64,000 nucleotides of DNA from Diphasiastrum complanatum (Eukaryota > Streptophyta > Lycopodiopsida > Lycopodiales > Lycopodiaceae), in assembly GCA_029204225.1 (NCBI GenBank), contig CM055094.1, positions 5,532,063 through 5,596,062 of the forward strand, in the 5' to 3' direction. Each line of letters opens with the position of its first letter. The first letter of the stretch is position 1. A program made the translations under genes and the position numbers. The notes under the pieces are model-generated. The model was not told the origin of the DNA and did not search any database. It saw only the letters and a program-made list of their open reading frames with translations. Below are positions 1 to 64,000 of this stretch, in pieces.

Positions 1-385
1 ATCTAGCCCCCAAGCTATGGATCAATCAAAGTCATGGAAAGAGGTGTCACACCAGCAGCATGTAGCTACCAATCACAAAATCAAGCATACACTAGTGAGA
101 GCCCAGCAGGTATACTTATACCCTCCAAGGCCCATGCACCACTAGTAGTGCATTGTGACACGTCACTGGACACCTCTCTATTTGGGCCACGTCATCTAGT
201 TCCCTAATAACTCATTGATAGACCCATACCAACTCCACCACCATGTGTTTAGGCCTACAACCATTAATTATGACCATATACTCATAAGAGCCCAAATTCC
301 CTTATAGTCACAATTAACTTACGGGTTGTTGGTCTACTGGTCCCTAGCATGGACACGCTACCCGAGACCAGTCATGGGCATGACA
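1..385 (-). repeat. Interspersed repeat R1, copy A
   Basis: About 385 bp, nearly the same as 16662-17047 and 63741-64000 (opposite orientation) and 51195-51524 (same orientation). Read on the minus strand it starts TGTCATGCCCATGACTGG and ends GGGGGCTAGAT at base 1, so it may continue outside the window. A TATA-like stretch (TATAAGTATACC) lies about two thirds of the way along, which would suit an LTR or TRIM promoter, but no CA end, primer site or coding region was found. Class is unresolved. Confidence 0.75.
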
Positions 386-615
386 CTAAATTTTTCTCTC
401 TTTAGATTATCTTGCTATTTCACTTGTGTTCCCTTTGGAAAGGTGCTTGGGCCTCCTCTTGCCTCCTTCTCATCAATTTATATTGTGGCATGTGTTATTT
501 TGATTGATTAGTAGTTAGCCACAATCTTTCATTCCTATCTCCCTTTTGGGTGTTAAATTAGAAGTAGTTTAATCTTCTTGCTAGTTGGGTATCACCTTAG
601 CAAGGTCTTATTATT

Positions 616-795
616 TTGTTAATCTTTCCAAAGTCCTTAACCAGCATCAATCATGTTTGTGAACAATATGCTTTGTCAAAGTCACATAGGTTAGCCTATA
701 ATAGATCTACATCTAGAACTACTATGCCTTTTCAAGTTGTACATTCAGATATTCATGGTGTTACTACTATTAGCAATGGAGGAGTTAAAATGTAT
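616..795 (+). pseudogene. Ty1/copia integrase fragment
   Basis: The translation matches residues about 463-518 of the intact copia polyprotein at 7768-11718: the end of the zinc-binding segment (CLNHVCEECALSKSH in the intact copy) and the first integrase catalytic Asp in HSDIHG. Matching stops abruptly after the codons for KMY, where the CATTAG end at 796 begins. It is a fragment of the same copia family, orphaned from the rest of its element, and has no independent function. Confidence 0.8.
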
Positions 796-1310
796 CATTA
801 GAGGAGTTCTCAATATCAAAAACACCCTTTAAGGATGCCATGTAGGATATAGAAAAATATCAAAATAAAAAAAACAATATTGTTTATATGCTTGCCCCCA
901 TCACTCCCGAGGCCTCCCCAACTCCCAATGATCTAACCACAATGTCTATAGTCACATTTAAGAACTGTTAACAGCTCGCAGTATAACTTGACTAAATTCA
1001 AAAATATTCTCTCTATTGGTTACGAAAAGGGCAATATTTTCACTAGATCTAGAATATGACCGCCATCCCCAAATTCGAATCAAAAAAAATTGCAAAATGT
1101 TTACATATGCATTCCTTCCACGAGAATGGAAATATGGGTACCATCTCCAATTATGAACGCCATCATCATTTGGAATGGAAATATGAGTGCCAATTACCTA
1201 TTGGAATTTCAAAACTTGTTTTATGCACAAAGTTACACTACCAATCCCTTCCTACATTGTCATCTTCATGAAACTAGGAGATATAAAGGCGTAATTACTG
1301 AAGTTTGAAT
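796..1310 (+). mobile_element. CATTAG-family TIR element, left end (E4)
   Basis: Starts with CATTAGAGGAG directly at a break in copia integrase sequence. About 40 bp in it has GGATGCCATGTAGGA, the subterminal block also seen in the left ends at 42085 and 52494. The interior around 890-1140 is related, in reverse complement, to 15541-15880. No matching right end was found, so the 3' limit is arbitrary. Small ORFs inside look like chance. Confidence 0.65.
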
Positions 1311-3560
1311 GAAAACTTCACTTTTCAGATTTACAGGTCTGAAAAATAGAACTTCAAAATGAAAATCAGAACTTCAAACACTTCATCTATGCAAAAAAAC
1401 ACTAGTTTTGATCAAAACACATAGCTAGAATCAATCTTTTTCCCAAAAAAAAGTTTGCGTATCTAGAGGAAGACTTCCTCTACCTATCCCACAAATCTTT
1501 TTTCAGAACTTTTAAAAACCCAAAGCCCACTTTAAAACTTCTCTAACATTATAAAAAATCAGCCCCTAAACAATTCTATAAGCATCACTACTCTCTTCCA
1601 AAGAGAACTAGATTCATTGGGTACTTCAACTACAAGCTTCCTACAACTACAAAAGCCTATAATCTTCCCCAAAAAAAAATTTAACTGAACTTGAAGAAGG
1701 TTAGAAAGGTTACCATCCTTTGTCTAGCTCTGATATCACTTTTACAAGTAGAAGTGAGGAAGTCCTCCAAATCCAAGGTAGAGCCTCCAAATGTCCTCCA
1801 AGCAACCTGCAAGCTTCAAGATGCTCCCCAACTCCAAGCTAGGATGCCTCCACCTACAAGTAAGGATCTGCAAGCCTCCAAGGATCTCTCCTCCACCTGT
1901 GTCCCTATTCTTTAAACACAAAGATTGATAACAAGCTGGCCTCAAGTATTCACCACCCAACCATAGCTAGATCCAAGCTCCAAGCAAGACCTATCTAGCA
2001 CCCCCTTGCTAACCATAAACAAATCACAAGCATACCACAACACTCCATAGCATACTCAAGATCCAAACCCTACTTATGTCCCATACCATAGGCAAGATCC
2101 AAACCTCAAGCATACTACCACAAGAAAGCACTCTACATACTAGTAGCAACACTAGAGCATAAGCCGAGCAAACAAGAGAGATCTCCTCTCCACAACGGGC
2201 GCCCTACTACCCTCATATAGATGGCCCATGGACCCCTCCAATGGACTATGGAGTTCCATGCTCATCCAATGAGAGAGAGAGAAGCCTAGGGGAGTTAAAG
2301 AATCTCCATAGGCTTATGGAATGTCAAGAGACTCCTTCCATAACCTATGACTCTTTGAATGCCTTTCTTGTGGGAGTTGGGAACTCAATGGACACTTTAG
2401 AAGGGCGCCCTCCTACTAGGTCCCATTGCCCAAGTTGTGCAAGTATACTTTGGTCCTAGACCAATGAAATGATATGGTTCAAGGTTGAGGCCCAAGGTTT
2501 AGAAAAATAGTCATCCAATAACTTTCTAACACCTCACTAGGTCCCATACCTCCATCCAAGGCATAGACACCTACCTGCCCTTAACCAAGGACACTAGTAC
2601 CTTAATCTAAGACACCTACCCTTAATATTAAGGGTATCCCTTATCCAAGGGTCACGTGACCCCATACCTCTAACTAAGGTATAGTCACTTGCCTGTCCTT
2701 ATCCAAGGGCACATACCCTTAATCCTAAGGGTACCTTGCCATATAGCCCCCAACACTAAATGGACTATTAGGGGTCTGAAGTACTGCTAGTTACATAGGT
2801 ATGTAACAGTGCTGCTTGTTGTCTTTGAGATGAAGGTGGAGGTGGACATGGAGGCGGTGGTGGTGCAACATCCTCACAGAGGTGTGGAAGTGATGCATAG
2901 GATGCTAATTCTACCTTACCAAATTTGATCTTTTTGGGTAGTCCGACATAGAATTTTGCCATGATGATCTGTTCAGAAAATCGAACAATCCTTCACTAGA
3001 TGGAAGATCCGATATAGGTGTAGGTTTCATCAGGGAACGTTTTTAGTTTAGATAATCCTGCAATGGGGGTCTCCATAGCTCAACACTAGAATGTCACAAA
3101 GTAGCTAGTTGGTGGATCACTTCAGTGATGGCGCAATGGTGAAGTTGTTCCAACTTTTTTTTTTTTTGAGTGAGAAGAACTAAGACGACAAAACTAACAC
3201 TAAATCACATTAATCTAGCCCCAAAAAATCTGATTTTTTTGTGTGAAAAAAAAGAAGAGAGAGGAGGAGAGGGAGAGAGAGAAGAGAAGAAGTTATGTGC
3301 ACGGCGAGAGTGTGGCGCTCCTCGGCAACCGCGCCATTGTAGGGTGTAGAATTTAGTCGGTGAGCAGCTCTTCCACCTATCAAAGAGGGTTAGAACACTT
3401 GGATAGGAGCCTAACTAAGCTAAGATGCTACTTTTAGTTTATCTCTACTTTTTCCCTTAATTCTACTCACCTTTAACACTACCCCCACTAACTCTACTCC
3501 ACTAAACTAGCATTAAACATGATTTTGGGTGAAACGGGATGAGAAGAATTGAAGAGATAG
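1311..3560. other. Unassigned intergenic DNA
   Basis: No gene recognised. 2570-2760 is a low-complexity stretch rich in variants of CCTTAATCCAAGG, with two near-palindromes, ACCCTTAATATTAAGGGTA near 2620 and ACCCTTAATCCTAAGGGTA near 2729. Short ORFs here are proline/serine biased or overlap simple sequence and lack family features. Confidence 0.5.
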
Positions 3561-3562
3561 AG

Positions 3563-3702
<140 letters not shown>

Positions 3703-3745
3703 TAGCTCAAATGCTCAAGATGCATGCTAATGAATAAAAACATAA

Positions 3746-5110
3746 CTACTCAAAACAAGAACAAGGAAATGGAAAGCAAATGAAAAACACAACAATAGCA
3801 TTAGCATGAGTGCTTAGCAAATGAGGATGCTTTGGCTCTCCAAAATGGTAGAGTCTCCTCCTTCTCATTAAGGGGTTGTCGCCCTTGGTAGCCTTCATTG
3901 GAGATGTGGGAGGTGTGAGAGGAGTGGCGATGGTGGGAAGAGGTGTGAGAATAGACTGTTCAAAAGAAGAAATGGGAGGAACAGAGGGAAATTGGAGGGT
4001 GTGAAGGATGGATGGAGATGTGGGAGGTGAAAAAACTTGGCAAAGAGGTGAAAGATGGAGGAGGTTCATCCACAACATGGTGTCAAAAGAGAGCTGAGAT
4101 TTGAAAGAGTTGATCTGAAGGAGGGGTGTAGAAGCAGAAGTAGGAGGCATGGACGAAGCGATAATGATGGAAGCAGTGGAAGATGTGAGAACAGAGGTAG
4201 CGTGGTAGGAACAGGAAAAAAAGGAACAAATGTGGTAGTAGTAGTGGAGGGTTGAACAAAAGAAGAAGCTGTGGTGGCAGAAGTGGAGATGCGGTATATC
4301 GTCTGGTGGTAGGAGGACTTAACGAGGAACCCCATTCCGAGGGTTATTCCGAGGGCATAAAACTAGAAATTTTTATTTTAGGAAAGAATGGAGCCAATAT
4401 ACTGGCTCCATTTTGTCCTAAAAATGGACTCCATCCGACCCCAGGAGCCTTTTGCACCACTTTTTATGAAGTTGGTAAGCAAAATCATTTGTTCATATTG
4501 TTAAAGAAAAAATTTGCAAAATTTATTTGAGCTACATTTTAAGCACTTAAAAATTGATGAAGGAAACTTAAATTCATACATAAATGTTCCAAGTACAAAG
4601 ATATGTTACAAATTGGATTATTGAAATATACCTAATTATAATTAGATCTAGCTGAGTTGTCCTTGTCTTGGCCATTGACGTCACAATCGGACTCATGTGA
4701 CTGTGATGCATGGGATTGTGACTGTGATCCCTGCATCCAATGAATATGATTCAGTTATCTGAGAAATGTGATGAGAGTAAGTCAGACCACATGAATGTAG
4801 TGAAGTTAAAGAGTATCTTGAAGCCATATATACGTCAGATCTAGAATATCCATCTGAATCAAGGCACAAGGAAGACTTGAAGTTTGTGAAGAAAAGATTC
4901 CTCGAAAATCCAGATTGTGCCAAACAGGCCGCTAACGTACCTACATGAGACTTTAGGGATGCCAAGGTTCTCCCATGGACATCATTATAACCCTGTCAAA
5001 TGGCTCAATTCTATCCTAAAACTAGACTCCATGCAATTGAAGAGCCATGTAGAGGACTTAACTTAAACAATTATATATATTGATATGTTCGAATTACAAA
5101 TATATATCAA
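3746..5110 (-). pseudogene. Decayed plant transposase-like gene, second 3'-end copy
   Basis: Minus-strand remnants. 4640-4965 is related to 5120-5600: both encode a segment with a DGYS motif followed, after an intron-like gap, by a tail rich in SHASQSHE and ending near GQDKDNS / GQDGDNS. The upstream part (3746-4150) is proline/serine rich like the N-terminal part of the 5.5-6.7 kb copy. I read it as a second, more damaged copy of the gene described at 5120-6735. It has multiple breaks and no intact frame. Confidence 0.4.
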
Positions 5111-5119
5111 AATGAAATG

Positions 5120-6735
5120 CCTAATTATTAGATCCAGTTGAATTGTCCCCGTCCTGGCCATGGTCATCAAACTCATGTGACTGCGATGCATGAGACAGAG
5201 ACTACGATACCTGTGTGCAACGAAGATGTGTGAATTTTGTAAATGATGTTGTTAGAGTGTCTGACCAAATGAATGTGGTGAAGTCAAAATATATGTTGAA
5301 ACCATAATACATACCTCGGAATATCCATCCCAGTCAAATCTCACTCCTTGTCTCTCCAATAATTTGAGTAATGATTGCAAGTTGTTGGAATATGCATACT
5401 TGTACTCCTCTTTTGTAAGAGACCACTTTACAGTAGATTTCTACATGAACCGACAAATCGGTGATTGTAATTTAATTTAAACAGATCCACAAATAATATA
5501 TGAATCATGACCAAAACAACTGCCTCTCTTTGTTGCTTGAAACGATTTGGATCTTCTCAAAATTCTTTCTTTGCAAAATTCCAATCATCCTTGTGCACGT
5601 TGTATGGCCTAGATTTGCCAACTCTCACCGCATCTCGGATCTGTAATTTGCGGTGGTTCATCACGCTTCCCATGCGTTGTCCCATCCATATTTGGTCAAA
5701 TTCCAAATAAGGGGAGAGGACTGGAAATTCTCTATACAACTGGTCATTGACATAATTCTTTTCTCATCACTTTGTTTGCGCCAGTCCTTGAAAATGTCCC
5801 TGTTGAAGACCACATGCGTGAGTTGCCTCATGCGAGTGATGATGCGACCACTGCGGTCATCCTCCACTATGTGCTTCTCCGCATCTATGTCATAGGATGG
5901 CAAGACGTCAGCTGACGGAGAGGAGGTAAAGGGAGTGTCAAGAGGAGTAGGGGAGTTGACTACAACGGGAATGATTTGGGGAGGAGTTTGAAGACGATCA
6001 CGAGAAGAGTGGGGAGGGGTATGAAGACGAGAAGGTTGGGGAGGAGTTTGGGCAGGAATGTAACCAACAAGGGTTTGAATGGGAGAAAAAATGGGTGGAG
6101 TGGCCTGGCAAGAGGGATCACGGTGCCATGGAGACCCCATAGGGGGCATGGGTACCGAAGAAGAAAAAATGTGAGGATAGAGTGTGGGGGTGTCGGTATA
6201 ATCAGCTGTGACAGATGCAGGAGTCAAAGTAGCACCCGCCATCCGCGTTGCTTCTTGAGTTAGGGTTTCTCGAAGTATGGAAGACCTACGACGAGGCCTA
6301 CTAGATGGATGTGCTTACTAGAGGCCACATGAAGCACGACATCATCAGCTTCACCACCACAATAGGAGCCACCGCTAAGGAGACTCCTCCTACGATCGCT
6401 CTTTTCCCAGCCGAAATGTCGGGAAGAGGCACTAGCATTAGAGTGCACAGGGGAGGGACTCCCGTCGGATAGACCCTCGTGGAAGGGGGGAACACCTCGG
6501 TCGGAGGGTTGTGGGGATTAGATCTCCTCAGAACAAGATGATGTGGACAACCTACCTAAACTCCGTGCATTCCAAAGAGCCCGTAGTCTCTCCATAATCT
6601 TGCTTGCACGCGAGAGAGACATTCCATCCATATAACTGAGGACCTCATCGTCACTCATGGATGAAAAATAGGACGACCCGCGACTGTGGCCAGATCCGTG
6701 ACTTGGAGATGTGTCATGAGACATTGGAGACACGA
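5120..6735 (-). pseudogene. Decayed plant transposase-like gene (Transposase_24-like)
   Basis: On the minus strand, pieces run from an N-terminal Ser-rich segment (6518-6733), through a Pro-rich linker (5900-6242), into a conserved-looking block around 5557-5900 with a WRKQSDEKR motif and a segment like WNFAKKEF. A C-terminal piece near 5390-5420 reads LLERQGVRFDWDGYSE. An intron-like gap with a GT donor after DGYSE precedes a short tail. The layout resembles plant transposase-derived proteins of the Transposase_24 type linked to En/Spm elements. That assignment is from memory of the family and is only moderate. A related piece lies at 12990-13300 beyond the inserted copia. Frameshifts and stops are present. 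Confidence 0.42.
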
Positions 6736-7114
6736 TTTGGAATAATCTCTACAAGCAATAATATATATTTTCAGAACATGCAACCATGTAGAGTTAATTA
6801 GTGCAAGAAATGAATTCAAATAAATGAGTTAAGGGTCTAAGGTAGAACAAAAAAAGTGATTCTTTGCATTCAACCATATTTGAATATGTTACAATACACC
6901 ACAATTATCACACATTAACCCACAATAGGTACATTTTATAATCAATAAATCAAACATTTCTACATGGTTTTAGGGCCAAATACATTTCAATTACATGACT
7001 AGTCAAGGTTCAAGATTACATTAAAAAAACTAGCTGCATCAAAAGATGGCTGACAAATGTATGAATAAAAATCATAGATGTAAAAACATGTACACAAGCG
7101 TCTATAAACATGGA
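6736..7114. other. Unassigned AT-rich DNA
   Basis: No ORF or structured element recognised. It lies between the transposase-like relic and the copia insertion and probably belongs to the same decayed element. Confidence 0.4.
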
Positions 7115-7119
7115 AAGGC
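7115..7119. repeat. Target-site duplication of copia 1 (left)
   Basis: AAGGC immediately before the left LTR; the identical AAGGC follows the right LTR at 12981-12985. Five base pairs is the usual Ty1/copia duplication. Confidence 0.95.
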
Positions 7120-7772
7120 TGTGAAAAACTCAGATCCAAAAGATGCTAAAGTTTCATAAAGATCTTGGCCATGGAAGTTATGCACATCTAGATTGAAAAA
7201 ATGATAGAAATTGTGATGTTAAGCATACTAAACATCAACTAAACATCAAGATCTGATCATAAGCTTCCACAAACAGAAACTTGCTGTCCCTGTCCGTACT
7301 TCAGAGCCTACAACCTGCATTTCACACGTGTGAAGCCATAGCAACAAAGAAATCACAATTCTAGTGGCTAGAATGCAAGATATGAACAAAAAAGTGAGAG
7401 AGAAGAAGATGGATCTTCAAAGAGCATAACATTCATTCAATAGAATGAAAATGAGATATGTACATACTCGTGGAGATGGCTATTTATAGCAGCCATAGTG
7501 CCTCTTGGCCACTTGTCTTATGATAGGCTAAAATTGGGGTCCAATAGGATTCACCCATATACCTAGAAATTTGGTCAAATAGGAATGCACCAAATTATGA
7601 GCCAATAGAAGAGCTCCACACTCGACCTCCTCTAATTAATGTGACCTCAAAAGTAGTGTACACATACTTTGGGCCTCTACATACATGTATGAACCTATCT
7701 CTAACTTTTATTTGGCCATAGGCCTACAAAATCTCAAGTTAGGAAAATACTACTAGTTGACAATTTTTCACA
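7120..7772 (-). repeat. 3' LTR of copia 1
   Basis: 653 bp, identical by eye to 12328-12980. It carries the same TATA-type box (plus-strand TATTTATA at 7481-7488). The gag-pol stop codon lies inside the first few bases of this LTR (overlap 7768-7772). Confidence 0.95.
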
Positions 7773-10700
7773 CTCCCTCTTCAACTAGTTTTAGCATAGA
7801 TTTAGAAAGTACACCAAGACTTGTTCTATGCTTGAAAAATAAGTCCTTTCCCAATGCTTTGGTAAAGATATCAGCCACACATTCCTTTGATGGGACATGT
7901 TCAAGCTTGATCTCTTTTGCCAACACTTGTTCTCTCACAAAATGGTAAGCCACCTCGATATGTTTGCTCCTTGCATGGAAAACCGGATTGCTTGCTAGAC
8001 TTTGGGCTGAAAGGTTGTCACAAAAGATGATTGGACTCTCTGAAAAATCCAGCAAATGAAGCTCCATAATCATCCTCTTGATCCACACCATCTCCTTTGT
8101 GCATGATGTCAAAGCTTTGTACTCGGCCTCACTAGAAGAAAGTGATATAGTTGCTTGTTTCTTCGACATCCATGAGATAGCTCCATCACCTATGAAAATA
8201 GCATGTGCATTTATGGATTTTCTATCCATAAGGTCTCCTGCAAAATCTGAATCTGAAAAACCAAATAAGTTAGGTGATGAGCCTCTATAAACAATGCCAA
8301 AATCTTTTGTTCCCGAGATGTATCTCAAGATCCTCTTTCCTAGTTTCCAATGTTCTATGCTAGGATCTTGCATGAATTGGCTTAATCTACCAACACAATA
8401 AGATAAATCAGGTCTTGTGATGGTTAGATATATAAGAGAACCTATTAGCTTCCTATAGAGAGTAATGTCCTCGAAGGATCTTTCATTACCTCTTATAGTT
8501 AGCTTTACATGTGATTCCATAGGTGTATCAATAGGATTTGCATCTACCATATGAAATCTATTGAGAATAGAAATAGCATACTTCTCTTGTGAAATAAAAG
8601 TGATTTGAGAAGTTCTAATTACTTCTATTCCTAAGATATAGCTCAAAAGACCAAGATCATGCACTTCAAATTCCTTTTTTAGTGCTTTCTTGATATCTTC
8701 TATATCTTCCTTGTTCCCTCCACTTAAAATAATGTCATCCACATAAATTAGAAGGATTGTAACATCATTAGCACTAATTCTAAAGTAAAGTGAATGATCA
8801 TACTCACTCATAGTGAAGTTTTGAGAAAGTAGAAAAGAGTTAAGCCTAGCATACCAACTCCTTGGTGCTTGCTTAAGACCATACAAACTTTTTTGTAGAA
8901 AACACACATGATTAGGCTTGCTATGAGAAACATAGCTCTCGGGTTGCTCCATGTAGACTTCCTCTTCAAGATCACCATTCAAGAAAGCATTAGAAATGTC
9001 TAATTGCCAAAGATCCCATCCATAAAGAGTTGCAAGGGAAATGATTACTCTTATGCTCACCATCTTTGCCACGGGTGCAAAGGTTTCCTCATAGTCAATG
9101 CCATGCTCTTGAGCATAACCTTTAGCCACCAACCTTGCCTTGAACTTGTTGATAGATCCATCTTGATTTGTCTTTACCTTGAAGATCCATTTGCATCCAA
9201 TTGCACTTTTGCCCTTTGGAAGCTCCACCAATCTCCATGTGTTGTTCTTCATGAGTGCTTCAAACTCAAGATCCATTGCTTGGATCCATTCCTCTTTTTG
9301 CCTTGCTTCATCTACACATGAAGGTACATCAAAAGAAGTTAGGAAAGCATAGTTGGATCCATCCACCACTTGCTTACCTTTGCCATCATAAGTGAGCCTT
9401 GAGGGTTTCACTTTATGCCTTGGAGTTCTCCTTGGAATTTGACTTGAAGAGGCTTCTTCAACATCCACATCCAATGTGTCATCAACTCCATTGTCATCAA
9501 GCACATTAGTTGCAACAACACCATCATCACTTGAAACAACTTTTGGAATGTTACTTTCATCAAAAATGACATCCCTACTTGTGAACACTTTTTTGATTGA
9601 AGGAACATAAATCCTATATGCTTTGCTTACTTCACTATAACCAACAAAAATGCCCTTTCTTGAAGATGGATCCTCCTTAGTTCTATCATCAAGAGTAATG
9701 TTGAAGTAGCAAATGCATCCAAAAGTTCTTAGAAACTTGACATTAGGCTTCGTACCAAACAAAGCTTCAAAAGGGGTTTTTCCTTCCAATACAACACTTG
9801 GCCATCTATTGCATAGGAAATTTGCACACAACAAAGCATCACTCCAAAAAGGTTTAGGAAGATTAGCATTCAATCTCATTGCCTTTGCACTCTCACACAA
9901 GGTTCTATTCTTCCTCTCGGCCACTCCATTTTGTTGTGGTGTTCTTGGACATGTGTACTCCCTCTTGATCCCATGCTCATCGCAAAAGGCTTTGAATTTG
10001 TTAGAAATGTATTCACCACCATTGTCGCTCCTCAAGCATTTGATTTTGGTTGTAAATTGAGTCTCAATAGCAACTTTGAACTTGACAAACACATCAAACA
10101 CCTCATCCTTGCTCTTTAGTAGATAAACCCAACAAAATCTACTAAAATCATCAATGAAAGTTACATACATCTTAGCACCTCCATTGCTAATTGTAGTAAC
10201 ACCATGAATATCCGAATGCAAGAGAGAAAAAGGCATCTTAGATCTAGATATAGATCTAGTATATGGCAATCTATGTGATTTAGACAAAGCACATTCTTCA
10301 CAAACATGATTCAAGCAAGTAAGAGACTTGGGAAGTCCCCTTACTACCTCCTTTTTGGCTATTACCTCCAAGGCCTTGTAGTTGAGATGTCCCATCCTTT
10401 TATGCCATACCTCTTGAATTGACATTTGTTCATTTGCCATGCATCCAACTTGGTTAGCAACAACACATGCATCAAGCTTGAACAATTTCCCTTGCCTTTT
10501 CCCTTTTGCAATGATACTACACCCCTTTTTGATCAAGCAAGCATCACCATCAAACTCAACTTTGAATCCTTTGTCAAGCATTTGGCTTACACTAAGTAAG
10601 TTCTTGGTAATGGATGGAATGAGCAAAACATCTTTCAATTCTATATTCCTATTTGTAGAAAGTGAAATAGGAATTGTGCCAATCCCCTTGATTGCACACT

Positions 10701-11718
10701 CACCATCATTTGCGGTATAGATTACCTTCCTATCACCATCAAATGCCATTAAAGATGAAAAATACTCTTTATGATATGTCATATGAGAAGTGGCTCCACT
10801 ATCAATCCACCAAGGATCAATGTCTCCATGATTAGCCAACAAGCAAGATGACATAACAAAAGCATCATTTGAAAGAAGCTCATCCCCACCCTCATCAATA
10901 GTTAGATTGGTTTGCTTTTCCCCTTGATCCCTCTTTTTCTTAAAACAATCACTAGCAAAATGCCCTTTGACTCCACAATAGAAACATTTTAGCTTAGATC
11001 TATCCTTCTTTTTGCCAAAAGTAGAGTGCTCACCTTGGTCTTGCCCTTTAGACCAATTGCTTTTACCTTTGCCCTTGAACTTGCCTTTAGAGAACATTGC
11101 CTCCTCTTCTCCTCCTTGAGATGTAGAAGATGCTCCCACTCTTGCTTGCAACCTGAATTCTTCAGCCAACAAGACCTCTTGCAAGTCTCCAACACTTGGT
11201 AAACATTTTTGGATAGCATAACTTTGAACAAGATTAGCATGATCATCCAACAAGCCATTGAGAATCACTTGAACAAGCTCCTCATTATTTATGCCATCAT
11301 TAATGCACGCTAACTCATCATTCAATGCTTTAACTCTCAAAACAAAAGCATGTCCATTCTCACTCTTCTTTTGCATACAAGAAAAGATTTGCCTTCTTAA
11401 AGTCAACACTCTAGAAGTAGACTTGGATTCATAAACCTTCTTCAAGGCTTCCCAAGCTTCACTAGATGATGTGCACTTACCAACCTCTTTGATAAGCTCA
11501 TTTGTCACATTCATCTTGATCATGTGAAGGGCTTTCTTTGCCCTCTTGTCATACCTCAATTGTTCTTGAGGTGCCAAAGGTCTCTCCTCCACACCTACAA
11601 CAATATCCATCAACTCATTCATCTCAAGCAAAGACTCCATCCTTACTTTCCAAGTAGAATAGTTGAGGGAGGTAAGCCTATCATTGCTTTCCAACATGTA
11701 GCCTCCATTTGTAGCCAT
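7768..11718 (-). CDS. Ty1/copia gag-pol polyprotein
   Basis: 1316 codons with no stop or frameshift; gag and pol are in one frame. Domains in order: gag of the UBN2 type (about 1-200); CCHC zinc knuckle C245-C248-H253-C258; aspartic protease with D306-S-G; integrase zinc-binding H439, H444, C473, C476; integrase catalytic D503, D565, E601 with exactly 35 residues between D565 and E601; reverse transcriptase with LDISNAF (D907), the SLYGLKQAPRSWY box and YVDD (992-995); RNase H with D1156/D1158, E1197 in SSSEAEY, D1234. The protease-integrase-RT-RNase H order defines Ty1/copia. The start was chosen as the first Met after the leader, giving MATNGGYMLE. All catalytic residues are intact. Related fragments lie at 616-795 and 52246-53480. 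Confidence 0.97.
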   Translation of the reverse strand: MATNGGYMLESNDRLTSLNYSTWKVRMESLLEMNELMDIVVGVEERPLAPQEQLRYDKRAKKALHMIKMNVTNELIKEVGKCTSSSEAWEALKKVYESKSTSRVLTLRRQIFSCMQKKSENGHAFVLRVKALNDELACINDGINNEELVQVILNGLLDDHANLVQSYAIQKCLPSVGDLQEVLLAEEFRLQARVGASSTSQGGEEEAMFSKGKFKGKGKSNWSKGQDQGEHSTFGKKKDRSKLKCFYCGVKGHFASDCFKKKRDQGEKQTNLTIDEGGDELLSNDAFVMSSCLLANHGDIDPWWIDSGATSHMTYHKEYFSSLMAFDGDRKVIYTANDGECAIKGIGTIPISLSTNRNIELKDVLLIPSITKNLLSVSQMLDKGFKVEFDGDACLIKKGCSIIAKGKRQGKLFKLDACVVANQVGCMANEQMSIQEVWHKRMGHLNYKALEVIAKKEVVRGLPKSLTCLNHVCEECALSKSHRLPYTRSISRSKMPFSLLHSDIHGVTTISNGGAKMYVTFIDDFSRFCWVYLLKSKDEVFDVFVKFKVAIETQFTTKIKCLRSDNGGEYISNKFKAFCDEHGIKREYTCPRTPQQNGVAERKNRTLCESAKAMRLNANLPKPFWSDALLCANFLCNRWPSVVLEGKTPFEALFGTKPNVKFLRTFGCICYFNITLDDRTKEDPSSRKGIFVGYSEVSKAYRIYVPSIKKVFTSRDVIFDESNIPKVVSSDDGVVATNVLDDNGVDDTLDVDVEEASSSQIPRRTPRHKVKPSRLTYDGKGKQVVDGSNYAFLTSFDVPSCVDEARQKEEWIQAMDLEFEALMKNNTWRLVELPKGKSAIGCKWIFKVKTNQDGSINKFKARLVAKGYAQEHGIDYEETFAPVAKMVSIRVIISLATLYGWDLWQLDISNAFLNGDLEEEVYMEQPESYVSHSKPNHVCFLQKSLYGLKQAPRSWYARLNSFLLSQNFTMSEYDHSLYFRISANDVTILLIYVDDIILSGGNKEDIEDIKKALKKEFEVHDLGLLSYILGIEVIRTSQITFISQEKYAISILNRFHMVDANPIDTPMESHVKLTIRGNERSFEDITLYRKLIGSLIYLTITRPDLSYCVGRLSQFMQDPSIEHWKLGKRILRYISGTKDFGIVYRGSSPNLFGFSDSDFAGDLMDRKSINAHAIFIGDGAISWMSKKQATISLSSSEAEYKALTSCTKEMVWIKRMIMELHLLDFSESPIIFCDNLSAQSLASNPVFHARSKHIEVAYHFVREQVLAKEIKLEHVPSKECVADIFTKALGKDLFFKHRTSLGVLSKSMLKLVEEGV
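7773..7783 (-). other. Polypurine tract of copia 1
   Basis: Minus-strand GAAGAGGGAG directly abuts the 3' LTR, the position expected for the plus-strand DNA primer. The same string sits before the 3' LTR of copia 4 at 53791-53800. Confidence 0.85.
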
Positions 11719-12315
11719 GTTGCAATGATTGATCTCTCATCTTTGACCTGTTCCAATGCACTAAGCACTCTCTTGAATCAACAAATGAAACACAAGAAGA
11801 AATCACAAAGATTTGGAACCTAAAACCTTACTTTTTCTCTCTTTTCCTCACTTTTTCCTTAATTTTAGCCACTAGTTTTATGATTTCTTGATCAAACCAA
11901 GACCAAACCTCAATATACTTGCTTTTCCCTCACTCCTAAGATTGAAATACACTCTTGAATCATTCAGCAAACTGAAAATCAGAGGGTTACATCAATTTTG
12001 AAGTTTTTGACATGAAGAAGCAAGAAATTGAATCAAAAAACTATATGCTAGAATGGAAAACTAATAGGATCTTGTTGGATCTTGCATCTCCCTCTTTCCA
12101 AAACAATTTTTGTCTCCTTATTCTGATAAGTACAGAGGGAATTCGCCCTACTTCAATTGAAATGCATACAAATGATGTTTTGATCACAAAGATCCAATTT
12201 CTACACATAAATCAACAAGATTTTTAGCTAGAAACTTGATTGGAATGCTACAAAAGCAAACTCGCCCACAAATCTCTTCTAAATCTGGCAAAACCTGCAC
12301 ATTTGGCCGCCTAAT

Positions 12316-12327
12316 GCTCTGATACCA
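12316..12327 (-). other. Primer-binding site of copia 1
   Basis: Minus-strand TGGTATCAGAGC directly after the 5' LTR, complementary to the 3' end of plant initiator tRNA-Met, the standard copia primer. Confidence 0.93.
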
Positions 12328-12980
12328 TGTGAAAAACTCAGATCCAAAAGATGCTAAAGTTTCATAAAGATCTTGGCCATGGAAGTTATGCACATCTAGA
12401 TTGAAAAAATGATAGAAATTGTGATGTTAAGCATACTAAACATCAACTAAACATCAAGATCTGATCATAAGCTTCCACAAACAGAAACTTGCTGTCCCTG
12501 TCCGTACTTCAGAGCCTACAACCTGCATTTCACACGTGTGAAGCCATAGCAACAAAGAAATCACAATTCTAGTGGCTAGAATGCAAGATATGAACAAAAA
12601 AGTGAGAGAGAAGAAGATGGATCTTCAAAGAGCATAACATTCATTCAATAGAATGAAAATGAGATATGTACATACTCGTGGAGATGGCTATTTATAGCAG
12701 CCATAGTGCCTCTTGGCCACTTGTCTTATGATAGGCTAAAATTGGGGTCCAATAGGATTCACCCATATACCTAGAAATTTGGTCAAATAGGAATGCACCA
12801 AATTATGAGCCAATAGAAGAGCTCCACACTCGACCTCCTCTAATTAATGTGACCTCAAAAGTAGTGTACACATACTTTGGGCCTCTACATACATGTATGA
12901 ACCTATCTCTAACTTTTATTTGGCCATAGGCCTACAAAATCTCAAGTTAGGAAAATACTACTAGTTGACAATTTTTCACA
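12328..12980 (-). repeat. 5' LTR of copia 1
   Basis: 653 bp, bounded by the primer-binding site at 12327 and the AAGGC duplication at 12981. It contains the promoter box listed separately and the palindrome TTCACACGTGTGAA near 12530. Confidence 0.95.
12689..12696 (-). promoter_or_regulatory. TATA box in the 5' LTR of copia 1
   Basis: Minus-strand TATAAATA inside the 5' LTR, upstream of the leader and gag-pol and in a position suited to LTR transcription. Inferred from motif and position only. Confidence 0.6.
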
Positions 12981-12985
12981 AAGGC

Positions 12986-14525
12986 TAGCTATAGAGTCAA
13001 AACACCAGCTAGACCTATCTAATTCCTCATGATTATCTCCGTCATGTGGACCTTGTTGCCCCTGCACGCGCAAGACACATATATTAGTCTTCCGAACAAT
13101 CGTATGGGAGTGAGAGAGAATAGCAAGTTGAAAAAACATAAAATGGATTTCATGTCGTACATGAGGAGTAGCATCCCAGTTTATACGCATGCCCTGCCTC
13201 TCCAATAACTCGAGTACTGCCTGCGTACCGTGGGAATACACATACATGTACTCGTCATGTGTGAAAGAACGTCCCATGACTGATCGTTGCACAAACATTC
13301 CAAATTTTGATCATATAAAGAGAGCTTTTTATTCCAAAATGTCTTACGAAAAACTCCCAAGAGCAAAAAAAAAAAAAAAAACAATCAATAGTCAAATATC
13401 ACAAATGGATATAGGGTAGACTTACAAAGTGGGCTTGAAAATATCCCTCGCTGCCACTGCCCAAGTGAGAAGGCCCCGTTGTCTCTAGTCACCCTTCTAC
13501 CCAAGGACATGATGCTTGATTGGCTATGTGATGCACTTAGAGTAGCCTCGGCAAACAACCAGGAAGTAACAGAGAGAGAGCGAGAATATGAAAGGGGGTG
13601 CGAGTTACATGTAAGCTATGATGATCAACCTTCACATGTTTATTGATACGTGCAATTTTGCACATGTTTGTTGTATCCCTAACACATTTAGTTCCATTTC
13701 ATTAAGTACAAAAAATACAATGCTTTGTGGACGCATGGACAACACTTTCGTACGGAGCGCATTGACAAAAATAGAAACATGTACGATTGTGGAGTCATGG
13801 CAAATTTTACCCAAGAGAGTCGAGCAAGCACGACAGACACCAATTTACTCTCTTCTCAACTTGATTATTGTGGGACAATCAATGACATCCTCTACGTTGG
13901 ATTTAGGCAATTCAAAGAAACACTCAAAAAAAGCCTTGGAAATCGCCCACCCTCTTGTAGTGTAAACTCGCGCACCTTCTCCTCAAAAAGCGCACAGACA
14001 AAGTTACACAGCAGGGGTCCTATTGCGATACGGTCACGCACGTTAGGTTTGATGGCAATGGAGGGTTCGTGCAAAAGAAAAGTATGCCAGTCGTATGACG
14101 CTACTGTGGGGCTAGGAAACTCCATGAAGGATCACAATCTGGCTGAGCAACATGGACTATATGTAGTCCTTGCGGAAAGTTGAAACAACCAAAAAGTTGT
14201 TCAACAAATAGACAGCTGCTTGAATTATGGGATTATTGATAGTCTCTATCAAATACTCGTTGTTAGTTTGGACTGGTATCTCAGCGACAGTCTTGGTTAC
14301 GTAAGGTTTGATGATGTTTTTCGCTTGGCGATGGGAAATTGGCTGGCGATCACCAGACACTATGCTGATGGTGACTATGGAGTTAGTGTTTATTCGTACC
14401 TTGTAAGTGGTACCTTGGTATAAGATGAGAAAACGCAACTTCGGCATGTCCCACGTGGCGTAATCATGGAGAGCTAGCCCCATGTTGATGTCAGAGGAAA
14501 ATAGCGCCAGGTAAAAACCCATTGT
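12986..14525 (-). pseudogene. Decayed transposase-like sequence right of copia 1
   Basis: 12990-13300 encodes YVYSHGTQAVLELLERQGM followed by RINWDA, related to the piece near 5340-5420, with an intron-like gap (acceptor GTGCAG) before a short acidic tail. 13892-14125 encodes SYDWHTFLLHEPSIAIKPNV, which recalls the 'KSHDxHxLxxxxLPxA' block of the domain downstream of CACTA transposases (DUF4218). 14157-14522 is an unassigned open stretch. The order suggests a CACTA-like element whose right part was separated from the left by copia 1. Everything is broken by stops. Confidence 0.4.
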
Positions 14526-15540
14526 TACAAGAAGAGGGCCAGCTGTCTGAAGCCAAGGTTGGATGAAATTATCAGACGGCAGGGCCCAAATATGGGTGGC
14601 AGAAGGTATCTCGCGTTAGTGGAGGAGGAGGAAGTCATGATGTTAGATGATAAACAAGTGTGTTAGTGACGGAGATGGAAAAAAGAGAATAGGTGCTCAG
14701 AAAAGAGAAAAAGATGTCAAAAACAATTAAAAGGCTCAAAAACTGGAAAAAGGCTGAAATTGTGAGAAAAAAAGTGATAATAGTGGTATTGAGCGTGGAT
14801 CTGATAGCTATGAGTGCAGATGAAGGCTTGTGAAAAGTTTTGTTGCAATCGGATAACTTGGAAATTTTGAACGAAAATTCGACAGAGCTTCGCTGAGTGA
14901 AGTGACAAATGACTCAAATTTTGCCCTTATATAGCGGAATTTAGAGTGCATATTAGGTGAAGTGCACTTTCCCTAGATCAGTTCCAACCAAAATTTTGTA
15001 GAGACCTTTTTCACAGTATTCTAAGACCTCACAGAAGTCTGCAAATGTCCAGAAGGTGATTTGACTGCCTGTGAAGGTTCTGCAAGGGTTCAGACTATCT
15101 ACGAGGGTTCAACTCTCGCATGAGATGATCTCTTGTACAACTTGCTCCAGATATTGGATTTTCAAGATCAGACCATGTAGGGTTAGGTTAATTTCACTAC
15201 TCCGATTTCATTTATGCCCCTTGAGAAGGTTGGTTTGCTGATCTTGATGCTTTGCGAAGGTTCTGAAGATTCTGCCTTCCTGAACCCTCACAAACACTCA
15301 AAATTGATGATTTTTCCATCAATAACTTATGCAGAGATTTTCATAGATGCATCTGGTCAGATCTGGTGACTGTCAAAGTTTCAAGAGCTAACTCCCAAGG
15401 GATATCAAAAAATCATGGAAAAGTGATCTTTTTTAGTGTTTTTTCAAATACTAAGAACAGATTTTATAAAACAAAACAAAGTATTTATCTTTTATTATAT
15501 TATATACTTTGTACTATCAATCCATTAATTTTGCTTTTCT
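14526..15540. other. Unassigned DNA with AGGTTC/AGGGTTC repeats
   Basis: No gene recognised. 15000-15300 has several imperfect copies of GAAGGTTCTG / GAGGGTTCA, similar in flavour to the GCGAGAGTT-rich region at 54800-55400, possibly the untranslated interior of a retroelement. Confidence 0.35.
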
Positions 15541-15880
15541 ACCTAATTCAAATTTGAAAACGACGCTCATATTTTCATTCCAGTGGGAAGATGGCACTCA
15601 TATTTGGAGATGGCGCTCATATTTTCATTCCAATGTGAAAATGGCATTCATATCTGGAGATGATGCTCATATTTTTATTCCAGTGGAGGGAATGCATATT
15701 CATACATTTTGCTATTTTCCGTGATTCGAATTTGGGGATGGCGCTCATATTTTAGATCCAATGAAGGGAATGTATATTTGAATTTAGACAAGTTAGACTG
15801 TGAACAGTTTAGAGTTCTTAATTGTGACTGTAGACACTATGGTTAGATCCTTGGAAGTTGGGTGTGAAAGATTCAACTAG
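15541..15880. repeat. Short tandem repeats and CATTAG-E4-related sequence
   Basis: Imperfect copies of GATGGCGCTCATATTT with TTCATTCCAGTG recur about every 60 bp between 15553 and 15760. The block through 15880 is related in reverse complement to 890-1140 inside the E4 element. Confidence 0.6.
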
Positions 15881-16099
15881 CTTGATCATATCTGCTATAT
15901 TTCCATATTTGACATATTGCAGCCAACTTTGTTGTTAGACATACAGATTGACTTTTCAAAGTTCATCAGTCTAAATGTCATTTGAATAAACACTTTTTGA
16001 AAGTGTGGGAAAGTTAGAAGGTGATTTGAATCGATTCAAATTTAAATGTTTGGTACTTTGAATCTAGACCCAAAAATAGTAGGGTTAGCATTTTGGAGG

Positions 16100-16532
16100 G
16101 AAAGCTTCGACAAATAGATTTTGGACCTGTTAAAAAAGGATGTAACTCATGGAGAGAGTGATATTCTCTCTTCTCTATCTCATTTCATGCTTATACATGG
16201 TTCTCTTGGGTTCTACTATCCATTGGTGCACTATGCTTGTGATTGCATGCAATTCTATGTGTAGAATGGTCTATATTTGTTATTTTTGGATCCACATGTG
16301 TGAAATATAGTAGCTTGCTGGTTTTGTATGGACAACAATAGTACTTTATCATATCATTCAAGTTTGATCAAGTTCTATTAGTGTTTGCATTTCATTTTGT
16401 GTGTAGATACTGATTTTTTTACATTGGTGAGATTGGTAGTGTATTACTCTTTCTAACCCAAGATCTTTCAGGTGGATTGGATCATAATGATCTGAAATCC
16501 TTCACATGGTATCAGAGCTTGTGTTTTAGGTT
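16100..16532 (+). mobile_element. Ty1/copia 5' LTR end, primer site and leader remnant
   Basis: CTTCACA at 16500-16506 is followed at once by TGGTATCAGAGC (16507-16518), an exact initiator-tRNA-Met primer site. An ATG follows at 16533, and reading continues to a tag codon near 16590. The LTR start was not located. The gag is lost within about 100 bp, where CATTAG-like and R1 sequences begin. Confidence 0.7.
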
Positions 16533-16624
16533 ATGAAGGAGGAAATCAGATCTATCAATGATTTGGTGAAGATATCAAGGCTAGATCATGCTAGAGAGGA
16601 TTCTACACCAAAATCAAGTTCTTT

Positions 16625-16661
16625 CATTGGGGCCGTTTTTTGATTCAAAAAGGGCCTCTTC
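16625..16661 (+). mobile_element. Possible CATTAG-family end
   Basis: CATTGGGGCCG followed by TTCAAAAAGGGCC resembles the terminal repeat of the CATTAG elements. It is cut after 37 bp by R1 copy B, and no partner end was found. Confidence 0.4.
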
Positions 16662-17047
16662 TGTCATGCCCATTACTGGTCTCGGGTAGCGTGTCCACGC
16701 TAGGGATTGGTAGACCAACAACATGTAAGTTAATTGTGACTATAAGGGAATTGGGACCCTTATGAGTAAATGGTCATAATTAATGGTTGTAGGCAACACA
16801 TGGTGGTGGAGTTGGTATGAGTCTATCAGTGAGTCATTAGGGAACTGGATGACGTGGCCCAGATAGGCTGCAGAGGTGTCCATTGAGGTGTCATAGTGCA
16901 CTACTAGTGGTGCATGGGCCTTGGAGGATATAAGTATACCTGTTGGGCTCTCACTAGTGTATGCTTGATTTTGTGATTAGTAGCTACATGCTGATGGTGT
17001 GACTCCTCTTTCCATGAATCTGATTGATCCATAGCTTGGGGGCTGGA
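16662..17047 (+). repeat. Interspersed repeat R1, copy B
   Basis: Starts TGTCATGCCCATTACTGG and ends CTTGGGGGCTGGAT. TATA-like GATATAAGTATACC lies near 16927. Downstream (17048-17110) similarity continues to 50040-50090, so the unit may be part of a longer repeat. Confidence 0.75.
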
Positions 17048-17910
17048 TCCGTACGATCTAGGTTTGGTTGGGTTGGTTTATCCACCACCTGTTCCCTTGT
17101 GTTGTTGCTTTGTATGGTATGCTTAGGGTAGAATCTTGTTGTGTGGACTTTACTTTGGTATCATTGCTTTTCGAATTTGTTTCTTGGAAGGAATTTCGTG
17201 TCAATTCTGTTGTTGCCGATTACTCTGTGGTTAACATTTTTGTGAAAGCAACGTTTACTTTATTGGTTGCTGGTTTTTCCCTACAATCTCTTATTCTTCT
17301 TAAAAATGGTTATTTTTAAATGTTGTCTATTGTCTGTTTGGAAACAGGTTTGGTTTAAATCGGTGGGAATGGGCTGGAATAGAAGCAAAAATACTCTAAC
17401 CGGTTGGCTATTGAGTGTTGGTGATGTTTGACAGGATTGCAAAGCTGCTTACTGTGGCATCACAGGCTTATGTTTCATTTTTCAGCAAACTAACAGTTTG
17501 TATGCATGATTCTGAGCCTATAAAGCCATTCCTGAGGATGGTTGGGTTTAGATTTAATGACTATTTGTGAAAGTAGTTGTTAATAACCTGCTAGGTTTCT
17601 GAAAATTTTCAGCAGCATAACGGCTATTTTCCAAACACAGTGATGCAAAACCCTACAAAATCTTGTTTAATACAAGTAAAAGCAATCTGTAACTCGCTGC
17701 AAAGGCAAGGTAAATTACAAAGAAGCAGCAGATGTCTGTGTCTTGCTGCTTCCTACACCTAAAAAGTTGAAAATTGTGAAGGATAACTCCTAAAATGATA
17801 CTGGAAAACTTGCTGTAGCCGCCCTCCTTATTACCCTGTTACCTGCATGTAAACTCTACGACATGAGGGGTGATGGAGGGCGCTTTCAACGCCCTCATCT
17901 TCCTGCAAAT

Positions 17911-17952
<42 letters not shown>

Positions 17953-18540
17953 GTAGGTGGGCGCTTGCTTGATCCAGAGCTCTCTGGATTTGGTCGTGAG
18001 GAAATGGCTTGAATGGGCGGATGGAGTTAGCCCGAGGATGCGTGGAGAGGAGAGGAGATAATTTCGGGCGGGCGGCGGGGGGGGGGCGTTTATTAAAAAC
18101 ATGTGGAATTTCTTGCTCGAAAGGTGTTTTTTCGGTTTTAATGAATTGATAAGTTACTTATTGCAATTGTTTTTAAGCTAAAGAGTTGTTAATAGATTTT
18201 CAATACAATGACGTTTTAATTCCGGTTTCTTATTGCTTAAGTACCCATTTGCTGATTCATAGGTATAATTTGTTAATGAAAGCACGTATGGTCTAAAAAT
18301 TGGTTTTTGTGTAGACATTGCTTAATTTAGCAATTATTATACCCCTAACGAATGCAAACTGAACGAATTTTTTTTTTAATTTTCAGTTGGCAAGCAAATG
18401 GATACTTATGAAATTTTGGAGGGGGGTGCTACAGAAATTCACCCGGCATCACCAGGAAGTGATGGGAGAAACACGGAAATTCATCCGGCCTCACCCGACA
18501 GTGATGACACCCTAGACTCAGGACTGGATAAACCATTGGA
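17048..18540. other. Unassigned DNA
   Basis: No host gene recognised. Contains a (CT)n run at 17912-17950 and a poly-G run near 18078. 18400-18540 has a short duplicated unit (GAAATTCACCCGGCATCACC then GAAATTCATCCGGCCTCACC) leading into the gag relic. Confidence 0.4.
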
Positions 18541-18554
18541 CAGGCTATTTTAGC

Positions 18555-19200
18555 TTGCACAACGTCCCAGAGGATAAACGAATATCGTCGGTTCTATTGT
18601 TTCTGGAAGGTAAAGCCTCCTCTTGGTGGAGGAAACTTTCCATGAAACCGATGACTTGGGCTGGATTCCGGACGGAATTCCGGAAAGCTTTTGTCACGAT
18701 AGACGATTTCGAGCTGTATATTCGTTTTATCAATTGCAAAATGAGCAGCCGCGAACTGGACGGTTATGTCCAAGACTTCTTGGATTCTTTGGGCAGGGTG
18801 CCGTTGTTTGACCGTAAGTTAGCACAGTGGCAATTTGTTGTCGGATTGCCAGTTGACTATAAAAATGAATGCAAACGAAATATCCTCAACTCACTGGAGG
18901 ATGTTATCCGTGTGGCAAAAGCCTATGATAGTACAGTTGTTGCATCACGGAAAAGCCTGCACGGCCAAATGGCCCTGAAACCCAAGCAAGAAAAATCTAA
19001 CAAACGTAAGAAGCAGTTTTTTAACGAATTGGAAGTAGAAGCGTACCAATTGTCAAAGAAGAAGAAAAATAAGAAGAAATTGGTGGTGAAAGACAAAGCA
19101 TGATTAGCGGCACTTAAGCAAAATCTGTGTTTCCTCTACAATAAACCCAGACACCATGCTAAACAGTGCCCCGAACGAAAAGCAAAGTCGTCAAGACCTG
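18555..19200 (+). pseudogene. Retroelement gag relic
   Basis: An 182-codon open stretch (18555-19103) with the gag features GKASSWWRKL and LNSLEDVIRVAKAYDS and a lysine-rich end. After a tga at 19101 the same frame continues through a degenerate zinc knuckle, CFLYNKPRHHAKQC, in which the second Cys is Tyr. It is related to the gag at 32 kb (QNEWFLGGLP and MTSLEDVIASVKNYE), so it is probably from the same Ty3/gypsy-like group. No protease or pol follows. Confidence 0.65.
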
Positions 19201-19825
19201 GTTTCCATAGACTTTTGTAGGTTTTATTAACTAGGATAGGTCACAATAGGACAAGGCCTTTTATTGTCTTGATTACAATAGGACAACACATGGGCCCTTG
19301 GTATGACACAATACTATAGGCCTCATTAAAGTCCCATATGCATTTTGAATTTGAAAATTTGTCTAATAACTATGTTCATTTCACATGGAAATCTAAACCC
19401 ATCAGTATGCAAATTCGTTTATTAAGCTCATTTGTTTAGAGACTGGTCGAAATGCACTAATCGAAGAAGTAACATGTATTAAAAAAAAAATTCAAGAATT
19501 GAAATATTCAAATAGTTCTCTTCAAAAGACATTATATCAAAAAGGGCCCCTGTCAAATCTAAAAGTCAACATAAACTGTAAGCGACTAAATGAAATATGT
19601 CAAGTATTCCAAAAACTTTCCTCCTACTTTTGCATCAAGGAGGCAAGTTTCCTACTACTCATATTTTTAGCTGGTTTTTAGACTTTTGGCTTCATGCTTG
19701 TTTCAAACTCAATCGGTAAATTTTAAAACCAACCGGTTGGTTGTAGGACTTTGCCGGTTCTCTGTGAGCACTAGTCCAAGGAAAATAAATTTTTCATTCT
19801 TTACGTGAAATCGCTAATTTAGGGC
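19201..19825. other. Unassigned DNA
   Basis: No gene or repeat recognised. Confidence 0.4.
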
Positions 19826-19829
19826 CATT

Positions 19830-20580
19830 TGACCTCCTTCAAAGGCCATTTGAAAGTGATACTCTTTTCTCTCTGAAATCACGGTAATGCATAGAAAGAT
19901 GAAAATCACACCTAAAAAAAAATGTATCTGGGAGGCCAAAAATTTCATTTTTTTCGTTCGAAATCGTGATTTTTAGCCGTTTCACACATCAGAAGGCCAA
20001 CTGAGCGTTTGGGAGCCAAAAGAATTATGCATCCCGGAGGCTAAATTTTCATTTTTTTCACCCAAAATCGCCCTGGTCAAAGGGCCCAAAACCTAACCCT
20101 AAAAAAAATGTCTTTGAAACATATTTTTTGGCCTTTTGATGAAGTGAAACGGCCAAAAATCGCGATTTGGACGAAAAAAAATAAAAATTTAGCCTTCGGG
20201 ATGCGTTTTTTTTGGCTCTCAAATGCTCTCAGTTGGCCTTCTGATGAAGTGAAACGGCTAAAAATCACGATTTTGGGCTGAACAAAATGAAAATTTGGCC
20301 TCTTGGATACGTTTTGGTTGTTTTTTCTGGCATGATTTTCATCTTTGAGAAGACCTGATTTCTATGCTTTGCGTCATTTCAGAGAGAGAGAGAGAAAAGT
20401 ATCATGGAGGCCAAAATTTTCATTTTTTTCCATCCAAAATCGTGATTTTTAGCTGTTTCACTTCATCAGAAGGCCAACTGAGAGCGTTTGAGAGCCAAAA
20501 AAAAATGCATCTCGGAGGCTAAATTTTCATTTTTTCGCTCAAAATCGCGATTTTTGGCCGTTTCACTTCATCAAAAAGTT
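19830..20580. repeat. Foldback repeat cluster
   Basis: Blocks containing TTTCACTTCATCAGAAGGCC, AAAATCGTGATTTTTAGC and GATGCATCTCGGAGGC occur in forward orientation near 19900-20070 and 20400-20570, and in reverse complement at 20110-20330. The arrangement can form long hairpins. No coding content. Confidence 0.75.
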
Positions 20581-21103
20581 CCAACCTCTCTTAGGCCTTT
20601 GTTCTCTATTGTCTATCAATTAACAACCATCATGATGTTATCTCACCTAAAAAATCAAATCTCAAGCTCTCCTAAAATATAGTGGCCCTTCAATAGTGGA
20701 GATACTCGGGGTAGTGCCCGACATCTTCACTTACTCCAAGTCAGCATTTTTTATGCCAAGTCATCTGCCACATGGGAGCCTTTCATTTCTTATGTGAGAT
20801 GGGGTAATGTACTTTGTATCTTTTCTATCCAACGAGCATTGAGTTTATTGACAAATAAACATGTCTTGGGCTTGTGCGTGAAAACACCCTAATGATAATG
20901 CCTTGTGTAATGCAATGCCCCAAAAAGTTAAAACCAAAGAAATTCCACAAACTTAATAAAAAAGCCCAACGTTTTTCTTTTTTGTTCCAACGTTCCGATT
21001 TTGCCACGTTTGCATAGACTAATCATGGATCGTGAAAGAGAGCGTTCTTCCTTCTCTCCTTGCCTCCTCCGTTTCATCCTCCAATTTTTTATTTAAATTC
21101 TTT

Positions 21104-21785
21104 AAGAAGATGGAAATGGCATCGAATCTTGGAGGGTTTTGTTGGAATTCATTGCATTGTTGACACTTTCTGATGGCAATTTATGATCGAAAAGTTGGTG
21201 TAATGTAAATTTGATACCTATTTTATGTCCAGGTATGCGATCTTGATGTGAGATGTTTCTTGGTTTTTAGAAGATGGAAATGGCATCGAATCTTCGAGCG
21301 TTTGTTGGAATCCATTGCATTGCATTGCATTGCATTGTTGACGCTTTCTGATGGTAATTTATGATAGAAAACTTGGTGTAATGTAAATTTGATACCTATT
21401 TTATGTCCAGGTATGCGATGTTGATGTGAGATGTTTCTTGGTTTTAAGAAGATGGAAATGGCATCGAATCTTCGAGCGTTTTGTTGGAATCCATTGCATT
21501 GCATTGTTGACGCTTTCTGATGGTAATTTATGATAGAAAACTTGGTGTAATGTAAATTTGATACCTATTTTGTGTCCAGGTATGCGATCTTGATATGAGA
21601 TGTTTCTTGGTTTTAAGAAGATGGAAATGGCATCGAATCTTCGAGCGTTTTGTTGGAATACATTGCATTGCATTGTTGACGCTTTCTGATGGTAATTTAC
21701 GATAGAAAACTTGGTGTTATGTAAATTTGATACCAATTTTATGTCCAGGTATCCGATCTTGATGTGAGATGTTTCTTAGTTTTGA
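21104..21785. repeat. Tandem array of four ~165-177 bp units
   Basis: Units start at about 21104, 21269, 21446 and 21615, each beginning AAGATGGAAATGGCATCG. Each contains GTTGACGCTTTCTGATGG-type and TTGATACCTATTTTATGTCC-type blocks. Units differ mainly in a (CATTG)n tract with two to five copies. The array ends about 720 bp before the patatin-like start codon. Confidence 0.9.
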
Positions 21786-22240
21786 TTTGGAACATTAACT
21801 ATACAGTATTGATTTCTGCTGCTACTTCGATGATAGCAGTGTTTGTTCTTCCCGAATCATTGTCAGAATGATTGACAAATATTGCGAAGGGATCAAGACA
21901 TATCTGTTGGTTTTCGTGTTTGGATGCAGATTCGTGTAGATATTTGCATTTTCTGGTTGAGCAAAACATGATGATGCAGCTTTTTCTGAGAACCTTGCCT
22001 TCGCCAAGGTTTTTCTTAATCGCATATGCATAGTGCATTAGTTCTACCAAAACTATCCTCAAAAGACTCAGAGATTTGTGCATTCGGACTTCGCCATAAA
22101 GAAGATGACGTGCAGAAGTTTACTAAGTGCTGTTATCATGGAACTCAGAACAGCAGCTGCAATGGTTTGATTTAATATCATATTTCACAGCAGGAAAATT
22201 ATTATTCCAAAGACTATTTTTCGTCATAGACTCAAATTTG

Positions 22241-22504
22241 TTTCATGATATATTGGTCCTTTAAAGAGTCAGCTTGTGCACGAGTCAAGTATACAGAATA
22301 ATTTTTGCGCACATACGGAGGCATTTCAGATTACTCGCAAGATATATTAGCGCTTCAAAGAATCAATCTGTGCGGAAGACAAGCAGACCGAGCATCTTTT
22401 ATTTAGATATTGCACCATATCAGATTGCTTTCAAGATATGTTAGTCCTATACAAAATCAAGCCGTGCAGGAGAAAAAGCAGGCAAAAGCATCAACTGTCC
22501 AGAT
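22241..22504 (+). repeat. Direct repeats in the 5' leader of the patatin-like gene
   Basis: Three imperfect ~95-bp repeats, each carrying a CATATCAGATTGC / AAGATATGTTAGTCC type block. The last repeat runs into the start codon: ATATTGCACCATATCAGATT upstream corresponds to ATATGGCGCCATATCAGATC at the initiator. Confidence 0.7.
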
Positions 22505-24080
22505 ATGGCGCCATATCAGATCTCCAAAACTGGCCCTGTTAGGCAAAATCTCGATGCAAGCATTAACCAAAGTGCGATGAATTATTCTGCAAGGCAAGAT
22601 TCAGATATTGTTTTTAGTGGAAGCTACGATCTATCCTCTCGGGGAAAGATTTGTGTGCTAACCATCGACGGAGGAGGAATGCGAGGCATCATTCCAGCAA
22701 GAGTGCTATCTTACCTCGAGCAAAGCCTGCAGCGTCAAAGTGGAAACCCTGCCGCTCGCATTGCGGACTTTTTCGATGTGGCAGCAGGCACCAGCATCGG
22801 AGGCGTCCTTATTAGCATGCTCTTCGCAGATGATGGAAAAGATCGCCCTCTCTGCACTGCCGCAGACACGTATTCCTTCACCACAAAGAAGGGCAGTATA
22901 GTCTTCAAACTAAATCCATTACAGCAACTCTTTGGTAGATTGCGAGGCATGACGAGGCCAAGATACTCTAGCAAATTCTTTGAAACAGAGCTAAAGCAGA
23001 TGTTTTCCAGGGAAGGAACGTCTCTGACTCTTCGCAATACTCTGAAGCCGCTTCTCATCCCTTGCTATAATCTTGCGACAGCATCGCCGTTTATATTTTC
23101 CAGAGGAGATGCAATGGATTCTAGTGCATGGGATTTCCGTCTCTGGGAAGTCTGCAGGGCAACATCCTCGGTGCCATCTCTGTTCAAGCCTCCTCTGCTC
23201 ACCTCTGTGGATGGCAGCAATTCATGCATAGCCGCGGATGGAGGACTTGTGCTACACAACCCCGCGGCAGCAGCCATAACTCATGTGTTGCACAACAAGC
23301 GTGAATTTCCGCATGTGCAAGGGTTGCAAGATCTATTGGTTCTTTCCATCGGAACAGGGCAGTTTGATCGGAAGTTCGAGCATGCGAAGGTGAGTAATTG
23401 GGGAGCATTGCAGTGGATATCGCCTGTCTTGAGAATCATAATGGACGGCAGCGCCGACATGGTGGATCGCACCATCAGCATGGCTTTTGGCGAAGCTCGT
23501 CACAATTATATCCGCGTCCAGGTAATAAAAGAGCTATATTTTAGATTTTCTCCAGCAGCTAGCAGGAATTGCTTGCAAATCAGCAACTGTGCTTTGCTCG
23601 AAATAAAAAATAAATTACTCAAAGCTTGCAAATGTGACAATTTCTTGATGGCTTTAGTTGATGGATTTTTGGTTGTCTATCGTAATGCTGGTGATGATAA
23701 ATCCATTGGTTGAAGAGTGAAAACCTACAGCTGATGGAGCTTGTCATGAGTTGAAATGATTCGAAGATTGGAGCTTATGGAGTTTCCTTAATTGATCTTT
23801 CCCACAGATGTCAGGCCTGCCAGATCGAGCACTCATGGAAATGGACGATCCAAGCCAAAGCAATGTAGACAGACTGGCTAAATACGCAGACGATTTACTT
23901 ACAGAGAAGGGCTACATCCACCTTCCATTTGGCAGCAAGCGGATGCTGGAGCAGAGTAATGCAGAGAGACTGGATTGGCTAGCTGGACAGCTTGTGCAAG
24001 AGCAAAAGGCAAGGTTGCTTCGAACATCACCTACTGTCATTCTCAGAAAGGCCTGCAAGCTTCTGAAAACAAGATTCTGA
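22505..24080 (+). CDS. Patatin-like phospholipase (acyl hydrolase), two exons
   Basis: Exon 1 is 22505-23521 (339 codons), the intron 23522-23807 (gtaata...cacag), exon 2 23808-24080 (90 codons plus stop): about 429 aa. Family role: hydrolysis of acyl groups from membrane glycero- and galactolipids by a Ser-Asp dyad. Visible motifs: oxyanion loop D55-G-G-G-M-R-G, nucleophile elbow G95-T-S97-I-G99, catalytic D245 in DGG, and the NYIRVQ motif at the splice junction. No signal peptide or membrane segment is seen, so the protein is probably cytosolic or loosely membrane associated. Length and intron phase 0 fit plant patatin-like proteins. Both catalytic residues are present and both exons are open, so the gene is probably functional. 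Reading past the donor gives an in-frame extension ending at 23713, so a retained intron would yield a truncated form of about 402 aa. Confidence 0.93.
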
Positions 24081-24830
24081 GTAAGCAAAAGGTGAGGGCT
24101 AATTGACTCATCTTCAACTGGTTTTATATTCAACGACTTGCACTCTGTAAGTTATAAATCCATTCCAGAATTATTGCAAAAACTCTAGTGAGGTTGTGAA
24201 AAATCGACAGTTGATGCCCTTGTCCTCCATGTATCACTTCCCACTGCCATTTCCAGAGCGTTGAGGAACACCATTTCCCAGGTGCAATAAGTAAAGGACA
24301 TCGTCCAGCAATTGATCTGTTGCAGACCTTTTCGGATAATAACTGCGACTTTGTGAGAGGGGATGCCCTTGTGTCCCCTGTGTGCCCTCTGCCATCTGCT
24401 TGACAGAGAGCTGTTACTGATTCCAGGCGCAATAAGCATAAACCATGCTGGAAAGCGGAAAAGAGTCGAACCTTTTTGTGAATTTCTGGCCATTACATTT
24501 TGTCATTTGCATTCATTACAGGCTGAATGTACCTGCAAATTGTGTTCAGAAGAAAACATCAACACAAACACATTAACTACACTAGCCTCCCACCACTGTA
24601 TTGAACATAACATTGATGTTGGAAACTCTGAAAACCTTATTCAAAAAACTCTAATAGTTCAAATGATTTCACTTTAAACTGATATATAAAACATCAAATG
24701 AAATATGAAGGCCATTGCTCTACATCTATTGATATGATTAGTTTTTAAAGTATGCAGAAGTCCAAGTTGAAATTGATAAATATAAATAATTACCTTCTCA
24801 TGTTGCTTGAAGAAAATGGTGTTCTAACTG
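24081..24830 (+). other. 3' flank of the patatin-like gene with a duplicated segment
   Basis: A roughly 150-bp segment around 24205-24300 (GATGCCCTTGTCCTCC to CAGGTGCAATAAG) is repeated imperfectly at 24360-24440 (GATGCCCTTGTGTCCC to CAGGCGCAATAAG). No further exon was convincing; it may be untranslated or intergenic. Confidence 0.45.
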
Positions 24831-26619
24831 ACTTTTCTATTTTACAAGAACCATTGGCACTCCTAAGGACAGAAATAATTCTTGTATAATTTCACTAAAC
24901 CTCTCTGCACTTGAGATGGAAGTTGGAAAAACCTTGGTAAATGATCCGAAGCTCCTTGCCTTCAAAAGATGGCATATAATTGACTTCGAAGGAAAAAACT
25001 TTTGCTTGTTTGAACCATAGATTGTCTCTTGGTGAATTGGTGTTGGAACTTCTTGATGGGTTTTGGCGTAGAGCATACCAAAGTAACGATCTCAATGCCA
25101 AGTGAAAGTGTCGAATGTAGCTAGAGCATATCAAACTAATGACCACTATGCCAAGTAGAAGTGTCAAATGCAGCTTCTGCCTGTTTGAAAAGTGGGCAAA
25201 ATATTTTTTAAATAGGAGTACTGATTCTTTTCGTGTAGCACAATTAAAATCATCACAAGATATGGTATCTCCTTTGGAAATCCTAAGAATGCCACACAAG
25301 TCAAGGCCTATGGAGTGAGTATGGTAGTAGAGAAATTCTTGATACATGGTTGCAAGCTTGAACCTCAGCCTGTTGTTGCACTCATTGCCTAACATTCTAC
25401 ATTTGTACGTAAGAGATGTTGATGCATTGCTCACATTCAAAAAAAAAACTGCCACACAAAGAATCTATTTAAGTAGTGATCTTAAAATAAAAAACAGATC
25501 TGTCAAGCCTATGTACTCACATATTTCTTGAAATTCTGGAATGAAATTCTTAGAGAGATGCGCTTGTATTCAAGATATGTTCAAGGAATGGCTTGTCTAG
25601 TATCATACATGTGGGAGTCAGGCAAGTGAGCTGATGTTTGCAAAAAAAAGTTGAGATCAATCAATGAACCTTGACTAAAACTGAACGTTAACTATTATAC
25701 ATGCATTGTTCTCTTCAAAAAGAATAAAGGTGCTATTCAACCATGTTCAAATGTCCATCAAGATCTAGAAGGGATGGAAAAATAATGCAAACATGTATAA
25801 AAATGTAAAAATGTACCTCAAGATGTGAAAGGGATGAAAATTGAAAGGATCAGTTTTTTAATATTTTTTGTGGAACATACAACATTTTTTGCTTTCATTA
25901 TGCAACTAAATTGTGCCTCAAACATCAGCGTGATTCCCTTACAAGTTTTTATCCTTTGCTATCCAAATTCACCACAACTCCACAATTCTCAAGAATTATC
26001 ATGGTTTCACAATCATAGTAGCTTGACTAATGTATTTTAACTTCTTCAAGGCCTTGCCAAACTCGTAAATTACATCCACGGAATGAATCTTGTAAAGAAT
26101 TTTTTTTGTTTTTCTCTCAAAGAGATTAACCGTGGATTAAGAACTTTTTACAAAAGTACAACAAAAAAAGAAGTTTGCTCAAAGTGAGCAAAATCTATCA
26201 ACCTCTCTTAACAAAAATAAAGGGGAGATGATAAAATCACCCAATGCTATTTTTGTGTTATTTTTGGAAGACAAATATTATAGAGAATGATAGCTCTAAA
26301 ACATGGCCAAAAGCTATTAATGTGCGAATCTTCAAAAACAATATCATTAAGTAGTAGGTATAGATAGCAAAAACTCTTGAACTTGGGATGAAAAGATCAA
26401 AAATAGAATTTTAGGGAGGCAAGTGAGAAAAGAAAAGGTGTTTCATGTATTCATCTAGAGCTTCGCATTTATTGCAAACATGAGAGGAGTTGCTTCTATG
26501 ATTTGTGTGTTCTCACACATGCTAAACAATACACAGGTCAGAGCCACTTAATGTGTGATAGGATCTCTCATATGTTTTTGCTATTTTCATATTTGTTGGA
26601 TTTTATTATTGTGACTATT

Positions 26620-26620
<1 letters not shown>
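24831..26620. other. Unassigned intergenic DNA
   Basis: A 186-codon minus-strand ORF (24895-25455) has no recognisable motif. The rest is AT-rich without features. Confidence 0.35.

Positions 26621-26622
<2 letters not shown>

Positions 26623-26713
<91 letters not shown>
26623..26713. repeat. (GA)n microsatellite
   Basis: About 90 bp of pure GA. Confidence 0.95.
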
Positions 26714-26715
<2 letters not shown>

Positions 26716-28950
26716 GAAGTAAGCTTGAACATGGAGATTTAGGGTTAGTGGATGTTAGTGTTAGAGCATCACTGTAGCATGCATAATATTATGAATCTAA
26801 TCTTTATTCTCATGGAAATGAACTTTTGCATGACATGTTATAATCCTCTTCATATTCTTATTGCTTTGCATGTGCTTAGAGTTAGGGTTTGAGGGTGGCA
26901 AGGAAAGGCCCTACAATATTTCTTTGACTACATTTGCATCCAAAAATGTTTGAACCTTAACTAAAATTGTCTCATGATTAGCAATTTTCTACAAGACCCC
27001 AAAGGATCAATGTAGCTAGGATGGGGGTATGTCTAGGAGCAGGGTTCTCCAACAATATGGTTAAGTAGAAAACCTTGATACTCAGATCACAAATAGCCCT
27101 AGCAAGTAACAAGCAAATCACTGCTCTAAGAGTGACGGGTGATTCATGACTAGTATTTTGAAATATGATAGGAATGTATTATATGAAGGACAAGACATTC
27201 AAAGCATACTCTATGACCATCCATCAATTAATGAAGTAGTTTCCCTATGTAAAATGGATGAACATCCCATGATGATAAAATCATAGAAGAAATTATTTTT
27301 CAATATACTTCATGATGAGGATCTCTACTACTATTGTGTTCTTATCCATGTATGCACCAAACATATAACCAGTGCTTTGTGGATAGCGTTGAAAAAAAAA
27401 AACCACACATGAGATAAGATGGATCAAGAAATTATTAGGTCTAGTGTCAAAACAAGAAGATCACATTATGAATTAGAATCTTGCTAACAGTAAATTTAAA
27501 TGGCTCCGACAATGTGACTTGGGAATTGATGCACATTGCATGACAAAAAAGGGTAGACACCTTTAGAACATGACCTACTAATCAGTTTGTAAAAGAGTGA
27601 AAATTCTATTCAGAACTCCTAAGACTTTGTGATTGCACATCGATCACACATACGTTGAAAAGCAAGATCTATTCCATAAATCTAAGGCAAGAGCACTTTA
27701 CTACATGCATAAATCAATCATACAAGTACTTTCACACGTGTGAAGACTTGTACTACAACAAACTAAGTATGAAAATGCCCTCCTCTTGGGTGGAGAGAGC
27801 ATCCAATAAAAAAAACTCAAGTAGAGAGAGAAAACCAATTTGACTCAAAATACTGGAAAAATCTCATTGTAAAAGTACTGTACTTTAGGACCATAAATGG
27901 ATCTACAAAAGATCCACAAGAGTGATTGGATGCTTGCTTAAAAATCTATCAAAAAACTAGACACAAAAAAGTTGATCTAGATTGGCAATTTGACAAACAA
28001 CAAGCATTCACAATCAAAAGCATTGATCAACATCGAAATACGAGCCCACACGTGTGTACTACAGGCTGTAGTATGGCCTTCAACCTGAGAAACAAGTAGA
28101 AATCGATTTGGTTTCATTTGGATCACACATAGTGAACTAGCTTGAGATTGCCAATGAGCTCCAAAAATTTTCTATCTTCTCAGTATGGAGAGAGGGAATA
28201 CATAGCAAATTCGACTTCCTTCTTGAAGTTAGGTGGATTTCTAGCATGTAATAAGGAAGTTAACTCACCCTTCTTGCCCTAAAATGAAACCCTAGCCTAG
28301 ATCCTAGACTTACGCTTGGTAGGTAGCTAGTTGGTCAAATTTTCACCTTAAACTTAGGTGTAGGTCCTATAAAGTAGAGATGACCACCAAATAGACATGA
28401 CCAACTCTCTTGACTTGACCTGACCTACATTAGGAGTGGTTTGCCACGTGGCATATTGGCCTTACATGTGTGGAACCCAATTATACACAATATTTACAAT
28501 GTTCTACATGGTTTTTGATCAAGCTAGATTTGCCAATTTTTGGCAATTCTTCACACTCATAACTCGAAAAACTTACATAGAATGGATCTAAGACACATAT
28601 AAGTAGTAATCTAATGTGAAGGGGGGGGATTCTTTTCCTCCTCTAAATATGATTGGTTGAGTGACTTACGAGCCCTCAAAGGTGATTGGACCAATTTGAT
28701 GGATTTATAGCTTTTTGATTGGTCACTAGTTCTCATGCCAACACATAGGGAAGTGTCACACATCCAACCTCATCATGACACATGTAACAAGCCTAACCTA
28801 GCTCGAGCAACATCATACTCTACTTTTGGCCTAATCATGGCTTTACAAGTGTATTTGCCTAATTTGCCTCCTAAGCCAAATTTAGCCCTATCTCCTACTA
28901 ACATGTGGATAGATGTCTACAAAATTTCATGTAACCCTAACTTAATATTG
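26714..28950. other. Unassigned DNA with copia-LTR-like ends
   Basis: No coding region recognised. 28500-28560 (CAAGCTAGATTTGCCAATTT then TTCTTCACAC) resembles the outer end of the copia LTRs read on the minus strand, so degraded LTR sequence is likely. Confidence 0.35.
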
Positions 28951-29012
28951 ATTTAACATGACTATGACTATTTTCCACACATGAGAACATGCTCCACACG
29001 TGTGAGATTTCC

Positions 29013-29885
29013 ATGTGTAAAAGAATATGCAAAATTCTCAAGCTAGATTTTGCCAATTTTTCACACTCCTCAATAACTAGCTTGATGAGATAGTAGATCA
29101 AATATGATGTTGTGAAACTTGTTAATTTGATACCTTGGTATGCATGTGAAGTGGAGACCAGCCAAGGGATCCTTCATAGCATCAAACTCACCAAATCCAT
29201 GATAGGATTTCTTTCGTTGAAATCAATTGCCAACTCCTTTGATGAGCATTCCACCAATGTGTCACCATTTCCTTGTGTTCCCTCCATGCTTGAAGATAAT
29301 CTTGAACTTGAAAGCTCCACTTCCTTGAAAATAGCTGTACCATAAGGAGAGAAATCCGAGGCCTCCATGCCTCATGATGACCATGAATATCAAGATCACA
29401 AGATGGACAAAAGTGTTGATTGCCAAGATATTGCACTTTAGCTTGACTAGTCCACATACTATGAACTTTTACCATGATAGATCTAATCTTGAAATCAACA
29501 AGAATATTGATCTTGTTGAGGCTACATACTTGCCCAAGGATGTAAGTGTCCTTTATGAATGATTCACTTAATCTCAAGAGAAGTTTACAAATAACCTCAC
29601 AAAATGGAAAAACAAGATTTTTCACAGTATGAGAAAATATCTCATACTTGCTCTTACAATATCCAAGAGCATAAAATTGATGACACAATCACTTTCTTTC
29701 TAAATGTTTTGGAAACATATCTAAGCCATTAAATACATGAAATATGCACATACAAGAGGCATTATACAAGAGTAGCATTGCCTCACTTGAACTTTGAGTT
29801 GTATAAATTTCAACAAAGCAAGATGGTGCATCATGTGTAAAAGAACATGCAAAATTCTCAAGCTAGATTTTGCCATTTTTTCACA
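29013..29885 (-). mobile_element. Possible LTR-ended relic with unidentified interior
   Basis: A 55-bp block (TGTGTAAAAGAATATGCAAA through CAAGCTAGATTTTGCCAATT then TTTCACA) at 29013-29069 recurs almost exactly at 29834-29885. Between them, minus-strand 29188-29688 is open for 166 codons and includes HFCPSCDLDIHGHHE, which has Cys/His spacing reminiscent of a B-box finger. Whether this is captured host sequence is speculative. Confidence 0.3.
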
Positions 29886-30811
29886 TGCTCTTGCCTTGAC
29901 ATCTATCTAGATTGCTTGCATTAATCAAGACATAGATTCTTGTGCAATCACACACACCTTAGAAGATCAATCACATCATTTTGGATGTCTCCACACGTGT
30001 AAAAATCTTGACAAAGGGAAGGGATCTCATAGTTGATAGGCATTGTTTTCCACATTATGATTCATACCTATTGTACCTATCTTGTCTTGAGTTCCTATTA
30101 AGCAACCATGTTATTGAGCCTAGATCCAATTTAGGTGGCCACTCTTGGCAAGATCTTTTGACACCTGTAGTAATGCATGTGATAGGTTGGAGAAGTTTGA
30201 GAGCCTAATTATTGGACCTATCATATTTAAAATTATGCTTCTCTTGGAAAAAGGTAATTATCATGCTTATTTATTTATTTATAATAACTACATGCTTTAG
30301 TATGTCCACTGTTTCTAGGTTGGATGAATGTTAGATCTTTGTTCTAGCATACCCATTTTTGGGAGTTTTGTTTTATGCTAGTTACTTCTTTTAGCATGTA
30401 CAATGTACATTGTCATATATTTAGGCCCATAAGCTTTAAAAGCTGGATTATGTTCATTCTATTTAATTTATCTGCACATTGTTTGCCATTGTCCAACCAT
30501 CATGCATACAACAATATGTGTATTCATGATAGAGACATTGAAGCATATGTAAATTACACATGCTATTTGAATGCCTAAGAATAACAAAATACCATTTTGA
30601 CCATTTTTTGTGCATACTAAAAGTATGAACTTTCTTCAACTTCATATGTTTATACATATGGGCTTGAATACCTTTATTTGTCATTGTTGACTATAAAATA
30701 TAAATGATTGAGCTGATTAATAGTTTATGGAAGATGTTCTAAAACACAATTCAAATCATTTACTCTTATTTGATCTTTTGAAACATGAAAATCCACAAAA
30801 GTTATTAAATT
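29886..30811. other. Unassigned AT-rich DNA
   Basis: Nothing recognised. Confidence 0.4.
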
Positions 30812-30891
30812 GTTGGAAGTGGGATTTGAACCCACGCTCTTTCGAACCAGAACCTTAATCTGGCGCCTTAGACCAACTCGGCCATCCCAAC
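30812..30891 (-). tRNA. tRNA-Leu(AAG)
   Basis: Minus-strand cloverleaf of 80 nt. Acceptor GTTGGGA pairs with TTCCAAC (one G-T pair). D-arm GCC...GGC contains the A box TGGCCGAGTTGG. Anticodon arm CCAGA-TTAAGGT-TCTGG gives anticodon AAG. A long variable arm is present as expected for leucine, and the T arm is GTGGG-TTCAAAT-CCCAC (B box GGTTCAAATCC). CCA is not encoded, as expected for a nuclear gene. A short T-run follows in the minus direction near 30800. The variable-arm stem is weaker than usual (TTCGAAAGAGC). Confidence 0.95.
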
Positions 30892-31971
30892 CTTTGACAT
30901 ATGTTGTTGTGAATGCATAGATTGTGTTGATATTTATTATTGTTACTTTTTTTTCCTACTAATATCTCAAAAGGAACAAGGGAAGAACAAGAAAATTTGT
31001 TCTATGCCAATCCATTTGGCTAGTTGCACAAATAAGCCTTCCACAATGGTTAACATGCTTGGCTGCATGGAACAACCTTTTTCATAAAACTAGCCATGGG
31101 CCCCACAATAACTCTGGAAACCATGCAATGTGTGAAGAGCTCTCTAAGTAAGCTTTCAATCACATAGCTAATCAATTATTATTTTAGTTCTCACGCCGAG
31201 ATTATGACAACTATTGGCAGGTGGCACCTAATGGACAATTTTACAAGGTGTGAGGTTTACAATATCTACATGGAGAAAATGGTTCTTGGAAATGACCAAT
31301 TTACTAGTTATAGTAATTTCACCAGGCTTTAAAAACTCTATTTTAATAACATATTTATTCCAAGGAAGGTGTGGATGGGAGTATGCACACTATATGTGCA
31401 TCGCTCAAGGTACAAAGGCAAAATGCAAAGTCGAGTATAGATAAAGGTACTGATATTAATCTTCTTGCATAGTTTTTTTATTGTGATTTCTCTAGTTACT
31501 TTGAAATGACTTTTGAAATGTTTAAATGTGTAGGTAAGGTGAATGAAGCTCTTAAAGTTCATCAAGAACAACAAGCTGAAGAGCAAAGATAACAAAGCAT
31601 AGAAAAAAATGTTTGAAGTATCATGAAAAGTATCTTGGAATTGTTATTGATGGCATGGATATAATAAGACTTACCTTCTACACTTTGTAAGAGTCCCGAA
31701 GGATATTAAAGAAAATACATTTGTTCAGATGCATCTCGTTGGGTCTCTTATCTAGCACTTCAGGCCCGTCTTCTTTATCTATCCAAATGTTCATTATGAT
31801 CCTAACTTGACAATTACAATTTTGCATTATATAATCACAAACTGGGAAGTTGATTTTTCCCAAGTACTATATTTGCAACTTGATAATACGACTAGAGAAA
31901 ATAAAAATCAAATGTTGCTTTCTTATCTTAGTATGTTGGTGGAGAGTCTACGAATCGTTTTCATGTAACGC
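30892..31971. other. Unassigned DNA upstream of the gypsy-like gag
   Basis: No LTR or primer site could be identified for the gag that follows. Short ORFs have no recognisable motif. Confidence 0.35.
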
Positions 31972-34405
31972 ATGCCAAGAACACACTCTCAAGCAACTAT
32001 TGAACAGAAACGTTTAGAGCGTGCACAACGATTAGAAGCATATAGGAAATCTAGAGATTTGTATCTGCAGAATTTGTGAAATTCGCCAGTTAGAGCAAGA
32101 TTAACACCTGAAGTGTTTAACGATCTTCTTAACGCTACTACAGCATTTGTAGATTCATTTGAGGAAAGGTCCATTAAAACACCAAGTTCTATAGACTCAT
32201 CAAAATTAAATTCGTCTTATTCCACTTCTGAACCAAGTTCAGAATCAAAATCTTCTTCATCAGAACAATCATCTGAGCATAGTCCTGATCCTCGTAGTCC
32301 TCCTAGTCCTCCCAGTTCACCACCTGATAATATGGTGAACTCAGCGCCACCCACATCTACCAAAATTAGATATGATTTCTTTAAGGGATCATCGTCTGAA
32401 GATGCGGACAGTTATTTGTCCTAGTTTGAATCTATTACTATAGCAAATAAAGAACATACAGACGAGGACAAAGTTAGAATTTTGCCAAGTCTTCTGCGAA
32501 AGCAGGCTAGGATTTGATGTAGTCAATTTTTACTAGAAACAGTTAATACTTGGAACACTTTAAAAGCAGCATTCCTTAAGCAGTTTAGGTAGATAGGATA
32601 CTCCACTAGATTGTTGGCACGACTTAATTCTGTGCAGAAACAGCTGAAGGAATGGCTTAGCAAGTATACTCGTAGAGTTGAGAATTTAATAGAAAAATTA
32701 GGAGCCTAGTATCCGGTACCGATGCAAAACGAATGGTTCTTGGGCGGCTTGCCTAAGAAAATGGATCATTATTGTCAACAGGGATTGATGACCTCTTTGG
32801 AAGATGTCATCGCCTCTGTAAAAAATTACGAAACTTCTCAAATTTTTAGTAGACGGAGGAATGAGAAAAAAGGTAACAAAAAACATAAATCAAAATGTAC
32901 AGAAGAATCTGAATCATCTACTAAGTCTGAATCAGAATCTGATTTAGCAAATGAGGAAGAGTCTTCAAAGTATTCATCTTATTCTTCTTCATCAAAAGAA
33001 GAATCTTCTTATAGGAAATCAAAGAGTAGGAATTCAGATAGAAAGAAAAGAATGGAAAAATTTGAAAAGATGGATCCATTAAGGAAGAGTGTTGAGATAT
33101 TAGCAAAAGAAATGGGTGATTTAAAAGTCCAGATGTCTGACGTTAAAGCCAAACGGAAAAAAATGAAGCTTAACGCCAATGTTTGGTATTCCGCTTGTGG
33201 GAAGGAAGGTCATTCTAAGACTAATTGTCCCAGTTTACAAACTAATTATTTAGAAGAGGAATTATTCCTCTATCCGATTAATAATCATGAGGAGGTAGCT
33301 TATATTGCAACTCTTTCTAACCAAAAGAACATTATACCAAAACCATGTACTGGTCAACAATACACTTTGCGTAGAGGAGGGACGAGATTCCACTCCTCCA
33401 CCCAGAGTAAGGGGTTCATGCTACACTTGCAGAGCCCCGGGTCACTATTCTCTGATTGTCCTGAACCTAGGCAGTCAGTAGGATATGTGTCGCTCTATGC
33501 TAACTGTAAAGGCGAAGGGCATGTCACTGTTGAATGTCCTCAGCTACAACAGTCGCGGTCTAAACAAAGGTTTGTAAACTCGCCTAGAGAAGATGAGCTT
33601 CGGCCATCTAAAATTAACACAGACATGGTAGTTCAAAAGATAGAAGTAGAGTCCAAATCACAAGATCAAGACCACCAATGGCCTGATTTAGATGTAGAGA
33701 TAAATAAAATAGCTACTAGAAGTAGTAAAGATGTTTCAACTCTTAAAGATGAGAAGAAAATTAAGAAGACGAAATCTGCAAAAAACGCGATAGAAAAAGC
33801 GAAAGTCATAGAACAGCCAGTAGAAATTTCTAATAGTAAAGAATTAGACCTTGATAGGCCTACTGAAAAACATTATGATGTTGACATTAGTTCGGAAGCT
33901 AAAAAGCTTTTAGACGAAGAAACTAGAAAAGTTAAAAAAGTAACATTCATAGATCCAGTTATAAGTAGCGAGATACCTAGAGATCTATCACCACTTAGAC
34001 ACTGTTCATATGATATACTGGAAGACCTTGTCTCCAGAATGCCCAATATAACTTTTAAACAGTTATTAGAGGATAATCATCATTATAAGAAACAAAGCAA
34101 TTTTTGCAAAGGAAAAAGAAAAGGAAAGCAAAGTTACAATTAGTCAATGTAGGACTAGTTAACTACGGTGATGAAGGTCAACCCGAAATTCAGGTAGTAA
34201 TTAATGGTTGCATTTTAGATAGTGTGCCCATAGATTTTGGATCTAGTGTAAATATAATGACTGAAGAAACAACATACGAGCTAGGCATTTACGATAGAAT
34301 AACACCTACATTAAGACATTTAAGGTTAGTTGATGCAACTAGAAAATCACCGATAGGAGAATTGTCCCAAGTTACAGTCTACATTGGAGATCATAAGCTG
34401 CAAGA
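31972..34405 (+). pseudogene. Ty3/gypsy-like gag-protease relic
   Basis: A single frame runs from ATG 31972 to 34143 (about 723 codons), broken only by in-frame stops at 32077, 32422, 32515, 32590 and 32707. Several replace codons where Trp would be expected (SYLS-stop-FESI, ARI-stop-CSQF). Motifs: Ser/Pro-rich N-terminus, gag core with NEWFLGGLP and SLEDVIASVKNYE, Ser/Glu/Lys-rich linker, and a zinc-knuckle-like SACGKEGHSKTNCP whose first Cys appears changed. An overlapping frame (34104-34520) carries an aspartic-protease-like segment, PIDFGSSVNIM, where the usual Thr/Ser after Asp is Phe. No reverse transcriptase follows; sequence homology ends about 34405 after a 24-bp tandem duplication (GGAGATCATAAGCTGC). 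Inactive. Confidence 0.72.
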
Positions 34406-34520
34406 GATTGGAGATCATAAGCTGCGAGAGATGTTGATGGATAGTTTCATGTGTGCACTAATGCATACGTGGAGCTTTGTAGATTATCGAATGCACTGTA
34501 TCATTTATTGGGTTGGCTGA

Positions 34521-35010
34521 GCAGGTGAGCTTGGCATCCAAAGTTTTTTGTGATCCCACGGTCAAGCCCTCCCTTTCAAACCGAGATGCATTTAATGGAT
34601 ATGTATGTAGGAAAATTGTTACTCAAGATAAGGTACAACTATCAACCAATTGGGCTACGCAATATAATTCATCAAATGAAGGATTATAGCAGTTGATGCA
34701 CATGGTTTTTTTTTCTGAAAGGAAAGGCCGCTTATTTGCTGATCTAATCAGTTGTCGGTCAACATATGCTTTTCTCGAATCTCACCAAACTGCAACCAAC
34801 AACTCAGCCATTCATTCTACGTCTCTGATCGGCTTGTATCATGCAGATCCGAAGCTGCATTGTTCCTTGCGTGTCACGGAACTAGCATCCATCTCCACCA
34901 CTATATCTATCCACAGCTCGGATCTCATCCTCACACAGTCATCTCTCTCATGAGCTTAGCGAGACACACACACAAACATGATAGTTTAGCTTATTTCTTA
35001 GCCTTTGCTG
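34521..35010. other. Upstream region of the germin-like gene
   Basis: No gene. Contains the proximal promoter of the germin-like locus. Confidence 0.5.
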
Positions 35011-35011
35011 G

Positions 35012-35020
35012 TATATATAA
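35012..35020 (+). promoter_or_regulatory. TATA box of the germin-like locus
   Basis: TATATATAA 46 bp before the first ATG (35066), followed by a pyrimidine-rich CTCCCTTTTCTCTCC, a typical plant core promoter layout. Confidence 0.65.
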
Positions 35021-35065
35021 GCTCCCTTTTCTCTCCAATTCACTGAAGACTGCATTCCAGACAAA

Positions 35066-35784
35066 ATGAAAGCCGCCTCAACTTCCAGCTACGCCAGCTT
35101 GCAGGGATGCTTCTGGTATTCCCGGTGTTGCAGTTACCACAATTAGCACCTCTCAAGGTAAATGCTGCCGATGCGGATCCTTTACAGGACTTTTGTGTTG
35201 GTGACCTTGCCAAAAATTTGTACCTGAACGGCTACCCTTGCAAGAAACCAGCTGCAGTCACAACAGATGATTTTGTTTTTCATGGTTTGGCAGTTCCTCC
35301 CCAGACTAACAACAGTTATGGAGCCAGCGCTATTTTTGGTACTGTGGATGACTTTCCGGGCTTGAACCCTGGGAATCGCCATTGCCAGGCTTGATCTAGC
35401 AAAGGGGGGACTGATCCCACCTCACACCCACCCCCGTGCATCCGAGATAATTTATGTTTCAGAAGGAAGCTTGTACGCCGGTTTTGTCACCACTGATAAC
35501 AAACTATTTGCCAAGGTGATCAGCAGGGGTGATGTAATGATCTTTCCGAGAGGCCTCATTCACTTTCAGCTGAATGTAGGAGATGCGCCTGCTCAAGCTG
35601 TGGTTTCTTTGAACAGTCAGAACCCCGGTTTCCAGTTCATTGCCAATTCCATGTTCGGCTCGCACATGAAGGATGAAGTGCTACAGAAAACATTTTTTTG
35701 GACCAGAAGACGGTAGACCAGCTGAAGTCCATTTTCTCAAAGTTCCCGCATGATCAGTCTAAGCCGCTATTTGAAACGTTATGA
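35066..35784 (+). pseudogene. Germin-like protein gene, frameshifted
   Basis: Intronless cupin of about 210 residues when frames are followed. Germin features: secretory-type hydrophobic N-terminus, mature start ADPLQDFCVGDL, cupin motif 1 GGLIPPHTHPRASEI with two His and Glu for manganese, motif 2 GDVMIFPRGLIHFQLN with the third His, and a C-terminus with DQLKSIFSKF. Germin-like proteins are extracellular-matrix cupins, some with oxalate oxidase or superoxide dismutase activity; which applies here cannot be told. Three frame changes break the ORF: between ATG 35066 and 35107, near 35375 in the GNRHCQA region, and in the T-run at 35692-35698. All metal ligands are preserved and the ends are intact, so either it is a young pseudogene or the frameshifts are assembly errors at or near homopolymers. 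Confidence 0.85.
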
Positions 35785-35955
35785 TTTGTCAATCGAGCCT
35801 CCATATATTATACGTAATACTTTCACTCTTGATCATACTACAGATCAACTTTCAGTCTTGATCATACTACAAATCATCCTCCACTACATGTTTCCTATTC
35901 CTTTCATATAAGTCTCCTTGGCTTAGGCTTAATGTGTGATCTAAAGTGCACTTGA
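35785..35955. other. 3' flank of the germin-like locus
   Basis: Contains a short duplication of CTTGATCATACTACA-type sequence near 35830-35870. No other feature. Confidence 0.4.
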
Positions 35956-35959
35956 TTAA

Positions 35960-36680
35960 TGTGCATCTATTGTACGTAATGAAGCTAATTGAATTAGCTA
36001 TCTTTGAGCAAAATTGAAGCAAGTTCTGACAATTAGTATGTTAACAAAGGTCCATGAATAAAGTCGTCTTTGTGACAATTATTGTGTAACAAATGTCAAT
36101 GAAGAAAGCCATCCACGAGGTGGTCACTTAGTTAGGACTTCATTTCCTATGCTTGAGGTCATGAATTCAACTCCATCCCATAGTACAAATGAGTAGATAC
36201 AAGAAAAGAAATAATGTAGATAGATTTAAGCATATGCAAAACTTGAAGACCAATTTGTACACCCTATATTGAAACATTAGATTGCTCAAATGCCATTATT
36301 CATCAATCTCTAGTCACATGACATGCCATCAAATATTGTGAAGATGTTAGGTCTAAACTTTCAAAGACGCCATTTTAAGAACATTAGAAGTTAATTGAAG
36401 AATGATCGTGGAAAACATGTTGTTTTGAAGACCTCCTCCAAGATCAATACTAGGATGCCAAAACCAAGACAAACAATGGGAACGAACGGTGGCTCAAACC
36501 TACCCAACCAATCTATATCAAAACCGATTTAGACCCCAAGCTATGGACCAAGAAGAACTCAATAAGGACAGATGTCATGTGAAAAATTCAACTAGTTTAG
36601 TTGAGTTATTTTGGCAATTTTGAGGCCAACATGAAATTTCAACTTAGAGATAGATTTCTTAATTCGGTCGAGATATATTT
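35960..36680 (-). repeat. Inverted-repeat partner, left copy (uninterrupted)
   Basis: Reverse complement of 49890-50405 joined to 52044-52240. It is continuous here, including the segment GGTCAT/GAATTC at 36162/36163 that is the empty site for the CATTAG element at 50406-52043. It includes the head of a copia LTR (TGTGAAAAATTCAACTAG) at 36578-36660. Confidence 0.85.
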
Positions 36681-37803
36681 TCCATCATTGTCTGACCTCA
36701 TGTCTCCAATTCATTTACCAATCTCTTTCTCTACACACTCCTTGAATGTCTTGAAGAGGTTAAATGCCTCTGACTTATGCTTGATAAAATAAACAAATGT
36801 TTCGTCTAGAATATTCATCAATAAAGGTTATGAAGTACTTGACATCTTTCAATTACAAATTCTGCATTGGGCCACATATGTCTATATGTACAACGTCTAA
36901 TAGTTCTTTAGCTACATGCTAGTGACTTGATCTAAATGGGTTTTTTGCCTGCTTTTCGACAATGTAGTCTTGGCAGATAGGAAATTTGACATTTCTATTT
37001 GGATAGTCGAGATCAAGTACTATAGATTGTTTAGACATATTTGACACACATGCATGATTTGAATGAGCAAGTCTATAATGTCAAAGTAATCTTTTATTGA
37101 TGTGAACAGAAGTATTTAGAGCTTGATTGGTAGCAAAATAACAATGACTTAGTTTATAAAAGTATCCCTACCTCTTTCTGAGTGCCAAAATCTTGTTTGT
37201 CATATTGATAACTCTACACTGATCAAATTTGAAGTCTATTTTATGTCCTAAATTTGTAATTCTGCTAACCGATAGTAGATTTGTAGACATATAGTAGATT
37301 TGTAGACTTTAGATAGTAGCATGAACTAACCATTTTGAAAGCTTAATCTTATAGTGTCTTCACCTTCAATAGCACGTGTGATATTGTCTCCAAGGTGAAT
37401 GTCGCTTTTGGTACTGTAAGGTGTATAGGACTAGAAGCAAGCAATATGGCTTGTCATATGCTAAGTGGCTTTGGAATCAAGAAACTAGGAGTTGTCATAT
37501 GATGTTTTTTGATGATTTAACATAATGCATCATGATACACTTCTTGACTGGGGGCATGAGATGTTTTTACAGCCACATTTGCCTATTGCATTGGTTGAAC
37601 CTTGTTATTGTTCTTGACTTTCAATATGTGGCAATCTTGAATCTTGTGGTTGGTGTGCTTGCAGTACTTGTAGAAAACATCTTATCTTGGCCAAGTTGGG
37701 ATGCACATCTAGAATCATTCACAAGCTAGAAATCATACATCTACCATGCTAGAATTGCAACATTCATGTACTTCTGATCATAAACACTAAGATCTGATAT
37801 GGT
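36681..37803 (-). pseudogene. Ty1/copia pol fragment (copia 3)
   Basis: Minus-strand pieces resemble copia pre-integrase and integrase: an HSNHACVSNMSKQS-like segment, a DVVHIDICGPM-like segment and FITFIDEYSR, in the order seen in intact copia. A zinc-finger-like piece lies near 37640-37690. It is full of stops and belongs to the element whose LTR was hit by copia 2. Confidence 0.6.
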
Positions 37804-37808
37804 ATTGT

Positions 37809-38446
37809 TGTCGCGAATGTGTCACGGACTGATTCTTTTTTAGTTCGTTTGGTTTTCTTTTGAGAAAATTATCAGGATCCTAAACAAGTGACTATAGATC
37901 ACAGAACATAAAAGATTTGAGCGATCAAGAAGGTGAGAACAACGAGGTGAAGAAGAGAGCAGTTGTATTATCTATTTTTGAGTTTCGAGTGAGTTGGTCA
38001 ATGTCTCGCTCATTGACGCTCAGCTCAATCACTATGTTTTGCTCATTGGTAGCTTTCATGCACAACTATTTTCTCTATTTTTTTCGTCTCTCTATCATCT
38101 ATCTTGTGTTGATCAAAATTGTGTATATACCTCCACTGTATGGAGTTTACAAGACAGCTAAACAGAGAATTACAAGACAAATCAATGCTAATCAACTAGT
38201 TAGTTATTTTCTGTTATTGCTAACTCTTTAAGCTGAGCATGAGGAACAATACACCACGCTAGTTGAGCTGCCAGTTGGCAGCGCGAATGGTTTTCCTTCG
38301 TCTTCATTTCATTTCGTGTCTTTTGTTTCGTGTCTTAAGGTCTTCGAGGTATGTTTGACCTTCGAGGTATGTTTGCCCTTCGACCTTCCCTTCATTCCAC
38401 TTCATCACCTTCACGACAAAGTTGCAGGAGTTCACAATTTCTGACA
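37809..38446 (-). repeat. 3' LTR of copia 2
   Basis: Begins TGTCGCGAATGTG and ends TTCTGACA. Related to 48945-49555 but with many substitutions and indels, so the element is much older than copia 1. Confidence 0.9.
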
Positions 38447-41400
38447 CTCCCTCTTGAACCTTGCAACTTTGTATATTAATCCAATTGTCTTTTTTTGCTT
38501 TGCGAAGAGTGGTTTGTTGAGCGGCTTCGTGAGCAGATCTGCAATCATCTCTTCAGACTTTATGTACTGAACCTTGAGCTCTCCCTTCAAGATCAAGTCT
38601 CGAATATGATGGTACTTCAAAGGTATATGTTCTGCCTTTGAATGGAAAACAAGATCTTGGGACAGATATATGGCACTTTTAGAATCCATCATCATCGTGC
38701 ATGGTTCTCCTTGTGGTATGCCAATTGCCTCCAACATCATTTGCAGCCATACTACCTCATTCACCATCTTTGAAGCTACGACATATTTAGCTTCGCATGA
38801 GAATTGAGCCAGCAAGGTTTGCCTCTTGCATATCCAGATGATTGCTGTTCCGCATGCTATCAAACATCCTCCTGTCATGGACTTGTTGTCATCTTTGTAG
38901 CTTGCCCAACTTGCATCACTATAGTGGTGCAGCTCAAATCATTTGTCTTTGTTGTCTGCTTTGTAGGTTAATCCCATATTTTGGGTACCCTTCAGATATT
39001 GTAGGATTCGTTTCGCCATTTGCTAATGTGCCATGCTAGGATTCAAAGAGAATTGGCTTAAAGCATAGACAAAGAAAGCCAAATCAGGTCTGGTACAGAT
39101 TGTGAGGTACATCAGACTATCGATCAGGTTTTGGTAGGGTATGCCTTTCATCTTCTGTCTCTCCTCATCTGTATTCAGACAATTCTCCTTCGTTATGTGG
39201 CTCCAGCTATCATTGGTGTGGCTTTTTCTTTGCAGTCCATCATTCGATACTGCTTCAGCACTTTTTGGGCATACTCTAACTGACTCAGGTGCATTTCTCC
39301 TTTTATTTGATCTCTTCTTATCAACCCAAGGCATTTTGTTTCTTCTCCCAGATCTATGATTTCATAATTTTTGAAAATCTGACTCTTTGTTTCCTTGATT
39401 AGCATCAACGGCTTCCCTATTGTAAGGGAGTCATTCACAAACATAGTCAGAATCACAAAATCTCTTCCTACTTTTTTTTATATAGACATTGTAGTCTGGT
39501 TGTGTAGGAGTGAAGTCTAGAGACTTCAGAAGACTGTAGAGCTTCTTGTACCAAGCTCGTGATGTCTGCTTCAGACCATAAATGCATCTCTGCAACCGAT
39601 AGATTGTCGGGGTCTTCGAATCCTTCAGGCTGCTTCATGAAGATTTCTTCCTCTAGATCGCCATTGAAAAAGGTTGTCTTTACATTAATCTGGTGAATTT
39701 CCATATTATATTGTGTAGCATATGCAAGGAGCAGTCGAATTCTTGTCATTTTGACCATTGGCAAATACGTGTCAAAATAGTCGACTCCGTACCTTTAGCC
39801 CTTTGCGACAAGCCTTGCTTTGTAGCTTCCGACAGTGCCATCTGATTTGATTTTTCTTTTGTATACCCACTTGCAGTCGACGATCTTTTTATTTTCGGGG
39901 AGTGGCTCTAGTGTCCATGCCTCATTTTGTCTCATTGATTCGATTTCCTCTGACGTTGTCTGCTTCCAAAATTCTCCCTCTGGACTCTGGACAGCTTCCA
40001 GATATGTAGTTGGCTCTTTAGTAAAGTTGCAGTACTCGAACTCTTTGTCCTCGCTCCACTGAAGATTGTCAATGTATCAATCTGGAGGTCTTCTTTGTCT
40101 TGTCGACCTTCTGGGTTTGATTCATCGTTGTTCGAATGTTTCTTCTCTGTTGGGTTGATCTTCTACCTCCTGTTGCTCTGGAATCTGGGGCTTACTATTC
40201 TGATTTGATGTTTGTCCTCGATCTCCCTCTTGAATTGGTAGTAGTGTGAAGATCTCATGGCCTTTTTTGTCCTTCAATCCAGGGAATGTGGACTCATCGA
40301 ACTTCACATCTCTACTCAACATGACCTTCTTTGTGATTGGGTCATAGAGTCTGTACACTTGTGATCCATTCGAGTATTCGACCATGATTACCTGTTCTGA
40401 TTTTTCATCGAGGTTGCTCCTTTGTTCCTTTGGTATGTGCTTGTATGCTACACATCCGAATACACGCACGTATGATAGATCAGGCTTTCTACTTGTCCAC
40501 ATCTCGTACGGTGTTTTGTCTTCCAGGGCTGTCGTTGTTGATCTGTTCTGCAGGTGTACTGCTGTAGCTATTTCCTCAGCCCAAAATTGACTTGGCAATC
40601 GAGCATGTGCCATCATGCATCTAGCTCCTTCGACTAGCGTCTTGTTTCTTCTTTCTGTGACACCATTATATTTGGGTGTGTACACAGGAGTGAATTGATG
40701 CTCTATCCCCTGTTCTTGGTAGAATCTAAAACTCTTGTACTCACCTCCATTATTAGACCTGATAATCTAAATATTCTTTGAGGTGTGTCTCTCTACAAAT
40801 GCCACAAACTTTTTGAAAAAGTCAAACACGTCAGATTTTTTCTTTAGGTAGTATATCGTTGTCATCCGGCTGTAGTCATCAATGAATGTCAAGAAATACC
40901 TTGATCTTGAGAGCGAATTGACTTTCATTGCTCCACAGACATCTGAGTGGACAAGCTCAAGAACTTCTTTAGCTCTTTTTTTCTCATGTGTGAATGGATT
41001 CTGATGTTGTTTGCCTTTCATGTTTACATGATACATTCTTCTGTGCCAGAGTTGATTTTTGTTTTTGGATTCATTTAGTATGCTATTAGATTTGCTGATT
41101 ATCTTGGCTTGGTAGAGATTTCCTTCTCTGCATCCAACTATCAGCAACTTGTTTCTTGTTTTCTCAATCATCCGGCATACATTGCCATTGAATAGAACTC
41201 GAATTTCAAGATCTGCCATCTTGGATACTGATAGCAGGTCTCTTCTCAGTGAAGGTACGTAGAGTGCTCCTGGCAGCTTTGCTTCACCTGACAGTGTTCG
41301 TAATTGTAGAGTCTCGATCCCCTTGACATCGTGTCAGCTCCCATCGACTAGAATCATTGCTCTATTGTTTTCGAGCTCTCTGAAGTCGATCAAGATTTTT

Positions 41401-42056
41401 TTGTTGTAGGTGACGTGTGAGGTTGCTCCTGAATCAATGACTACATCGTAGTCTTGTTCAGTGTAGCTTGTTTAAGCTTCATCAAATATCGTGAAGGCTT
41501 CATCACCTTTGTCTACATCCTTGGATGGCTCTGCAACATTCGCTTTGTCATCTTTGTTTTTTCTTTTTGGGTTGAATCTGCAATCGTATGCAGAGTGCCC
41601 CTTCTTCTTGTAATGCATGCAAAGTATCGTTGGATTGAACCAGCATCTATTGGCTATGTGTCCTGATTTGTGACAGTGATCACAGGAAGAAGATTGTTGG
41701 TTGTCGTTGCCTCTACTCGAAGACTTTGTGTTCGTCTTGTCGAATCTGGACTTGTTCTTGTTCTTCTTCCTTCCCTTCGTAAAAAGAGCTTTCTCCTTAT
41801 CATTGCTTCCTTCTCCTTTGTCCCTCATCAGTCTCTCATCAGCGACAAGACTGATTGCTCTCTCGAATGTCGTATTTGGTATACTCAGTATGAGCATTCT
41901 CAACGGCTGATAGGACGCAGGTAGGGATTTCATGAAGTACATTAGTTGTTGTGGTGTTGCGACCTGGTGTTCCTGCCCTGATACAGCGAGTTGAGCAAAG
42001 ATTGTTCTGATCTTCTCAACATGTTGATCCAACTAGTTGCCATCCCATCGTATAGA
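38432..42056 (-). pseudogene. Copia 2 gag-pol, main part
   Basis: Pieces in order on the minus strand. Gag C-terminal half with two CCHC knuckles, one CDHCHKSGHIANRC and one damaged, at 41472-42032. Integrase zinc-binding and first catalytic region (VHSDVCG, FIDDYSR) at 40767-41219. Integrase C-terminal part (NGVTERRNKTLVEGARCM) at 40122-40685. Reverse transcriptase pieces (INVKTTFFNGDLEEEIFMKQ; MLTMFVNDSL in place of YVDD) at 39193-39764. RNase H (SCEAKYVVAS, DSKSAIYLS) at 38432-39334. Several frameshifts and stops. The RT active-site box reads FVND, so it is inactive. Confidence 0.88.
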
Positions 42057-42640
42057 TTGTAGCTAATTGTGAAGATGCATCACTCATTAGAGAAAATATG
42101 GGCCCAAAGAGGGCCCTATAAGAAATGCCATGTAGGAGAGAGAAAAATAACTATAAAGTAATTATAATATCATTTTCTAACTTCTTTACGCATCTGTCCG
42201 CACTACTTTCCATGTAAATGAATGCACTTTAGTTTAGTCACATCAAACTTCACCGGTGTTTAGCCATAGTTAGAATATTTTTAAAATGTTGAGATATTCC
42301 CTCCCAATAGCTGATAACACTCAAAAATTTGAATTTGGAATGACATTTCTGAAAAAAGCCTACGCCATCTCTATCTCCAGGGTCAAAAACAAGTGTTTAG
42401 CGCCATCTCAATCTCCAGCAGAGTCGTTAGCACCATCTCCAGCTTTGTTATTGTCATTGTGTTGTTTGTTACTATACTACTGTACTGATGACAAAACTTT
42501 ATCATCTTCATGTGGATCTGTCACCAGAATATGCTCCGCTCAGGACGATAAATTCAAAGCAACCCAAATTGTCAACTTCTGATATGGTCTGATAGAGGGA
42601 GGAAAAGCTAAAACATGTAGATTTATGGTCATCAGGAACA

Positions 42641-43020
42641 TTGTATCCTATTGATCCATGTTCATTGCAACATCCAGATTTTCATTCGGTGAGTCAGTTG
42701 ATAGTCTATATGTGTCATGGTAAAAATGGCCTTTTGGGTTACTATGAGAATTTGATGCTCTATGGGAATGCACATTCAATGCAAAGAATACATTATTTGG
42801 AAGAGGAATCAAGGAAAATATCAAAGGACTGCGAAGAAAAATCTACAAAGAAACTTGTTTGGATGAAAATGAGATGCTCAAGGAGGAGATCCAAAGGTTG
42901 AAATCTTCTTTGCATCATTATACAACTAGTAATGATGAGATAAAAATTGCATTTCAATCCATGCGTATCTCATATTTGTCTCTTGTTAAAGATATGGATG
43001 TGCTCAACAGAAAGGTCTGA
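42641..43020 (+). other. Possible 5' exon region of gene B in E1
   Basis: Plus-strand open pieces with a coiled-coil-like, Lys/Glu-rich composition. The start of gene B probably lies here or just downstream, but exon borders could not be fixed. 42290-42480 is repetitive GCCATCTCCAGC-type sequence shared loosely with E4. Confidence 0.3.
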
Positions 43021-43278
43021 AGCAACAAGAGGAAAAGACTGGTAAACAAGGATATATGTGATCTATCATCCAGAGGAGGTCATAGAAAAAGACAAATCCG
43101 TGCATTCAAGCAAGTTATAGCTTATTTGGTGTTGAATAATGCTTGAACTTTTTGTTTTATTCATAATCAATAATTTTGTTATTTATTCATTTCAACTTTT
43201 TGTTGATTTGCTTATTATATACTGCTGTGAATACTATGAGTGTCCTAATTTCTACTGACATTTTCATGAACATTATGT

Positions 43279-44425
43279 TTGCAATGCAGATCAACATTGG
43301 TTGTTGAAGACCATTTGGCCGATGAGATTTCAATTGGAAACTCACTAGGCTCTATCTTGACTTCTAAATCTATGAAATCAATGTTAAGTAATAACAAAAT
43401 GAAAAAGATTAAGGCTTCAGATACTGACAGCATTATGGATGAAGTTGGAAAAATATTAGACACTACATTGCTTCAGGCGGCATGTGACTTTTCTAGCATC
43501 AGTAGGGAAGCATATGCAGCAATGTTTAAGATGATTTTCACAGGTAAATATTAAAAAGTTTCCAATCCCACGACCATTTCATCTTTAAAAAAAAAAACAT
43601 GTTAAACCATGATATGCAGACAATAGTTGGTAATCCATCTCATATCTATGAAGTGTATTGCTCGAAAGGAGAAAGTCTAGCTTATAACAATTCCAAGAAT
43701 TTATTTATTGACATTAATCAGTTATTAACATTCATCATAACTTTTTACGGTATTACAAATGAGAATGTCAATAACAAGGTGATAGTTGTTCCCAAGTTAG
43801 ATGAGTCTGAAATTATAAAAGGACAAAAAATGGAAAGAGTCAGTCTCACGATCATGAATGGAGCACTTTCAAATTCAGAAGACTCAGAAGGCCTCAATCT
43901 CAGTGTTCAATCAGAAAGATACGAGTATTAGTTTAGATGATTGTTTTGATTTTGATCCTGCTCGAAATAGGGCTACGTTTGTAGGCCCTAGAACCCCCAC
44001 TACCCTTTCTCCTTCTGATAAATCTTTGATAATAATTTCCTACTTATAATATAGATAATAATTTCTTTTTGACAATATCGGAAATATCGGATCTTTTTGA
44101 CTTCACTGAAGCTGAGACCCTTTGCATTTTGGGCAAAGAGCTAGATGAATTTTTGGATGTAATTGATTTTGATGCTGATGATCTTCTCTCTGGTGTTGAC
44201 AATATACATAATGATTATTCAGGGAAAGATTGCTTGAAAATGGCTGTGGAGGAAATGCGCAACAAAGAAGATGATCTACCTTCCGAGGAGGAGTTTCTTA
44301 GAATCCAAAGTCAACTTGGTTTTTCACAGCCAATTGTCTATTCACCAACAATATTGACATCGAAAGGTGGACATAATATTGATGGAGAGACAGTAATCAG
44401 TGAAGACAAAGCCGAATGCGTAAGT
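43279..44425 (+). CDS. E1 gene B: acidic protein of unknown function
   Basis: Exons: 43279-43542 (ending TTTCACAG before gtaaat), about 43624-43930, and 44060-44419 (ending GAATGC before the strong donor gtaagt). The middle piece has a frame change near 43900. The last exon is strongly acidic (DVIDFDADDLLSGVDNIHND) and contains GGHNID. A related protein is on the minus strand at 63011-63626 (GGHNIDHSDLVAADDNEC), where its last exon continues 120 residues further. In both places gene B converges on gene T with little or no gap. No family recognised; an accessory transposition protein is a guess from context. Confidence 0.5.
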
Positions 44426-44466
44426 TTTTGTATCTTATCAAGTACTAGTAAATTGGTTATGTCAGT

Positions 44467-45683
44467 TTATATACTGGAGCTTACTTTGTTTTTTATCATT
44501 TCAAAAAATAATTTTTCTTGATGATTTCGCAATTCGTCGAGGAGGACAGAGATCTTCTGCTGGTTCGTCGATTTTGTATTATGACGAATTTGGATTCTTC
44601 TGTAAAACCATTGGAAAAGTTGCAGTATATAGGTGTTTTTTGTGCTAGTCCCGCCATGTTGTGTACTTTTATGAAATGTTGCTCTTGCTTGCCAATGAGA
44701 TTTTTCCATTCCTTGTGATGACCATATGCTAAGACTTCTACCATTTCTTGCAAAGAATGTCGAACAATGTCGTAATATGTGTTGCATGTCATAAAAACAT
44801 AATCTAAATCAGTACCAAAAGTATCTAATTTAATTGCACATATTTGTCTATCGTAGTGTAAAATCAAAATCTTACCATATAATGTGTTATGTGATCAACA
44901 CCCCATGCCATTTGATTTGCATTCACAAATTCATTGGTTGTTTTCTGTATCATTTGTATCGGTATTTAAAAATTTATCTTTTCTCAAGTATTTCACCATG
45001 TTGTCTACTTTTTCCAAACTTCTACTTTGTGTATACGAGTAGAACCTTCTTCTTCGAAATCTTGAGTTGCTGCAATAATTTCTTTCCAAACCGTGTATTG
45101 AGCCTTAGATTGTTTGCCAGAATAATTTGATAAAAATCTTCAAGCTTTAGATCCTCCAATGCTCGGCTTGCATGGAATATTTCATGTTTAGCTTGTCATC
45201 TTTTTTAATTTTAACGTGGCCTTTATGTAAGCCTGCTTTGGACAACACATCCTCTAATCTGGAAATAGTTTCCTTCGTAGAGGCCTCTGGCTCGGAATTC
45301 CATGCAAACAAGATGTGAAGATATATTATTTTTTCCATAATACGCACCTCCGCCTGCAATGTACAAATATAAACATTTCATAGAGGAATCGGTAGTACAA
45401 GTTTCCAATTAGGATCTTCTTGATCTCTTGATATTCCTGTACTCCTTGTCATGTCTTTTGTTGTTTTCATACAGTACAAACAAGGGTCTTTAGAGTTAGC
45501 ACCATGAGATACATTAAACATACATTTTAATATCTTCAGATGTCCTGCTAGATGCCATTCCATGTTGAAAGTGCCAATTCCAGGAATATTGAGTGGAACT
45601 CCCTCCATGTGATTTTTTATGGTGGCAGGATATGATGTTTCATTAAATATCCATGAGAGAATGTCATGGTCTTTTTTCAGCAC
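44467..45683 (-). CDS. E1 gene T: transposase-like protein, C-terminal part
   Basis: Minus-strand segments. 45378-45683 has GTFNMEWHLAGHLKILKCMF then NVSHGANSKDPCLYCM. 45147-45390 has EVRIMEKIIYLHILFAWNS and RLEDVLSKAGLHKGHVKIKK. 44467-44867 has SIWSSQGMEKSHWQAR, then QHGG, then LQLFQWFYRRIQIRH. All three blocks recur in the same order at 61880-62977. A frame change near 45385 and another near 44740 break the reading. The CxxC block followed by conserved hydrophobic blocks and a late Glu motif is how several DDE transposases are built, but no catalytic triad was proven and no family was recognised. Confidence 0.55.
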
Positions 45684-45760
45684 CTATAAGAGAATAAAAA
45701 AACGTGATAGCCTCATAATATCAACACAGAGAAGATTTTAGATATGAAATCCATATTTAA

Positions 45761-46416
45761 ATGATTATCCCTATTTATTATGCGAAGGAACTGCTATACC
45801 TGAAATGCTGCCAAGCACTCGTTCGGGAAATACCAACAACGGCAACTTCAATTGGAGATATAACCATTAAATCTCTCAAGGTAGATTCAATTTATCTCTG
45901 ATATGCATGTATTTTTTTTTAATTCAAATGTATCGTCATAGCATAAATAAAATTTCTATCATAATATTACTAATTTTCGTTCTATATATGCAGTGTGTAC
46001 AGCAAAATGACGCTTTTAGTTGTGCATGGTTTGTCCTGTACAATACGAAGCTATTTTTTGAATGGTATAATTACAAATGAATGTAGATATTGAAAAGGTA
46101 ATATTCTATTCATTTGTAGTTCATTTCATTCTGATTCATATTTTATTACTATGATTGTTTGTAATTTGCTGATTCTCGTATTTTGTGATGACAGTTCACT
46201 CTTGAGTCGTATACTCCTAATGATGTATATAGATTTCGGCAAGAGTTGATCAGAACCTTTGTCCAGTATGGTGTAAGCGTTGCACCTACAATCGAGGGCC
46301 CTCAAAAGAAAGCTGCTCCTGCCTTAACAGCCTTTCAAGTTGTTCAAGATGCAGATCTTATTTTATATGATCAAAAAGGAATAAAAGGCCTTTCTAATAC
46401 GAAGGCAATTTTGTAA
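45761..46416 (+). CDS. Ulp1/C48-like cysteine peptidase exons in E1
   Basis: Three plus-strand exons: about 45761-45878 (IIPIYYAKELLYL ... IGDITIKSLK), intron gtagat...atgcag, 45994-46097 (CVQQNDAFSCAWFVLYNTKLFF), intron gtaata...gacag, 46195-46416 (FTLESYTPNDVYRFRQELI). The block QxNDxxSCAWFVL matches the oxyanion Gln and nucleophile Cys of Ulp1 peptidases, which process SUMO-like proteins and are often carried by plant Mutator-type and other transposons. The catalytic His was not found upstream. One frame change occurs within exon 2 near 46070. It lies between the two blocks of minus-strand exons, on the opposite strand. Confidence 0.6.
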
Positions 46417-46749
46417 CAGATATTCCTCTTGCCTTAAAAGGCATTGAGGCCCTTCCTGAAACAGAGGAGGGCGAAATTATAGAAGGAGCTGTTGCCTTAT
46501 CAGTTCCTAATACTGATATAGAAAATAAAAATTGATTGAATAGAGATCTATTTGTAAATAGAGAGACATAAAAAGAAAAGATACAATCATTTTACTTGTA
46601 AACAACCTATTTATGGGTTTTTTTTATTGATATCACAATAGATTTTTACAATCAGCTTGTGTCCATAGTCTAATACTGGAATGCAATTTTTCTATAATGA
46701 TAAAAAGACATGATGATTGGCGTGTATTTCCTGATAATAAATCTCAATG

Positions 46750-48094
46750 TTCTTCCATAAGTTGGATTGTTTTGCCAATATCTTTGCATTTGATCTCGTA
46801 CCTACATAAAACTAATACAAAGTTAGTTAGAATTAATACAGAGTTTGTATTAGAAAGTTTTGATTGAACTATTCATAAAAGATCGAGTGTTTACAATTAC
46901 TTACGAGTTTACCATTGAAAATGAATCTGAAGTCTGAAAGTACATCATCTTGTAGGAGCAATAGTTCCCACCGGATGTAGTTTACACTCCAATCTTCTTC
47001 CACCTCAACACATGTCAAAACGACATCATTGTATATAATTTCAATATTTTTTCGTTTTGAATGTCCACTGGCTTCCAAGCCTTGATCGAGTGGCACCCAT
47101 TTACCTTTATTTTTTTTTTCCATCTTTGATAATGGAAGCATAAGCTCAACATTTGTTTTTCAATTTGGTAATGGAAGCACATGGAAGACATTTTAGTTCT
47201 GCATTCTATTTCTCCATCTGATCTTTTGTCCCAGCCTTCATCCATAAGTTCAGATAATAAACTATTTGATAAATTTTTGCATACAAACATCGTTGGGGTT
47301 TTGTGTACATTGACACTTGAAAAGAAATCCACAAATATATTCAAGAAAATAAACCAACTCAATCTGACTGTTTTTGATCTCGTGCTCATTTTTAATGAAT
47401 TTTTTACATCATTATATATCTTGCAACAAAATGATTCTGAAACTGTAGCATGTGGTGCAATCCATTCATCACTTTCAAACTAGGTAATGGAATTGGTACT
47501 ATTTGTCCAGAATTTCCTTTTGTATTAAGAATGTACATTGATTCATAAGAAAAGATTCTACTATCAGCTAGATCTTTTGCGGTTCTACCTCGATATTGCC
47601 ACTGTCCAATATCAGTGTGAATAACATCTAACACACCTACTAAAGATCCACTCGGCTCTCATTCATTTATGTTGGATGGATATAAATATGCAAGAGAAAA
47701 ATGATCAGATTGGCAAGTTTACTATTAGATATTTATGAATGACAAAAATCAAAGTATCAAAAATATCAATACTCACAGTTGCTTTTTTTGTGATTTTGAC
47801 GGTTGAATTTTTTGCACATTTATCTCTGAATGCATATATACATGTTGGACTAGAATTTCAAAAATAGATTTTTTTTCTGATGATGTCCTGAAATCCAAAA
47901 TTCTGGCCTTCCAATAAGATCGAAATGATAGTTTTGACCTTTTCCTTTTTTGAAATGCTCCTCTTGATGATGGATGCATCAAAATCCAAGAGTTTTTTGA
48001 ATATTTTTTTTGGCACCCATAATCCATTATCATCTGTCTCGTTGAATAAAAACACAGAGTCGATTGAGGAGCACGGCTTCCTTGATGGCGCCAT
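46750..48094 (-). CDS. E1 minus-strand exons, possible N-terminal part of gene T
   Basis: Minus-strand open pieces: 47858-48094 starting MAPSRKPCSSIDSVFLFNET, 47404-47634 with GQWQYRGRTAKDLADSR, 46905-47141 with LTCVEVEEDWSVNYIRWELL ending at GGTAAACTC before donor gtaagt, and about 46700-46800 after acceptor tgtag. Splice-like borders suggest a real multi-exon gene. It may be the 5' part of gene T (the Ulp1-like exons would then lie in an intron on the other strand) or a separate gene. No family recognised. Confidence 0.4.
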
Positions 48095-48572
48095 TCATAA
48101 TTTGCATGCAAAAATCTGAAACAATGAACTATGAATCTAAAAATTCACGTAGATAAAAAGCCATGAATCTGAGAAAAAGTGTTGGCAAAAATTTGAAACA
48201 ATGATCTATTTGGCGCCACAAATTAACTCTGGTTATCCTTGTTAACCATGGTTTGACAATGCATATACATTAGTGGTACATCGACTTTCTCATCTCAAGC
48301 ATCTGTCATATTAATTTTCAATATTTTTGGATCTATTCGGGCAGTGATGAGCTGGAAGGGCAGGCCTCATCAACCAATAGCATTTCCACATGCTGCCCGA
48401 CGAAACAACAATATATTTAAAAAGTTTTTATTTTATTTATATTTGGAAAATTCTACGTTACATAGAACCCCGAAGCTAAGGTTTCAATTGGTCCACATGG
48501 CAACAAAAATAAAATAAAAATAAAAATAAATCTTTTTCAAGGGCCCTCGTCGGGCTCTAAGTTTCTCTAATG

Positions 48573-48877
48573 AAAGCGGTAGTCCTCACTTTGTACTTCT
48601 GCTTTAATCTTTCCCATGCTTCATGGATGCTTTCATAGTCTTCAATCTGCATGAGTATTTTTTCGTTGATGGACGAAACGATGATCTTCATTGCACGTTC
48701 ATCTTTTCTTATCCACTCAACTCTCCTTGGGTCTCCCTCTAGAGGCTACACCTCTATGAGCTCGGTCACCAACCAGATGCCTTCACCCTTCAAAAGTGTT
48801 TTGATTTTGAATTTCCACACTGTGTAGTTTTCATCATCAAGACTGATTGCTATTCTCGTCTGGATCATTCTAGCCAT
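48573..48877 (-). pseudogene. Copia 2 gag, N-terminal part
   Basis: Starts MARMIQTRIAISLDDENYTV with the WKFKIKTLL motif of UBN2 gag and ends EAWERLKQKYKVRTTAL at the E1 border. The frame continues at 42084 with VMHLHN and SIRWDG. One in-frame tag lies near 48750. Confidence 0.85.
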
Positions 48878-48932
48878 ATTATGTTGCTTAGAGAATTATT
48901 ATTCAGATATCATGCAGTGATGACATGGGAGG

Positions 48933-48944
48933 GCTCTGATACCA
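48933..48944 (-). other. Primer-binding site of copia 2
   Basis: Minus-strand TGGTATCAGAGC next to the 5' LTR; same initiator-tRNA-Met primer as copia 1. Confidence 0.9.
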
Positions 48945-49555
48945 TGTCGTGAATGTGTCGCAAACTTATTCTTTTTGAGTTCGTTTGGTTTTCTTTTGCG
49001 AAAATTATCAGGATCCTAAACAAGCGCCAACATATCACAGAACATAAAAGATTCGCGCAATCAAGACGACGAGAACAACGATGTGGAGAAGAGAGCAATC
49101 ATATTATCTACTTTTGAGTTTCGAGTGAGTTGGTCAGTGTCTCGCGCGTTGGTGGCCTGACGCTCAGCTCAATCACTGTGTTCTGCTCGTTGGCAGGCTT
49201 TCATGCACTGTTATTTTTTCTATTTTTTTTGTCTCTCTATCATCTATCTTGTGTTGATCAAAATTGTGTTCACAAGACAACTAAATAGAGAATTACAAGA
49301 CAAATCAATGCTAATCAGCTAGTTAGTTATTCTCTGTTATCGCTAACTCTTTCAGCTAAGCGTGAGGCACAATATACCACACTCATCGAGCTACCAGTTG
49401 GCAGTGCGAATGGTTTTCCTTCGCCTTCGTTTCGTTTCGTGTCTTTAGGTCTTCGAGGTATGTTCGACCTTTGAGGTATGTTTGTCCTTCGACCTTCGCT
49501 TCGTTTCACTTTGTCACCTTCCCGAAAAAGTTGCAGGAGTTCACAATTTCTAACA
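48945..49555 (-). repeat. 5' LTR of copia 2
   Basis: Starts TGTCGTGAATGTG and ends TTCTAACA, followed by the ATTGT duplication. Confidence 0.9.
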
Positions 49556-49997
49556 ATTGTCCCTATCCATACAACAATAGCAACAAACATCATTTCACAC
49601 ATGTGGATTCAAATATTGCAAGAAAATTCACATTCTATACACTAGAACTAAAGATATCCTAAGAAATATGCAAGCGATGAACATAGAATCAAAAGAGAAA
49701 AGTTATCCACATAAAAAGAGAACTACAAGATTTATAACAACCGTAGTGCCATTTGGCCACTTGCCCTAAACTAGCAACTTTTATGTACTTCACCAAACAC
49801 CTATTTCTTAGTGACTAAATGCAAATGGGTCTAAATCTGACCTCATCCACAAATCTACTTGCCAAAAATTAGTACAAACAATATTTAGGCATTTATTGAC
49901 ATATAAAAATTCTATCTCTAAGTTGAAATTTCATGTTGGCCCCAAAATTGCCAAAATAACTCAACTAAACTAGTTGAATTTTTCACATGACATTTGT
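49556..49997 (-). repeat. LTR of an older copia (target of copia 2)
   Basis: Ends TGAATTTTTCACA, the outer-end form of the copia 1 LTR, and contains AGTGCCATTTGGCCACTTG as in copia 1 (AGTGCCTCTTGGCCACTTG). Its other part is 37700-37808 across copia 2. Confidence 0.7.
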
Positions 49998-50405
49998 CCT
50001 TATTGAGTTCTTGTTGGTCCATAGCTTGGGGTCTAAATTGGTTTTGATCTAGATTGGTTGGGTAGGTTTGCGCCACCGTTTGTTCCCATTGTTTCTCTTG
50101 GTTTTGGCATTCTAGTATTGATCATGCAGAAAGAGGTCTTCAAAACAACATGTTTTCCAGGATCATTCTTTAGTTAATTTCTATTGCTCTTAAAATGGCA
50201 TCTTTGAAAACTTAGACTTAACATCTTCACAATATTTGATGGCATGTCATGTGACTAGAGATTAATGAATAATGGCATTTGAGCAATGTAATATTTCAAT
50301 ACAAGGTGTACAAAATTGCTCTTCAAGTTTTGCATATGCTTTATTGGTCTACATTTTTTCTTTTCTTGTATCTACTCATTTGTACTATGGGATGAAGTTG
50401 AATTC

Positions 50406-52043
50406 CATTAGGGGAAGTATGGGCTCAAAAAGAGCCCTTTGCAAAGATACTTTTATTGACTTCCCACCTTTTAAACTTTCAAAAAGGCCAATAACCTTCA
50501 TCCATGTGCAACAAACTGTTACAGAGATTGACGAACTGAAAACTTCTAGTATTTTCCGTCTATAGTTTTATGTTCTTGAAATTTGCACTGGGCAGCAAAA
50601 AACCATTTGATTGAGTAATAGTTGTTGCCCGTATGTCCTTTCGCTGCCCATGAAACATACTTCTATGGATAAATTGCATCGGTGCTTTCCAAGATTTGCA
50701 TGCATGAGTCATATCTGAATTAGCTATAACTTTTTATTCATAAATCAGAATGCAAAACTAACTAACAACCAAAAAGAGGATTTCAGGAGCTTTCGAACAC
50801 ATACCATATTGTCATAGTCCTGCCAATGAAGAAGAAAATTATAAGCTTTTTAGAAAAGAGATATCTATTCAAAGCGGCCATGTTCATTTGCAAGATGTCA
50901 AATGGCAATCTTGCGCATTGAATAGATATTTCTTTTTTTTGTAAGCTATAATAACTTTTTTGTTTGTTGGCAGAACTATGACAATATGGTGTTCCTTGAA
51001 AAGCTCTTGAAGTCCTCTTTCTGATTGTGTAGTCAGTTAATTTTGATGTACTAATCAAAAGTTGTAGCTGACAAAAAATGGGACATCGTTTCAGCTCGAC
51101 CGAAGTCATTTGCAAGGTGTCAAATGGCACTCTTGCGCATTGAATCGATATCCCATCTTTGTTAAGCTATAACTTTTTGTTCATTCATAGAACTATCTAG
51201 CCCCCAAGCTATGGATCAATCTTAATGAGAAATGAGGAATCGCTCTAGCAGCATGTAGCTACCAATCACGCAATCAAGCATACACTAGTGAGAGTCCAAT
51301 AGGTATACTTATACCCTCCAAGGCCCATGGACACTAATAGTGCACTGTGACACCTCACTTGACAACTCAGCAGCCTATCTGAGCCATGTCATCCAGTTTC
51401 CCAATGACTCAATGATAGACCCATACAAATCCACCATCCCTTATAGTCATAACTAACTTACGGGTTGTTGGTCTATCGATCTCTAGCGTGGACATGCTAC
51501 TTGAGACCAGTTGTGGACATGACAATAACAATATGGTATGGGATTAGTTAACTACAATTTATAACTATTTACGTCAAATCAACCTCGAGTGTACAAATAC
51601 GGACAACAAAAGAAAGCTCTTGAAGTCCTCTTTTTGATGGTGTAGTCAGTTTTGAATTTTGATGTAATAATAACAAATTATAGCTGACAAAAAAAATAGA
51701 TATTGATTCAGCATGCTCGAGTACATTTGCAACAGTGCAACTGTACTTAGGCGTGCTGAATTGATATCCCATTTTTTTAACAACTATAATTTTCTTGTTT
51801 CTTGGTAGAATATGGTAAGTGTTGAAAAGCTCTTAATCCTTTCTTATGGTGTACACAATTTCGAATTTTGATGTACTAATTAAAAGTTACGGCTAACTAG
51901 GATGGTGAATGGCAATATAGGTTAAACGGCGGGCATCACCAAAAATATGAAATGTTGCCGGATATTCTTCTCTCTCTATGTAATTTCTCTCTAAAGTCAA
52001 ACTTGCTTAAAGGGCCCAATTTGTGCCCATATTTTCCCTAATG
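50406..52043. mobile_element. CATTAG-family TIR element, 1.6 kb, non-coding (E2)
   Basis: Left end CATTAGGGGAAGTATGGGCT then CAAAAAGAGCCCTTT; right end, reverse complement, CATTAGGGAAAATATGGGCA then CAAATTGGGCCCTTTAAG. It is inserted in GAATTC/ATGACTTC; the uninterrupted GAATTC/ATGACCTC is at 36162/36163 (minus strand), so there is no target duplication. The interior holds inverted and direct copies of a ~110-bp unit (around 50721-50825, 50970-51075, 51540-51650, 51740-51910) and a nested R1 copy. No coding capacity: it needs proteins from elsewhere. Confidence 0.9.
51195..51524 (-). repeat. Interspersed repeat R1, copy C, nested in E2
   Basis: 330 bp. Removing it joins AGAACT to ATAACAATATGG, matching the sister unit AGAACTATGACAATATGG at about 50978, so the borders are exact. 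It leaves either no duplication or a 2-bp AT. Confidence 0.8.
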
Positions 52044-52245
52044 ATGACTTCAACATAGGAAATGAAGTCCTAACTAACTCAACACCACGTGGATGGCTTT
52101 ATTCATTGACATTTGTTACACATTAATTGTCACAAAGATGACTTTATTCATGGACCTTTGTTAACATACTAATTGTTAAAACTTGCTTCAATTTTGCTCA
52201 GAGACAGTTAATTCAATTAGCTTCATTACGTACAATAGATGAGGC

Positions 52246-52493
52246 AAAATTTTCAAAGTCTTCAAAAGAAGGATGAAAGTGCTCATGAATGTTAAATCTC
52301 TGAATGATGAATTGCCATGTATTGGTGAAAGCATTGAGGATGTGGAGCTTGTTCAAGTTGTTCTCAATGGCTTATTGGATGATCATGCTAACTTGGTGCA
52401 AAGTTTTGCTATCCAAAAGATATTGCCAATTATGGAGGATTTGCAAGAAATCTCGATGAATGAGGAGTTTAGGCTTCTATCAAGAGGAGGTGC
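52246..52493 (+). pseudogene. Copia 4 gag, first part
   Basis: Translation matches residues about 126-196 of the copia 1 polyprotein (VKSLNDELPCIGESIEDVEL, NGLLDDHANLVQSFAIQK) up to RGGA, where E3 begins. The 5' part of the element is missing. Confidence 0.85.
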
Positions 52494-53275
52494 CATTAGA
52501 GAAAATTTTGCTTTGAAAAGGGCCCTATAAGGATTGCCATGTAGGATGACAAATTTCTTGCAATGTAAAATGCAAAAATAAAAAATTTTCTTGTCTGCAA
52601 TCCTGCCATAGTATTGGATGGTTCTCCATTCTGTGTATAGTCTATGGCTGTAAAAAAAAAAGCCTTTAAATAACAGGCCAGATTGAGACGATTACAGTTC
52701 CATTAAAAAGCCCTCGATGAGAGCTTTCCAATGACACCCAAGATGACCCAGTTCCGACATACGATTAAAAAGTTATTCTCAGTCAAAGTTTTGATTGGTC
52801 AAATGGTCAACCTAATATTGCTTTGGAGAGTGGTTGACCAATTTAATTGGATCAAACTGGTCAACCACGCTCCAAAGCGATATCAGGTTGACTGTTATTG
52901 ACCGCCCAAAACTTTGACTGAGAATATCTTTTTAACCATAGCTTGGATCTGGGTCATATTGGGTGTCATTGGAAAGCTCTCATCGAGGGCTTTCTAATGG
53001 CACTATAATTGTCTCAATATGAGCTGTCGTTCAAAAGTTATAGAGTTTCTATTTGAGCTGCATATTATACTACAAATTAAATGGCTTACTTACGGGCTGC
53101 CCCCGATGCAAAATTACATTTTTTTTTTTAAATGAAAAGAAAATTAATTTTGAGTTAAGTTACGTAGTTTTCAAATTTGAGTGTTTTGATTGGTCCATGT
53201 GTAAGAAACTTTTGAGAAAAAAAATAAAAAGTATCTTTTTGGAAGGCCCTTTTTGCGCTCAAATTTTCTCCAATA
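52494..53275. mobile_element. CATTAG-family TIR element, 0.8 kb hairpin type (E3)
   Basis: Left end CATTAGAGAAAATTTTGC ... AAAAGGGCCCTATAAGG with GCCATGTAGGA; right end, reverse complement, TATTGGAGAAAATTTGAGCG then CAAAAAGGGCC. It is inserted in copia 4 gag. Joining 52493 to 53276 gives GGTGC-ATCTTCTACG, encoding RGGASST, as in copia 1 (RVGASST), so there is no duplication. The interior is a near-perfect inverted repeat, described separately. Confidence 0.9.
52681..53019. repeat. Long inverted repeat (hairpin) inside E3
   Basis: Arms 52681-52840 and 52858-53019 around a ~17-nt loop. Paired blocks: CCCTCGATGAGAGCTTTCCA with TGGAAAGCTCTCATCGAGGG; TTCTCAGTCAAAGTTTTG with CAAAACTTTGACTGAGAA (bulged); GTGGTTGACCA with TGGTCAACCAC. 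A transcript would fold into a ~160-bp imperfect stem. Confidence 0.92.
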
Positions 53276-53480
53276 ATCTTCTACGTCTCAAGTTGGAGAG
53301 GAGGAAGCAATGTTCATCAAAGGCAAGTTCAAAGGCATTGGCTGGTTTTGCTGATGGAAATGAAGCTAAGGGAGTCTCATTATATCACTCATTCATGGTC
53401 AAGTCATCAAATAATGATGATATCTTATGGCAAGATGGAGATGGAAGCTCATTCGTGGATTTTCTTGGTGGAGACATAGC
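53276..53480 (+). pseudogene. Copia 4 gag, second part
   Basis: Continues SSTSQVGEEEAMFIKGKFKG as in copia 1 residues 197-216, then loses homology. Most of pol is deleted before the purine tract at 53791. Confidence 0.8.
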
Positions 53481-53790
53481 AAGGAAGGACAAGATCAAGG
53501 AGACATGCAAACATTGGTTGATTACTCACATTTATTGTTTTTTTATATTATTTTTCAGAGAGTTCAAAGGTGGAAGCAAGGAGGAATCATTGCATTTACA
53601 TTCTATATGGTTCTTCATGTTCTAGTCACATCTTGATATGTAAAATTGATGTAAGAAATAGTGAAGCATCCAATGTGGACACTTTTCTCTATGTCAATTA
53701 TGAAAGCTATTATAAAATCATAGAAAGAAGGTCTATACTTAGGATAGAGATCATTCTAAAGTTAAATCAAATTGTGTGGTAAAATTAGTT

Positions 53791-54350
53791 GAAGAGGGAG
53801 TGTGAGAAATTGTCAACTAGTTTAAGATTTTTCATGTTGAGTTTATTTGGCAATTTTGAGGCCAATATGCATTTTCAACTTAGAGATAAAATTTCTAAAG
53901 TTAATAAGGCTTAAGAATAGTGGATTTACTATTTTTGGCAACTTAGGCAAGTTGATAAGGTCGAATTTGGACCTAATATAATTGATTAGTAGAGATGCAT
54001 TAAATTTAGTCATGTTAGATTCAGGGTTGGGAAGAGATCTAGAACCTTCTATAAGTTGATAAGCTTATGTAAGAGCATCCAAATAGGGAAAGAGACTGTT
54101 ATAAATAGGCATACAAGTGTGGGAGGATTTATCTCTCTCCTCCTTCTCTCATTCCTTCTTATGGAAGATATCACTTTGGGTTCTACATCCATTTTTTGCA
54201 TCTTGGTGGTGATATAATAAATTTTTGTGTATAGAAAAAATAGTATGTATGAGTTCTCACTTGTGAGTAATGTTGTAGTACAATGTTGTAGTACAGCCAT
54301 TGTACAGACAAGAATAATAAATTATCATACATAAGTGATTTGACAAGTTC
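53791..54350 (+). repeat. Copia 4 purine tract and 3' LTR
   Basis: GAAGAGGGAG at 53791-53800 abuts TGTGAGAAATTGTCAACTAG, the LTR head of this copia group. The LTR carries a TATAAATAG promoter-like box near 54110. The 3' limit is approximate. Confidence 0.7.
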
Positions 54351-55440
54351 CTGTTGAGTTTACATCATCTATGTGTAGTTGATGCATGATTTCTACATTT
54401 GTAATTATGCAAGATGTGCTCTCCTACTAAGCCAAAGATCAAAGGGCATAATAAGGTCTCTATGATTTGATTTTCTTCACACCTAGATCCCTTACTTCAA
54501 ATCCTAAATCTTAAGCTCTAGACTCCTTACTGATCACCATAAACTCTTTTCTTAGACACCTTACCCTAAACTCTAAATCTAAAATACTTTTCTGTATTTG
54601 GACTGTTCACAGCTAGCAAAGGAGGTGTGAGAGGGTACAGAGGCCCTGAACGGCCTCTAAGGGCTTGACATCCAAACCAAAACTTGAGAAAACCCAAAAA
54701 AAACACACCAATTTGCATTTTTGAGGGAAAAAGAGCCAAAATTCCCATCATATTTTAATATCGCCAAAACCAGTGAGAGTTAACCCTTGCATGACTGGCA
54801 GCAGCTCCAGGGTACTATCCTAGACCTGCATAGAAGTCTGCGAGAGTTATTTCCAAGTAGATTGCAAAAATTAGAGGAAAAAACCATAAAAATTCAAAAA
54901 AACCCTTGTAAAAATCCAAAAACATGCAAATCTTCACCAGAACTCTCGCAAAGCCCTCTGAAGTTCCATCTCACTGAGACTAGGACACAGAGAATCTTGC
55001 GAGAGTTAGTTCACTGTCTAAGTGCCTGTGCAAGAGTTCCCAGTGAAAAAAAGATGGGAAAATACCAACGAACCCTCGTAGACACTAAATTTTTCAGTTC
55101 TAGTAGGCAAGAATCATCGCAGAGAATTATGAAGTTCCATCTTAGTGAGACCAAGACACAGAAGAGCCTGTGAAAGTTAGTTTGATTCCAATGAGCAGAC
55201 ATTTGGGTTTAAGTGCTAAAAAATCACTAAAAAGTAAAAATCCAGCAAATCCCTCCAGAAAGAACTCTCGCAAACCATTCCAATCGATCCAGAATGTCAA
55301 TTTCCATCAGTGATGAAGCCTGCGAGAGTTAGTACAGAGATTTGGTGAAGATCAAGCCAAAATAGTGGTTGTAAACCCTTGCATGAAAGTGGGATTTACA
55401 AGGGTTGAAGCTAGCAAGATTTGCCATCAAGCTAGCGGCT
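54351..55440. other. Unassigned DNA with scattered GCGAGAGTT motifs
   Basis: Five or more copies of TGCGAGAGTTA or its complement lie between 54838 and 55330, and two related ~40-bp blocks (AAGTTCCATCTCACTGAGAC near 54960 and AAGTTCCATCTTAGTGAGAC near 55131). No coding assignment. Confidence 0.4.
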
Positions 55441-55444
55441 CAAT

Positions 55445-56402
55445 CATGTGTAAAACCAAAGGGTGTGGTTGCTGATATCTATTGTTGTTCTCCTGTCTGT
55501 TCTGTGCTGCTTTGTTTCTCGGATTCTGGCGGCAATCCATGGCTATGACCCTTCTTGTGGCAATGGATACACTCAATCTTGGGATTGAGCCAGCATGTAT
55601 CTATTGTATGTCCGTCTCTTTTGCATCTCACGCAAGTCCTCTTGTCTGCACCTTGTTGTTTCGACCTCCCTTTGTTCTTCCAGTTGCTTTTGTTGGTCCC
55701 CTCTGCTTGTTGGTCACGATCCTACCTCTGATTCGACTCCGTCTTAGGCTTAAATTATTTCTTGAATTTTTCTTTGTTGTCGTAGAGGGTCTGGTCAGAC
55801 CCATCTTTGTGATCAAGGTGTTCTTTGGCCTCGATTTCCTCTCAAATCTCGACAATCGCCCTTTCGAGGTTCATGGTAGGATCTTTTGCGAGCAGGGTCC
55901 TTGTTGTCTGGAATGATTTGGGTAAGGCTCTCAACGGATACGTGAGCTGCTTCTCAGCTGACACTGTATTCTCTGCTCCAGAGTTATGTAGTGATAGAAA
56001 CCGATCCTTCATCTTTCTCACGAAAGAAGTGAGGTTTTTTCCATCCCACTGTAGATTCGTCAGCTGATCTTCCAACATCATTATTTGACTTCTTGATTTT
56101 GTCTGAAATCTGGTGAGCAATGCATCCCACATCTCCTTAGCTTTGGAGAGTGTAGCTAGGTCAAGTGTGAGGCTATCTTCGATGGAAGATGATAGCAAGG
56201 CTACTGCCTTGTCATTTTTCTCCCTCCACTCGCTTAGCTCCTTGCTTGTTGTCGTAGGCATTTCTTCTATGCCATCCACCCAGGGGAAGAGTCCTTCGCC
56301 CTTGAGTATCACTGATGTCTAACCTTTCCAGGCTAGAAAGTTAGATCCTGAAGAATCAAGTATTGTGCAGATCTTGCTCTACATGCTGCTGATTGAAGCC
56401 AT
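55445..56402 (-). pseudogene. Ty1/copia gag (copia 5)
   Basis: Starts at ATG 56402. The reading WVDGIEEMPTTTSKELSEW, AKEMWDALLTRFQTKSRSQI and LTNLQWDGKNLTSF is typical UBN2 gag. Two CCHC knuckles near 55540-55640: CVRCKRDGHTIDTC and a damaged CIHCHKKGHSHG. Two in-frame stops near the start and later frame changes. No pol follows to the left. Confidence 0.85.
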
Positions 56403-56515
56403 TGTTTCTTGAAGTCTGTTGTCTTGTTGATGGTTGTTTGTTTGAATGTTTGGCCTCTTGGATCTGATAGCTTCTTGGCTACGTTAGATTATGATAAGAA
56501 AGGTAGGCTCTAATA

Positions 56516-56527
56516 GCTTTGATGCCA
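56516..56527 (-). other. Degenerate primer-binding site of copia 5
   Basis: Minus-strand TGGCATCAAAGC, two mismatches from TGGTATCAGAGC, upstream of the gag. TGTTGAGAATCG at 56529 could be the LTR edge. Confidence 0.55.
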
Positions 56528-56528
56528 G

Positions 56529-57050
56529 TGTTGAGAATCGTTCGAATGAGAGGAAATCTCGAAACAATCGCAACAACCATGATTCTCTTGCGACTCGAAT
56601 GGAGTTCAGATGCGATCATTGGACACTGTCTGTTGAATCGCTCCTGCAGTCCTCCAGAGTGTAGTCAGACACTACTGATCTATGTTTATAAAATTAATGC
56701 AGCATTCAACATAGTTTCAACCAGGTGCGAAATTTTTTTTTAAAAAAAAACAAGAGAATTCAGACACACGAATAACAGCAGACACATTTTCATTCGAGAT
56801 CTGACACGACTATGCCAAGTTTAGCTATTAAAAAAAAGGTTACTTTTTCTCAAAAGAACTATCTTTGCTCAAGGATTTGATAAATATATTAGCTACATTT
56901 TACATCCACATGGTAGGCCAAACCAATTTTGAACATGCCAACTCGTGTATCTCCCACTTGCAATAGACCTAATTTTGAACACTTCCTCTCCTAGTTGTCC
57001 CACTTGCACTAGACCCAATTTTAAGCATTTAGTCTTCTCTATGCACGCGT

Positions 57051-57084
<34 letters not shown>

Positions 57085-58258
57085 TTGTAACTAGTTTACT
57101 CTTTGTACTAGCATCATTTTGTAGTATGTAATGGACATTTGGATATAAATTTAATAATCAAACGAGCCATAGTAGTGGTGAGAGTGAATATTTTAAGAAA
57201 TTCGTCAACCAATGGTTATTACGTAACATAATTGGCCAATGTAAGAATGTCATGTGTTAAAAATAAAGTAATATTGAAGTCAAATATCAACAGATGAGCA
57301 AAAAAAATATCGACAGAATTGCCCGACATAATCCTTGAAATAATCTGCCAAAAAAATGAATGGTCCAAATTGGACATCAAGCATCAACATGTTAGATACA
57401 ACATCTACACTCTACATCCACCTTATGAGCCAAACTAGTTTTAAGCACATATGCTCCTATATGTCCCATTTCCAACCAAAGTGGGGTCTCCATTGGCTCA
57501 CACAACACTCTTATTATTCAACTCCTCTCCCCCATGGACCGTGCACCCAAGACTTGGCATTCAAGCATGGCTCTCATTGCCACACACAACCTTCTTACTC
57601 AACTCAGCCATGCATATGCTGCACTTAATACAAGTTTATGTTAGTAAGCTTAAGCCTTAAAGGCAATCACTTGATATCACGAGGAACATCATTCTTTTGA
57701 AATGAATATGGAAAATGCACCAAAGAGAACACACTTCAAAACTAATAACAAGTACGGAGTAAATCTCAAAATGAGCAAATAAGCACCAACCCTTGCAAGT
57801 AATTCAAGCACATGAATTATGGAAGTGTGTGAAGCCCACAAAATGATATAGTTCTTAGAAGCCTGGTTGAAGGAGTCGTGAGCACATTGAACATTTATTT
57901 GAGGCAATTTCAATTGAGAATTTGCTTTTTCAAGTACAAAATTGCAGATAGCTATTAAAAAACTAAAACACTAATGAACTATCTATACGAACATCTTCTG
58001 TACCACTCTTGATGATTCGATCTCCAAACTACAAGTTTCTGTTCTGATATACCTGAGCCGTCTTCCACACAATGAAGACAAAGTTGTTGTTAACATCATA
58101 CACCTACTGCAAACGTTGTTCCTTCAGCTTTGACACGAGATTTAGAGTTGAGGACCCAGCAAAGTTTTGTTGCAAACCTACAATAATAGCTAGACATGGC
58201 AGTAGATCGTGATAGATTTGCCAGCTTTCAGATGGTTAGCTCTCACAGGAGCACTACA
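56529..58258. other. Unassigned DNA, possible LTR then intergenic
   Basis: 56529-56830 is probably the copia 5 LTR remnant. A (CA)n microsatellite is at 57051-57082. 57000-57600 is AT-rich with short repeats of CCCACTTGCA-type sequence. 57900-58258 probably includes 3' sequence of the AHL gene. No other gene. Confidence 0.4.
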
Positions 58259-59107
58259 TCAATATGGAGCTCGATTACTTGCAGCCCATGCTTGAAAGGC
58301 ATCAGCTGGCGATTGAGAGTTCGTAAGCGGGTTATGAGAAATGTTATAAAGTGCCATACCACTTGGATCGTTGGATGGTGCTGATGCTGGTGAAATTGAA
58401 GACAATTGGTTGGGATCTTCATCTTCAAGAGGCAAGTGATCGTATGTAGCTCCAACAAAAGAAGTGGCAATCACAAGCACTGGGCCTGCTGCCACTAGCT
58501 GACCGACGACACTGCCACCAAGCACCTGGCCAGGCTGCGATCCTGCCAATGCGACTGTGAGACCGGCCAGAGCTGCAGGTGCCGGAGGTGGTAAAAATGA
58601 TCCGGACAGAGATAGGATCTCGAACCGCCCATGGAACGTTACTGATGAGCCAGGAGCGGCGAGCTGCCTGAGTGTTACGTTTGCCACTGTACCTGTTCCC
58701 CCCAGAACGCATAACCCTCGTTGGCGCCTTCTTGCAAACGCAGCTAGTGTCTCAGAAACATCACAACCTCGTGCGATCTCTAAAACATGCGGCCTCATTG
58801 CATTTCCAGCATCTCTGGTGATGATGATGGGCGGTTTTGGTTTGTTCTTAGATCCTGGGGGCCGTCCTCTAGGCTTTCGGAAAACTTCTCCTTCTCCCAT
58901 AAGTTGATCTTGACTTTTTCCTTTACCGTGTGTTCTGGATCCGTTGAGACTGCTGATCCCACTGTGTTCCTCTTCTGAGCTATGTGAATCTCGGGGGTGT
59001 AAGGGAAGTGCACCAACAAGCTGGTGATTGTGGTTGTGGCTCGACTGATGGTTATGGCTGGAGTGGAATCCTGGATCCAAAGTGGCCATGAACCTACATC
59101 TGCTCAA
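58259..59107 (-). CDS. AT-hook motif nuclear-localized (AHL) protein, single-hook type
   Basis: 282 codons in one exon. N-terminal His/Ser-rich region; one AT-hook at about 78-90 ([13 protein letters not shown]) for minor-groove binding to AT-rich DNA; PPC/DUF296 domain at about 105-225 with the core GRFEIL at 160-165, needed for trimer formation and partner binding; a variable C-terminal tail. The single hook and lack of introns fit the clade A plant AHL group, chromatin-associated regulators of growth and of hormone or flowering genes. The second Met at residue 7 (MATLDPGF) could be the real start. All expected motifs are intact. No close neighbour suggests co-regulation. Confidence 0.94.
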
Positions 59108-59930
59108 AATGCTAGAAATTGTCGGAAATCATCCTTCCAACAATCGTCGAAATGTTTCGGTTTGTTGATCGTTTGACGCAGATCTTTCAATAAGGTTAGA
59201 CCAAAGCTTAAATAAGACCATAGAACTATTGACCAAGCAGTCTTGCAATCACTCTCTCTGACAAAATTTTGAGAAGGGTGATAGCATCTACTTGAGAAAG
59301 TTCCAGGATTCAGGTTGCAGAAAGACCCAAGTCGGCTTTGAATTCACAATTAAGGCGTGAGAGTGCTGATGAAAAATGTACCAGCATCTTCAGAAACTTC
59401 GGCTTGCGAGGCTAGGCACTGAATAGACCAGGAGAAAAATTCTCCAAACTCAGGCCGATCTGTGCGTGAAGAAGCAAGTAGAATCTAGCTGAAGAGAAAG
59501 GGCTTGGAGGAGGAAAAAGATAAGCCTATTTGGGTAGGACTGTAGAGCCGGAACAGTCCAGTCGTGGGTGGACCAGGCCCACGGGATCAGACTTCCACCA
59601 TCTCCAAAACTCTTCCTTCTTTCTCCTCTGTCTATCTACCTTTCTCTGGGGAATGAATGAAGAGATCTTTGGATCGACCATAAAAAGGTGCATTGGAATA
59701 GTAGCCGAAGACTTTGACTTTACGGAGCAAAAGAAAGAACAGATAGAGACTTGTGGTGAAAGAGTGTGGGTGTGTGCGTGTGTGAGTGTGTGAGAAAGAG
59801 AGAGGGGGATGGGTTTCGATGGTTTTTCTTGTGCAGGTGTTGAGAAAGAACGAAGGCACTTGGATAGATAGTGAAAACGTACACTACACAGTGTGATGGC
59901 ATGCGCAGATCTTGGTCCACCCACGATCAG
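59108..59930 (-). promoter_or_regulatory. Upstream region of the AHL gene
   Basis: Probable 5' UTR and promoter. No clear TATA box. Contains a (TG)n/(GA)n-rich tract at 59765-59809 (plus strand), pyrimidine-rich on the gene's strand. Assigned by position only. Confidence 0.4.
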
Positions 59931-61480
59931 ACTGTTCTCGCTCTACCCCACCACCACCTCTTTTCCTCCTCCCCACCTCACTAGTCTCTCCTCCTCCGTC
60001 ACATACCAGGCTATTGCTTTCTTCGCTCTCACACATCCTTTGAGCCTTGGACAATCAATTTTCCTCCTAGTCAATTCTGGAATTTCTGGTACAACTACAA
60101 GAATCAGGATTAACCCTCAGCCAGCATCCATTCTATGTTGAGTGATAAATAGTCAAGCAAAAACTTAACTTGGTGTGCATTGGAGTTGTGTGGATATCCA
60201 ATCTCAATTTGATGGATGCCCATCTAGGCTATCAAGCCAAAGTTTTCAAATAAATGACATCACTGTGAGGGATGATTGTGCAAGCCTCTAAGGAGATTGA
60301 TTGGACCCTATGGCAATTGATTGGAGTGTTAAAAATCACTTGATGTCTTTTGGCCTTGCATCACAAGGCAAGACAACCAAACCCTACCTCATGGCAATGC
60401 ACTCAAGCCCTACCTCTATAATCTTTAACACTTGGACCTTCGCGCTCTACTCTTTTTCTTTTTTGCTCCCACATATTTTACAAGGAAAAGTATTAGCTAT
60501 AATTTGTTTAAAAAATTTGTGCCCTCCTTGAAATTGGTGATAACTATAATTTGTTAAAAAAAAATTGCCCTTGTTAAAGAGGCACTCCATAAGTGTCCAC
60601 TTACACGTATTTGGAGTCTCCTACAAAATGCAATTGTGACCAAAACAATTGAATGGTGACCTTGCTCAAAAAAAACTTTAGCACTTTTCTTCTAAGGATA
60701 GATCCTCCATAAATGAGGCTAAAACATTGTAGACACAGAGGCTTGATCATTGAGTTTGTAACATTTAGTCTAGCATTCTAGGCTTAGACTCATCCGTTAG
60801 TCTATGGGTTCCTATGATCCATGAGGCTTAATCATTGAGTTTACAATATTTTTTTTTAAGATGCCTTTTTGAAGGGGTCCAAGGCTTCAACCCAACCCAT
60901 TGTCTTCAACTTAGAGGAGCTTGCTTGTCTACATTCTTGTATAATTCCCTTCATAATTCTTTATATTCTCATTTGATTCCTTGGATGAACCATTTCACAT
61001 AAAGTGTACACATGTGAGAATAGATCATTAGAATATAGTGGTATTTTCAAAGCAAGTTTGCACAAGGAAAATGTGAAAGAAGAAAAAGAACAAAATGAGT
61101 AGGTAAATTATGGAGTTTTCCAAACAAGTCATGTATTGGTGGTGCAAAAGATAGAAAACTTTGGTCAGAAAGCCTTATATCGTGATTTAGTTCAAAGTTA
61201 TTATTGCAACAACATATGACTTTGAAAATAGGGGCAATACAAGATTGAAAAAAGCTAATTTGTGGCAAAAATCTAGACAATCATGATGAAAACAAAATTT
61301 ATTTATTTGAAAACGATATTGCAACCTTACAAAAGTATTGTGACGCATTTGTCAAATCTATAGCAAAATGTTGTGGAAATGTCCATGACCCACTACCTGG
61401 CATATAGTTTAATAATTCTATGAGAAAATTTATTTGCAAAAGTAGGTATCAAAGCATCATAATCATATACCTGAATTCTA
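59931..61480. other. Unassigned intergenic DNA
   Basis: No gene recognised. The sequence is AT-rich, with short duplicated phrases such as GGCTTGATCATTGAGTTTGT (60746) and GGCTTAATCATTGAGTTTAC (60826). Confidence 0.4.
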
Positions 61481-61499
61481 ATATAGGTGTGTATTTCTT

Positions 61500-61720
61500 T
61501 GGTTGCAACATATTTTGCTAAAGAATATAGAAGAGTTAGGATATGGTCCTCCCAAAGTTTGGAGAAATGGCATTCGCAAGCAAGACGAGCTTTTCCATTG
61601 AGTGACCAATTATGAGAGAGAATTCAAAAAGGACTATTTATATTAATTTTTTTGATGGTTTTACAAAAGAGCCCATTATGGATGTCACAACAAACATTCT
61701 ACGAATGTCATCTTATCTGA
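61500..61720 (+). pseudogene. Fragment of a gene-T-like transposase
   Basis: Plus-strand IWSSQSLEKWHSQARRAF then, in a nearby frame, LIFLMVLQKS, matching SIWSSQGMEKSHWQAR and LQLFQWFYRR of E1 gene T. A decayed third copy just upstream of the fuller copy. Confidence 0.5.
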
Positions 61721-61879
61721 AAAAGCATTTCAACATGCAAGGAGAAACAAATCATCTTTTCTAATGATAGTAAAAGTTGTGTACATTTTATATATTAATA
61801 GATTTTGTGAAAGTTAATTATTTTCATCTCTATCAAAGACCAACGTTACCATGTAGTATGGTCATAAAAAAATTATCAC

Positions 61880-62977
61880 TTGTCATATGAACCGAGATAT
61901 TGGATCAATTTTCTCTTGCTTAGCTCGATGTTTCAAGGGTACACGCATAATGTCTCTCATGGTGTTACATCTAAACATCCTTGTTTATACTGCATGAAAA
62001 TGGCAAAAGATGTAACTAGAAGTACAGGGATTACTAGAGAAAATGCAGATCCAAATTGGAAGCCAGTATTGCCTATTTCCTTGAAAAATGTGCATGTCTG
62101 TACTCTTTATGCAGAAGCTAGGATAATAGAGAAGCTCGTTTATCTTCATATAGTTTTTGTGTGGAATAGTAAGCCAGCATCATCAGCGAAGGAAGCTATT
62201 TGTCGATTAGAAGATGTTCTATCAAAAGCAGGACTTCATAAGGGACATGTCAAAATACAGAAAGATGAAAAGCTTTTTAAAAAGTTAGGAAATATGCCTA
62301 CTAAGCCAAGCATCGGAGGAGCAAAAGCACGTCGATTCCTATCAAACCATGTTGGTAAGGCTTCAAACATTCAACACTCAGTCTAGAAAGATATCGTTGC
62401 TGCCACTCAGGACTTAGGGGTGACTGGCAAATCAAGATTATTGAAAGTTGATGTATGGAGTAAGCTTGACAGTGTGATTAAAATATTAAGAAAAGACAAA
62501 TTTTCTGATACTTATAAGAGAGCTCTACAAGAGACGTGTCGATTTTGTTGATGCAGTATCAAAAGCATGGGGAGAATATCACATCACTCATTACATTGTT
62601 AGCATACATGCTCAGAGTAGCTTTCAATTCAACTATATATTTTGTTCCCAATATAAGACTGACATTACAATTTTGACATGTGCAACACATACTAAGAGAT
62701 CATACATCATTTTTTGCAAACACATATGGAAGCCTAAGTGTCTGGTCATTACAAGGGATGGAGAAGTCACATTGGCAAGCACGGGCAGCAATTCATCGAA
62801 ATACACAACATGGAGGAACGAAATAATATTTGCCAATTATTTCAGTGGTTCTACCGCAGAGTTCAAATTCGACAAATCACCAAATCTTCAAATTACGACA
62901 AATTTAGAAAAGCTTGCAAATTCATTGAGCAGCAAAGAAGCTTAAAATTCATAGCTACAAAGATGTTACAAATGTAA
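61880..62977 (+). pseudogene. Gene-T-like transposase, second copy
   Basis: 61920-62383 is open: YTHNVSHGVTSKHPCLYCMK, CTLYAEARIIEKLVYLHIVF, RLEDVLSKAGLHKGHVKIQK, then GGAKARRFLSNHVGK. After a tag at 62384 the frame goes on with LLKVDVWSKLDSVIKIL. A frame change near 62540 leads to AWGEYHITHYIVSIHAQ, and the last block holds GMEKSHWQARAAIH then QHGG and QLFQWFYRRVQIRQ (in two frames). Same block order as E1 gene T but preserves a central region E1 has lost. Terminal repeats for this copy were not found. Confidence 0.6.
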
Positions 62978-63010
62978 ATTGTATTCATAATATTCAATAT
63001 ATACAACGTT

Positions 63011-63626
63011 TCATTCAAAGGGATCTGATATTTCATCTTCTCCAATTGTTGTGCTATCATGTAGTAACTCTCTACTTGTATATGCATCCAGAAGATGCGC
63101 ATTGTCCTTGTTACCACTCAATTCTATATACGTTGCATACAATGAATAATGGGAACTCCTGAATGGTACATTCTCATCTATAAATCCTAATATGCTCAAA
63201 ACATACGATCTCTTCAAAAAAATTATTTTATTTGCTTTCGCAAATTTTTTATGTCCACCTAGATAATAGGATAAGGCTTTCACAACCATTATCATAGTCT
63301 CTCCAACTGGCCTGAGTTTGGAATGAGCAACGCAAATTTCATTTTTCTGAAAGTGCCTCAAGTAGTGGCCGAGACCACTATCCCTATGGAAAGATTATGA
63401 TTGTTGTTTGAAGCCCTCTCGACGAGTAGCAAACTCACCGATTACAAGTGTATTCTGCAACTACAAAATTGGAGTTCTTAGTATATAACATGTAATAGAA
63501 CACATACATCAGATAAACATACAGTAAAACTTTTAAACTTATGCATTCATTATCATCTGCTGCAACTAGATCGGAATGATCTATATTGTGACCACCTATT
63601 GAAGAAGAGTCATCTACAAATTTCAT
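63011..63626 (-). pseudogene. Gene-B-like protein, second copy
   Basis: Minus strand: exon with SSSIGGHNIDHSDLVAADDN (63540-63626), intron-like gap ending ttgcag near 63464, then an exon through NTLVIGEFATRREGF and KNEICVAHSKLRPVGETMIM to a stop at 63011. The donor position is ATAAGT here against GTAAGT in E1. It converges on the T copy with about 35 bp between stops, the same arrangement as in E1. Function unknown. Confidence 0.5.
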
Positions 63627-63740
63627 AACCGATGGACGAGGGAATTCTAGCTGGGTAGCTGGGCTTGGAATGAGATAAATTCCACATTAGAAGGCAAACT
63701 TCGTCCATGACCACTAACATTTGCCATAGCCCAGGACAAA

Positions 63741-64000
63741 TGTCATGCCCATGACTGGTCTCGGGTAGCGTGTCCATGCTAGGGACCGGTAGACCAACAA
63801 CCCGTAAGTTAATTGTAACTATAAGGGAATTGGGGCCCTTATGTGTACATGGTCATAGTTAATGGTTGTAGGCCTAAACACATGGTGGTGGAGTTGGTAT
63901 GGGTCTATCAGTGAGTCATTAGGGAACTGGATGGTGTGGCCCAGATAGGATGCAGAGGTGTCCAGTGAGGTGCCATAGTGCACTACTAGTGGGGCATGGG
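63741..64000 (+). repeat. Interspersed repeat R1, copy D (cut by window end)
   Basis: Starts TGTCATGCCCATGACTGG and matches copies A and B to the last base of the window. Confidence 0.8.

Follow-up and report, generated by a model that had tools for sequence, protein, structure and literature searches.

The window analyzed here, i.e., the whole stretch of 64,000 nucleotides from Diphasiastrum complanatum, contains three complete elements bounded by short terminal inverted repeats (TIRs) starting with CATTAG, namely E1, E2 and E3, and the left end of a fourth, E4 (Table 1). The 19-nt consensus of the ends, CATTAGRGRAARTWTGGGC, was found with no mismatch at 42085(+), 50406(+) and 52043(-) and with three mismatches at 52494(+), 48572(-) and 53275(-), and there was no further match with three or fewer mismatches in the window or in five mononucleotide shuffles of it. 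The six ends scored 39.8–50.9 with a 32-nt matrix (28–47 in the leave-one-out analysis), and the highest score reached by any of 20 Markov-generated 64-kb sequences was 18.4. The boundaries of the three CATTAG...CTAATG elements, which had been proposed by an earlier sequence-only reading, were thus recovered by both searches. The same reading had described the TIRs as starting with CATTAG and sharing a GGGCCC block. The degraded right end of E3, read on the opposite strand, has TATTGG where CATTAG is expected, and the GGGCCC block is a trait of this subfamily, the autonomous elements having GACCC at that place. E4 starts at 796, and the homology to copia (626–795) ends exactly at 795; its left end is of the same type as those of the loci L061, L062 and L065, and no right end was found within the window. 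Another repeat is nested within E2 (51195–51528), and the interior of E3 holds an inverted repeat of approximately 370 nt. The homology comparison indicated that E1 is a degraded relative of the autonomous elements and that the C-terminal half of its putative transposase is inverted relative to L062. As this internal inversion accounts for the layout, interleaved genes in E1 were rejected as a reading, and a Ulp1-like piece noticed by eye (45995–46077) was dropped for lack of Pfam support.

Table 1. Features of the CATTAG elements and their empty sites in the window.
Feature	Position	Strand	Description	Evidence
E1	42085..48572		6,488 bp, complete, CATTAG TIRs, inside copia 2 gag	TIRs and protein-level empty site
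E2	50406..52043		1,638 bp, non-autonomous	TIRs and empty site
E3	52494..53275		782 bp, non-autonomous	TIRs and empty site
E4, left end	796..880	+	autonomous-type CATTAG element in integrase of copia-1 family
Transposase (putative), N-terminal half	42596..43928	+	broken, in E1	ORFs
Transposase (putative), C-terminal half	44470..45683	-	broken, inverted, in E1	homology
Transposase (putative), C-terminal part	61880..62960	+	second copy	66% nt identity to E1
Transposase (putative), fragment	61191..61721	+	third, more diverged
ORF2, part	44036..44518	+	in E1	similar to 63760–63471
ORF2, part	63471..63760	-	adjoining the second transposase copy
E1 empty-site paralogue	55890..56270	-	gag	protein level only
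E2 empty-site paralogue	36012..36312	-		nucleotide alignment
E3 empty-site paralogue	11070..11281	-	copia 1 gag	nucleotide alignment
L010 empty-site paralogue	39602..39907	+	genomic insertion
L016 empty-site paralogue	8114..8502	-	genomic insertion

The empty sites of the three complete elements lie in the same window. The flanks of E2 aligned with 36312–36012 over 302 columns (91.7% identity) with three gaps, none of which falls at the joint, and those of E3 aligned with 11281–11070 of copia 1 over 212 columns without gaps (79%), so that the empty sites near 36162/36163 and in the copia 1 gag, as first pointed out from the sequence, were confirmed at the nucleotide level. The flanks of E1 and the gag at 56270–55890 were alignable at the protein level only (127 residues ungapped, 29%, 2e-20); the exact rejoining of the gag frame claimed for E1 is supported at that level.

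We extended the comparison to 30 distinct insertions, of which 27 were added to E1–E3 from elsewhere in this 1.74-Gb genome. Ten of the E3-type loci L001–L030 (L001 being E3) were dropped because they repeat an insertion already included, and the 20 left were joined by E1 and E2 (22 insertions), L065 and L070 (24) and six full-length TIR pairs (30). Among the last six, three have a scored protein match (C1:20721697, L069 and C14:27617941), one has a scored right end (C1:48368841), and C2:29743085 and C2:31646204 were accepted on the TIR pair itself. L012, L014 and L027, whose degraded ends make the exact boundaries uncertain, were kept in the count; E4, L061 and L062 were omitted because no right end was found, and three more C3 copies close to L070 did not enter the count as insertions of their own. 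The longest flank repeat was 0, 1, 2, 3 and 4 bp in 18, 7, 1, 3 and 1 of the 30 insertions, respectively, versus 18.9, 8.2, 2.1, 0.6 and 0.03 expected from permuted flanks. None of the fixed lengths from 1 to 11 bp was overrepresented at p < 0.05, with 4 bp coming closest (p = 0.0515). Flank repeats of at least 3 bp were slightly over the expectation (4 of 30; permutation p = 0.007). For two of these four, L026 and the C1 pair, empty sites and joined flanks have the same length, indicating that the flank repeat is older than the insertion. For the third, L002, the reference copies were longer than the join in 39 of 40 cases and shorter in none, and the remaining case, L027, has one degraded end.

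Precise joints were backed by empty sites at nine insertions, namely E1–E3 and six others in the genome. The lengths of the genomic places, compared from match coordinates and identity and not from sequence letters, equaled those of the joined flanks in 40 of 40 places for L026, 35 of 38 for L013 (in which the homology stops 18–22 nt past the joint), 23 of 40 for L070 and 16 of the 19 non-self places for C1:48368841-48378291, the other three being longer by one. The 17 unequal places of L070 differed by 1–2 in 15 (13 given as shorter) and by 12 in two. The alignment for L009, at 70% identity, had a gap of 2 nt where the flanks join, and no empty site was found in the genome for L065. Altogether, the 30 insertions and the nine empty sites uphold the initial claim of a TIR family that inserts without target-site duplication; the flank alignment, which had been suggested for 50 or more copies, was run on 30 and gave no duplication of fixed length. 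On the other hand, the C/AT preference seen at two of the three window sites was not upheld among 22 and 24 insertions, and a pyrimidine^purine preference, likewise prompted by the window sites, failed in 22 or 24 insertions. The sites were diverse, with no AAATTT motif in the flanks of the 22 and 24 insertions and a weak A at position -3 (24 of 48 half-sites; p = 0.013 before correcting for positions). A GGGCCC-type hairpin is strong in the left end of E1 (z = -4.6), moderate in that of E2 (z = -2.2), weaker in their right ends and missing from both ends of E3; thus, the hairpin was rejected as an obligatory feature of the TIRs.

The CATTAG elements are abundant: one 35-nt TIR occurs 1,084 times exactly in the genome, and there were 2,468 first-look candidates for E3 (40 scored) and 10,231 for a conserved protein (150 scored). 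This protein was found in the three autonomous copies examined, which are 6.5–9.0 kb long with short TIRs starting with CATTAG, and bears a DDE-like pattern together with CxxC and CxxH motifs (KLDESE, LAGDLK...PCLYC, CTLH and QGMEKSH). The D, D and E residues are conserved in 30 of 31, 35 of 36 and 28 of 34 covered loci, respectively, and each of the C and H residues of CTLH in 33 of 37. Most of the 31–37 loci keep a D...D...CxxH...E pattern, which was picked out by eye without an alignment to the families of that signature (hAT, Kolobok, P, MuDR and Dada). The protein is flanked by TIRs on both sides in L065, L069 and L070 and follows a left TIR in L061 and L062. For two of the first five protein loci taken, L063 and L064, a left TIR could not be located. 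The protein is under coding constraint, with 63, 31 and 125 mismatches at the first, second and third codon positions between E1 and the 62-kb copy (five blocks, picked from protein matches). In E1, positions 43472–43917 are homologous to 3500–3958 of L062, and the rest of the N-terminal half was assigned by eye. Searches of Pfam, PDB and NCBIfam gave no match to the protein at the cut-off, and the scanned exons matched no DDE family of Pfam with E up to 5 or 1. No known transposase similar in sequence was found either. Chance-level Pfam matches of the transposase and ORF2 stretches (E 0.02–0.9), far below the cut-offs, were discarded, and one member's Pfam match at 0.22 was not accepted as real. 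AlphaFold models of two sequences, including the E1 fragment, gave no fold support (pLDDT 37) and were not used. No relatives were found in viral contigs or prokaryote genomes, as expected for a plant element.

Two further genes are present in the autonomous elements examined: an antisense ORF, in which a CPYC motif occurs, and a histone H3-like gene. The latter matched Pfam Histone (4.6e-28 and 3.9e-29) and H3 chains in PDB (4e-23), is under coding constraint between subfamilies, and is predicted from its sequence to encode a core histone fold including the H3 signature region. We observed 15 pairs of the protein and the H3-like gene within 10 kb, some of which may be duplicated contigs, versus 0.26 expected by chance, and in 11 of the 15 the H3-like gene lies 3.1–3.5 kb downstream of the protein on the same strand.

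We propose that the CATTAG elements are probably cut-and-paste DNA transposons and a candidate for a new superfamily. The conserved protein would be a DDE-type transposase, probably encoded by an intron-containing gene, which binds the TIRs and then excises the element. Both ends would be joined to phosphodiesters that face each other on the two target strands (zero stagger); such blunt integration would leave no gap for repair and produce no duplication, as described for Spy. The small elements, E2 and E3, would be mobilized in trans. More tentatively, CATTAG may be an independent plant superfamily, in which a DDE-type transposase unrelated to Spy evolved zero stagger and the autonomous members use an H3 variant of their own in transposition, whether to gain access to chromatin, to choose targets or to escape silencing.

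A serious contender, albeit not one that we favor, is that the elements diverged within a known superfamily (the CACTA/Mirage/Chapaev/Transib/Plavaka clade, hAT, Kolobok, P, MuDR or Dada) and lost the duplication when the stagger between the strand-transfer sites closed. As it shares the mechanism with our preferred explanation and differs in classification, the two assessments are not exclusive. The CxxC after the second D and the CxxH motif are consistent with such a lineage. However, Pfam includes models for these superfamilies, and no transposase exon had a match at the cut-off, nor was a PDB relative found with two profiles. Duplications of at least 2 bp are also made by CACTA/Mirage/Chapaev/Transib, Kolobok, P and Dada. 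Known duplications of Plavaka, hAT and MuDR are likewise at least 2 bp, and the fixed duplication of hAT, Kolobok, P, MuDR or Dada has no counterpart in the 30 CATTAG insertions. Plavaka/CMCT comes close in its termini, since PlavakaB ends (CATCA..TGATG) resemble CATTAG..CTAATG in the terminal CAT..ATG, and a shared CxxC-type architecture is plausible, but Plavaka makes 2–3-bp duplications (PMC12730594, in part) and no similarity to its transposase was detectable in the Pfam searches.

The protein and the H3-like gene could instead be cargo of elements moved by another, unseen transposase, given that the transposase function is putative and that fungal DNA transposons carry histone H3 as cargo (PMC6710886, in part). 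We regard this as unlikely, as the protein is conserved within TIR-bounded copies under coding constraint and has kept ORF2 as its neighbor in E1, in the 62-kb copy and in L062. In Dothideomycete fungi, hAT elements with a hAT domain and 8-bp duplications captured histone H3, and every copy except the original was inactivated by RIP in Pseudocercospora fijiensis (PMC6710886, in part). The two share a DNA transposon that carries an H3-like sequence in hundreds of copies. In contrast, the CATTAG elements make no duplication, no hAT domain was found in them, and their H3-like gene is constrained. Other chromatin genes borne on transposons include SET in HarbingerS and MuDR and TET/JBP in fungal elements (PMC12730594, in part); the CATTAG elements similarly place a chromatin factor beside the transposase, in this case a core-histone relative.

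It is very unlikely that the CATTAG elements belong to the PHIS group (PIF/Harbinger-ISL2EU-Spy) as Spy-like elements that found their way into plants. To our knowledge, Spy is known only from animals. PHIS transposases are compact between the second D and E, whereas the proposed spacing in the CATTAG protein exceeds 220 residues, and no Pfam DDE match was obtained. The comparison in the sequence-only reading, that all known plant TIR superfamilies duplicate, was confined to plants; beyond plants, Spy has short TIRs and inserts precisely without duplication as the CATTAG elements do (PMC11304231, PMC4482050, both in part), and blunt, non-staggered integration has been proposed for it (PMC11304231, in part). 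Spy targets AAATTT between A and T, a motif not seen at the diverse CATTAG sites, and the two differ in TIRs, host and gene content with no detectable relation in transposase sequence. The CATTAG elements work like Spy of animals, but we do not assign them to the Spy group. No plant family with TIRs inserting without duplication was found in the open-access literature searched. Least probable of all is a Helitron, a Crypton or another single-strand mechanism, which would explain the absent duplication and the hairpin in the left ends of E1 and E2, but not the TIRs at both ends, the uneven occurrence of the hairpin or the absence of HUH, helicase and recombinase Pfam matches from the stretches scanned.

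A target-site duplication serves as a defining mark of cut-and-paste insertion and is usually required by annotation programs, and hence even a family so abundant may escape notice. If confirmed, a zero-stagger integrase unrelated to Spy would mean that blunt integration has more than one origin, and precise insertion that leaves no duplication is useful for gene delivery. Finally, a constrained, transposon-borne H3 variant would make it testable whether mobile elements deploy histones of their own.

All six ends of the three complete CATTAG elements (E1, E2 and E3; TIRs CATTAG...CTAATG) fit CATTAGRGRAARTWTGGGC at 0-3 mismatches, and no other match of that quality was found across the 64-kb window, confirming the coordinates proposed in the sequence-only reading. 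With a 32-nt matrix, the six ends scored 39.8-50.9, and 20 Markov sequences peaked at 18.4. A fourth left end (E4) coincides with the precise stop of the homology to copia 1. End-specific sequence is common to E1 and E3 over 53 nt on the left (81%) and 59 nt on the right (76%), TIRs included and beyond, and the two were therefore plausibly mobilised by the same machinery. E3 has a degraded right end. It also contains a self-complementary hairpin of approximately 370 nt (fold z -18.6, 20 shuffles), from which small RNAs could arise. In the genome (one 1.74-Gb assembly containing the window), TIR CATTAGAGGAGTTCTCAATATCAAAAAGACCCTTT occurred 1,084 times and its reversed control 0 times. The 40 right ends scored were 94-100% identical across the matched stretches, which suggests that the CATTAG elements were recently active.

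For the empty sites within the window, flanks were joined by script and aligned to paralogues. The joined flanks of E2 matched 36312-36012 at 91.7% over 302 columns with a gap-free joint, and those of E3 matched the copia 1 gag at 79% over 212 columns, ungapped; zero bases were duplicated or lost at either joint. E1 was compared with another gag at the protein level (127 residues, ungapped, 29%; zero residues duplicated or lost), and its joint is therefore supported by protein alone.

The genomic search with E3 gave 94 matches from the best 40 of 2,468 candidates, and 30 loci were retrieved; in each search, scoring was confined to the best candidates, so that every count is a minimum and the examined loci are those closest to the query. 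After loci repeating an insertion already counted were removed, 22 distinct insertions (E1 and E2 included) displayed no fixed-length duplication. This set was enlarged to 24 by two complete autonomous copies and to 30 by six full-length TIR pairs. Among the 30, the longest flank repeat was 0, 1, 2, 3 and 4 bp in 18, 7, 1, 3 and 1 insertions, respectively (expected: 18.9, 8.2, 2.1, 0.6 and 0.03), and no fixed duplication length was significant (nearest k=4, p=0.0515). Altogether, the in-window empty sites and the 30 distinct insertions bear out the earlier claim of a TIR family without target-site duplication.

Flank repeats of at least 3 bp were in slight excess (4 of 30 insertions, p=0.007), and we therefore searched the joined flanks of three of the four against the genome; the fourth, L027, is degraded at one end. 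These searches report coordinates and identity, not letters. A true duplication would require empty sites shorter than the joined flanks. The three insertions lie between tandem trinucleotides, namely CCT^CCT (L026), TCA^TCA (C1:48368841-48378291, one of the six TIR pairs) and ATG^ATG (L002). All 40 places listed for L026 were of exactly equal length, as were 16 of the 19 non-self places for the C1 pair, the other 3 being longer by one (top identity 98%). As these empty sites are as long as the joined flanks, they indicate that the trinucleotide repeat predates the insertion in L026 and the C1 pair. For L002, 1 of 40 places was equal, 39 were longer and 0 shorter, at an identity of only 80-85%.

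Against the window's own copia elements, L010 (84.6%) and L016 (82.7%) both aligned with an ungapped joint. For L013, 35 of 38 places equalled the joined flanks in length, the homology stopping 18-22 nt past the joint. For the autonomous L070, 23 of 40 places were of equal length, 15 differed by 1-2 and 2 by 12; its flanks have no common terminal base, and a duplication of 1-2 bp is therefore impossible there. L009 had a 2-nt gap at the joint at 70% identity, and no empty site of L065 was found in the genome. By eye, rejoining the flanks of L069 restores an open copia-like frame. In total, a precise joint is backed by a reference sequence for nine insertions: E1 (protein), E2, E3, L010, L016, L013, L026, L070 and the C1 pair. 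The C/AT target preference suspected earlier was not upheld, the insertion sites being diverse; a weak A excess was seen three bases outside the element (24/48 half-sites, p=0.013 uncorrected).

Features of the window and of the related genomic loci
Feature	Sequence	Position or length	Strand	Remark
Dispersed repeat	window	1-389, 16662-17048, 51195-51528, 63741-64000		one nested inside E2
E4 left end	window	796
copia element	window	7120-12980		1,316-aa open frame; 653-nt terminal repeats
Tandem repeat	window	21101-21783		169-bp unit, four copies
Patatin-type lipase-like frame	window	22505-23713		by eye
E1	window	42085-48572
E2	window	50406-52043
E3	window	52494-53275
E3 hairpin	window	52665-53035
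AT-hook (AHL) protein-like frame	window	58259-59107		by eye
Second copy of E1 gene	window	61880-62960
Complete copy	L065	6,512 bp		both TIRs
Complete copy	L069	9,016 bp		both TIRs
Complete copy	L070	7,755 bp		both TIRs
Histone H3-like gene	L062	7725-8147
Histone H3-like gene	L069	2744-3118
Histone H3-like gene	L070	2594-3136
ORF2	L062	6898-5400	-	antisense to putative transposase; CPYC..KKC motif

The tabulated copia element is a very recent insertion, because its terminal repeats are 100% identical. The lipase-like and AHL-like frames are probably host genes.

The E1 gene is split in two halves, and its C half is inverted relative to L062. Mismatches between E1 and the second copy fell 63/31/125 on the three codon positions (five blocks picked via protein matches), a pattern that marks protein constraint, albeit with some bias from picking blocks by protein match. 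The genome held 10,231 first-look candidates for this putative transposase, and the best 150, which were scored, all matched at 79-100%. Among the first five protein loci, the homology begins precisely at the CATTAG end in L061, L062 and L065; for L063 and L064, the search for a left end was negative. The motifs KLDESE, LAGDLK, PCLYC, CTLH and QGMEKSH were assigned by eye. The three proposed acidic residues were kept in 30/31, 35/36 and 28/34 covered loci, the C and the H of CTLH each in 33/37, and the second D and the E are more than 220 residues apart. Pfam gave no family at the cut-off (a few chance-level matches below it), PDB and NCBIfam searches gave no match, and the structure prediction had a pLDDT of 37. 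From its anatomy, we infer that the protein is a transposase of the DDE type. ORF2, with no family match at the cut-off, was also detected in E1, the 62-kb copy, L063, L065 and L070.

The autonomous elements additionally bear a histone H3-like gene. A first look across the genome gave 6,872 candidates for it, and the best 150, which were scored, all matched. The L062 and L070 genes matched Pfam Histone (4.6e-28 and 3.9e-29), and histone H3 chains were matched at 4e-23. Open frames of approximately 330-340 aa surround many matches, which suggests a C-terminal extension. Protein and histone lay within 10 kb of each other in 15 pairs, some of which may be duplicated contigs, versus 0.26 expected (all pairs, 150 x 150 scored matches); in 11 of the 15, the histone was on the same strand, 3.1-3.5 kb downstream. 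L069 and L070 have the gene between their TIRs, as does L065 at 61% identity. Codon-position differences between L070 and four other copies were mostly at third positions (9/7/28, 8/7/31, 12/6/33 and 10/7/33), and those between L062 and L067-L069 had an intermediate skew (3/6/11, 6/5/13 and 7/6/13). No third-position skew was seen among L067, L068 and L069, which is the expected outcome should many of the copies have died by now. Between subfamilies, the H3-like gene is under coding constraint.

Excerpts of PMC6710886 describe fungal hAT elements that captured H3, a precedent for the element-borne H3 here; the 8-bp duplications are theirs. Tentatively, the family may be a divergent lineage of CMCT or hAT-like elements in which the stagger was lost, a reading whose mechanism would overlap the best explanation. 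Placement within Spy is contradicted by the choice of target, and the sequence does not support it. What is applied to CATTAG is the model proposed for Spy in excerpts of PMC11304231, strand transfer at opposite phosphodiesters: cut-and-paste transposition of this kind is the simplest account of the CATTAG family.
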